34,680 nucleotides of DNA from Candidatus Rokuibacteriota bacterium. GTDB lineage: Bacteria; Methylomirabilota; Methylomirabilia; Rokubacteriales; CSP1-6. Where the stretch lies: positions 1 to 34,680 of the forward strand of contig QHSZ01000055.1 of NCBI GenBank assembly GCA_003220595.1, read 5' to 3'. Numbering within the stretch: position 1 is the first letter of the stretch; every line of letters starts with the position of its first letter. The notes beneath the pieces were generated by a model, which was given only the letters and a program-made list of their open reading frames with translations, was not told the DNA's origin and made no database searches. Positions 1-34,680 of the stretch are shown here, piece after piece. Both the position numbers and the translations under genes were made by a program.

Positions 1-73
1 TGGCGACGAGCTCATAGATCGAGCCCGTGGCGAGTCCGCTGACGACCACGTGGACGAGCACGGCGGTTGTCAT
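1..73 (-). CDS. LivH-like branched-chain ABC transporter permease, N-terminal fragment
   Basis: Only the first 24 codons are inside the window; the gene continues off the left edge. The start ATG at 73 overlaps the stop of the preceding V4R gene (ATGA), so it belongs to the same operon. The visible peptide is hydrophobic and contains GLATGSIYELVA, which resembles the N-terminal helix of LivH-type permeases (usual form GLxxGSIYALxALG) of the branched-chain amino-acid ABC family. If that is right, the operon also carries uptake genes for an amino acid, urea or organic-acid-like substrate. The identification rests on a short motif and would be settled by the sequence to the left. Confidence 0.6.
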   Translation of the reverse strand, partial: MTTAVLVHVVVSGLATGSIYELVA

Positions 74-540
74 GCGTGACGGGCCTCGAAGCGGCAGCGG
101 GGCGCGCCCGCCGCCGCGCACGCGGTCTCGCGCACGACCGCGGGTCCGCCGAAGGCGAGCTCGGCCAGCCGCTCGAGCACGCCGCGCGTCAGGTGGCACA
201 CCGGGCCGCCCGCCGGGCCGTAGGCCGCGGCGAACGGCGAGTCGCTCACGGTCACGACCAGCTCGTCGCGCGTGAAGCGCTCGAGCGCGAAGGCGCCCCA
301 GCCGATGCGGCTGCCCATCTCGAGGAGCCGCGCGATCACTTGGTCGGCCGGGCCCTCGAGGCCACGCAGCGCCGAGCCGCCCCCGGCGCGGCCGCCGGCG
401 ACGAGACACGCCGTCGCGCCGTCACCCACGAGCGCCTCGACGGCCTTTTGGAGAGCGGCGAGCGTCTCGGGGCGCACGAGCAGATAACGCGCGCCGCGGT
501 AGGAGAGGCGACCCGCGCCGTCGTACGCGAGGTCGCTCAC
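70..540 (-). CDS. V4R (4-vinyl reductase) domain protein
   Basis: A 156-residue protein starting at GTG 540, which overlaps the stop of the preceding dehydrogenase gene (GTGA). It matches the V4R domain, a small-molecule-binding fold seen in BchJ-like proteins and in the sensor part of XylR/DmpR-type regulators. The C-terminal third carries the spaced cysteines typical of the fold (C115, C141, C149) and the conserved pattern of a Glu followed by Cys and a terminal C-x-F. No DNA-binding or enzymatic domain is attached, so it is a stand-alone ligand-binding unit. Placed near the end of a catabolic operon, it may bind a pathway intermediate or help metal or cofactor loading. That role is inference. 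An upstream ATG at 573 in the same frame exists but lies inside the previous gene. Confidence 0.7.
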   Translation of the reverse strand: MSDLAYDGAGRLSYRGARYLLVRPETLAALQKAVEALVGDGATACLVAGGRAGGGSALRGLEGPADQVIARLLEMGSRIGWGAFALERFTRDELVVTVSDSPFAAAYGPAGGPVCHLTRGVLERLAELAFGGPAVVRETACAAAGAPRCRFEARHA

Positions 541-1646
541 TGCACGACCTTCCGCCAGATCTGGGAGGCCCACCCTTCCTCGAGGAACACGCGGATCTCG
601 CGGCGGCTCAGGTCGCCGAGCCCCAGGTGTTCGAGGGCGCGCCCGTCGCCCGAGAGCTCGCGGCCGAGCAGCACTCCGAACACGAGGAGGAGCCCGGTGG
701 TCGCCGGTGTCGCGACGCCGGCCGCGCGCGCCGCGGACTCGAGGAGCGAGAGCCCGAGCACCACGTCCTCGGTGACGTACCGGTGCTCGAACGTGAGGCT
801 CTCGCTCCAGAGGCCGCTCGCGACGAGCTTCGCCTTGGCCCCGCCGCCGTAGAGCCCCGTGGCTGCGCGCCGCTCGTCGTAGTAGGTCTCGAGCTCGTAG
901 TGCGGCGCCGCGTAGCGCCAGCCCGTCCGCGTGGCGACGCGCTCACCATCCACCGCCTCGATGAGCCGTCGCACGCGCGGCGTCGTGCCGGCCGCGTGGA
1001 TGTCGAAGCGCCCGCCGTCGATCGGGCCCGTGTTCAGGAGCACGAGCGGCGGGTGGATGACCGGCCCCGCGTTCGTCAGCGCCACGTCGAGCGCGTCCGC
1101 GCAGCGGCGCATCGCGGGGAAGAGCTCGGCGAGCCGCGCGAGCACGGCGTCGGTGCGCGACGCGGGGAAGACTCCGGTCGGCAGGTTCGCCGCGCGCACG
1201 GCCGCCCTCACCTCCGCCGGCCCGGTCTTGCGCGTGAGATACGGGAGCGTCCCAGTCTCGGCGAGCGCTCCGGGCATGCTCCCGCCCGCGCGCGCGAGGC
1301 CGCGGGCGAGCGCCAGGCTGCCGAGCGTCCCCGGCGTCAACAGGACGATCTGGCGCTCGTTGACGTGGGGCGCGAGCCGCTTCGCGAGCTCGTCGTGGCT
1401 CGTCGCGGGCAGCGGCGCGATGAGGACCTCGGCGCCCTCGACAGCCTCGGCGAGGTCGGTCGTCGCGCGGTCGAGGCGGGCGCTCCCCTGCCGCCCCTCG
1501 GCGAACAGCATGAGCGTCGGCTCGTCGAGGAGCGGGCCGAGCGCCTCCTTCGACCGCGCCCAGAGCCTGACGCGATGGCCGGCGAGCGCCAGGTCGGCGG
1601 CCGTCGTGAACCCGCCATGGCTCCCGCCGAGGACGGCGAGTCTCAT
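537..1646 (-). CDS. NAD(P)-dependent octopine/nopaline dehydrogenase family protein
   Basis: A 369-residue oxidoreductase. The N-terminus has a Rossmann beta-alpha-beta start with the glycine-rich turn GGSHGGF (residues 7-13), followed by the all-helical C-terminal domain of the octopine dehydrogenase family, in which the NAGPVIHPP stretch with the conserved His is visible. Family members reduce imines formed from a keto acid and an amino acid, or act on related 2-hydroxy/2-keto substrates; ketopantoate reductase is a structural relative. The ATG at 1646 overlaps the CoA-transferase stop (ATGA), and its own stop overlaps the V4R start. In this operon it may oxidise an N-substituted amino acid released from the substrate. 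The substrate cannot be read from the sequence. Confidence 0.78.
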   Translation of the reverse strand: MRLAVLGGSHGGFTTAADLALAGHRVRLWARSKEALGPLLDEPTLMLFAEGRQGSARLDRATTDLAEAVEGAEVLIAPLPATSHDELAKRLAPHVNERQIVLLTPGTLGSLALARGLARAGGSMPGALAETGTLPYLTRKTGPAEVRAAVRAANLPTGVFPASRTDAVLARLAELFPAMRRCADALDVALTNAGPVIHPPLVLLNTGPIDGGRFDIHAAGTTPRVRRLIEAVDGERVATRTGWRYAAPHYELETYYDERRAATGLYGGGAKAKLVASGLWSESLTFEHRYVTEDVVLGLSLLESAARAAGVATPATTGLLLVFGVLLGRELSGDGRALEHLGLGDLSRREIRVFLEEGWASQIWRKVVQ

Positions 1647-2836
1647 CGAATGGCGCCCGCGCGCCGGAGCTCGGCGAGCCGCGCGTCGGGATACTTGAGG
1701 ATCTCGCGCAGCACGAGGTCGGTGTGCTCGCCGAGGCGCGGGGGCGGCGAGACCGTCACCGTCATCGCGCCGTCCACCTTGACCGGCGTCCCGAGCGTGG
1801 GCAGGCGGCCGTGGACGGGGTGCTCCATCTCGACGACCATGCCGCGCCGCCGCACCTGCAGATCCTCGAGCACCCGATCGACGCTCTGGATCGGCGCCGC
1901 GGGCACGCCCTCGGCCTGGAGGCGCCGCAGCCACTCGGCCGTGGTCCGCGCGCGGAACTCGGCTTCGACGAGCGGCATCAGCATCTCGCGGTTGACGACG
2001 CGGTCGCGGTTCGTCAGGAAGCGCGGGTCGCGCTCCCACTGCGCGCGCCCGAGCGCGCGGCAGAACCCGCTCCAGAACTTCTCGACGAACACGGCGACGA
2101 TCAGGTGACCGTCGCGCGTCGCGAGTGCGCCGTAGGGCACGACGGAGGCGTGCGCCGAGCCGAGCGGCCCCGGCACGCGGCCGTCGGCCCAGAAGTATTG
2201 GGCGAGGTACGTGAGGAGCGAGACCTGGCAGTCGAGCAGCGACAGGTCGATGTGCGCGCCCTCGCCCGTCCGCTCGCGCCTCCACAGGGCGCCGGCGACG
2301 GCGAACGCGCCGAATACGCCGCCCGCGAGGTCCCCCATGGGGAGGCCCATGCGCACCGGCTCGCGGCCGGGCTCGCCAGTGAGCGACATCGCGCCCCCCA
2401 TGGCCTGGAGCGCGAGATCGAAGGCCGGCCAGTCGCGGTACGGCCCCTCCTGCCCGTACGCCGAGATCGAGCAGAGGACGACCCGCTGGTTCAGCGCCCA
2501 GAGCTTCGCGTAGCCGCAGCCGAGACGCTCCATGACGCCGGGGCGGAAGTTCTCGAGGACGACGTCCGCCCGGCGCACGAGGTCGTGGAACACCTCGCGT
2601 CCCGCCTCCTTCGTCAGGTCGATCGCGACCGATTTCTTGTTGCGGTTGATCGCGAGGAAGTACGCCGACTCGCCGTCGGGGAGGAACGGCGGGCCCATGC
2701 CCCGGATCGGATCGCCGCCGTCGGGCTCCTCGATCTTGATCACCTCGGCCCCCATGTCCGCGAGGAGCAGGGCGCCGTAGGGCCCGGCGAGCATTCGCGA
2801 GAGGTCGAGGACGCGAACGCCTTCGAGGAGCCTCAC
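1643..2836 (-). CDS. CaiB/BaiF family (class III) CoA-transferase
   Basis: A 397-residue class III CoA-transferase, which moves CoA from a donor thioester to a carboxylic acid. The start is the GTG at 2836, overlapping the stop of the molybdenum enzyme gene (GTGA); the protein then begins MRLLEGVRVLDLSRMLAGPY, the usual family N-terminus. The catalytic aspartate is in the motif MGLPMGDLAGG and falls at residue 169, the same number as in formyl-CoA transferase. The RNKKSVAIDL and LENFRPG motifs are also typical. The length is normal for the family. No acyl-CoA ligase is present in the operon, so this enzyme is the likely activation step for the acid produced by the pathway. The particular acid and donor are unknown. 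Confidence 0.92.
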   Translation of the reverse strand: MRLLEGVRVLDLSRMLAGPYGALLLADMGAEVIKIEEPDGGDPIRGMGPPFLPDGESAYFLAINRNKKSVAIDLTKEAGREVFHDLVRRADVVLENFRPGVMERLGCGYAKLWALNQRVVLCSISAYGQEGPYRDWPAFDLALQAMGGAMSLTGEPGREPVRMGLPMGDLAGGVFGAFAVAGALWRRERTGEGAHIDLSLLDCQVSLLTYLAQYFWADGRVPGPLGSAHASVVPYGALATRDGHLIVAVFVEKFWSGFCRALGRAQWERDPRFLTNRDRVVNREMLMPLVEAEFRARTTAEWLRRLQAEGVPAAPIQSVDRVLEDLQVRRRGMVVEMEHPVHGRLPTLGTPVKVDGAMTVTVSPPPRLGEHTDLVLREILKYPDARLAELRRAGAIR

Positions 2837-5106
2837 GCCCCTGGCCCCGCGAGCGCCGCGCGGACGCGCGCGGGCGTGATGGGGAGCTCCGTGAAGCGGA
2901 CCCCGATCGCGTGGTTCAGGGCGTTGGCCACGGCGGCCGCGACCGGGATGACGCCGGACTCGCCGAGCCCCTTGGCGCCGAACGGCCCCTCCTGGTCCAC
3001 GGTCTCGATCAGGCGCACGGCGATGTCGGGCATGTCGTCGGCCTTCAGGACCGCGTAGTCCATGAAGGACTGCGTGAGCACCTGGCCCCGCTCGACGACG
3101 AGCCGCTCGCTCAGCGCGTAGCCGAGCCCCATGTGGATCCCGCCGTGGATCTGTCCCTCGGCGGCGCCCGGGTTCAGTGCGCGCCCGACGTCGTGGGCGG
3201 AGACGAGCCTCCGGACCTCTACCTTGCCGGTCTCGGGGTCCACGTCGACGAGGGCCGCCTGGAAGGCCGACGTGTACGCGGCCGAGACGTTGCCCTGGAG
3301 GTCCTTGTCGAGCATGGCCGTCGGCGGGTCGTAGAAGGCCTCGGCGACGATCACGCGGCCGTGATGCGTGTAGTGCCCCGCGCGCGCGACCTCCTCGTAG
3401 CCGAGCCGGCGCGACGGGTTCGCCTTCACGAACACGACGCCGCGCTTGAGGTCGAGGGTCGCCGCGGGCTCGTCGAGCTCGGCCGCGGCCATCGCGAGGA
3501 GCTCGCCCTTTACCTTCTCGGCGGCGAGGCGCGCGGCGTTGCCCGCGACGAAGGTGGTCCGGCTCGCGTGGGTGCCCACGTCCCAGGGCCGGACGTTCGT
3601 GTCGGAGTTGACCACGTCGACGCGCTCGAGCGGCACGCCGAGCGTCTCCGCGACGATCATCGCCAGCACCGTCTCGGAGCCCTGGCCGATCTCCGACGCG
3701 CCCGTGATGAGCGTGACCTTGCCGAAGTCGTCGAGCTTGACGATGGCGCCGCAACCGTCCGAGCGGTAGATGCGCGCGCCCCCGCCGACGTGGAACATGC
3801 CCGCGTAGCCGATGCCGCGCGTCCAGCCGGGCCTCGGCGGCGGCACGTCGTGCCGGATCGCTGCGGCCGCCGCCTCGAGACACTCGGCCATCGCGAACGA
3901 GGTGAGCACGAACCCCTGCGGGTTCACGTCGCCCGCCTTCGATACGTTCCGCCGGCGCAGCTCGAGCCGGTCCATCCCGAGGCGCTCGGCCAGCTCGTCC
4001 ATCTGCGACTCCACGGCGAACGTGGACTCGGGGTTGCCGTAACCGCGCATCGAGCCCGAGTACGGGTTGTTGGTGTAGGCGATCGTCGTGTCGAAGCGGA
4101 CGTTCGGCACGCGGTAGAGGCCCGCGACGGTCGAGAGCATCACGTAGGGGGTCGTCGAGCCCCAGGAGGTGTAGGCGCCGTTGTCGATCGTGACGTGGGC
4201 GTCGCGCGCGAGCAGGCGCCCGTCGCGGTCCGCCGCGGTGCGCAGGCGAATCGTGCACGGCTCGCGGGTCGGGCACGCGATGAACTCCTCCACGCGGTCG
4301 AACTCGATCTTCACCGGCCGCCGGACGCGCCGGGCGAGGAGCGCCGCGATCACATCGATCGGGTAGAGGTCGAGGCCGCGGCCGAAGTTGCCGCCCACCG
4401 GCGGCTGCAGCACACGCACGCGGTCGCCCGTGATCCCGAGCGCCGCCGCGAGGTCGCGCTGATAGAGGAACGGGACCTGGGTCGTCGTCCACATCGTGAG
4501 GCCCTCGCCGCTCGCGTCCCACTCCGCGATCGCGACCATCGTCCCCAGGCACGCCGGCGTCACGAACGGCAGGCGATACGTATTCTCGACGACCGCCGCC
4601 GCCGCCGCGAACGCGCCGTCCACGTCGCCGTGGACGAACTGGTAGCGGAGCGCGTGCTGGTTGGTGCCGAGCTCCTCGTGGACCAGCGGGGCGCCCGGCG
4701 CGAGCGCCGCCGGGGGGTCGAAGACCGCCGGCAGCTCCGCGTACTCGACCTGGACGAGCTCGAGCGCCGCCTGGGCGATCTCGGGCGTCTCGGCGGCGAC
4801 CGCGGCGACCTCGTCGCGGATGCAGCGGACCTTGCCGCGCTTGAGCGCCGTCTGGTCCTTGGCGAAGCCGAACCCGATCGGCTCGACGTCGGCGCCGGTC
4901 AGGACGGCGAGCACGCCGGGCAGCGCCCGCGCCCGCGACGCGTCGACGCGCACGAGGCGCGCGTGCGGCACGCGCGCGCGGAGGATCCTCCCGTGGGCCA
5001 GACGCGGCAGCGCGAGGTCGTGGAGGTAGCGCGTGCGCCCCGTCGCCTTCTCGGCGCCGTCGCGCTTCTTGACGGTCTTGCCGATGACGTCGAACGTGTC
5101 GGGCAT
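2833..5106 (-). CDS. Xanthine dehydrogenase family, molybdopterin-binding large subunit
   Basis: A 757-residue molybdenum-cofactor subunit of the xanthine dehydrogenase/hydroxybenzoyl-CoA reductase family. Visible cofactor motifs are GGNFG (238-242), MRGYG (353-357), GQG (474-476) and the catalytic glutamate in KGLGESG (E716). The CO-dehydrogenase active-site cysteine loop (AYxCSFR) is absent, so it is not CoxL. It starts 2 bp after the mutase stop and overlaps the CoA-transferase start. Such enzymes hydroxylate or reduce a ring or acyl group and normally need an FAD subunit and a 2Fe-2S subunit. Neither is encoded beside it or elsewhere in this window, so partners must come from another locus or lie outside. 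The substrate is unknown. Confidence 0.88.
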   Translation of the reverse strand: MPDTFDVIGKTVKKRDGAEKATGRTRYLHDLALPRLAHGRILRARVPHARLVRVDASRARALPGVLAVLTGADVEPIGFGFAKDQTALKRGKVRCIRDEVAAVAAETPEIAQAALELVQVEYAELPAVFDPPAALAPGAPLVHEELGTNQHALRYQFVHGDVDGAFAAAAAVVENTYRLPFVTPACLGTMVAIAEWDASGEGLTMWTTTQVPFLYQRDLAAALGITGDRVRVLQPPVGGNFGRGLDLYPIDVIAALLARRVRRPVKIEFDRVEEFIACPTREPCTIRLRTAADRDGRLLARDAHVTIDNGAYTSWGSTTPYVMLSTVAGLYRVPNVRFDTTIAYTNNPYSGSMRGYGNPESTFAVESQMDELAERLGMDRLELRRRNVSKAGDVNPQGFVLTSFAMAECLEAAAAAIRHDVPPPRPGWTRGIGYAGMFHVGGGARIYRSDGCGAIVKLDDFGKVTLITGASEIGQGSETVLAMIVAETLGVPLERVDVVNSDTNVRPWDVGTHASRTTFVAGNAARLAAEKVKGELLAMAAAELDEPAATLDLKRGVVFVKANPSRRLGYEEVARAGHYTHHGRVIVAEAFYDPPTAMLDKDLQGNVSAAYTSAFQAALVDVDPETGKVEVRRLVSAHDVGRALNPGAAEGQIHGGIHMGLGYALSERLVVERGQVLTQSFMDYAVLKADDMPDIAVRLIETVDQEGPFGAKGLGESGVIPVAAAVANALNHAIGVRFTELPITPARVRAALAGPGA

Positions 5107-5108
5107 GC

Positions 5109-6704
5109 TCAGAACTTGACCGACTCCTTGTGCTCGCCGAACACGTCCTGCATGGCGCGCGCGATCTCGCCGAGCGTCGCGTAGGCCTGCACGCATTCCA
5201 TGATGGGCTCCATCAGGTTGCCCGCGCCGCGGGCCCCGTCCGACAGTCGGCGCAGCGCCGTCCGGGCCGTCTGGTCGTCCCGCTCGCGGCGGACCCGCGC
5301 GAGTCGCGCCAGCTGCGACTCGACCACCTTCGGGTCGAACGCGTACACCTCGACCTCGCGGTCCGCCTCGACCGGCCGGTCGCCGACGTGGCAGTTCGCC
5401 GCGACCTTCGGGATCTCGCCCGAGACGAGCTTGCGCTCGAACAGGTACGCCTGGCGGGCGACCTCCGCCTGGAGCGCGCCGCTCTTCACGGCCTCGACGA
5501 TCCCGCCCATCCGCTCGACCCGCGCCAGCTCGGCGAGGATCGTCGTCTCCATCTCGCCCGTGAGCGCCTCGACGTAGTAGGAGCCCGCGAGCGGGTCCAC
5601 CGTGTCGGCGGCGCCCGACTCCTCGGCACAGATCTGCATCGTCCGGAGCGCGAGGAGCTGCGCCTTGGCCGACGGGATCGTGTACGCCTCGTCGTATGTG
5701 GGCAGCGCGATCGTCTGCGCGCCCGACAGCGCCGCGGCCAGCGCGATGTAGGCGCCACGCACGATGTTGTTCTCCGGCTCCTGCATGACGAACGCCGAGC
5801 CGCCGCCGCCGATCAGGCTCCGGAACATCCACGACTTGGGGTTCCTCGCGCCGAAGCGCTCGCGCATCATGCGGGCATAGAGGCGCCGGCCGGCGCGGAA
5901 CTTCGCGACCTCCTCGAAGATCTTCCCCCACGCGGTGAAGTTGAACGAGAGGCGCGGCGCGAAGTCGTCCACGCTCATGCCTCGCGCGAGCATCAGCTCG
6001 ACGTAGGCGGCGGCGATGGCCAGGCCATAGGCCATCTCCTGAGCGGTCGTGCAGCCGGCCTCGCGGATGTGATAGCCGCACACCGAGACGGGGTTCGAGC
6101 GCGGGTAGCGCTTCGCCGAGAACTCGATGAGGTCGGCGACGAGCCGGAGCGACGGCTCGACCGGGTAGACCCACGTGCCGCGCGCGATGAACTCCTTGAG
6201 GATGTCGTTCTGCGGCGTGGTGACGACCCGGTCGGCCGCGGCGCCCTGCTGCGCGGCCACCGCGTAGTACATCGCCGTGATCGGCGCCGCCATGCCGTTG
6301 ATCGTGAGCGACACGCTCACGCGGTCGAGCGGGATGCCCGCGAACGCCTCTTCCATGTCCGCGAGCGAGTCGACCGCCATCCCGACGCGCCCGACCTCGC
6401 CCTCGGCGCGCGGGTCGTCGGAGTCGAGCCCGAGCTGCGTCGGCAGGTCGAACGCGACGTTGAGCGCGTCCTGACCGTGCGCCATCAGGTACTTGAAGCG
6501 CGCGTTGGTCTCGGCCGGCGTGCCGAAGCCAATGTACTGGCGCATCGTCCAGAGCCGCTCGCGGTACATGTGCGGGTGGATGCCGCGGGTGAACGGATAC
6601 TCGCCCGGCCGGCCGATGTCGCGCTCGACGTCCACGCCCGCCGCGTCCTCCGGCCCGTAGACCGGCTTGATCGGAAAGCCCGCGTGCGCTCGCAGCTCTT
6701 TCAT
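5109..6704 (-). CDS. Methylmalonyl-CoA mutase family, catalytic (large) subunit of a split B12 mutase
   Basis: A 531-residue adenosylcobalamin-dependent acyl-CoA mutase subunit with the substrate TIM barrel but no C-terminal B12 domain; B12 binding is supplied by the separate gene at 6814-7194. An ungapped alignment from memory to Propionibacterium MutB (offset 32) puts Y57 at Tyr89, Q165 at Gln197, R175 at Arg207 and H212 at His244. Tyr and Arg at the first and third positions are the methylmalonyl-CoA signature; isobutyryl-CoA mutase has Phe and Gln there. The start ATG has a strong AAGGAGG Shine-Dalgarno 4 bases upstream. It is separated from the small subunit by 109 bp of direct repeats. 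It probably converts methylmalonyl-CoA to succinyl-CoA or a close analogue. Confidence 0.9.
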   Translation of the reverse strand: MKELRAHAGFPIKPVYGPEDAAGVDVERDIGRPGEYPFTRGIHPHMYRERLWTMRQYIGFGTPAETNARFKYLMAHGQDALNVAFDLPTQLGLDSDDPRAEGEVGRVGMAVDSLADMEEAFAGIPLDRVSVSLTINGMAAPITAMYYAVAAQQGAAADRVVTTPQNDILKEFIARGTWVYPVEPSLRLVADLIEFSAKRYPRSNPVSVCGYHIREAGCTTAQEMAYGLAIAAAYVELMLARGMSVDDFAPRLSFNFTAWGKIFEEVAKFRAGRRLYARMMRERFGARNPKSWMFRSLIGGGGSAFVMQEPENNIVRGAYIALAAALSGAQTIALPTYDEAYTIPSAKAQLLALRTMQICAEESGAADTVDPLAGSYYVEALTGEMETTILAELARVERMGGIVEAVKSGALQAEVARQAYLFERKLVSGEIPKVAANCHVGDRPVEADREVEVYAFDPKVVESQLARLARVRRERDDQTARTALRRLSDGARGAGNLMEPIMECVQAYATLGEIARAMQDVFGEHKESVKF

Positions 6705-6715
6705 GAATCCTCCTT

Positions 6716-6809
6716 CGGATCGCTCGCCTCGCGACTCGCGGAGCCCAGCCCGCGGGAGTCGCTCAGCTCGCCCGGCGGATCGCTCGCCTCGCGACTCGCG
6801 GAGCCCAGC
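6716..6809. repeat. Pair of 34-bp direct repeats, 60-bp period
   Basis: Two identical 34-bp copies lie at 6716-6749 and 6776-6809, exactly 60 bp apart, and fill most of the 109-bp gap between the two mutase subunit genes. Each contains CGCTCGCCTCGCGACTCGCG and can form an imperfect hairpin. In one minus-strand frame each copy encodes AGLRESRGERS, but no start or conserved protein is associated. The Shine-Dalgarno of the downstream gene begins immediately after the last copy (minus-strand order). It looks like an intergenic repeat element inserted into an otherwise tightly packed operon. Confidence 0.85.
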
Positions 6810-6813
6810 TCTG

Positions 6814-7194
6814 TCAGAGGTCCTGCTTCGTAAATGCGTCGACGATCTCCGGCAGCGGCGTGCCCATCGGGAAGACGCGGGCGGCACCGAGCCTCCGCAG
6901 CTCGGCCACGTCGCGCGGCGGAATGATCCCGCCGACGACCACCTTGATGTCACCCGCCCCGTGAGCCCGGAGCCCCTCGACCACGCGCCGCGCGAGGAGC
7001 GCGTGGGCGCCCGAGAGGACCGAGAGCCCCACGACGTCCACGTCCTCCTGGATCGCCGCCTGCACGATCTCCTCGGGCGTGCGCTTGAGGCCGGAGTAGA
7101 CGACCTCGACGCCCGCGTCGCGCAGCGCGTGCGCGACCACCTTGGCGCCGCGGTCGTGGCCGTCGAGCCCGGGCTTGGCGATCAGCACCTTCAT
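6814..7194 (-). CDS. Cobalamin (B12)-binding subunit of acyl-CoA mutase
   Basis: A 126-residue B12-binding protein, the small partner of the mutase subunit at 5109-6704. The axial-ligand motif DGHDRG (D11, H13, G16) gives the DxHxxG signature. It is followed by the GLSVLSGAH and VVVGGIIPP segments that bind the nucleotide tail and corrin. The length is the usual 120-140 residues for split mutases such as isobutyryl-CoA mutase small subunit and archaeal methylmalonyl-CoA mutase. Its ATG overlaps the DUF35 stop (ATGA). No MeaB/ArgK-type G-protein chaperone gene accompanies the pair within this window. Confidence 0.93.
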
Positions 7195-7619
7195 ACCACC
7201 TCGAAGGCGGGGAGCCAGCGCGGGTTGCCCTTGGGATCGTCGGCGACGCGCAGCGGCGCGAGCCGCACGCGCTGGCCCACCCTCAGCGCCGCGGGCTCGG
7301 CCCCGGTGAGCACCGTGAACACGCGGTGCCCGTCGACCTTGACGATCGCGAAGACGCGCGGCGCCTCGAAGCCCGCGGGCAGCCCGGTCTCCTGCACCGT
7401 GAACGCGTGGACCGTGCCCTCGCTGGCCAGGTCCACCCAGTCGAACGCGGCCGCGCCGCACTCGGCGCAGAAGCCGCGCGGTGGCCACGCGCTCCGGCCA
7501 CACCCGCGGCACTTCGTCGTGGTGAGCGTGCCCGCGCCGAGGCGCGTGTAGAACTCGTGGAGCGTCGTGTGGTCGGCCGACTCGAGCGGGAACGGATCGA
7601 GCGCCCGGAAATAGGTCAT
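7191..7619 (-). CDS. DUF35-type Zn-ribbon/OB-fold acyl-CoA-associated protein
   Basis: A 142-residue protein with an N-terminal rubredoxin-like zinc ribbon (CxxC at CRGC and CxxC at CAEC, about residues 36-55) and a C-terminal OB fold with GTVHAFTVQ and FAIVKVDG strands. Proteins of this family bind acyl-CoA and act as obligate partners of SCP2-type thiolases, HMG-CoA synthase-like enzymes and the Ltp2 retro-aldolase. Two genes upstream in the same operon is an SCP2-type thiolase, its likely partner. Both ends overlap neighbours by 4 bp. The fold is clear; the partnership is inferred from gene order and family knowledge. Confidence 0.88.
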
Positions 7620-8569
7620 GCGCGCTCCCGCTTGAGCTGCCGGAGCAGCGCCCGGACCTTGGCCGTCTCGAACCGGTCGCGCGCGTCGCCCGAGTAGTCG
7701 AAGAAGCCGCGCCCGGTCTTGGGGCCGAGCTCGTTCCGCGCGATCTTCTCCTCGACGAGCCGCGCCGGCTTGAAGCGCGCGTCCCCGAGCGCCTCCGCGA
7801 GGAACCGGCTCGCGCGATGGAGGATGTCCACGCCGCCCCAGTCGATGAACTCGAAGATGCCGACCTGTGCGTAGCGGAACCCCATCCCCGCCTTGAACGC
7901 GCGGTCGACGTCCTCGGGCGACGCGACGCCCTCCTCGACGAGGCGCACGGCCTCGTTCATGAGCAGCGCCTGCATCCGCGGGCCGATGAACCCCGGCGAG
8001 TCGCCGCACCGGACCGGGACCTTGCCGAGCCGCTCGAGGAGCGTCAGCGTTCGCGTGACGACGTCCTCCGACGTCCTGGCGCTCGGCACCACCTCGACGA
8101 GCGGGATGATGTGCGCCGGGTTGAGCCAGTGGGCGACCAGGAAGCGCTCGGGGCGCTCGACGGCGTCCACCAGGTGCGCGGGCGAGATCGTCGAGCTCGT
8201 GGAGGCCAGGATCGCGTCGGGCGCGAGCCGCCCCGCGAGGCGCCGGAAGACGTCCCGCTTGAGGTCGAGGAGCTCGGGCAGCGCCTCCTGGACGAAGTCG
8301 CACGGGGCGAGCCCGTCGAGCCCCGTCCGGTCCTCGATGCTCCGGAGCGCGGCCGCGCCCGCGCCGTCGCCGAGCACGCCTTCCTCCGCCATCAGCGCGA
8401 GGTCGCGCGCGATCTCGCGCCGGGCGTCGGTGAACAGCGCGGCCCGCTCGACGCCGGCGCGCTCCTTCACGTCGACGAGCAGCGTCGGGTGGCCCCCGAG
8501 CGCGAAGGCGAGCGCGATCTGGCGCCCGATCCGCCCGGCGCCGAGGACCGCCACCGCTCGCACGGCCAT
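7616..8569 (-). CDS. 3-hydroxyacyl-CoA dehydrogenase family protein
   Basis: A 317-residue NAD-dependent dehydrogenase. The N-terminal Rossmann motif is GAGRIG (G10, G12, G15), followed by an acidic residue at the end of strand 2 (LLVDV), indicating NAD preference. The centre has ASTSSTISP and the catalytic-His segment [17 protein letters not shown], and the C-terminus carries the helical 3HCDH domain ending [13 protein letters not shown]. The AHWLNP form is closer to the lambda-crystallin/L-gulonate dehydrogenase branch than to FadB-type enzymes (HFFNP), so the hydroxy substrate may be short or non-acyl-CoA. The start shares one base with the thiolase stop (TGATG). It would oxidise the product of the MaoC hydratase. 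Confidence 0.87.
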
Positions 8570-9738
8570 CACGCCGGTTCCTTGCCGTAGATCATCACGA
8601 CGTGCTCGCCCATGCCGCTGTTGTTGTGGGTGAGCGCGAGGGCGGCCGCGGGGACCTGGCGCGCGCCCGCCTCGCCGCGGAGCTGGACGAAGACCTCGGC
8701 CGCCTGGGCGACGCCCGTCGCGCCGAGCGGGTGGCCGCACCCGATGAGACCGCCGCGCGGGTTCACGACGACGTCGCCGCCGTAGTCGCTCCGGCCCTCG
8801 GCGACGAACGGCCCGGCCTCGCCCTTGTGGCAGAAGCCCAGCTCCTCGTACGCGATCAGCTCGGCGATCGAGAAGCAGTCGTGGACCTCGGCCAGGTCGA
8901 TCTCGTGCGGCCCGACGGCGGCCATCTGGTACGCGGCCTGCGCCGCGCGCTTGAGCGCGGGCCAGTGCGCGTAGTCCTCGTGGAGCGAGCTGAGCTGGAA
9001 GCCGTCGAGCGCCTGGCCGGTCCCGCGGATCCACACGGGCGTGTCGGTGAGCGCGCGCGCCCGGGTCTCCGACGCGAGGACGACGGCCGCCGCGCCGTCG
9101 GTGATCGGCGAGCACATGAACAGGCGCAGCGGCGACGCGATCATCCGCGAGCCGAGGACCTGGTCGAGCGTGGCCCCCTTGGTGAAGTGCGCGCTCGGGT
9201 TCTTGGCGGCGTGGGTGTGGTTCTTCACGCCCACCATCGCGAGCTGCTCCTCGGTCGTGCCGTACTCCGCCATGTGCCGCTGGGCGGCGAACGCGAAGCA
9301 GGGCGGCGCCGTGAGACCGAACGCGGCCTCCCACTCGCGGTCCACGCCCGTCCCCATGTTGAGGACGGCCTCGTCGGCCACCGGCTGGTTGAGCTTCTCC
9401 ACGCCGAGCACCATGACGAGGTCGGCGAGCCCGGCCGCGATGAACGCGTACGCGTAGCGGATGCCGACGGTGCCCGAGGCGCACATGTGCTCGGTGCGCG
9501 CGCTGAGCGCGCTCGGCCGGATCCCGAGCGCCTCGGCGACCATCGAGGAGATGTGCGACTGAAAGGCCGTGCGTTCGGGCATGACGGAGCCGACGACCAG
9601 CCCGTCGAGGTCTTTGGGCTTCACGCCGGGGACGGAGTCGAAGCACGCCTTGCCCGCCTCCCAGACGAGGTCGCGGTAGGTCGCCTTCCGCACGCCGAAC
9701 TTGGACACCCCGGCGCCGACCAGCGCGACTCTTCTCAT
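8569..9738 (-). CDS. SCP2-type thiolase (acetyl-CoA acetyltransferase family)
   Basis: A 389-residue thiolase of the lipid-transfer/SCP-x branch. The nucleophile segment EHMCASG places a cysteine at residue 86. The HDCFS motif and the C-terminal NPRGGLIGCGHPLGATG, with its catalytic His, are present. Because the Cys is kept, thiolytic cleavage is possible; the Cys-less Ltp2 relatives are aldolases. This branch usually works with a DUF35 protein, which is encoded two genes downstream. The ATG at 9738 overlaps the MaoC stop (ATGA). It is proposed as the carbon-carbon cleavage step of the operon's beta-oxidation-like sequence. Confidence 0.9.
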   Translation of the reverse strand: MRRVALVGAGVSKFGVRKATYRDLVWEAGKACFDSVPGVKPKDLDGLVVGSVMPERTAFQSHISSMVAEALGIRPSALSARTEHMCASGTVGIRYAYAFIAAGLADLVMVLGVEKLNQPVADEAVLNMGTGVDREWEAAFGLTAPPCFAFAAQRHMAEYGTTEEQLAMVGVKNHTHAAKNPSAHFTKGATLDQVLGSRMIASPLRLFMCSPITDGAAAVVLASETRARALTDTPVWIRGTGQALDGFQLSSLHEDYAHWPALKRAAQAAYQMAAVGPHEIDLAEVHDCFSIAELIAYEELGFCHKGEAGPFVAEGRSDYGGDVVVNPRGGLIGCGHPLGATGVAQAAEVFVQLRGEAGARQVPAAALALTHNNSGMGEHVVMIYGKEPA

Positions 9739-10208
9739 GCCGTCACTCCTTTGCCCGTGGGCCGCTTCCGCATGAGCACGCTCTCCTCGTAGGTGCACAC
9801 GGCCTCGCCGTGCTGGTTCTTCACCGTCACGTCGAAGGTCACGACGCCGCGGTCGGGCTTCGACGACTCGCGGCACGCCTTCACGGTCATCTCCGTGTGG
9901 ACGGTGTCACCGAACTTCACGGGCGTCGTGAACCGCACCCGGTCGAGCCCGAGGAGGGCCAGCGTCGTGCCCTCGAACCAGCCCCCGAGGTTCTGCTGGC
10001 CGTTCGACACCGCGAGCGTCAGGATCCCGTGCGCGACGCGCGCGCCGAACGGCGTCGTCTTCGCGAACTCCGCGTCGGTGTGCAGCGGGTTGAAGTCGCC
10101 CGTGAGCCCGGCGAATCGCGAGACGTCGCCGCCGTCCACCGTGCGCCGCCCGCTCACGAGCGCCTCGCCGACCTTGAAGTCTTCCCAGTAGCGTCCACGC
10201 GCCTGCAT
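9735..10208 (-). CDS. MaoC-like enoyl-CoA hydratase
   Basis: A 157-residue single-hotdog R-specific hydratase. The hydratase-2 motif is visible as GDFNPLHTD with D38, N40 and H43 as catalytic and binding residues, followed by FGARVAHGIL, the usual oxyanion segment. The ATG at 10208 was chosen because a GGAGG lies 4 bases upstream; a longer in-frame start at 10259 would overlap the dehydrogenase gene. It begins 31 bp after the acyl-CoA dehydrogenase stop and overlaps the thiolase start. It would hydrate the enoyl-CoA made by that dehydrogenase. Confidence 0.9.
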   Translation of the reverse strand: MQARGRYWEDFKVGEALVSGRRTVDGGDVSRFAGLTGDFNPLHTDAEFAKTTPFGARVAHGILTLAVSNGQQNLGGWFEGTTLALLGLDRVRFTTPVKFGDTVHTEMTVKACRESSKPDRGVVTFDVTVKNQHGEAVCTYEESVLMRKRPTGKGVTA

Positions 10209-10239
10209 CGGCCCTCCATCATATTTGCCGTCGGGGAGG

Positions 10240-11406
10240 TCAACCCGCTCCGAACGCATCGCCGCGGTCCCAGTCGAGGTCGTGGCCGATCACCACGCGC
10301 AGGATCTCCGACGTCCCTCCGCCCGGCAGCAGGAAGCGCGCGTCGCGGAAGTAGCGCTGGATCGGGTACTCCATCGCGAGGCCGTAGGAGGCGAAGATGC
10401 GCGCGGCCTCGTCCGTCACGCGCACGGCCATCTCGGAGGCGAAGAGCTTCGCCATCGCGGCTTCCCGCGCGAGCGGCAGCCCCGCGTCGAGCCGCCCCGC
10501 GGCCTGGTAGGTCATGAGCGTCGCCGCGTGGAGCTGCGTGAGCATGTCGGCGAGCTTGAAGCCGATCGCCTGGTGCTCGACGATCGGCTTGCCGAACGCC
10601 TGGCGCTCACGGGCGTAGGCGAGCGCCGCCTGGTACGCGGCGCGCGCCAGGCCGACGGAGATCGCCGCGGTCATCACACGGATCTCCGAGAGGATGGACC
10701 CGATCTTCTCGGCCCCGCCGGTCTCACCCCCGAGGAGGTGCTCGGCGGGAACCTCGACGTCGGCGAGCAGGATCTCGCCGGTCACGGAGGCGCGCACCGA
10801 CATCTTCTCGATCGAGCGACCGAGCGTGATGCCGCGCATCGTCACACGGTCCAGGAGGAAGAGCGCGATGTTCTGCATCCCGCGCTCGCCCGAGGTCTTC
10901 GCGGCCACCGTCAGCACGTCGGCGACCGGGGCATTGGTCACCCAGGTCTTCCCGCCGCGGAGGACCCAGTGGTCGCCGCGCCGCTCGGCGCGCGTGGTGA
11001 TGCCCGCGACGTCGGAGCCGGCGTTCGGCTCGGTGAGCGCGAACGTCGCGATCAGCTCGCCGCGGAGCGCGGGCACGAGGTACTTCTGGCGGAGCGCCTC
11101 CGAGCCGTACTTGTAGATGAAGTGGGTGCCCATCAGGGACTGCATCGCCGCCGCGGCCGCGACCGAGAGCGAACCGCGGGCCAGCTCCTCGGCGAAGAGG
11201 CAGTAGGTCACCATGTCGGCGTCGGCGCCGCCGTAGGCCTCCGGGTAGCGGAGGCCGAGATAGCCGAGCTCGCCGATCCGCCTGAAGAGCTTCGCCGGGA
11301 ACTCCGCCCGCTCGTCGATCCCCTCGGCCGCCGGGGCGACCTCGACGTCGACGAACCGCGCGACGGCCTGACGGAACCGCTCCTGCTCCGGCGTGAAGCG
11401 GATCAT
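10240..11406 (-). CDS. Acyl-CoA dehydrogenase (operon copy)
   Basis: A 388-residue FAD-dependent acyl-CoA dehydrogenase with the three family domains. FAD and substrate motifs include ATFALTEPNAGSDVAG and GGKTWVTNAPVAD. The C-terminal base segment, which reads YEGTxxIQR in most members, is PGGGTSEILR here, so the MCAD-type catalytic Glu is Gly. LCAD and isovaleryl-CoA dehydrogenase also lack it and use a Glu about 120 residues earlier; a Glu (SEIRVM) lies near that place but does not align exactly. Branched or unusual acyl substrates are therefore plausible. The ATG overlaps the hyuB stop. Compare the second copy at 16238-17395, which keeps the usual Glu. Confidence 0.9.
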   Translation of the reverse strand: MIRFTPEQERFRQAVARFVDVEVAPAAEGIDERAEFPAKLFRRIGELGYLGLRYPEAYGGADADMVTYCLFAEELARGSLSVAAAAAMQSLMGTHFIYKYGSEALRQKYLVPALRGELIATFALTEPNAGSDVAGITTRAERRGDHWVLRGGKTWVTNAPVADVLTVAAKTSGERGMQNIALFLLDRVTMRGITLGRSIEKMSVRASVTGEILLADVEVPAEHLLGGETGGAEKIGSILSEIRVMTAAISVGLARAAYQAALAYARERQAFGKPIVEHQAIGFKLADMLTQLHAATLMTYQAAGRLDAGLPLAREAAMAKLFASEMAVRVTDEAARIFASYGLAMEYPIQRYFRDARFLLPGGGTSEILRVVIGHDLDWDRGDAFGAG

Positions 11407-13133
11407 CGGCGCATCTTCTTCCGCAGCTCGTTCGTGGCCGGCCCGTCGACCCGGAGGTCGACGCCGCCGCCCGCGATCACCACCCCGTACTCGCTCCGCG
11501 CGGTCTCGATCGACACATAATCGTCCAGCACGTCCTCGAGCACACGGCCGGGCTCGCGCTCGAGCGGGTCGCCGTAGCCACCCGCGCCCGCCTGCTGGAA
11601 CGAGATGACGTCGCCGTAGGCGAACTCGCGCGACGCCTTCCCGTGCACGACCTGTTCGCCCGGTCCCGGATTGAGCACCGTCCGGCCGAGCCCGCCCGGC
11701 TTGCCGCCGAACAGCCCGTAGGGCGGGAATGTCTGGCGGTCCGAGAGATTCGTCAGCTGGCCCTCGTCGACGAGAAAGCGCATGTCGCGCCGGATGCCGC
11801 AGCCGCCGCGGAACTTCCCCGCGCCGGCGGAGTCGCGGAGCAGCTCGAACCGCTCGACGACGATCGGCTGGTTCGCCTCCTGCGCCTCCACCGGGATGTT
11901 CGCGGCGTTGAACGCCCACGCCATCGCCTCGCAGCCGTCCTTGGTCGCGCGCGCGCCCGTGCCGGAGAGCACCAGCTCGTAGGCGACGCAGCGGCGCTGC
12001 CTCGCGCGGTCCCAGCCGCCGAAGGTCGGGTTCGCCATGTGCGAGGCCGCCGCCGCGACGCGGGCGGGCACGGCCTTGGCCAGGGCACCGATGACCGACT
12101 CGAACGTCCGATAGCAGATGATCGCGCGCGGCCCCCCGCCCGCCGGCGGCCGCGGGTTCAGGAACGAGCCCTCGGGCGCTCTCACCACGATCGGTCGCAG
12201 CGCGCCCTCGTTCATCGGCCCGAACGGGTCCGTCAGGCACTTCACCGCCGCGTACGAGTACGAGCGCGTGTAGTTGATGTAGGAGTTCATCCCCGACGCG
12301 GTCTGCGGGCTCGAGCCCTCGTAGTCGATGACCATGGAGTCGTGGGCGACGGTCACGGTGACGGCCACGCGCAGGGGCTCGGTGCCCGGCCCGTAGTCGT
12401 CCAGGAAGTCCTCGAAGGTGTAGACACCGGGCGGGAACTTGGCGATCGCCCGCCGCATGTTCGCTTCCGTGCGCGCCATGATCTCCTCGGTCGCCTGCAC
12501 GAGAACATCACGGCCGTAGCGCGCCGCGAGCTCCTGGAGCCGGCGCTCGCCCACGCGGAGCGCGCTCCGCTGCGCCCGCAGATCACCGAGGACTTTCTCC
12601 GGCGTCCGCGTGTTGGCCGCGATGATCCCGACGATGCCGGGCTCCTCCTCGTACTCCCGCCAGACCTTGGTCGGCGGGATGCGGAGGCCCTCCTGGAAGT
12701 AGTCGAAGATGCCCTCCACGCCCTGGCTACCCGGGCGCTGTCCGCCGACGTCGGTGTGGTGGAGGATGTTGACGGCGAAGCCGACGAGCGCGCCCTCGTG
12801 GAACACGGGCTGCGTGACGAAGAAATCGGGGAGATGGCCGGAGCCGAGCAGCGGGTCGTTCAGCAAGATCGCGTCGCCCGGCCGGAGCGTCTCGACGGGA
12901 TGCGCCGTGAGCGCGTTCTTCACGGCGAACGACATCGCGCCCATGTGGCCCGGGGAGTAAGGCCCCTGCGCCACCATGCGCCCCTTCGCGTCGAAGACCG
13001 CGACGGAGAAGTCCTGCCCCTCGCGCGCCTGCTCGGAGTACGCCGTCTTGTGGACGGTCGTGCCGATCTCGACCGCGATGGACTGGAGCGCGCCCCAGAT
13101 GACGCCGAGGGTGATCGGGTCGACTCGGCTCAT
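11403..13133 (-). CDS. hyuB: Hydantoinase B/oxoprolinase family subunit
   Basis: A 576-residue HyuB-type subunit, beginning MSRVDPITLGVIWGALQSI, the standard family N-terminus. Conserved segments include FSVAVFDAKGRMVAQG, GDAILLNDPLLGSGHLPD and a C-terminal glycine-rich GAGGYGDP. With HyuA it forms ATP-dependent amidohydrolases (N-methylhydantoinase, 5-oxoprolinase, caprolactamase) or, in related complexes, acetone-type carboxylases. The length fits the family. The ATG at 13133 overlaps the stop of a repeat-encoded mini-ORF that itself chains back to hyuA. The substrate cannot be read, but the downstream acyl-CoA genes favour a lactam or cyclic imide whose opened product becomes a CoA ester. 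Confidence 0.92.
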   Translation of the reverse strand: MSRVDPITLGVIWGALQSIAVEIGTTVHKTAYSEQAREGQDFSVAVFDAKGRMVAQGPYSPGHMGAMSFAVKNALTAHPVETLRPGDAILLNDPLLGSGHLPDFFVTQPVFHEGALVGFAVNILHHTDVGGQRPGSQGVEGIFDYFQEGLRIPPTKVWREYEEEPGIVGIIAANTRTPEKVLGDLRAQRSALRVGERRLQELAARYGRDVLVQATEEIMARTEANMRRAIAKFPPGVYTFEDFLDDYGPGTEPLRVAVTVTVAHDSMVIDYEGSSPQTASGMNSYINYTRSYSYAAVKCLTDPFGPMNEGALRPIVVRAPEGSFLNPRPPAGGGPRAIICYRTFESVIGALAKAVPARVAAAASHMANPTFGGWDRARQRRCVAYELVLSGTGARATKDGCEAMAWAFNAANIPVEAQEANQPIVVERFELLRDSAGAGKFRGGCGIRRDMRFLVDEGQLTNLSDRQTFPPYGLFGGKPGGLGRTVLNPGPGEQVVHGKASREFAYGDVISFQQAGAGGYGDPLEREPGRVLEDVLDDYVSIETARSEYGVVIAGGGVDLRVDGPATNELRKKMRR

Positions 13134-13237
13134 CTGTCGACGTGGGGGGCCCCGACATGGCCCCCCACACCCCCCCACGCTCGGCGCGCCCCGGGGAACC
13201 CGTGGCGCTCCTCGACGACCCGCGCGTGGCTTCTCAT
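13130..13237 (-). CDS. Repeat-encoded mini-ORF 2 (35 residues)
   Basis: A 35-codon frame inside the second tandem unit (minus-strand order), starting MRSHARVVEERHGF and ending GGHVGAPHVDR. Its ATG overlaps the stop of mini-ORF 1, and its TGA overlaps the hyuB ATG, so a ribosome leaving hyuA could pass through it to hyuB. The peptide is rich in Gly, Arg and His, has no recognised family, and is probably a by-product of the repeat rather than a selected protein. Its value may lie in keeping translation coupled. Confidence 0.35.
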   Translation of the reverse strand: MRSHARVVEERHGFPGARRAWGGVGGHVGAPHVDR

Positions 13238-13376
13238 CGGTCGACGTGGGGGGCCCCGACATGGCCCCCCACACCCCCCCACGCTCGGCGCGCCCCGGGG
13301 AACCCGTGGCGCTCCTCGACGACCCGCGCGTGGCTTCTCATCGGTCGACGTGGGGGGCCCCGACATGGCCCCCCAC
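13136..13376. repeat. 104-bp tandem repeat between hyuA and hyuB (two full copies plus a 33-bp partial)
   Basis: Identical units start at 13136 and 13240. A third, partial copy (13344-13376) forms the 3' end of hyuA. Each unit begins GTCGACGTGG and contains a perfect 10-bp stem with a 7-base loop (GTGGGGGGCC / GGCCCCCCAC) at 13142-13168, 13246-13272 and 13350-13376. The partial copy ends exactly at the end of the hairpin. Each full unit also spans a mini-ORF whose ATGA junctions chain hyuA to hyuB. There are no unique spacers, so this is not a CRISPR array. Confidence 0.95.
13234..13341 (-). CDS. Repeat-encoded mini-ORF 1 (35 residues)
   Basis: The first repeat-encoded frame after hyuA, giving the same 35-residue peptide as mini-ORF 2. 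Its ATG overlaps the hyuA stop (ATGA at 13338-13341). The last eleven residues equal the last eleven residues of HyuA, because both are read from copies of the same repeat. No Shine-Dalgarno is evident, so expression would depend on re-initiation after hyuA. Function unknown; it may be only a translated linker. Confidence 0.35.
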   Translation of the reverse strand: MRSHARVVEERHGFPGARRAWGGVGGHVGAPHVDR

Positions 13377-15431
13377 CTCTACGATCAGGCTCGCGTAGTC
13401 GTCCACGGTGGCGGCCGCGCCCGGCGGCAGCACGGTCGTCGACTCGCGCTCCTCGACGATCGCCGGCCCCTCGACGCGCGTGCCCGCGGCGAGCGCGTAC
13501 CGGTCCCAGACCGGCGTCTCCGTCCAGCCGCGCGTCTCGGGGAACCAGGCGCGCCGCGAGCCCTTGCGCGCGCCGTCCCCGCCCCGCGGCGCGGCCTTGG
13601 CGAGCGCGATCCGGGGCGAGCCGCCGATCGCCGAGAGCGTCCAGGTGACGATCTCCACGGGCTCCCGCGGGCTCGCGTAGCCGTAGCGCGCGGCGTAGAC
13701 CTCGTCGAAACCGGCGCGGACCTTCCCGAGCGCCGCGGCGTCGAGCGCTCCCGCCGGCACGGGCACGGTCAGCTCGTAGCCCTGGCCGACGTAGCGGGCG
13801 TCGGCCGAGCGCGTCAGCGTGACCTCGCCGGCGACCGCGGACTCGCGGACGACCTCGAGCGCCTGAGCCGCCATCTCGTCGTACATCGCGGTGAGCCCAG
13901 CGGGCTCCACGGTGTCGAGCCTCCGCACGTACGTCCGCGCGACGTCGAACCGGACCTCGGCGGCGAGCAGGCCGATCGCGGCCGTGACCCCGGCCGCCGC
14001 CGGCAGGATCACGCGGGGGATCCCGAGGGCCTGGGCGAGGCGGCAGCCGTGCACGGGGCCCGAGCCCCCGAACGCGACGAAGGTGAGGTCGCGCGGATCG
14101 CGCCCGCGCTCGATGGAGACGACGCGCGTCGCGAGCTCCATGTTCGTGTTGACGATCGCGTGGACGCCCCAGGCCGCCTCCTCGAGGGTGAGCCCGAGGG
14201 GGCGTGCGAGCGTCTCCGCGATCGCCCGCGCCGCGGCGGCCGCCTGGAGCTTGATCGACCCGCCGGCGAAGTAGTCGGGGTTGATGTAGCCGAGGACGAC
14301 GTTGGCGTCGGTCACGGTCGGCGCCGTGCCGCCGCGCCCGTAGCAGACCGGACCGGGCGTGGAGGAGGCGCTCTCCGGCCCGACGGCGATCACGCCGAGC
14401 GTCGCCCGGGCGATCGAGCCGCCGCCCGCGCCGATCTCGACGAGGTCGAGCGCCTGGATGTTCATCGGGAGCCCGCTGCCCGGCGCGTTGTTCACCCGGT
14501 GGAGCTCGAAGGCCGTCGTCGTGTACGGCCGCCCCTTCTCGATGAGCGCGAGCTTGGCCGTCGTCCCGCCCATGTCGAACGCGATGAGGTCGCGGTGGCC
14601 GGTGAGCTCGCCGTAGACGGCCGCCATCAGGGCGCCAGCCGCCGGGCCCGACTCGATCATGCGCACCGGGTAACGCTGCATCGCCTCCGCCGTCGCGACC
14701 CCGCCCGAGGACTGCATGACGAAGAGCCGGCCGCGATAGCCGCGCTCACCCATGGCGGCCGCGAGGCCGCGCAGGTACTCGCGGATCGCCGTCATGACGT
14801 AGGCGTTCACCACGGTCGTCGAGGTGCGCTCGTACTCGCGGAAGGTCGGCGAGACCTCGTGCGACATCGTCACCGTCACGTGCGGCGCCTCCCGGGAGAC
14901 CAGCGCCGCCAGGCGCTTCTCGTGGACCGGGTTCAGGTAGGCGTGCAGGAGGCAGATCGCCAGCGTCGTCACGCCGCGGGCGACGAGCTCGCGGATCGCG
15001 CGGCACGCGTCGGCTTCGTCGAGCGGGGTCCGCACGGCGCCGTCCGCCAGGATGCGCTCGGTGACCTCGCCGATGAAGCGGCGCGGGATCAGCGGCGCGG
15101 GTTTCTCGATCTGGAGGTCGTAGACCTGGTAGCGCTTCTCGCGCCCGATGATGAGCACGTCGCGGAAGCCGCGTGTGGTGAGGAGCCCGACGCCCCTCGC
15201 CTTGCGTTCGATGACGACGTTCGAGCCCAGGGTCGTCCCGTGGACCGCCTGGGCGACGTCGCGCCAGCCGACGCCGCCGCGCGCGACGAGCTCGTCGAGG
15301 CCGGCCAGGCACGCCGCGGACGGGTCCGGGTAGGTCGTCAGCCGCTTCGCGGTGAGCAGCTCCCCCGACGGCGATTGTAGGACCAAATCGGTAAACGTCC
15401 CCCCGACGTCGAACCCGATGCGGTACGCCAA
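13338..15431 (-). CDS. hyuA: Hydantoinase A/oxoprolinase family subunit (ATP-binding)
   Basis: A 697-residue HyuA subunit with an actin-like ATPase fold: phosphate-1 motif GFDVGGTFTDL (residues 6-16) and a second loop FDMGGTTAKLALI near the middle. It phosphorylates the amide during ATP-dependent ring opening together with HyuB. The start is a TTG at 15431, three bases after the gntR stop; no ATG or GTG precedes the conserved motif. The last residues (GGHVGAPHVDR) come from the tandem repeat and are not a family feature. Upstream lies the GntR gene and downstream the repeat-bridged hyuB. A carboxylase-type role is an alternative, but no third carboxylase subunit is present. Confidence 0.92.
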   Translation of the reverse strand: MAYRIGFDVGGTFTDLVLQSPSGELLTAKRLTTYPDPSAACLAGLDELVARGGVGWRDVAQAVHGTTLGSNVVIERKARGVGLLTTRGFRDVLIIGREKRYQVYDLQIEKPAPLIPRRFIGEVTERILADGAVRTPLDEADACRAIRELVARGVTTLAICLLHAYLNPVHEKRLAALVSREAPHVTVTMSHEVSPTFREYERTSTTVVNAYVMTAIREYLRGLAAAMGERGYRGRLFVMQSSGGVATAEAMQRYPVRMIESGPAAGALMAAVYGELTGHRDLIAFDMGGTTAKLALIEKGRPYTTTAFELHRVNNAPGSGLPMNIQALDLVEIGAGGGSIARATLGVIAVGPESASSTPGPVCYGRGGTAPTVTDANVVLGYINPDYFAGGSIKLQAAAAARAIAETLARPLGLTLEEAAWGVHAIVNTNMELATRVVSIERGRDPRDLTFVAFGGSGPVHGCRLAQALGIPRVILPAAAGVTAAIGLLAAEVRFDVARTYVRRLDTVEPAGLTAMYDEMAAQALEVVRESAVAGEVTLTRSADARYVGQGYELTVPVPAGALDAAALGKVRAGFDEVYAARYGYASPREPVEIVTWTLSAIGGSPRIALAKAAPRGGDGARKGSRRAWFPETRGWTETPVWDRYALAAGTRVEGPAIVEERESTTVLPPGAAATVDDYASLIVEVGGHVGAPHVDR

Positions 15432-15434
15432 GGG

Positions 15435-16160
15435 TCAGGTCCGCCGGTCGGCGCGGGAGAGGACCAGGCGATAGGGGTAGCGCCGTCCCGTTTGGTACGT
15501 GATCGCGTACTCGACGGGCTCGCCGCTGGCGGCGAAGTAAGTGCGCTCGAAGAGGAGCAACGGCGAGCGCGGGCGCAGCTGGAGCAGCTCGGCGATCTGC
15601 CGCGGCGCGAGCACCGCGTCCACGACCTGCTCCATGAGCTTGATCGGCACGCCGAGCACCCGCTCGATCGCGCCGATCAGTGAGGTCTTGGAGAGGTCCT
15701 CGTCGGAGAGCGCCGTGCCGATCGTCAGCGGCACGTACGCGGTCACGTGCTGGAAGGGCCCGTTGTCGGCGTGCCGGACGCCGCTGATGCGATAGACCGA
15801 CGAGCGGGCCGGAAGCCGGAGCGCCTGGGCGATGTTGGCGGGCACGGGCACGATCTCGCGCCCGACGAGCTTGAACCACGTCTCGTCGCCGAGCGCCATC
15901 ATGTCGCCGACGGAGCCGATCACGCGGAGCTTGCGGTCGGTCGCGCCCGACGGCGTCGAGAAGGTGCCGCGCCCCGCGTGGCGGTAGAGGAGCCCCTCCT
16001 CCACCAGCACGTCGAGCGCCTGCCGGATGGTCGGGCGGCTCACCGCGAACTGCTTGCAGAGCGCGTGCTCGGAGGGGATGCGCTCGCCGTCGCCGCGCAG
16101 GCCGTGACGGATCGCGTCGGCGATCTGGAGGTACCGCGGAATCCCGGGACGGTAGTTCAC
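15435..16160 (-). CDS. GntR family transcriptional regulator (HutC/UTRA type)
   Basis: A 241-residue regulator. The N-terminus has a winged helix-turn-helix (about residues 8-70) with the GntR signature IPSEHALCKQFAVSRPTIRQAL and a GRGTF wing. The rest (about 90-235) is a UTRA effector domain ending in FERTYFAASGEPVEY. The GTG at 16160 was chosen because GGGAGG precedes it by 9 bases; a longer GTG start at 16196 has no ribosome site and would bury the operator in coding sequence. It lies directly ahead of hyuA and probably represses itself and the operon, released by a pathway compound. Effector unknown. Confidence 0.88.
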   Translation of the reverse strand: MNYRPGIPRYLQIADAIRHGLRGDGERIPSEHALCKQFAVSRPTIRQALDVLVEEGLLYRHAGRGTFSTPSGATDRKLRVIGSVGDMMALGDETWFKLVGREIVPVPANIAQALRLPARSSVYRISGVRHADNGPFQHVTAYVPLTIGTALSDEDLSKTSLIGAIERVLGVPIKLMEQVVDAVLAPRQIAELLQLRPRSPLLLFERTYFAASGEPVEYAITYQTGRRYPYRLVLSRADRRT

Positions 16161-16185
16161 GCCGATGGGCCTCCCGCTGTCAGGA

Positions 16186-16195
16186 TGTCTAGACA
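16186..16195. promoter_or_regulatory. Candidate GntR/HutC operator palindrome
   Basis: A perfect 10-bp palindrome, TGTCTAGACA, centred about 30 bp upstream of the chosen gntR start. Its core GT-C-TA-G-AC matches the GTnTAnAC consensus reported for HutC-subfamily operators. A minus-strand TTGACG (16217-16222) could be the -35 element, which would put the palindrome over the -10/+1 region, a good position for autorepression of gntR and the downstream operon. The -10 hexamer is not clear. Confidence 0.6.
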
Positions 16196-16237
16196 CCTAT
16201 CATTCTGGCCGGGGGCCGTCAATGGCTGAAATCGCGG

Positions 16238-17395
16238 CTAGGCCCGTAGGAGCTCGCGCGCGACGACGACGCGCTGGATCTGGTTGGTGCCCTCGTAGAT
16301 CTGGGTGACCTTCGCGTCGCGCATGAAGCGCTCGACCGGATACTCGCGCGTGTACCCGTAGCCGCCGAAGACCTGGACGGCGTCGGTCGCCACCTTCATC
16401 GCGGCGTCGGCCGCGAAGCACTTGGCGAGCGACGCCTCGAGCGCGCCCCGCGGCGCGCCCTGGTCCAGGAGCGCCGCCGCGTGGTGGACCATGAGCCGGG
16501 CGCCGTGCACATGCATCGCCATGTCGGCGAGCATGAACTGGACGCCCTGGAAGGCGGCGATCGCCTGGCCGAACTGCTGCCGCGTCTTCGCGTAGGCGAC
16601 CGCGGCGTCGAGGGCGGCCTGGGCGATGCCGACGGCCTGCGCGCCCACCGCGGGCCGTGAGCCGTCGAGGGCGCGGAGCGCGAGCCGGAAGCCCTCGCCC
16701 TCCGCGCCCAGGCGGTTCTCGACGGGCACCTCGCAGTCGGTCAGGTGGATCGCCACGGTCGGCGAGCCACGGATCCCGAGCTTTCGCTCGAGCTTGCCCA
16801 CGGCGAAGCCGGGGAACCCGGGCTCGACGAGGAATGCGGTCACGCCGTGCTTGCCGCGGCCGCGGTCCACGGTGGCGAAGAGCGTGAGGACGCCCGCGTG
16901 GCTCCCGTTCGTCACCCACATCTTGGTGCCGTTCAGGAGGTAGCGGTCGCCGCGACGGACGGCCGTCGTCGACAGGGACGCGACGTCCGAGCCGGCGCCG
17001 GGCTCGGAGACCGAGAACGCGGCCGTGATCTCGCCCGAGGCCAGGCGCGGCAGGTAGTGCCGCTTCTGCGCCTCGGTGCCGGCGGCCACGATGGGGAACC
17101 CGCCGGCGTACTGGACGAGATAGAGGACCCCGGTGGACGCGCACGCCCAGGCGATCTCCTCCACGGCGAGGCAGAAGGCGAGCGCGCCCATCTCCGAGCC
17201 GCCGAAGGCCTCGGGGATGTAGAGCCCCATGAGCCCCTGCTCGCCCAGGAGCCGCAGCTGGTCGGCGGGATACGCCTCCGTCTCGTCCACCTCGGCGGCC
17301 CGCGGCGCGATCCGCGCGCGCGCGAGCGTGCGCACGAGGTCGCGCATCCGCCGCTGCTCGTCGGTGAGCGAGAAGAGGTCACGCATCGGCGGCAT
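16238..17395 (-). CDS. Acyl-CoA dehydrogenase (upstream copy)
   Basis: A 385-residue acyl-CoA dehydrogenase of the short/medium-chain type. Motifs include [18 protein letters not shown] and [14 protein letters not shown] for FAD and substrate binding, GLRDxP-like KLGIRGSP, and the C-terminal [11 protein letters not shown] with the catalytic Glu intact. The start ATG at 17395 has GAGGG a few bases upstream; a second ATG at 17386 is possible. It is co-directional with gntR, but 77 bp containing the operator separate them, so it may be its own transcript or the first gene of the operon. It faces the exported amidase gene across a 61-bp divergent gap in which no clear promoter is seen. Confidence 0.92.
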
Positions 17396-17456
17396 TATCC
17401 CTCTTCTGCTATCATTGCGCCGCTTTCCCGCCTGTCCCCTCGAAAGGAGATTCGTC

Positions 17457-18584
17457 ATGGCGAGACTCAGGACGAACACGCGGCTCGTCGGCGCCCTCGC
17501 GGCGGTCACCCTCGTGCTCGCCGCCGGGCTCTACGCCGTCGCCCAGCAGATCGACGAGTCCAAGCGCGACCGCGCGGTGCCCGTCGGCGGCGGCAAGTAC
17601 CACGTGCTCCCGGCCACGCTCGAGACGACGCAGTGGGGCTGGCTCGATCCCAAGGAGCCGCCGAAGCTCGTCGTGAACTCGGGCGACATCGTGGCGGTCG
17701 AGACGATGATGCACGCGCACAACAAGGTCCAGCCCGGCACGACGATGGAGGAGATCGTCGCGCTCCGGAAAGCGAACCCCGGCGGCGGGCCTCATTCGCT
17801 CACCGGGCCGATCGCCGTCAACGGCGCCGAGCCCGGCGACGTGATGGAGATCCGCATCCTCAAGATCGTCCCCAAGGCGTTCGGCACGAACTTCAACCTC
17901 CCGGGCAAGGAGTTCCCGACGATCGGCGCGCTCGCGGCCGAGATGCCCGACGGCTTCGTCCGGTATTTCTACCTCGACTGGGAGAAGCGCCAGGCCGAGT
18001 TCAAGCCGGGCGTCGTGATCGACCTGCAGCCCTTCCCCGGCACGCTGGCGGTCGGGATCGACCCGAAGGACCCGGCGCCGCGCAAGGGCGGCGCCACGGA
18101 CCCGATGGCGCCTGTCTCGACGCTCCGGCCCTGGAAGAACGGCTCCAACATGGACATCAACGAGCTGCAGGAGGGCACGACGATCTTCATCCCCGTGTTC
18201 CTCAAGGGCGGCCTCGTGTGGACCGGCGACTCGCACTGCCGCCAGGGCAACGGCGAGGTGAACCTCACCGCGCTCGAGTGCGCCTACCGTGAGATCGTCA
18301 TGCAGCTCATCGTCCGGAAGGACCTGAAGCTCGAGTGGCCGCGCATCGAGAACCGGACCCACTGGATCACCACGGGTTTCGACGAGGACCTGAACAAGGC
18401 GATGGTCAACGCCGTGCGCGAGGCGGTGGACATGCTCGCGGCGCAGAAGACCGTGCCGCTGACGCGCTACGAGGCGTACTCGCTCGTGTCGATGGTGGGC
18501 GACTGCCGCGTCAGCCAGGTGGTGGACGTGCGCAAGGGCGTGCACTGCATGATCCCGAAGGCCATCTTCGCCACGAAGTCGTAG
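17457..18584 (+). CDS. Exported acetamidase/formamidase family protein
   Basis: A 375-residue FmdA/AmdA family amidase preceded by an N-terminal signal peptide or anchor (about residues 8-30, ending in AVAQQ). Family features are [47 protein letters not shown] and the metal-site [11 protein letters not shown]. Family members hydrolyse formamide or acetamide to ammonia and the acid; most known ones are cytoplasmic, so export is unusual. The ATG is supported by AAGGAG 8-9 bases upstream. It directly abuts the ZnuA-like gene. Amidase activity on a larger amide is possible; the substrate is unknown. Confidence 0.88.
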
Positions 18585-19490
18585 GTGCGCTCGGCCCTCA
18601 CCCTCGTCCTGCTGGCCGCCGCCCCCGCCTGGGGCGGCGGCCCGCTGCCCGTCGTCACCACCTCCACCGACCTCAAGGCGCTCGCCGAGGCAGTCGGCGG
18701 CGACCGCGTCGCCGTCGAGAGCCTGGCCCCCGCCGTCCACGACCCGCACGCGGTCGAGGTGCGGCCGGGCCAGCTGAGGCGGCTCCAGGCGGCGCAGCTC
18801 CTCGTGCGCATCGGCCTCGACCACGAGCCGTGGCTCACGCGCGTGCTGCGGACCGTGAACGACGCGCGCTTCGCCCCGGGGAGCCCGCACGACCTCGACG
18901 CGTCGCGGGGGCTCGACCTCCTCCAGACCGAGGTCGCGCGCGTGCGCGGTGAGCGCGGCGTCCACGTCCACGGCTTCGGCAACCCCCACTACTGGCTCGA
19001 CCCGGCGAACGCGCGGCCGATCACCGCCGCGCTCGCCGAGGCGCTCGGGCGCCTCGCCCCCGCCGACCGCGGCGCCTTCGCGGCGAATCGCGCGCGCTTC
19101 CTCGAGCGGCTGGACGCCGGGCTCCTGCGCTGGGGCGCGACGCTCGCCCCGTACGGGGGCGCCCGCGCGGTCGTCGTCCACGACAGCTGGTCGTACTTCG
19201 CGCGGCGCTTCGGCCTCGTCATCGTCGCGGCGGTGGAGCCCGCGCCGGGCGTCCCACCGTCCCCCGCCTCGCTCGCGGCGCTCACGGCGAGGATGCGGGA
19301 CGCCGCCGTGCCCCTGCTGCTCGCGGAGCCCTCCTCGGACGTGGCGCTCGTGGCGCAGCTCGCGGCGCGGACCGGCGCCCGCGCGGTCACGCTGATCCCC
19401 TCGGTCGGCGGTGACCCCGAGGCCGGCGACTACCTGGCCCTCTTCGACGTGAACGTGGGCCGGCTCGCGCAGGCGCTCGGCGCGCGGTAA
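18585..19490 (+). CDS. ZnuA-like metal ABC transporter substrate-binding protein
   Basis: A 301-residue periplasmic metal-binding protein of the cluster A-I family (zinc/manganese). A signal peptide ends near AWG at about residue 17. Candidate metal ligands are H55 in DPHAVE, H135 in NPHYWLDP, H199 in VVHDSWSYF, and a late acidic residue near D288. The His-rich loop of many ZnuA proteins is absent. The GTG start follows the amidase TAG with no gap and has no clear Shine-Dalgarno, so translation is probably coupled. The permease gene follows after 8 bp. The metal is likely zinc or manganese by family. Confidence 0.85.
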   Translation: MRSALTLVLLAAAPAWGGGPLPVVTTSTDLKALAEAVGGDRVAVESLAPAVHDPHAVEVRPGQLRRLQAAQLLVRIGLDHEPWLTRVLRTVNDARFAPGSPHDLDASRGLDLLQTEVARVRGERGVHVHGFGNPHYWLDPANARPITAALAEALGRLAPADRGAFAANRARFLERLDAGLLRWGATLAPYGGARAVVVHDSWSYFARRFGLVIVAAVEPAPGVPPSPASLAALTARMRDAAVPLLLAEPSSDVALVAQLAARTGARAVTLIPSVGGDPEAGDYLALFDVNVGRLAQALGAR

Positions 19491-19498
19491 CACGCGGG

Positions 19499-20788
19499 GT
19501 GCTCGACCTCCTCGCGGTCCCCTTCCTGGCGTGCCTCGTCCTCACGGGCATCCACGCATACCTCGGGCTCCACGTGCTCGCGCGCGGCGTCATCTTCGTG
19601 GACCTGGCGCTCGCGCAGGTGGCGGCCCTCGGCATCGCGCTCGCATTCCTCGCCGGGCACCCGATCCGCAGCGAGGCCGCGTACTGGTACGCGCTCGCGT
19701 TCACGCTCGGCGGCGCCGCGCTCTTCGCGGCAAGCCGGACGCGCCGGGCGCCCGTGCCGCAGGAGGCCATCATCGGGATCGTCTACGCGGTGTCGGCCGC
19801 GGCGGCGGTGCTGGTCGTGGACCAGGCCCCCCAGGGCAGCGAGCACATCAAGCAGCTCCTCGTGGGCAGCCTCCTCACGGTCACGCCGGGCGAGGTCGGG
19901 GCCCTGGCGCTCCTCTACAGCGCGCTCGGCGTCCTCCACTGGGCGATCCGCCGGCCGCTGCTCGAGATCTCGTTCGGCGTCGAGGCCGCGGCGGGGCGCG
20001 CGGTACGCTGGTGGGACTTCGTCTTCTACGCGTCGTTCGGGGTGGTGGTCACGAGCTCGGTGCGAGTGGCGGGCGTGCTCCTCGTCTTCTCGTACCTCAT
20101 CGTGCCCGCGACCGTCGGGGCGCTCGTGGCGCGTGGGGTCGCCGGGCGCCTCGCGACGGGCTGGGCGCTCGGCCTCGCGGTGAGCGCGGCCGGCCTCGCC
20201 GCGTCGTACGCGTGGGACCTGCCGACGGGCGCGACGGTCGTCGTGGCCTTCGGCGTCTGCCTCGCGTCGGTCGCGCTCGCCCTCACGCTCCGCGCTCTCG
20301 CCCGCGCCGTCCGGGAGCGCGGGGCGGTGGCCCTCCGGGGACCCGGCGCCGGGCTCTGCGTGGTCCTGGCGCTCGCCGGGCTCTTCCTCGCGCTCGTTCC
20401 CCAGGCCGACCACCCGTGGTTGGCCTGGCTCGAGAGCAGGGCACCGGCCGCCGAGCTCGCGTTCCTCACGCCGCGCGAGCGCGAGACGTGGCGCGACACG
20501 CAGCAGGCACTCGCGCGCGACACGGCCGAGGTCGAGCGCTTGCGGGCCCTGCAGCAGGACGTGCAGTGGGGGACGAGGCCGATGGACCCGGAGCGGCAGG
20601 AGCGGCTCCGGCAGTTCCTGGCGAGCCGCGGCGAGATCGCGGCCGGCGACCGCGTGGTGCTGCGGATCCTCCGCGCGAAGGCGCGGGAGCGCCAGCGCTG
20701 GTGGCTCGGCCTGCCGCTCCTCGGAGCGGGCGCCGCCGGGACCTTCTGGCTGGGGCGCCCCCGGCGGAGCCGTGGCGCCCCTCGATAA
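19499..20788 (+). CDS. ZnuB-like metal ABC transporter permease with C-terminal extension
   Basis: A 429-residue ABC-3 family permease; the usual length is about 270. Residues 1-270 hold the normal transmembrane core, including GVIFVDLALAQVAALG and the coupling segment near GSLLTVTP. The extension adds a helix at 284-300, a charged soluble part at about 302-398 (324-378 may be coiled coil) and another helix at 401-419. It starts at GTG 19499, 8 bp after znuA. The ATPase subunit (ZnuC) is missing: the next gene is on the other strand. The extension may recruit an ATPase encoded elsewhere or a different partner; this is speculation. Confidence 0.83.
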   Translation: MLDLLAVPFLACLVLTGIHAYLGLHVLARGVIFVDLALAQVAALGIALAFLAGHPIRSEAAYWYALAFTLGGAALFAASRTRRAPVPQEAIIGIVYAVSAAAAVLVVDQAPQGSEHIKQLLVGSLLTVTPGEVGALALLYSALGVLHWAIRRPLLEISFGVEAAAGRAVRWWDFVFYASFGVVVTSSVRVAGVLLVFSYLIVPATVGALVARGVAGRLATGWALGLAVSAAGLAASYAWDLPTGATVVVAFGVCLASVALALTLRALARAVRERGAVALRGPGAGLCVVLALAGLFLALVPQADHPWLAWLESRAPAAELAFLTPRERETWRDTQQALARDTAEVERLRALQQDVQWGTRPMDPERQERLRQFLASRGEIAAGDRVVLRILRAKARERQRWWLGLPLLGAGAAGTFWLGRPRRSRGAPR

Positions 20789-20843
20789 CCCGCCGCGGGT
20801 AACCGCTGGGGGCTCGGGGGGAGCGGCGTCCCACCGACGTTCA

Positions 20844-21701
20844 CTACGTCGCGTCGTAGCGGTAGAAGCCCCTGCCCGCCTTCCGCCCGAGGTGACCCGC
20901 TAGCACCATGCGCTTCAGGAGCGGCGGCGGCGCGTAGCGGGGCTCGCGGAACTCCTCGAACATGACCTCGGCGACGTACATGGCCGTGTCGAGGCCGACG
21001 AGGTCGAGCAGCGTGAACGGCCCCATCGGGTAGCCGCAGCCGAGCTTCATCGCCTGGTCGATGTCCTCGAGCGTGGCGAGCCCGCCCTCGTACGCGCGGA
21101 TCGCGTCGAGCAGGTAGGGCACGAGCAGCCGGTTGACGATGAAGGCGGTCGAGTCCTTCGTCTGCACCGGCGTCTTGCCGACCGCGCGCACCCAGTCGGT
21201 GGCCGCCCGCACGGTGCCCTCGTCGGTCAGGATCGTTCGCGCCACCTCGACGAGCTTCATGAGCGGCACGGGGTTGAAGAAGTGAAGCCCGAGGACCTGG
21301 GCCGGGCGCCGGGTCGCCGCCGCCATCGCGGTCACGTTGCACGACGACGTGTTCGTCGCGAGGAGGGCGTGGGGCGGGCAGATCCGGTCGAGCTTCGCGA
21401 AGGTCTCGTTCTTGAGTTGTTGCTGCTCGGTCATCGCCTCGACGACGAGGTCGCAGGATTTCAGATCGTCGAGGCGCGTCGTGCCGGCGATGCGGGCGAG
21501 CGTCTCGTCCTTCGCCTTGGCCTCGAGCTTGCCCTTGGCGACGAGCCCCTCGAGGGTCGCGCGGAGCCGCCCGAGCCCGCGCCCGACGAGCTCGTCGCTG
21601 GCCTCGACGAAGAGCACCTGGCACCCCGCCTGCGCCGCGACCTGGACGATGCCGCCGCCCATGAGGCCGCAGCCGATGACGCCCACGTTCTTGATGGCCA
21701 T
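20844..21701 (-). CDS. 3-hydroxybutyryl-CoA dehydrogenase family protein
   Basis: A 285-residue NAD-dependent 3-hydroxyacyl-CoA dehydrogenase of the PaaH/Hbd type. Motifs are VIGCGLMGGGIVQ for NAD binding, NTSSCNVT, the catalytic GLHFFNPVPLMKLVEV, and the C-terminal MGPFTLLDLVGLD and KAGRGFYRYD. It oxidises S-3-hydroxybutyryl-CoA or a related hydroxyacyl-CoA. GGAGG sits 4 bases before the ATG. It is the third gene of a run with apt and a small secreted protein, with 25-bp gaps. Unlike the homologue at 7616, this one has the standard HFFNP motif. Confidence 0.93.
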   Translation of the reverse strand: MAIKNVGVIGCGLMGGGIVQVAAQAGCQVLFVEASDELVGRGLGRLRATLEGLVAKGKLEAKAKDETLARIAGTTRLDDLKSCDLVVEAMTEQQQLKNETFAKLDRICPPHALLATNTSSCNVTAMAAATRRPAQVLGLHFFNPVPLMKLVEVARTILTDEGTVRAATDWVRAVGKTPVQTKDSTAFIVNRLLVPYLLDAIRAYEGGLATLEDIDQAMKLGCGYPMGPFTLLDLVGLDTAMYVAEVMFEEFREPRYAPPPLLKRMVLAGHLGRKAGRGFYRYDAT

Positions 21702-21726
21702 GAAGCCTCCGGAGGCGGTGCGGCGT

Positions 21727-22020
21727 CTAGGGGCGGGCGCGTCGACCCGGCAGGGAGCGTGGCTCGTAGTGCAGGTCGCCCGGCGGGCACGGGTTCCGCA
21801 CCGTGAGGGTCACGGCCGGCGGCTCGGTCGCGCGGGGCGGCGGGCCCGAGTCGCGCAGCGACTCGTCGAGCGCCGTCGAGGCGCTCGGGGCGCTCGGCTG
21901 CGTCATGATGTTGAGGAGCATCGCCGCGTTGATCGGCGCCTTCGCCTCCTCGGCGAGGACGGCCGGCGCCCACGCGGCGAGCCCGAGCAGAGTCAGGGTA
22001 GACACGAGCTCCCTACGCAT
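21727..22020 (-). CDS. Small secreted protein, unknown function
   Basis: A 97-residue protein with a clear signal peptide: basic start MRRE, a hydrophobic core of about 15 residues, and a probable cleavage after AVLA at residue 23. The mature part is proline- and alanine-rich with low complexity (PSAPSAS, GPPPRATEPP) and no recognised domain. It is co-directional with apt and the hydroxybutyryl-CoA dehydrogenase, 25 bp from each. It is probably a real gene given the signal peptide and spacing, but no function can be assigned. Confidence 0.6.
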   Translation of the reverse strand: MRRELVSTLTLLGLAAWAPAVLAEEAKAPINAAMLLNIMTQPSAPSASTALDESLRDSGPPPRATEPPAVTLTVRNPCPPGDLHYEPRSLPGRRARP

Positions 22021-22045
22021 GACTAGACTCTACCACCATCGCGAC

Positions 22046-22570
22046 TCAGTCGTAGACGATCAGGGAATGCAGCGGATAGTTCTTGAGCTTGTCGCGCCCG
22101 TGAAGGAACGCCAGCTCGATCATGAACGCGACGCCGACGACGCGGCCGCCGAGTTGCTCGACGAGGCGGAGGGTCGCGGCCATCGTGCCTCCCGTCGCCA
22201 GCAAGTCGTCGACGGCGAGCACCCGCTGACCCGTCACGATCGCGTCCTCGTGGACGGCGAGCGCGTCCCGGCCGTACTCGAGCTCGTACTCCACCTCGAC
22301 CGTCTTCCCCGGCAGCTTGCCGAGCTTCCGCACCGGCACGAAGCCGGCGTGGAGCTGATGGGCGAGCGCGCCGCCGAGGATGAAGCCGCGCGACTCGACG
22401 CCGACGACGACCTCCACACGCTCTCTGCGGTAGCGCTCGGAGAGCAGATCGACGACGCGACGGAACGCGGGGCCATCTTTAAGGAGGGTCGTGATGTCCT
22501 TGAAGAGGATGCCTTCGGTGGGGAAGTCCTTGATCTCGCGGATCTTCGCCCTGAGGTCGGCCACGTCCAT
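22046..22570 (-). CDS. apt: Adenine phosphoribosyltransferase
   Basis: A 174-residue type I phosphoribosyltransferase that salvages adenine to AMP using PRPP. The PRPP loop is VLAVDDLLATGGTM (about 118-130), and ESRGFILGGALA and RKLGKLPG match adenine-specific enzymes. The N-terminus has the expected IREIKDFPTEGILFKDITTLL. The length is normal. Upstream on the minus strand, TTGCGC and TAGTAT spaced by 18 bp could form a promoter that would give an almost leaderless transcript. Confidence 0.96.
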   Translation of the reverse strand: MDVADLRAKIREIKDFPTEGILFKDITTLLKDGPAFRRVVDLLSERYRRERVEVVVGVESRGFILGGALAHQLHAGFVPVRKLGKLPGKTVEVEYELEYGRDALAVHEDAIVTGQRVLAVDDLLATGGTMAATLRLVEQLGGRVVGVAFMIELAFLHGRDKLKNYPLHSLIVYD

Positions 22571-22623
22571 CGCGCGCTTATACTACCGACTCGTTGCCGC
22601 ACCGCGCAAGACGGCTCGCACGC

Positions 22624-22640
22624 ACGGTCAAAGTGACCGT
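22624..22640. promoter_or_regulatory. 17-bp perfect inverted repeat, possible activator site
   Basis: ACGGTCA-AAG-TGACCGT is a perfect 7-3-7 inverted repeat in the 237-bp gap between apt and the plus-strand orphan gene. It lies about 115 bp upstream of the sigma-54-like promoter at 22746, a normal distance for an enhancer-binding protein site, and 54 bp upstream of the apt start on the other strand. There is no T-run, so it is not a terminator. Nothing else gene-like is seen in this gap. Confidence 0.45.
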
Positions 22641-22745
22641 CGCCGTGGCACGTTGGCACCCTCCGGGCGCGACGACGGGCGCGGATGAGCGTCAACTGAT
22701 CGCAACTGCTCGATTTCATGGGCGCGCTTGCGACGACGCGCCGCG

Positions 22746-22761
22746 TGGCACCTGAGTTGCT
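22746..22761 (+). promoter_or_regulatory. Sigma-54 (RpoN) type -24/-12 promoter
   Basis: TGGCAC-N5-TTGCT matches the sigma-54 consensus in full, with the invariant GG at 22747-22748 and GC at 22759-22760 correctly spaced. Transcription would start near 22771, about 37 bases before the ATG of the orphan gene at 22808. A perfect match of this kind is unlikely by chance in a window of this size, and its position directly ahead of a gene supports it. Confidence 0.65.
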
Positions 22762-22807
22762 GCAAAGACTGTAAGGGTCGCGCCGTCAGGAGGCCTCCGA
22801 GAAAAAC

Positions 22808-23176
22808 ATGTTGCTTCCGGAGCAGGTGCAGCGGCTGTTTCAACTCGCCTTGGTCGAGTTCGCGCCGGACTGGGAGATCGCCGGCGCGATCACCGAGCTC
22901 TCGTTGAACAACGCCGAGCACTGGGTATCCGGACTCGGAACCTTCGGACTGATTCTGAGAAATCGCCAGACGAGCGGCGTCAAGGTCCTCGGCTGGCGGA
23001 CCGGCCGGATCCAGAGCGCGACCTACTTCCGGGGCATCTCCTATCGCGTCCTCGAGGCGTACGCCGATCGCATCACCGATCCGATCCGGCGCTACTTCGA
23101 GGAGATCGGCATCCTGTTGCCACAGGACGCCCCGGCGTGGTCGCCCAAGTCCCCCGAGCGATCCCACACCCGCTAA
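22808..23176 (+). CDS. Hypothetical protein behind a sigma-54-like promoter
   Basis: A 122-residue soluble protein I do not recognise. The central part (about 35-95) looks like a folded domain with alternating strands and helices (SGLGTFGLILRNRQ, GISYRVLEAYADRI). There is no signal peptide or membrane helix. An AGGAGG lies 14 bases before the ATG, farther than ideal, and is part of a GGAGGCCTCC palindrome. Its third codon positions are less GC-rich than those of neighbouring genes, so recent transfer or a distinct expression class is possible. It is flanked by a full-consensus -24/-12 promoter and a downstream hairpin, so it looks like a self-contained transcription unit. Confidence 0.65.
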   Translation: MLLPEQVQRLFQLALVEFAPDWEIAGAITELSLNNAEHWVSGLGTFGLILRNRQTSGVKVLGWRTGRIQSATYFRGISYRVLEAYADRITDPIRRYFEEIGILLPQDAPAWSPKSPERSHTR

Positions 23177-23187
23177 GCGTAGCTCCC

Positions 23188-23215
23188 TGACGCCGCCGCA
23201 CCCGCGGCGGCGTCA
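23188..23215. terminator. Strong GC hairpin between convergent genes
   Basis: A perfect 12-bp inverted repeat (TGACGCCGCCGC / GCGGCGGCGTCA) with a 4-base loop. It starts 12 bp after the stop of the plus-strand orphan gene, and its right edge contains the stop codon of the minus-strand HAD gene. It sits exactly where two convergent units end, so it probably terminates both. There is no T-tract on either side, so termination may be Rho-assisted or the hairpin may act mainly to protect 3' ends. Confidence 0.7.
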
Positions 23216-23962
23216 GGACTCAAGCCGCTCGATGGCCGCCGGCAAGGCGGCGAGACGCGGAATCACGTCGTCGGGGCGCTGGGCGCCGAGCCGCGCGGGC
23301 GAGAGACTCGTCACCTGGATCGATCGCATCCCGGCCCGATGCGCGCCATGCACGTCGAGGATCTCGTCGTCGCCCACGTGCACGGCGGCGGCGGGCTCGC
23401 CGCCGACGGCCCTCAACGTGAGCGCGAAGATCTCCGGATCGGGCTTGCGCACTCCCACCTCGTCGGAAAACGTCGTGTGCGTGAAGCAGCCGAGGAGCTG
23501 GTACCGCTCGAGGAGCTTGCGCAGCGTCGCGCCGGGCGTGCGCATGATATTGGACACGAGCGCCAGCGTGTAGCCGCGCGCGGCCAGCGTCTTGAGCGCG
23601 CCGAGCGCGCCGTCGTCGACGGCCGGCGGGACGAGCAGCGCGGGTCGCGCGTAGGCGTCCACCAGCATCGTCATGACCTCCGCGGTCACGCGCCGGGGCA
23701 ACCCGGCGTCGAGCGCCGCGAGGATCGCGCGGACATGCTCCTCGACGGGCACGTCGCGGTACTGGCTCCAAAGGCGCGCGAGGTACGCGCCCGACTCCTC
23801 GTACGCCCGATCGAGGGCAACCGCCGTCACGCGCGCGCCGACGGCCGAGGTCAGGATCGTGTTGAAGTCGGCCATGCGGCGCTTCTTGTAGCGGTTGTCG
23901 CTGCCGGGGCCGTCCAGGAGGAGCGTGCCCCACAGGTCGAGCGTGACCGTGCGGATCTTCAG
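23213..23962 (-). CDS. HAD family hydrolase with probable CTG start
   Basis: A HAD-superfamily phosphatase/dehalogenase. Motif I (TLDLWGTLL, nucleophile D9) is only reached if translation begins at the CTG at 23962, which overlaps the stop of the enoyl-CoA hydratase gene (CTGA). The first ATG, at 23875, would delete motif I and give a dead protein. Motif II (LVSN), motif III Lys (VRKPDPEIF) and motif IV (VGDDEILD) are all present, giving a complete 249-residue enzyme. The second motif-I Asp is Trp, as in some haloacid dehalogenase and nucleotidase relatives. It is the last gene of the operon. Substrate unknown. Confidence 0.82.
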   Translation of the reverse strand: MKIRTVTLDLWGTLLLDGPGSDNRYKKRRMADFNTILTSAVGARVTAVALDRAYEESGAYLARLWSQYRDVPVEEHVRAILAALDAGLPRRVTAEVMTMLVDAYARPALLVPPAVDDGALGALKTLAARGYTLALVSNIMRTPGATLRKLLERYQLLGCFTHTTFSDEVGVRKPDPEIFALTLRAVGGEPAAAVHVGDDEILDVHGAHRAGMRSIQVTSLSPARLGAQRPDDVIPRLAALPAAIERLES

Positions 23963-24732
23963 AGCCGGCGCCCCCAGCTCGGCGGCCGCTTCTCGAGGTA
24001 CGCGCTCATCCCCTCACGCGGCTCGGCGGTCGCGTACGCGGCGGCGAACGCGTCGATGCCGAGGCGCACCGCGCTCACCACGTCGGTCTCGCGCCAGCGT
24101 ACGATCAGCCCCTTCTGCAGGCGGATCGCGTCCGGCCCGCACGCGAGGACCCTGGCCGCGAGCGCCTCGGCGGCGGTGCGCACGCGCTCGGCGGGCACGA
24201 CCTCGTTCACGAGCCCCCAGTCGCGCGCCTGCTCCGCCGTGACCGGCTCACCCGTGAGGAGCAGCGCGGCGGCGCGGCCCGGCCCGACGAGCAGCGGCAG
24301 GAGCGCCGCCTGGATGACCGATGGGATGCCGACCCGCACCTCGGGCAACCCGAGGAGCGTGCCGGCGGCGGCGACGCGCAGGTCGCACGCGAGCGCCAGC
24401 TCGAAGCCGGCGCCGAGGCAGGGCCCGTTCAGCGCGGCGATCACCGGAAACGGAGCCGCGTGGACGGCGGCGATCGCGTCGTGGAGCCCGGTAATCAGCT
24501 CGCGCGCGCGCGCCGGGTCGAGGTCGCGCAGGACGGCCACGTCCATCCCCGCCGTGAACGCGCGGCCCTGGCCGGTGACGATGGCGATGCGCGTGGTGCG
24601 ATCGGCGGCGAGCGCCTCGAAGGTCTCGCGCAGCGTGCGGATGAGGCCGGGCTCGAGGAGATTGAGGGGCGGGCGGTCGAGGGTGCACCAGACGGTCGCG
24701 CCCGCCCGGTGAACCGTGAGGGCCCCGGCCAT
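23959..24732 (-). CDS. Enoyl-CoA hydratase/isomerase family protein
   Basis: A 257-residue crotonase-fold protein. The oxyanion-hole segments FTAGMDV and NGPCLGAGFELALACD are present. By alignment from memory, both catalytic glutamates of rat enoyl-CoA hydratase are kept: one in GFELALACD (Glu144 position) and one in GLPEVRVG (Glu164 position), so hydratase activity is plausible. It starts 3 bp after the rhodanese stop and overlaps the HAD gene. It sits outside the main catabolic operon, and its acyl substrate is unknown. Confidence 0.92.
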   Translation of the reverse strand: MAGALTVHRAGATVWCTLDRPPLNLLEPGLIRTLRETFEALAADRTTRIAIVTGQGRAFTAGMDVAVLRDLDPARARELITGLHDAIAAVHAAPFPVIAALNGPCLGAGFELALACDLRVAAAGTLLGLPEVRVGIPSVIQAALLPLLVGPGRAAALLLTGEPVTAEQARDWGLVNEVVPAERVRTAAEALAARVLACGPDAIRLQKGLIVRWRETDVVSAVRLGIDAFAAAYATAEPREGMSAYLEKRPPSWGRRL

Positions 24733-24735
24733 CGC

Positions 24736-25053
24736 TCAGTAGCGGCGCATCGAGGGGTCGACGACGCGCGCCCAGTGGTCGAGCCCCCCGGCCAGGTTCC
24801 TCACGCTCTTGAAGCCGAGGGAGCGCAGGTACTCGGCGACCGCCGCGCTCCGCACGCCCTGGTGGCAGTACACGACGATCTCGTCCTCCGGGTTCAGCTC
24901 GTCGGTCCGCACTTCGATCTCCTCGATCGGGATGTGGACCGAGTTCGGGAGTCGGCAGAGCTTCGTCTCCCAGTCCTGCCGGACGTCGAGCAGGAGCGGG
25001 GCCGCGTGGCGATCCAGCCGCGACTTCAGCTCCTCGGCCGTGATCCCGTCCAT
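24736..25053 (-). CDS. Single-domain rhodanese-like protein
   Basis: A 105-residue single-domain rhodanese of the GlpE type. The active-site loop is CHQGVRS with the nucleophilic cysteine at C63 and the six-residue loop typical of sulfurtransferases. The LLLDVRQDWE and HIPIEEI segments are standard. It would carry a persulfide and transfer sulfane sulfur. It lies 9 bp after an alpha/beta hydrolase gene, in the same operon as a D-cysteine desulfhydrase-like enzyme that could release sulfide, so a small sulfur-handling theme is possible. Confidence 0.93.
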   Translation of the reverse strand: MDGITAEELKSRLDRHAAPLLLDVRQDWETKLCRLPNSVHIPIEEIEVRTDELNPEDEIVVYCHQGVRSAAVAEYLRSLGFKSVRNLAGGLDHWARVVDPSMRRY

Positions 25054-25062
25054 CGCCCTCCC

Positions 25063-25914
25063 CTAGCGCGGCGCCGGCCGCGCCGCGAGGAACTCGGCGA
25101 GCCAGCCGTTCACCTGCGTGGCGTGCTCGATCTGCGGGAAGTGGCCGCACTCGTCCACCCATCGGGCCGACGCGTTCGGCAACCCCTCGGCGACCTCGGC
25201 GCAGTGCAAGGCCGGCACCACGCGATCCTGCCGGCCGTGGATCAGGAGGATCGGCAGATCGAGCGTGGCGAGCGCGCGCCGGTAGTCGTCGCGGCGCGCC
25301 TCGAAGTCCTGGCGCACGTGGCGGAGCGTCGCCACGTACGCGTGGCGCGCGTCGGGCGTGGTCCGCGCCGCGTAGGCGTGGTCCACGAAGAAGTCCACTT
25401 CCTCGCGCACGGGGCGATGGAAGCAGCGCGCCAGCGCCGCCTTGAAGAGGCTCGCCGAGCCCAGGAGCGAGAGCGCATCGCCGACGCCCGGGAGCGCGAG
25501 GAGCCGGTAGATCCACGAGGGACGGAACGAGAAGCCGGGGACGACGCCGCCGATGAGCGCGAGCCGGTCGACGCGCGTGGGATGCGTCAGGGCGTAGGTG
25601 ACGCAGACCCCGGCGCCGAGCGAGTGCCCGACCAGGGAGGCCTGGCGGAGGCCGAGCGCCTCGAAGAAGCCGTGCAGCGCGAGGGCGAAGTACGCGAGGC
25701 GGTAGTGCGCGCGGGGCTTCGCCGACGTTCCGAAGCCGGGCAGGTCGAGGGCGTAGACTGTCGCCTGGCGCGTGAGCGGCGCCACGTTGTGCCGCCACGA
25801 CTCGGCGAAGCCGCCCAGGCCGTGCACGAGCACGACCGCCGGACCGCGTCCTTCCACGACGTAGTGGAGACCGAGCCCGTCGACCTCGCCGCCGCGGAGC
25901 CGGATCTCTGGCAT
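25063..25914 (-). CDS. Alpha/beta hydrolase
   Basis: A 283-residue alpha/beta-fold hydrolase. The oxyanion segment is LVHGLGGFAESW, the nucleophile elbow GHSLGAG has Ser98, the acid is in HGRQDRVVP and the catalytic His is in CGHFPQIEH. The cap region (about 130-205) is typical of C-C-bond hydrolases such as MhpC and of haloperoxidase-like esterases. There is no signal peptide, so it is cytoplasmic. It begins 4 bp after the PLP enzyme stop. Esterase, lactonase or meta-cleavage-product hydrolase roles are all possible. Confidence 0.9.
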   Translation of the reverse strand: MPEIRLRGGEVDGLGLHYVVEGRGPAVVLVHGLGGFAESWRHNVAPLTRQATVYALDLPGFGTSAKPRAHYRLAYFALALHGFFEALGLRQASLVGHSLGAGVCVTYALTHPTRVDRLALIGGVVPGFSFRPSWIYRLLALPGVGDALSLLGSASLFKAALARCFHRPVREEVDFFVDHAYAARTTPDARHAYVATLRHVRQDFEARRDDYRRALATLDLPILLIHGRQDRVVPALHCAEVAEGLPNASARWVDECGHFPQIEHATQVNGWLAEFLAARPAPR

Positions 25915-25918
25915 GCGG

Positions 25919-26935
25919 CTACGATTCTACCAGACCGCCGCCGAGACGCCGGCCCAGGAGGCGCCGGAACGGGAAGAGGCTGAAGACTCCGCCCGTGTGG
26001 ACGAAGCACACGCGGGGGCCGAGTGCCTGCGGCTCCCGGTGGAGCCGGTCGAGCAATCCCGCGAACGCCTTCGCCGTGTAGACGGGGTCGAGGACGATAC
26101 CCTCCGTGCGCGCGAGGCGCACGACCGTGTCGAGCTCCTCCGTGCGCACCTCCCCGCGCCCCGCGCCCTGGTAGCCGTCGAGCAGCCGGATCTCCGCCGG
26201 CGCCTCGACGGGGAGCGCGTAGCGGCGGCGCGCCTCGCCGATGATGCGCGTCACGTAGTCGCGGACGCGCGCGGCTTCCCACGCGATGGGCACGCCGACG
26301 ACGTCCCCGCGCAGGCCGTAGAGCTGCTTCGCCATGAGCAGGCCCGCCTGGCTCCCGCCGCTGAAGGCGGTGATCACGATCGTGTCGAAGTCGGGCGCGC
26401 CGTGGCGGATCTGCTGGGCGAGCTCCTCGCCGCACGCGACGTAACCGAGGGCGCCCGTGACGGTCGCGCCGCTCTCGGGGATGACGTAGGGCGTGCCGCC
26501 GCGCCGCCGCACGCCCGCCGCCAGCTCCTCGAGCACCTCGTCGATGCGCGCCCACTCCGCGTCCGTGCAGGAGCGCAGCTCGGCCCCGAGCAGGCGGGCG
26601 AGGAGCAGGTTGCCGTCGAGCTCCGCGGGCGGCGCGCCCTTGAGCGCGAGGATCGCCCGGAGACCGAGGCGCGCCGCGACCGCGGCGACCGTGCGGCAGC
26701 AGTTGGACTGGAGCGTGCCGCAGGTGATCAGCGTGTCGGCGCGCTCGGCCAGCGCCTCGCCGACGAGGAACTCGAGCTTCCGGATCTTGTTGCCCGTCTC
26801 GACGAGCCCCGTGAGATCGTCGCGCTTCACCCACACCTCGACGCCCAGCTCCTCGGACAGGCGCTCGAGCTGGAGCAGCGGCGTCGGCGCGTGGGCGAGC
26901 TCGACGCGCGGGATCGGCGGGGCGCCCGTCACCAT
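25919..26935 (-). CDS. D-cysteine desulfhydrase/ACC deaminase family PLP enzyme
   Basis: A 338-residue fold-type II PLP enzyme. K50 in TGNKIRKLEFL is the PLP lysine (Lys51 in ACC deaminase), Q76-S77-N78 in TLQSN match the catalytic Ser region, and SGGSQAGL and HTGGVFSLF form the phosphate and C-terminal motifs. The family includes D-cysteine desulfhydrase (D-cysteine to pyruvate, sulfide and ammonia), ACC deaminase and L-cysteate sulfo-lyase. Key residues separating these were not resolved, so desulfhydrase is the default call. A rhodanese in the same operon fits sulfur release. Confidence 0.85.
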   Translation of the reverse strand: MVTGAPPIPRVELAHAPTPLLQLERLSEELGVEVWVKRDDLTGLVETGNKIRKLEFLVGEALAERADTLITCGTLQSNCCRTVAAVAARLGLRAILALKGAPPAELDGNLLLARLLGAELRSCTDAEWARIDEVLEELAAGVRRRGGTPYVIPESGATVTGALGYVACGEELAQQIRHGAPDFDTIVITAFSGGSQAGLLMAKQLYGLRGDVVGVPIAWEAARVRDYVTRIIGEARRRYALPVEAPAEIRLLDGYQGAGRGEVRTEELDTVVRLARTEGIVLDPVYTAKAFAGLLDRLHREPQALGPRVCFVHTGGVFSLFPFRRLLGRRLGGGLVES

Positions 26936-26947
26936 GACCTCACTATC

Positions 26948-27895
26948 TCAGGCGAAGAGGTCGCCAGGCAAGGCGCCGGACGGCCGCTCGGGCGCTCGCG
27001 CGGGCTGGCCCAGCAGGCGGCGCATCATGAGCGCATTCTGGACGGGATAGTCGCGGTTGTTGTTGTTGAAGGAGATGTAGACCTGCTCGGCCTCCTCCGC
27101 GATCGCCGCCACCTCGGGCACGAGCGCCTCGAGCTCCGCCTGGCTGTAGAGATAGTCGTACTTCTCACGCACCGCCGGCTCCTCGCCGCGGAGCTGGGCG
27201 AGCCAGCCGGCGGCGTTCCGCCCGTGGAGACGGAACACCGCCGTCGAGGCGGTCGCCGTCGCGACGCGGGGCACCGCGTTGCCCGTGGCCGGCGCGTCCA
27301 CGATCACGTGGGCCAGGCGCGCGGCGCGCAGCGCGTCGAGCGTCTCGACCGCGTGCTCGCCGTACCAGGAGCGATGCCGGACCTCGACCGCGAGCGTGCA
27401 GCCCGGCAGGCGCCCGGGGAGCGCGGCCAGGTCGTCGAGCCGCGTCCGCTCGAAGTGCACCCAGGGCGCCAGCTGGAAGAGGACGTAGCCGAGCTTGCCC
27501 GCGCGCGCGAGCGGCGCGAGCGCCTGGGCGAAGAGCGTGAGCGCCGCGTCGCGCGCCGCCGCGGGCACGCTCGATGCGTCGATCTCCCCTCGCCGCGTGA
27601 GCGTGGGATGCCGGGGCAGGAGCGCCTCGACCTCCGCGGGCAGGCTCGCCCGGCGTGGGTGATGGCCGGTCAGGAGCGCGTAGGCCTTGACGTGGAAGAG
27701 GAAGCCCGACGGTGTGCGCTCGGCCCAGCGCTCCGTGATCCGGACGTCGGGGATCGCGTAGTACGAGCTGTTGACCTCGACGCAGTCGAAGACGCCCGCG
27801 TAGAAGCGCAGGCGCGCCTCGGCCGTCATGGACTTCTTCGGGTAGAACGCGCCGCTCTCGATCAGGGCGGGATCGGCCCACGCGCAGATCCCAAC
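26948..27895 (-). CDS. DUF72 family protein, start codon unresolved
   Basis: A TIM-barrel DUF72 (YecE-like) protein of about 315 residues. Typical motifs are FDCVEVNSSYYAIP, FLFHVKAYALLTGHH, LAVEVRHRSW, VFRLHGRN and the late FNNNNRDYPVQNA. The family N-terminus (VGICAWADPALIESGAFYP) is encoded upstream of the first ATG (27829), yet no in-frame ATG, GTG or TTG is found before the upstream cyclase gene is reached. A rare start or a small sequencing error is likely; the coordinate given is the start of the conserved sequence. Biochemical function of DUF72 is not established. It follows the cyclase gene by about 20 bp. Confidence 0.82.
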   Translation of the reverse strand, partial: VGICAWADPALIESGAFYPKKSMTAEARLRFYAGVFDCVEVNSSYYAIPDVRITERWAERTPSGFLFHVKAYALLTGHHPRRASLPAEVEALLPRHPTLTRRGEIDASSVPAAARDAALTLFAQALAPLARAGKLGYVLFQLAPWVHFERTRLDDLAALPGRLPGCTLAVEVRHRSWYGEHAVETLDALRAARLAHVIVDAPATGNAVPRVATATASTAVFRLHGRNAAGWLAQLRGEEPAVREKYDYLYSQAELEALVPEVAAIAEEAEQVYISFNNNNRDYPVQNALMMRRLLGQPARAPERPSGALPGDLFA

Positions 27896-27914
27896 GCGGA
27901 CGCGCTCGCGGAGG

Positions 27915-29495
27915 TTAGACGATCTTCTCGTAGACGCCGGGGGGGATGACCCGGAAGACCCGGATCGGCTGCGAGACGTTCTTGAAGGTCCGCTCGCCCA
28001 GGCTCTCGAGGACGAAGTGGGCCCGGATCCGCTCGGCGGTCGTCGGACCCACGATGATCTCGCCGCCCTGGGCCGAGCCCGCGAACCGCGCGGCGACGTT
28101 GGTCGTGGGGCCCGTGGCGGTGAAGGTCCAGCGCTGCGAGGCGCCGGTCCCGAGCTTGGTGGCGCCCACGAGCGCCTCTCCCGTGTTGAGCCCCATGTGG
28201 AGCTGGACGGGCGGAAAGACGCCGCCGTACTCCTCGTTCAGGCTCTGCGTCCGCTGGTGGATCGCGAACGCGGCGCGCGTTGCGCTGACCGCGTGGTCCG
28301 CCGCGCCGCGGTCCGACTGGAAGATCACCATGAGGCCGTCGCCGGCGGTCTCGTTCACGTCGCCGTGCTGGCCCTGGATGATCTCCAGGAAGCTCGAGAA
28401 GTATGTCTGGACGAGCTGGTTGAGCCTCTTCGCGTCGAGCTGCTCGGAGAGCTTCGTATAGCCCGCGATGTCGAGGAAGAGCACCGAGACTTCGACGGTC
28501 TTCTTCTGCAGCTCGGTCGCGTTCGGGTTCTGCTCGAGGAGGCGCTTCACCGCCTCCGGGACGAACTTCGACAGCTCGCCCTTGAGCTGCTCGAGGAGCT
28601 CGAGGCGCTGCCGAGACTCCTGGAGGTGCCGCAGGGCGCTCTCGAGCTCGACGTTCTTCGCCGCGAGGTCCTGGTGCGCCTGGGCCAGGTGCTTGGTCAT
28701 CTCGTTGAACGCGACGCCGAGCTCGCCGATCTCGTCGCCGGCGCCCTCGGGCGCGCGCGCGGTGAAGTCGCCCTCGCCGACCCGGCGCGCCGTCGTCGCG
28801 AGCGCCGCGATCGGCCGGATGATGACCGAGCGCATCGCGACCGTCAGCACGACCGCGGCCGAGACAATCGTCAGGACGCCGATCATGATCTGGCGGTTCC
28901 GGTGGCGGCGCACCGCGGCGAAGACGGGCTCCATCGAGGTCGCCACGCGCACGACCGCGCGCACCGTGTGGTCGCTCCCGTGGCAGTCCTGGCAGGCCTC
29001 GCGGTTCCGGATCGGATGGTGGAGCGTGAAGAACGTGGCATCGCCCTCGCGCGTGACGGACTCCTGGGTCGTGAGCGTGTCGAGCGCCTGCTGGAAGAGC
29101 GGCCCGCTCATGGTCGCGCCCGGCGCGCGCTGCATGCGCGCCAGGTTCTCCATGACCTCCTTGGAGAGGTTGCCCGTCTTCATCACCTGGTTGGCCGTCG
29201 CGAGGTCGGTGAACGCCTCGACGCCGTTCCGGCGGTAGACCATGAACTCCACGACCGGTGAGGAGGCCTTGAGCTCCTTGAGCATCATGCGCGTCACGTC
29301 GGGGCGCCCCTGGAGCATCGCGCCCTCGATGGAGGCCACGAGCGTGGCGGTCAGGCGGCGCGCGGCGGTCTTGTTCTGCTCGACGAGGGCGGCGGACTCG
29401 CGCTGGATGGTGACGAGCGTGGAGACGCCGAAGCCGATGATGAGGACGACAACGATCAGCAACCCGATCTTGATCGCCAACCGCGAGCGGAACAT
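27915..29495 (-). CDS. Class III adenylate/guanylate cyclase with periplasmic CxxCH sensor domain
   Basis: A 526-residue membrane receptor. A first membrane helix (about 8-30) is followed by a periplasmic domain (31-198) containing CQDCH (C168, C171, H172), a covalent c-type haem motif as in Geobacter haem-c sensors. A second helix (203-222), a HAMP domain (about 223-277), a coiled coil (278-310) and a class III cyclase domain (332-515) come next. Metal Asp residues are D342 (FLDIAGYT) and D386 (AGDG). The purine-selecting Lys is Glu (E382) and the usual Asp is Thr, so ATP versus GTP is open. N466 and R470 are kept for catalysis. It follows a TPR gene by 11 bp. Confidence 0.88.
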   Translation of the reverse strand: MFRSRLAIKIGLLIVVVLIIGFGVSTLVTIQRESAALVEQNKTAARRLTATLVASIEGAMLQGRPDVTRMMLKELKASSPVVEFMVYRRNGVEAFTDLATANQVMKTGNLSKEVMENLARMQRAPGATMSGPLFQQALDTLTTQESVTREGDATFFTLHHPIRNREACQDCHGSDHTVRAVVRVATSMEPVFAAVRRHRNRQIMIGVLTIVSAAVVLTVAMRSVIIRPIAALATTARRVGEGDFTARAPEGAGDEIGELGVAFNEMTKHLAQAHQDLAAKNVELESALRHLQESRQRLELLEQLKGELSKFVPEAVKRLLEQNPNATELQKKTVEVSVLFLDIAGYTKLSEQLDAKRLNQLVQTYFSSFLEIIQGQHGDVNETAGDGLMVIFQSDRGAADHAVSATRAAFAIHQRTQSLNEEYGGVFPPVQLHMGLNTGEALVGATKLGTGASQRWTFTATGPTTNVAARFAGSAQGGEIIVGPTTAERIRAHFVLESLGERTFKNVSQPIRVFRVIPPGVYEKIV

Positions 29496-29506
29496 CGTGC
29501 GGAGCG

Positions 29507-29974
29507 TCAGCGCTTGGTGGCCTTCGCGATGGCTTGCGCGAGCTCGGCGGCTTCCTTCGCGTCGAGCGGCCTGAGGCGCTCGAGCACCTCCCGCGCCTCG
29601 GCCAGCCGGCCGAGCTGGACGTAGGCCTCCCCGAGATACTCGAGCGCCTGCGGGTAGGCCGGGCGCAGGCGCAGCGCCTCGCGGTACGCCGTCACCGACT
29701 CGTCGAATTTACCCTGCTTCCGGAGCGCGTGGCCGAGACCGTTCCAGGCCTCGGGGAACGCGGGTCGGAGTTGCGTCGCCTCGCGATACGCAGTCGCGGC
29801 GCCCGCCCAGTCACTCTGCCGCGCCAGCGCCTGTCCCTGATCGAAGCGCGATTCCGCGCTCGGCGCGGCAGGGGTCGCCGAGCGGGTCGCGGCCGGCACT
29901 TGGACGTCCGTGTCGGGGTTGGCGGCCACGAGCGCGGGGAAGATGAGCACGGCCAGGACGGCCGGAAAACGCAT
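29507..29974 (-). CDS. Exported TPR-repeat protein
   Basis: A 155-residue protein with a signal peptide (about 1-18, VAA/NP cleavage) and three tetratricopeptide repeats (about 42-75, 76-109 and 110-143) with the usual W/LG/Y/A/P spacing (AWNGLGHALRKQGKFDESV). TPRs are protein-protein interaction scaffolds. ATG 29974 was chosen over a GTG at 29989 because AGGA lies upstream of it. It is the first gene of the operon with the periplasmic-sensor cyclase, so it may interact with that receptor's outer domain; this is inference. Confidence 0.85.
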   Translation of the reverse strand: MRFPAVLAVLIFPALVAANPDTDVQVPAATRSATPAAPSAESRFDQGQALARQSDWAGAATAYREATQLRPAFPEAWNGLGHALRKQGKFDESVTAYREALRLRPAYPQALEYLGEAYVQLGRLAEAREVLERLRPLDAKEAAELAQAIAKATKR

Positions 29975-30071
29975 GGCCGATCCTACCACGCTTCCGGAAG
30001 GCCCCGCCGTGTCCGGCGCCGGCGTACGCCGTCGCTAACTCCGCGCCAGATCAGGCGCCGAGAACTTCCGG

Positions 30072-30077
30072 TGTCAA
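30072..30077 (-). promoter_or_regulatory. Possible -35 element upstream of the TPR-cyclase operon
   Basis: A consensus TTGACA on the minus strand about 100 bp upstream of the TPR start. No good -10 hexamer is found at the normal spacing (best is TGATCT). Between it and the gene lie three perfect palindromes: CTTCCGGAAG (29991-30000), CCGGCGCCGG (30013-30022) and CGGCGTACGCCG (30020-30031). The 283-bp divergent gap 29975-30257 holds no gene. Confidence 0.25.
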
Positions 30078-30126
30078 TGTGGTATCGAGTTTCCTCGGCG
30101 CATGCCTCGATCAGGGCAACATCTGA

Positions 30127-30154
30127 TTGCGTCGCCCGACGCGTCCTGTATAGT
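30127..30154 (+). promoter_or_regulatory. Sigma-70 type promoter for the transglycosylase gene
   Basis: TTGCGT, a 16-bp spacer and TATAGT preceded by TG (extended -10) on the plus strand. It would give a leader of about 95-100 bases before the ATG at 30258. The leader carries a repeated AAGCAGAAA and ends in AAGGAGG. The local sequence is notably less GC-rich than the rest of the window, as expected for a promoter. Confidence 0.45.
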
Positions 30155-30257
30155 AAGCGCACTTCATTCTTCCTTCCCCGGTCGCGAGAGAGAAGCAGAA
30201 ACGATCGCGGTAAGCAGAAAATTTCCGACGTGGACAGTTTAAGGAGGGCGGCCCGCA

Positions 30258-30905
30258 ATGAGCAGACTCAGCAGAGCGCTCGCGATCCTCACGGTGGTCG
30301 TGGCCATCGGTTTGAGTGGAAGCTTCCTCACCCGCCAGGTCATCGCCGTCGCGGGCGAAGCCGACGCCGAGCGCCTCAGCCGCGCGATCCTCGCGTACAT
30401 CGCGGAGAAGAACCCGCGCGCGCCGATCAAGCCGTTCGAGACGTTCCCCGAGGTCCTGGTCTCCGAGGCGGCGCGCACGAATGTGGATCACTGCCTGATC
30501 CTCGCGCAGGCCGAAGTCGAGTCGGAGTTCCGGCACGACGCGGTCGGCCGCGCGGGCGAGGTCGGGCTGTTCCAGGTCCTGCCCTCCACCGCCGCGCTGT
30601 TCGAGTCGAGCGTCGGCAAGTTCAAGCGGCCCGTGCTGCAGGGCCAGCGCGATCTCGGCGATCTCGCCGATCCGACCGTCAGCACGCGCTTCGCGATGGC
30701 CTACCTGCGCGACATCCTGGTCCGCAAGCCGAACATCAAAGACGCGCTGGTCGAGTACAACGGCGGGCCGGCGGGGCGCCAGCTGCACTACTACCGGATG
30801 GTCATGGGCGCGTACGTCGAGACGCTCGAGCGGCCGGAGCTCCGCTGCCGGTATCAGCCGGCGCCGAAGCGGCCCGCCGTGCTGGCGCTCCTCAACCGCG
30901 CATGA
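30258..30905 (+). CDS. Lytic transglycosylase (SLT) domain protein
   Basis: A 215-residue exported or membrane-anchored protein with a hydrophobic N-terminus (about 7-32) and an SLT/lysozyme-like domain (about 70-195). The catalytic Glu is E88 in VESEF, followed by HDAVGRAGEVGLFQVLPS, the family GLMQ-type motif, and the later EYNGGPAGRQLHYY. Such enzymes cleave peptidoglycan between MurNAc and GlcNAc to give 1,6-anhydro products. AAGGAGG precedes the ATG by 9-10 bases. The 3' end overlaps the convergent thioesterase gene by 14 bp. The specific role (turnover or secretion-system assembly) is unknown. Confidence 0.87.
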   Translation: MSRLSRALAILTVVVAIGLSGSFLTRQVIAVAGEADAERLSRAILAYIAEKNPRAPIKPFETFPEVLVSEAARTNVDHCLILAQAEVESEFRHDAVGRAGEVGLFQVLPSTAALFESSVGKFKRPVLQGQRDLGDLADPTVSTRFAMAYLRDILVRKPNIKDALVEYNGGPAGRQLHYYRMVMGAYVETLERPELRCRYQPAPKRPAVLALLNRA

Positions 30906-31386
30906 ACACGAAGCGCCCGCGCGCGGTGGCGAGCACCGCCGCGGTGGCGAGATCCTCGATCCGTCCCTCGACGTCCGCGTAGCGCTCGCGGTCGGCGACG
31001 AGCTGCGCGCGACCGGCGAGCGGGGTCGCGAGCGGCACCGGCCTCACATAGCGTACGGTCAGCTCGCCCGTGACGGCGAGCCGGCCCGTCGCGCGGACGA
31101 CCGCCCCCGCCAGCACCTCGTCGAGATACGCCGCCACGATCCCGCCGTGAGCCGCCCCGGGTGGGCCCTCGTAACGGCGGTCGATCAGGATCGGCGAGAC
31201 GACGCCGCCTTCCACCTTGAAGCACCGCACGCGCAGGCCGCTCGGGTGCGCCTGGCCGCAGCCGAAACAGCCCGCATAGACGTCGCCCGCGCGCGCGGCG
31301 GGGCACTGCTCCTCGAGCCCGGCGAAGCGCTCGCGGAAGACCTCGGGCAGCGGCTCGGGCACGAGCATCGCGCTGCAGTCTATCAT
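30892..31386 (-). CDS. Hotdog-fold thioesterase (PaaI/4HBT type)
   Basis: A 164-residue acyl-CoA thioesterase-like protein. An N-terminal CFGCGQAHPSGLRV motif is typical of this subgroup, followed by the hotdog core with AHGGIVAAYLDEVLAG, where H80, G81, G82 and D89 correspond to the catalytic helix region of 4HBT enzymes. The start at 31386 is the first ATG and lacks a good ribosome site; ATG at the LVPEPL segment a few codons later is an alternative. It is transcribed alone, convergent with the transglycosylase gene. Confidence 0.85.
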   Translation of the reverse strand: MIDCSAMLVPEPLPEVFRERFAGLEEQCPAARAGDVYAGCFGCGQAHPSGLRVRCFKVEGGVVSPILIDRRYEGPPGAAHGGIVAAYLDEVLAGAVVRATGRLAVTGELTVRYVRPVPLATPLAGRAQLVADRERYADVEGRIEDLATAAVLATARGRFVFMRG

Positions 31387-31463
31387 CGGCTCATAGCCTG
31401 GAACGCTCCCGGGCGCCCCCCAGGGGGCAGGTCCGCGCGCGCGGCGGACGGGGAGGAAGACCG

Positions 31464-31883
31464 ATGCGGACACGCGAGTCGCTGGGCGCCGTGCTCGTCG
31501 CGCTGCTGCTGGCCGGGTGCGCGAGCACTCAGGCGCCGGTGCTGTACCCCAACGCAAAGCTCAAGGAGGTCGGCAAGGACCAGGCCGAGCGGGACATCGA
31601 AGCGTGCCGGACGCTCGCCGACGAGTACGTGAAGTCCACCGCGGGCAAGGACATCGCCAAGGGCGCCGCCGTCGGCGGTGTGGCGGGCGCAGCGGTCGGC
31701 GCCGTCGGGGGCGCGGTGAGCGGGCGGGGCGCGGGCGTGGGCGCGGCGGTTGGGGCTGCAACCGGCGCCACGGCGGGCGCGGCCCACGGGGCCATCAAGC
31801 AGACGGGGCCGAGCCCGGTCTACAAGCGCTACGTGGATCGCTGTCTGCACGAGCGCGGCTACGACGTCCTCGGCTGGCAGTGA
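31464..31883 (+). CDS. Glycine-zipper lipoprotein
   Basis: A 139-residue lipoprotein. The signal peptide ends in a lipobox LLAGC with the lipidated cysteine at residue 19. A long glycine-zipper segment (about 66-113; GGVAGAAVGAVGGAVSG) can insert into or span a membrane, as in outer-membrane glycine-zipper proteins. The flanking parts are soluble and carry two more cysteines (ACRTLAD, DRCLHERGY). GGGAGG lies 8-9 bases before the ATG. It appears to be a single-gene unit with a divergent thioesterase upstream. Role in the envelope is probable but undefined. Confidence 0.83.
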   Translation: MRTRESLGAVLVALLLAGCASTQAPVLYPNAKLKEVGKDQAERDIEACRTLADEYVKSTAGKDIAKGAAVGGVAGAAVGAVGGAVSGRGAGVGAAVGAATGATAGAAHGAIKQTGPSPVYKRYVDRCLHERGYDVLGWQ

Positions 31884-31926
31884 AGCCTGCCGACGCGCGC
31901 GCCCGCCGGGTCGGCGCCCCGCGACG

Positions 31927-32208
31927 CTACCGGAACGTCGCGTCGATCTCGCGGGCGAGCGCGAAGTCCTTGGCGGTGAGCCCGCCGTCGCCGTGGGTCC
32001 ACAGCGAGAGCGTCACGGCGTTGTAGTGGATCATGACGTCGGGGTGATGACCCGCGCGCTCGGCGAGCGCGCCGACACCGTTGACGAAGAACATCGCCTC
32101 CTTGAAGTCGCGGAAGCGGTAGCTCTTCTCGATCTTGTTGCCCTGCCGGGTCCAGCCGGGCGTCCGCGCGAGCTCGGCCTCGACGTCCGCGTCCCTCAGC
32201 AGCGCCAC
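31927..32208 (-). CDS. Pterin-4a-carbinolamine dehydratase
   Basis: A 93-residue PhhB/PCD family protein, a common length. The active-site AGHHPDVMIHYNAVTLSLWTH carries the tandem His motif and the later His-Asp region; the front end (LARTPGWTRQGNKIEKSYRF) is standard. The start is GTG 32208, 11 bp after the HD-domain gene stop, with GAGGG upstream. It recycles the 4a-hydroxy-tetrahydropterin formed by aromatic amino-acid hydroxylases, but no such hydroxylase is in this window. PCD homologues in molybdopterin metabolism are an alternative. Confidence 0.92.
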   Translation of the reverse strand: MALLRDADVEAELARTPGWTRQGNKIEKSYRFRDFKEAMFFVNGVGALAERAGHHPDVMIHYNAVTLSLWTHGDGGLTAKDFALAREIDATFR

Positions 32209-32219
32209 GGGGGGCGCCC

Positions 32220-32789
32220 TCAGCCCCGTCCGAGGTAGCGTCCGAGGAGCGGCGCCCACGCCTCGAGCGGCTGCGTGGCCCGGCCCGGGACCTTCGCCTG
32301 ATCGTCCCAGCGCCGGAGCGCGAGGGCATCGGGGAGCCAGGGGTGCTCGCGGAGGTGCCTGGCCTCCTCGGCGTTCATGACGCCGCCCTGCAGGCGGAGC
32401 GTGTGGCGCGAGGCCGCGGAGAGGCGGTCGTAGTACGCCGGCTCGGTCGCGCACAGATACCGCTTGGCGTCGGCGTGCATGCGCACGCACCACGCGACGC
32501 GCGCCGGCACCCAGGGTGCGATGAGGTCCGCGCCGACCTCGTGGTGCCCGCGCGCCCGCGGCCCGGCCCGCCGCGGCTCCGTGGTGTCGGCGATGAGCGC
32601 CGGGTCCACCGCGTAACGCCCGACGTCGTGCAGCAGGCACGCGAGCTGGAGCTCCGTGTCGGCGCCGGCGGCGCGCGCGAGGTCGGCGCACTGCAGCGCG
32701 TGCTCGAGCTCCGACACGGTCTCGCCGCCATAGGAGTGACGCGCCGACCGCGCGAGGGCGTCCAGCAGGCGGTCGGCCATCCGGCTCAT
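32220..32789 (-). CDS. PhnZ-like HD-domain diiron oxygenase
   Basis: A 189-residue HD-domain protein resembling PhnZ/TmpB, mixed-valent diiron oxygenases that cleave hydroxyphosphonates. Compared from memory with PhnZ (Y24, E27, H34, H58, D59, H80, H104, K108, D161), this protein has Y20, E23, H30, H54, D55, H82 or H83, H105, K109 and D162. The AKRYLC, LSAASRHTLRLQGG and RRWDDQAKVPG segments are also typical. The His after HDxG in PhnZ is Arg58 here, so the substrate may differ. No phosphonate genes are nearby. The ATG overlaps the NHL gene stop (ATGA). A nucleotide phosphohydrolase is less likely. Confidence 0.8.
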   Translation of the reverse strand: MSRMADRLLDALARSARHSYGGETVSELEHALQCADLARAAGADTELQLACLLHDVGRYAVDPALIADTTEPRRAGPRARGHHEVGADLIAPWVPARVAWCVRMHADAKRYLCATEPAYYDRLSAASRHTLRLQGGVMNAEEARHLREHPWLPDALALRRWDDQAKVPGRATQPLEAWAPLLGRYLGRG

Positions 32790-33709
32790 GCGCGCGCGAA
32801 CTTCTGCAGGGACCGGATCTCGCGCGGCGGGCTCAGGCTCTTCCCGCGGGCCGTCCACGACACCTCGGCGACATAGAGGTCGCCGCGCGAGTCGACGACA
32901 CAGCCGTGGGGGGCCACGAACTCGCCGGGCCGCTCCCCGGCGAACCGGCCACCGACGCGGCCGACGAGGTCCCCCTTGAGCGTGAGTACGCTGACGCGGG
33001 CGCCGAGGTTCGGGACCTCCTGGTTCACCGGCAGGTGCGTCGGCAGCTCGCCGACGAAGAGGACGCCGCCGTCTCTCCGGTCGCAGTAGAGCCCGCACGG
33101 GCGGTGCAGGTTGTTGATCTGCGCGAGGTACCGCCCCTTGCCATCGAAGACCTGCACGCGGTGGTTCTCGCGGTCGGCGACGTAGACGAGGCCGTCGGCA
33201 TCGGTCGCGATGTTGTGGGGGATGTTGAAGCACCCGGGGTCGGTTCCGGGCTCGCCCCACGAGACGAGGTGCCGGCCCTTCGGGTCGAACTTGTGCACGC
33301 GCGAGTTGCCGTAGCCGTCGGAGACGTAGACGTCGCCCGTCTTCGGATCGAGCGCCACGTGGGTGGGCCGGTTGAAGGGCTTGCCACCGTGGAGCGTCGA
33401 GGGCGTGTCGGGGTCGCCGATCGTGAGGAGCAGCTTCCCCTCGAGCGTGAACTGACGGATCGTGTGGTGCAGGTCGTCGGTGAGCCAGAGCGTCGCGTCC
33501 GGGCCGAGCGTCACGCCGTGCGGCCGGCGGAACACGCCCTCGCCCCAGGACCGGAGGAAGCGCCCCTCGCGGTCGAACACGATGATCGGGTGCGTGCCCC
33601 GGTTGAAGACGTACACGTTGTCCTTCTGGTCCACGGCCACGCTTGTGGCTTCGACGTACGACCATCCCTCTGGCAGACGTCCCCAGCCGTCGACCGGACG
33701 GTAGTTCAT
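32786..33709 (-). CDS. NHL-repeat beta-propeller protein (amidating-lyase-like)
   Basis: A 307-residue protein made of about six NHL repeats (for example RPHGVTLGPDATLWLTDD, RPTHVALDPKTGDVYVSDGY, IPHNIATDADGLVYVADREN). It resembles the peptidyl-alpha-hydroxyglycine lyase family, which cleaves an N-alpha-hydroxylated carbon in a zinc-dependent step. There is no signal peptide. ATG 33709 is preferred over GTG 33718 because AGGAGG lies 8 bases upstream. It begins 13 bp after the S41 protease stop and is translationally coupled to the PhnZ-like oxygenase. Lyase activity is an inference from family resemblance; a plain scaffold is possible. Confidence 0.82.
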   Translation of the reverse strand: MNYRPVDGWGRLPEGWSYVEATSVAVDQKDNVYVFNRGTHPIIVFDREGRFLRSWGEGVFRRPHGVTLGPDATLWLTDDLHHTIRQFTLEGKLLLTIGDPDTPSTLHGGKPFNRPTHVALDPKTGDVYVSDGYGNSRVHKFDPKGRHLVSWGEPGTDPGCFNIPHNIATDADGLVYVADRENHRVQVFDGKGRYLAQINNLHRPCGLYCDRRDGGVLFVGELPTHLPVNQEVPNLGARVSVLTLKGDLVGRVGGRFAGERPGEFVAPHGCVVDSRGDLYVAEVSWTARGKSLSPPREIRSLQKFARA

Positions 33710-33722
33710 GTGCGGCACCTCC

Positions 33723-34680
33723 TCAGCGGCCGTTCTGTCTGGCGACCCGCGTGCGCAGCTCGATGAGCGCGCGCTCGAGCTGCGGGTCGGCCGCCCCTTG
33801 CTCGGTCAGGGTGCCCGCGGCCACGGTGGTCTCGGGCTCGAGGCCGGTCCCGTCGATCGAGCGCCCCTTCGGCGTGTAGTAGCGCGCCGTGGTGAGCCGA
33901 AGCCCGGCGCCGTCGGAGAGCGGGATGATCGTCTGCACGGAACCCTTGCCAAACGTCCGGCTGCCCACCAGGAGCGCGCCGCTCCAGTCCTGCAGGGCGC
34001 CCGCGACGATCTCGGACGCCGAGGCGCTGCCGCCGTTGACCAACAGAACGATGGGGAGCCCTGTGTGAGCCTTCTTGCGGCTCGCGGTGAAGCGCGCGCT
34101 CTGACCCTTGACTCGCCCCCGCGTGGAGACGACGAGCCGGCCGTGCTGGAGGAACTTCTCGGCGACCTCCACGGCGGCCGTGAGAAGCCCGCCGGGGTTG
34201 TTTCTCAGATCCAGCACGAGCCCCCGCAGCGGGCCGTTCTTCCAGCCGGCGAGCGCGGCCTCGAGGTCGTCCGCGGTCTTCTCCTGGAACTGGCGGATCT
34301 TCACGTAGCCGATCCCGGGCTCGAGCTCCCGGCTCTGGACCGACTGCACGCGGATGGCCTCGCGCTCGAGCTCGAAGTCACGCGGCGCGTCCCACTCCTC
34401 GCGCAGGACGCCGAGCGTCACCTTCGTGCCGGCCCTGCCGCGGATGCGCTTGACCGCGTCGGGGAGCGTCATGCCGGCCGCCAGGGCCCCGTCGATGCTG
34501 ACGACCCGATCGCCGGTCTGGATTCCCGCACGGTGGGCGGGTGTCCCCTCGATCGGCGTCACGACGCTGAGCGCCTGGTCCTTACGCGTGAGCTCGATGC
34601 CGATGCCGACGAACGCGCCGCTGATCTCGACCTGCATGTCCCCGTAGGTGTCCCGGTCGAGGAAGGCCGAGTGGGCGTCG
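33723..34680 (-). CDS. S41 family C-terminal processing protease (5' part beyond the window)
   Basis: The C-terminal 318 residues of a CtpA/Prc-type carboxyl-terminal protease, cut at the right edge. Residues before the first internal Met read DAHSAFLDRDTYGD, matching the LDPHSxFL motif that precedes the PDZ domain. A PDZ domain (GIGIEL ... AGIQTGDRVVSIDG) is followed by the protease core with VLDLRNNPGG, the catalytic Ser in NGGSASASEI and the Lys in TFGKGSVQ, the expected Ser-Lys dyad. These periplasmic enzymes trim or degrade envelope proteins. It is the first visible gene of a four-gene operon. Confidence 0.93.
   Translation of the reverse strand, partial: DAHSAFLDRDTYGDMQVEISGAFVGIGIELTRKDQALSVVTPIEGTPAHRAGIQTGDRVVSIDGALAAGMTLPDAVKRIRGRAGTKVTLGVLREEWDAPRDFELEREAIRVQSVQSRELEPGIGYVKIRQFQEKTADDLEAALAGWKNGPLRGLVLDLRNNPGGLLTAAVEVAEKFLQHGRLVVSTRGRVKGQSARFTASRKKAHTGLPIVLLVNGGSASASEIVAGALQDWSGALLVGSRTFGKGSVQTIIPLSDGAGLRLTTARYYTPKGRSIDGTGLEPETTVAAGTLTEQGAADPQLERALIELRTRVARQNGR

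Follow-up and report, generated by a model that had tools for sequence, protein, structure and literature searches.

Mycobacterial interspersed repetitive units (MIRUs), which also occur as tandem copies, have to our knowledge no obvious dyad symmetry. PMC12548453 describes them, after Supply et al. (1997), as apparently mobile and inserting at start codons, with an internal open reading frame coupled at -4 nt, and their insertion was proposed to be nearly harmless. REP elements are distributed mostly between unidirectional and convergent genes (PMC3733652), and in the literature searched we found neither a coupling relay described for them nor an account of repeats in Rokubacteria. Termination-reinitiation at overlapping genes has been measured in E. 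coli and Haloferax (PMC6728339), and both RNA-unfolding and scanning models of translational coupling are available (PMC12548453). The repeat family described here is REP-like in structure and placement and MIRU-like in behaviour.

The window, which is the whole stretch of 34,680 nucleotides that was analyzed, contains a tandem array at 13129-13376. TRF reported it with a period of 104, 2.4 copies, 99% matches and a score of 489, while the two other tandem repeats in the window score just 51 and 66. The features at this junction are as follows:

13338..15431, minus strand: hyuA, hydantoinase/oxoprolinase A subunit (Pfam PF05378, PF01968, PF19278)
13338..13376, minus strand: partial copy with the hairpin-B half of the unit, encoding the hyuA C-terminus GGHVGAPHVDR followed by the stop (BLAST, sequence)
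13238..13341, minus strand: repeat unit 1, 104 bp, the full copy nearer hyuA (TRF, BLAST, covariance-model match 13247-13319)
13234..13341, minus strand: predicted relay mini-ORF 1, 35 codons, its ATG overlapping the hyuA stop and its stop the next ATG
13134..13237, minus strand: repeat unit 2, 104 bp, the full copy nearer hyuB, one base unlike unit 1 (TRF, BLAST, covariance-model match 13143-13215)
13130..13237, minus strand: predicted relay mini-ORF 2, 35 codons, its stop overlapping the hyuB ATG (ATGA)
11403..13133, minus strand: hyuB, hydantoinase/oxoprolinase B subunit (Pfam PF02538)

On the minus strand the stop codon of hyuA lies in the ATGA at 13341-13338, that of mini-ORF 1 in the ATGA at 13237-13234 and that of mini-ORF 2 in the ATGA at 13133-13130, which is the hyuB start. 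The chain by ATGA therefore leads from hyuA through mini-ORF 1 and mini-ORF 2 to hyuB, and the original prediction of a 104-bp array between both genes with ATGA-chained 35-codon mini-ORFs is confirmed by TRF and by the coordinates. Two details had to be corrected. The units had been called identical but are only nearly so, as a single mismatch is located close to the hyuB-proximal end (CGACCG vs CGACAG), and the partial copy in the hyuA 3' end, given as 33 bp, extends over about 39 bp according to BLAST (13338-13376). The GGHVGAPHVDR tail encoded by this partial copy is missing in the HyuA relatives compared. As the units are short and near-identical and the genome is a draft in 380 contigs, the true unit number at this locus might differ from the assembled one, but we regard an assembly artefact as improbable in view of the one-base difference between the units, the partial third copy and the arrays with diverged units in other genomes (L038, L040, L172, L426). 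The minus strand of the window carries a long same-strand gene run with many 4-bp overlaps (69-17395), which includes a GntR/UTRA regulator, hyuA, hyuB, an acyl-CoA dehydrogenase and a 3-hydroxyacyl-CoA dehydrogenase.

The array had been described as a tandem repeat, and it had been missed that its unit recurs throughout this genome and the family. A BLAST search with the array as query gave many strong matches on other contigs of its own genome, and a covariance model built from 36 copies identified 40 copies there at E<=0.1. Using the same model, the repeat was detected in 35 of 80 genomes of the class, 34 of them from the same family and one from another family of the order, and several other genomes contain at least 61 copies each. 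When named genomes were scanned for the exact pattern, the matches listed were Candidatus Rokubacteria records and one small contig (L322) of a MAG named Acidobacteria AA35, which is probably a misbinned Rokubacteria contig. The unit is a member of a dispersed, mobile-looking family of two-hairpin repeats of about 75-100 bp and no locus-specific tandem repeat. The sense consensus TCGAGGAGCGCCACGGGTTnCCCGGGGCGCTCCGAGCGTTGGGGGGTGTGGGGGGCCATGTCGGGGCCCCCCA consists of hairpin A, a G-rich linker and hairpin B. In the alignment of the copies 94.8% of the cells are paired, and pairing is preserved by double changes (30 cells versus 5.8 in shuffles); judging from the alignment, the CGAG..CGAG framing hairpin A could form tandem G-A pairs. 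No curated Rfam family matched the repeat; the one hit, at chance level with 13.9 bits (gathering 48), lies outside the array. Among viral contigs, phages and plasmids no repeat match was found in any. The hairpin-B end is fused to another tandemly repeated hairpin (GATCGAGCCCC..GGCTCGATC) in L027 (G000:C20) and L055 (G004:C15), which makes the repeat look modular. Furthermore, a second repeat, GCGCGCCTGGCTCAGGCCACCCACGGTGCACGCCGGCCTCGCGGACCCCGCTACAA, adjoins copies in the flanks of the own genome (L014, L016, L018, L019, L020, L029, L032), and two of these loci, L029 and L032, look like chimeras in which the main repeat's left arm is joined to GCGCGCCTGGCTCAGGCCACCCACGGTGCACGCCGGCCTCGCGGACCCCGCTACAA.

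To place the copies relative to genes, we called genes with a home-made script for codon usage that had been trained on the retrieved loci. Of 253 arrays, 144 fall in co-directional gene pairs, 71 in convergent and 8 in divergent ones, compared with 704, 127 and 110 for every gene pair of the loci. The copies sit at gene 3' ends and seldom between divergent genes, and this distribution (144/71/8) is like that of REP elements. Most arrays consist of a single unit, and 27 contain 2 to 4 units. Some copies lie inside called genes (L210, L193, L203, L224, L189, L233). As in REP, BIME and REPIN, short palindromic repeats are present in numerous copies that stand alone or in tandem, and often touch coding regions (PMC3733652, PMC3116915), so that the REP/BIME trait of a multi-copy short palindromic extragenic repeat is present. 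In contrast to these elements, which have a single REP or a pair in inverted orientation, the Rokubacteria unit consists of two different hairpins. By inspection, an unpaired GTAG or CGTC tag at one end does not seem to be constant; hairpin B is followed by ACGTC in several own-genome copies and by ATGTT, ATTTCC or ACGACG in others. The family also differs from GTAG REPs in the absence of the RAYT transposase from this genome and from most of the copy-rich genomes. As PF01797 (Y1_Tnp) had no match in G000, G016, G018, G050, G014 and most of the copy-rich genomes, RAYT was rejected as mobiliser.

Within co-directional pairs 77 copies are in sense and 67 in antisense orientation, and an orientation bias as the sign of a one-strand RNA function was rejected. 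The strong hairpins and the REP-like location at gene 3' ends would also suit a partial terminator, an mRNA stabiliser or an attenuator, as proposed for REP, with the open frames at this locus being incidental. Such a function on its own seems rather unlikely to us, as it leaves the exact phase at RTGA sites (see below) unexplained and is not accompanied by an orientation bias in co-directional pairs, but it could act jointly with a translational relay. At convergent sites, e.g. L228, L229 and L239, a copy often has CTAG at both sides, that is a shared TAG/CTA stop, and this doubled CTAG is a counterpart of the doubled RTGA found with co-directional genes.

In a genome of the same genus (G001), hyuA and hyuB overlap directly in an ATGA, with no repeat in between, which indicates that the stop-start overlap of both genes is ancestral. 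At the other orthologous hyuA-hyuB junctions the repeat was absent wherever the gene ends were readable. Two further empty sites were identified, L374 in comparison with a copy in G000:C280 and L381 in comparison with L172. In both cases just one RTGA overlap is present in the related genome, and in the occupied counterpart RTGA flanks both sides. The single RTGA in the empty sites implies that the overlap is ancestral and is present at both sides after the insertion. As far as these two sequence comparisons go, L374 and L381 are consistent with the duplicated RTGA being a target-site duplication.

For the analysis of the reading frame we measured D, the distance between the upstream stop, counted from its end, and the downstream start. 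With RTGA at both sites, a mini-ORF starting in the upstream one reaches its stop in the downstream one only when D = 1 mod 3. We read the starts from the sequence instead of relying on the gene caller and counted orthologous loci once, which gave 52 independent single-copy loci. An exact relay or chain is present in 47 of these 52 RTGA-RTGA loci, where one third would be expected (p=1.4e-17). D ranges from 64 to 157 and is nearly always 1 mod 3. As exceptions we noted loci with 90, 95, 104 and 104, one chain with D = 93 and a TGATGA site with D = 97, whose contact point is the next RTGA. In L418 and L501, where D = 2 mod 3, the upstream RTGA could be the start of the downstream gene, which would then have the repeat as N-terminal extension. 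When the spacers were clustered in order to discount related copies, 17 of 18 clusters at 80% identity were in phase, and so were 10 of 11 at 75%; one cluster contains many copies. The controls showed no strong bias, neither insertions between convergent genes (phases 9/9/7) nor co-directional insertions with other upstream stops (7/11/4). The six RTGA-bounded tandem arrays all contain an unbroken chain. The array in the window (35+35 codons) and L040 (35+46+33) are chained by resets, and L038 (152), L047 (68), L172 (65) and L426 (114) are open straight through as one ORF. Resetting of the frame at each ATGA, as in the original prediction, therefore applies to the window and to L040 but is just one route, as the other four arrays are read straight through. 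In five further loci the upstream gene continues through the repeat to the downstream ATGA, likewise hyuA with its partial copy.

Hairpin B occupies the three frames in 45, 7 and 3 relays, and a few relays are antisense. As the relay frames differ between copies, it is the phase that is kept and not the peptide, and peptide conservation was ruled out as the cause of the phase. The mini-ORF peptide is thus probably not the selected product. A functional small protein, MxxxVEERHGFPGALRALGGVGGHVGAPHVDR, would be in line with the frame common to 41 of 56 relays, but the remaining relays are in other frames or on the other strand and most repeat copies are not located between coupled genes, so that we consider this highly improbable. 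Alternatively, a subfamily with RTGA ends and a length of 3n+1 would provide coupling automatically and without selection at each site. Right ends such as ACGACGATCGATGA are recurrent in one genome, and hairpin B is in one frame in 45 of 55 relays. On the other hand, there are at least 15 distinct spacer lengths, all 1 mod 3, the spacers are unlike in sequence, antisense copies fit too and the lengths at convergent sites are scattered over every phase. We therefore judge a built-in phase to be unlikely, but part of the phase could be inherited from a subfamily that already bears RTGA ends.

Behind sense copies at RTGA sites, an SD-like motif was found at 3 of 62 starts, compared with 71 of 218 (33%) plain 4-bp overlaps and 14% of random positions. 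Inspection of the start context revealed no SD-like motif before the hyuB ATG, which in the window lies about 10 nt downstream of the end of a 10-bp hairpin. Because of the missing motif and the hairpin, fresh initiation at the hyuB start looks poor. We consider it likely that the array is a tandem insertion of the dispersed repeat in an ancestral ATGA, that its mini-ORFs relay translation from hyuA to hyuB and that selection keeps the phase. The repeat would have entered the ancestral 4-bp hyuA/hyuB overlap, with ATGA then flanking each unit. Ribosomes ending hyuA would re-initiate on mini-ORF 1, next on mini-ORF 2 and next on hyuB, and on leaving one ORF a ribosome would open the hairpin that lies about 10 nt ahead of the following start. 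We infer the translation of the mini-ORFs from sequence, and a restart with hairpin opening agrees with the measurements (PMC6728339) and the models (PMC12548453) mentioned above. Any insertion or change in length that interrupts the relay would be lost by selection, as the downstream gene would otherwise be poorly translated, and the repeat would persist within operons because it is translationally transparent. Translation thus probably remains connected across the operon in spite of the insertion. Continued coupling of hyuB through re-initiation at each ATGA had already been predicted, and the 47 of 52 loci, the six of six chained arrays and the downstream starts without SD motif support this part.

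The same open-frame footprint would be left by a translated spacer if selection acted primarily on ribosome cover of the ~100-nt insert against transcription termination by Rho and exact re-initiation at ATGA were secondary, and a link between coupling and polarity in operons is known (PMC12548453). However, protection from polarity needs no exact ATGA contact, as a stop tens of bases before the start would suffice, whereas 47 of 52 loci stop exactly in the downstream RTGA and SD motifs are absent. Hence, we see some chance for this explanation, but not a good one. The relay reading can be extended to a REP-like mobile repeat of an uncultured phylum that converged on the MIRU strategy and made an adjustable relay out of a direct stop-start coupling. 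Each unit would contribute one SD-less re-initiation behind a strong hairpin, and with more units downstream synthesis would drop step by step, which would set the subunit ratio; this is a speculative and rather doubtful proposal. The originally suggested tuning of the HyuA:HyuB ratio and ongoing copy-number change are conjectures, with one genome of this species covered by the analysis.

Compared by description, the MIRU is the closest known system and appears to work alike. The Rokubacteria repeat is likewise short, dispersed, intergenic and single or in tandem, its ORF ends overlap the flanking stop and start (ATGA/DTGA, -4 nt) in 47 of 52 single-copy RTGA loci and in six of six arrays, and it inserts into stop-start overlaps (empty sites L374 and L381, and L057 for hyu). 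It differs from MIRUs in belonging to a different phylum, in its two strong conserved hairpins, in its location also between convergent genes and in both orientations, and in relay ORFs that use several frames. Many copies are found outside RTGA-RTGA sites. Its placement, with convergent sites and both orientations, sets the repeat apart, and we do not assign it to the MIRUs. Rickettsia palindromic elements (RPEs) are also palindromic insertions that are tolerated since the reading frame is kept (PMC3733652, PMC10969869), but RPEs lie in frame within genes, whereas the Rokubacteria repeat lies between genes and joins stop to start. As in termination-reinitiation at overlapping genes, the ATGA overlap would serve as coupling device (PMC6728339), here chained several times; natural pairs touch directly, whereas in this case units with mini-ORFs intervene.

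About 50 natural insertions in different operons nearly all keep the relay frame, while the peptide is not conserved. This retention is comparative evidence for selection on stop-start coupling itself in bacteria that cannot yet be grown, and the relay can be tested by a simple reporter series. Furthermore, a MIRU-like life inside operons seems to exist beyond the mycobacteria, led by a REP-like repeat with a different structure. Among 21 RTGA-bounded gaps that lack the element, 16 are relays; this set is biased by start calling, as the start caller drops cases with D = 2 mod 3, and includes some gaps with other repeats. As these gaps are mostly relays too, the behaviour may be general for anything put into a coupled junction and hence not unique to this repeat. 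A third repeat, CCCGACCGTCGGGCGCCGGAGCCCTGCGCAGGCGCCCCGACGGCAA, is located between RTGA stop and start at L125, L166, L236 and L330, mostly with a relay frame.

Follow-up and report, generated by a model that had tools for sequence, protein, structure and literature searches.

What does an unnamed gene for a 122-residue protein do behind a sigma-54 promoter in Candidatus Rokuibacteriota, and is the combination of gene and promoter real or a coincidence of sequence? The window analysed here is 34,680 nucleotides long and comprises the whole of contig C231 of genome G000, a 4.06-Mb draft that is 98.5% complete. Because the small protein stands behind a tightly conserved sigma-54 promoter, our comparisons indicate that it belongs to a genuine regulated gene family that has as yet no name and that lies behind a switch of a familiar kind.

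The gene, its family and its neighbours

The gene occupies positions 22808-23176 of the forward strand, from its ATG through the stop codon. Its reading frame, its relatives and a dN/dS of 0.15-0.19, calculated over 103 codons against six orthologues, indicate a real gene under purifying selection. The sequence AGGAGG at 22788-22793 (+), 14 nt ahead of the ATG, could serve as a ribosome-binding site, and GAGGAGG-like sequences stand nearer the ATG in many orthologues of the upstream alignment.

The earlier note on this DNA had called the gene an orphan, a description that can no longer be kept. A search with the single sequence found relatives in 25 of 99 genomes, and a profile search of 95 genomes from the phylum found them in 25, all among the 57 genomes of the bacterium's own family and none among the 38 outside it. 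Public contigs carrying close relatives are assigned to Candidatus Rokubacteria or Rokuibacteriota at 18 of 18 loci. The protein family appears, as far as searched, to be confined to one family of Rokubacteria. A mobile-element origin was rejected, since the search of plasmids, phages and viral contigs turned up no relative.

Two forms of the gene can be distinguished, a short one (26 loci) and a long one (nine loci), whose open reading frames span about 204-325 residues. Long forms are 30-39% identical to the 122-residue query over the domain, one locus having only part of it. Short genes stand between apt and a HAD-type gene. In the window both neighbours were named from sequence: apt (adenine phosphoribosyltransferase) is divergent at 22046-22570 (-), and the HAD-type hydrolase is convergent at 23213-23875 (-). 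A pattern search recovered the HAD motif at all 26 short-gene loci and, at 20 of them, the start of apt; the missing cases reflect the apt pattern or short contigs, and several of them show the apt start region in the upstream alignment. Beyond apt lies a 97-residue secreted-looking reading frame (21727-22020, -), and similar frames adjoin apt in loci L021-L024.

A strong hairpin had been reported after the gene, and it held up on folding. Its perfect 14-bp stem lies between the convergent genes at 23186-23217 (arms 23186-23199 and 23204-23217), has no T-run, and gives the region 23170-23240 a folding energy of -40.9 kcal/mol (z -4.7). By eye, it recurs only in a relative from the same genus (L003).

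The sigma-54 promoter

The -24/-12 element of the window, TGGCACCTGAGTTGCT (TGGCAC and TTGCT separated by CTGAG), lies at 22746-22761 (+), exactly where a full-consensus site had been claimed. TGGCAC-N5-TTGCT occurs once in the window and a mean of 0.00 times in 100 dinucleotide shuffles. The GG-N10-GC core is embedded in TGGCAC-N5-TTGCW, and the element lies in non-coding DNA ahead of the gene. At sigma-54 promoters transcription usually begins about 12 nt downstream of the GC in the -12 element, which places the predicted start at 22772 (+). The ATG begins 46 nt past the -12 element, and such a start would give a leader of about 36 nt, in agreement with the 37 bp by which the promoter had been said to precede the gene.

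Further support comes from the orthologues. At 21 of the 26 short-gene loci a -24/-12 site ends 16-46 nt before the ATG, and these sites comprise 17 exact copies of TGGCACN5TTGCT, two with TGGCAT and two with TTGCG. Four further loci (L021-L024) have the gene in second place in an apparent operon, and in all four an exact sigma-54 site precedes the first gene. Taken together, 25 of the 26 short-gene loci therefore have a site ahead of the gene or, where there is one, of its two-gene operon. At the exception, L020 (G038:C73, about 1490-1505), the promoter and the first 18 or so codons are absent together and the palindrome and AT patch described below are intact; the gap may be a natural deletion or an assembly fault. 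On this comparative evidence the element is strongly supported as the promoter of the 122-residue gene. The operon loci carry 48-56% identical orthologues, and the extra small first gene of the operon has no family match. In three of them (L021 1168-1476, L023 1109-1483, L024 1149-1490) a short secreted-looking protein that ends in a hydrophobic segment and RR lies downstream.

The long loci show a looser version of the arrangement. Seven of nine have a GG-N10-GC site that resembles TGGCAY-N5-TTGCT with one mismatch; six of these sites precede a BON-type gene, and the seventh, at the locus seen as L031 and L127, precedes an apparent remnant. Pfam confirmed the BON domain for L121 only, and we call the other partners BON-type. 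A contig end cuts locus L124, whereas L119, the long paralogue of the window's own genome, has neither a clear sigma-54 site nor a BON partner. In L127, at about 3109-3300 (the same place as L031), the BON-type gene seems to have shrunk to a signal-peptide remnant while the sigma-54-like site was kept.

The genome has the machinery to use such a promoter. The check proposed with the earlier note, for rpoN and enhancer-binding proteins, found both in G000: rpoN matches PF04552 with an E value of 5.0e-61, and there are 22 matches to the activator domain PF00158, 18 of which score at least 150 bits. Sites of the form TGGCAYN5TTGCW number 11 in G000 against 0 for a reversed control, and TGGCACN5TTGCT occurs 54 times in five relatives against 8 for its reversed control. 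The idea of a small, conditionally expressed sigma-54 unit is well supported by these sequence data, namely by rpoN, the 18 strong activators and the site at 25 of 26 short-gene loci.

Upstream elements and the apt control

A sigma-54 promoter of this kind would need an activator site, and a perfect 7-3-7 inverted repeat upstream had been put forward as one. The repeat, ACGGTCA-AAG-TGACCGT, does exist at 22624-22640, but we rejected it as the activator site, since it is at chance level and its palindrome is not kept in orthologues. When the intergenic region 22571-22807 was dinucleotide-shuffled 1000 times, 287 of the shuffles contained a perfect repeat with arms of 7 and a loop of at most 10, and the window averages 0.82 perfect arm-7 repeats per 237 bp. 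Orthologues retain only its right half, the conserved block CAAAGTGnCCG (22629-22639, +, in the upstream alignment). The proposed scan for further copies found two with two mismatches (12349-12365 and 31055-31071); within that limit ACGGTCA-N3-TGACCGT has three matches in the window against 0.09 expected from shuffles.

A better-conserved candidate starts five bases after the repeat. This putative activator site, GTGGCACGTTGGCAC at 22645-22659 (+), departs by one mismatch from the palindrome GTGnCACnGTGnCAC, which itself or in a near form is found at -101 to -116 from TGGCAC in most main-clade orthologues. Over 28 promoters, a set that omits L020 and L031 (no promoter left; L031 was later counted as L127), the mean best mismatch to the palindrome is 2.29, compared with 4.32 (sd 0.14) in mononucleotide shuffles. 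The strict form GTGRCACNGTGRCAC occurs three times in 55 family genomes, each time ahead of a member of the gene family. Its reversed control gives at least three scattered matches in the same genomes, so it is the location of the strict form, not its number, that matters.

Of 32 family promoters (L119, with no site, and L124, with its cut contig, being omitted), 14 have the core of the candidate site, TGSCA-N3-TGACM, exactly and 22 have it with at most one mismatch; the corresponding figures are 3 and 9 for 38 other sigma-54 sites, and 0.07% and 2% for shuffles. These counts are partly circular because the core was defined after the short, long and L054 promoters had been viewed, and all motif p-values are too small because the sequences are related. 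Ten of 25 short-gene promoters miss the core by two or more. Other sites with less than 150 bp upstream were excluded, and duplicates seen through two loci were counted once. The nine other core-bearing sites are at L051, L054 (in both directions), L060, L273, L274, L276, L283 and L292; L054 informed the core and the remaining ones did not. Their presence suggests a wider regulon.

Between the candidate activator site and the promoter is an AT patch, GATTT at 22712-22716 (+), 34 bp ahead of the -24 element. Patches of the form [GA][AT]TTT stand at a near-fixed distance of about 31-35 bp in 24 of 32 family promoters but at only 4 of 38 other sigma-54 sites, for which reason we rejected the idea that sigma-54 promoters in these genomes have it in general. 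By eye it bears a loose resemblance to the IHF consensus, and we do not claim it as an IHF-type site. The GG-N10-GC element, a palindrome about 100-116 bp upstream and the presence of rpoN and activators are all shared with classical sigma-54/NtrC-type units; the near-fixed AT patch sets the present promoters apart from them.

The spacer is common to apt, and the likely apt core promoter, read from conserved blocks at 22578-22609 (-), comprises a -10-like block at 22578-22586 and a -35-like block at 22604-22609, some 15-40 bp from the palindrome. It could therefore be argued that the upstream elements regulate apt and that the -24/-12 match is a fortuitous one in a GC-rich spacer. Genomes that keep apt and have no 122-residue gene provide a control. 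We searched 27 of the 32 own-family genomes without the gene and obtained 23 usable apt loci. Up to 450 bp upstream of apt, with one mismatch allowed, none of the 23 has a sigma-54 site, though most retain the apt -10-like block. TGSCA-N3-TGACM within one mismatch is likewise absent from all 23, whereas 15 of 25 short-gene promoters have it. The sigma-54 site therefore belongs to the 122-residue gene and not to the divergent apt, and the association holds in the operons as well, where the gene takes second place. We regard regulation of apt by these elements as extremely improbable. The locus is thus a clean comparative case, with promoter and palindrome present where the gene is present and absent from the same apt site where it is not. 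As the likely -10 block is only about 8 bp ahead of the apt start codon in our sequence reading, the apt mRNA may be leaderless.

To ask which activator would bind the palindrome, we compared 139 activator proteins by reciprocal best match. They came from nine genomes: 18 are those of G000, and the others belong to eight relatives, of which four have the gene and four lack it. The set was drawn from among the matches listed (9 of 11 matches for G001, four loci of 37 for G010), and one of 138 loci, L185, yielded no protein. No activator among the 139 proteins compared was restricted to gene-bearing genomes. No dedicated activator emerges, because the widely kept ones occur in gene-bearing and gene-less genomes, and the simplest reading of these sequences is that an older, conserved activator was recruited to the promoter.

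The protein and its possible role

Profile searches and structure prediction leave the product as unrecognised as the earlier note had found it, with no curated family and no convincing fold match. The 122-residue protein (P0001) has no family in Pfam, NCBIfam, PHROGs or PADLOC, with no match up to E 10 in the first two, and weak matches elsewhere were read as noise. A defence system reading was rejected in the absence of any PADLOC match. An AlphaFold2 model from 18 sequences (pLDDT 83.7, pTM 0.75) has a helix at residues 4-18, strands at 22-24, 45-52, 58-61 and 71-74, and helices at 79-86 and 91-99, and is of low confidence at residues 107-122. The protein is accordingly modelled as about 105 ordered residues, forming a helix, a small beta-sheet and two helices, followed by a variable tail. 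Residues L15, E17, P20, W22, W39, R53, L61, G62, R64, A71, Y85, P92, Y96 and G101 are invariant over 16 diverse members. Foldseek returned no match to the model at E <= 0.001, and the best VIA match (Z 3.7, 88 residues aligned, rmsd 4.6) is too weak to show either a shared or a new fold. By eye we see neither a signal nor a membrane segment, and the protein is thus probably cytosolic.

We consider it fairly probable that the gene is a one-gene sigma-54 unit with its activator at 22645-22659, and that its product is a cytosolic accessory or adaptor protein in an envelope or exopolysaccharide response. Sigma-54 RNA polymerase would wait at 22746-22761 until an NtrC-type activator bound at the palindromic site was brought to it by DNA looping, perhaps aided by bending at the AT patch (22712-22716), and the gene at 22808-23176 would then be transcribed with its short leader. 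We infer a role in an envelope response from two observations: longer paralogues accompany a BON-domain gene downstream of sigma-54-like sites, and further sigma-54 promoters, some of which precede envelope-type genes, share the core site. The link thus rests on the neighbours of the paralogues and a few other promoters. Other sigma-54 sites precede a bacterial sugar transferase at L056 (PF02397) and genes recognised by eye as LpxC, a lytic transglycosylase (its domain match is below the cut-off) and a type IV pilin; many more precede unrelated or unplaced genes. The long paralogues, which follow a BON-domain gene that has a sigma-54-like site ahead of it, resemble BON-domain operons, presumably of the OsmY-like kind, whereas no such partner accompanies the short gene in the window.

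Alternatively, the protein could itself be a regulator, for example an anti-activator or a small protein that binds DNA or RNA, and exert feedback on the sigma-54 regulon. Its small size, probable cytosolic location, many conserved arginines and nearly invariant C-terminal helix pair would suit such a function, but it belongs to no known DNA-binding family, has no fold match at VIA Z >= 5, and nothing positive supports the role, so that we think this rather unlikely. A broader version of the accessory-protein reading, which we offer only tentatively, is that the locus represents a new small-protein module of Rokubacteria with a sigma-54 architecture of its own (palindrome, AT patch and -24/-12 element). 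The module would belong to an undescribed activator regulon that includes the BON-linked paralogues, the GAF locus L054/L276 and envelope genes, and its product would be a cytosolic effector, possibly of undescribed fold. At that GAF locus (L054/L055, G000:C190:427-712, and L276 of G014) two divergent genes each have their own sigma-54 site, with a site of the TGSCA-N3-TGACM type between them; one product has a weak GAF-domain match and the other is of no recognised family.

Among the layouts considered, the nearest described one is the PEP-CTERM/PrsK-PrsR regulon of Proteobacteria, in which single genes stand behind sigma-54 promoters with an upstream site and a long spacer (PMC1569441; the system is also treated in PMC9850573). 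The shared promoter class with its upstream site, and the short proteins downstream in L021, L023 and L024 that look PEP-CTERM-like by eye, might place the gene in a PEP-CTERM/exosortase regulon under PrsK/PrsR. A library scan, however, found no such family in those loci, exosortase (PF09721) is absent from G000, and the 27 of 55 family genomes that have one show no visible link with the gene. The best activator score for PrsR (TIGR02915) is 437.4 bits, below the cut-off of 502.6, and the 122-residue protein has no PEP-CTERM family match in Pfam or NCBIfam. The upstream motif also differs, TTTACA, the end of motif 1, being absent from 22571-22807. Membership was rejected for want of an exosortase, a PrsR above cut-off and a PEP-CTERM domain, and we rate it as very unlikely.

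In a 2025 comparison of sigma-54 regulons (PMC12316311) a term search found no mention of Methylomirabil or Rokubacter. Rokubacteria together with sigma-54 or RpoN were not found in the literature searched, and sigma-54 control in these uncultivated bacteria therefore seems little studied. For tests in a laboratory host, the present locus offers a defined protein family and a candidate motif for the activator.

A consensus sigma-54 site also lies 16 nt ahead of an lpxC-like gene in two genera (L058/L120, G000:C268:48-63, and L278 of G018). To our knowledge, sigma-54 control of lipid A synthesis would be unusual. At L120 the site and the lpxC-like gene are followed by a small reading frame and an NtrY/NtrX-like kinase-activator pair, the activator of which is also the best, sub-cut-off match to PrsR.
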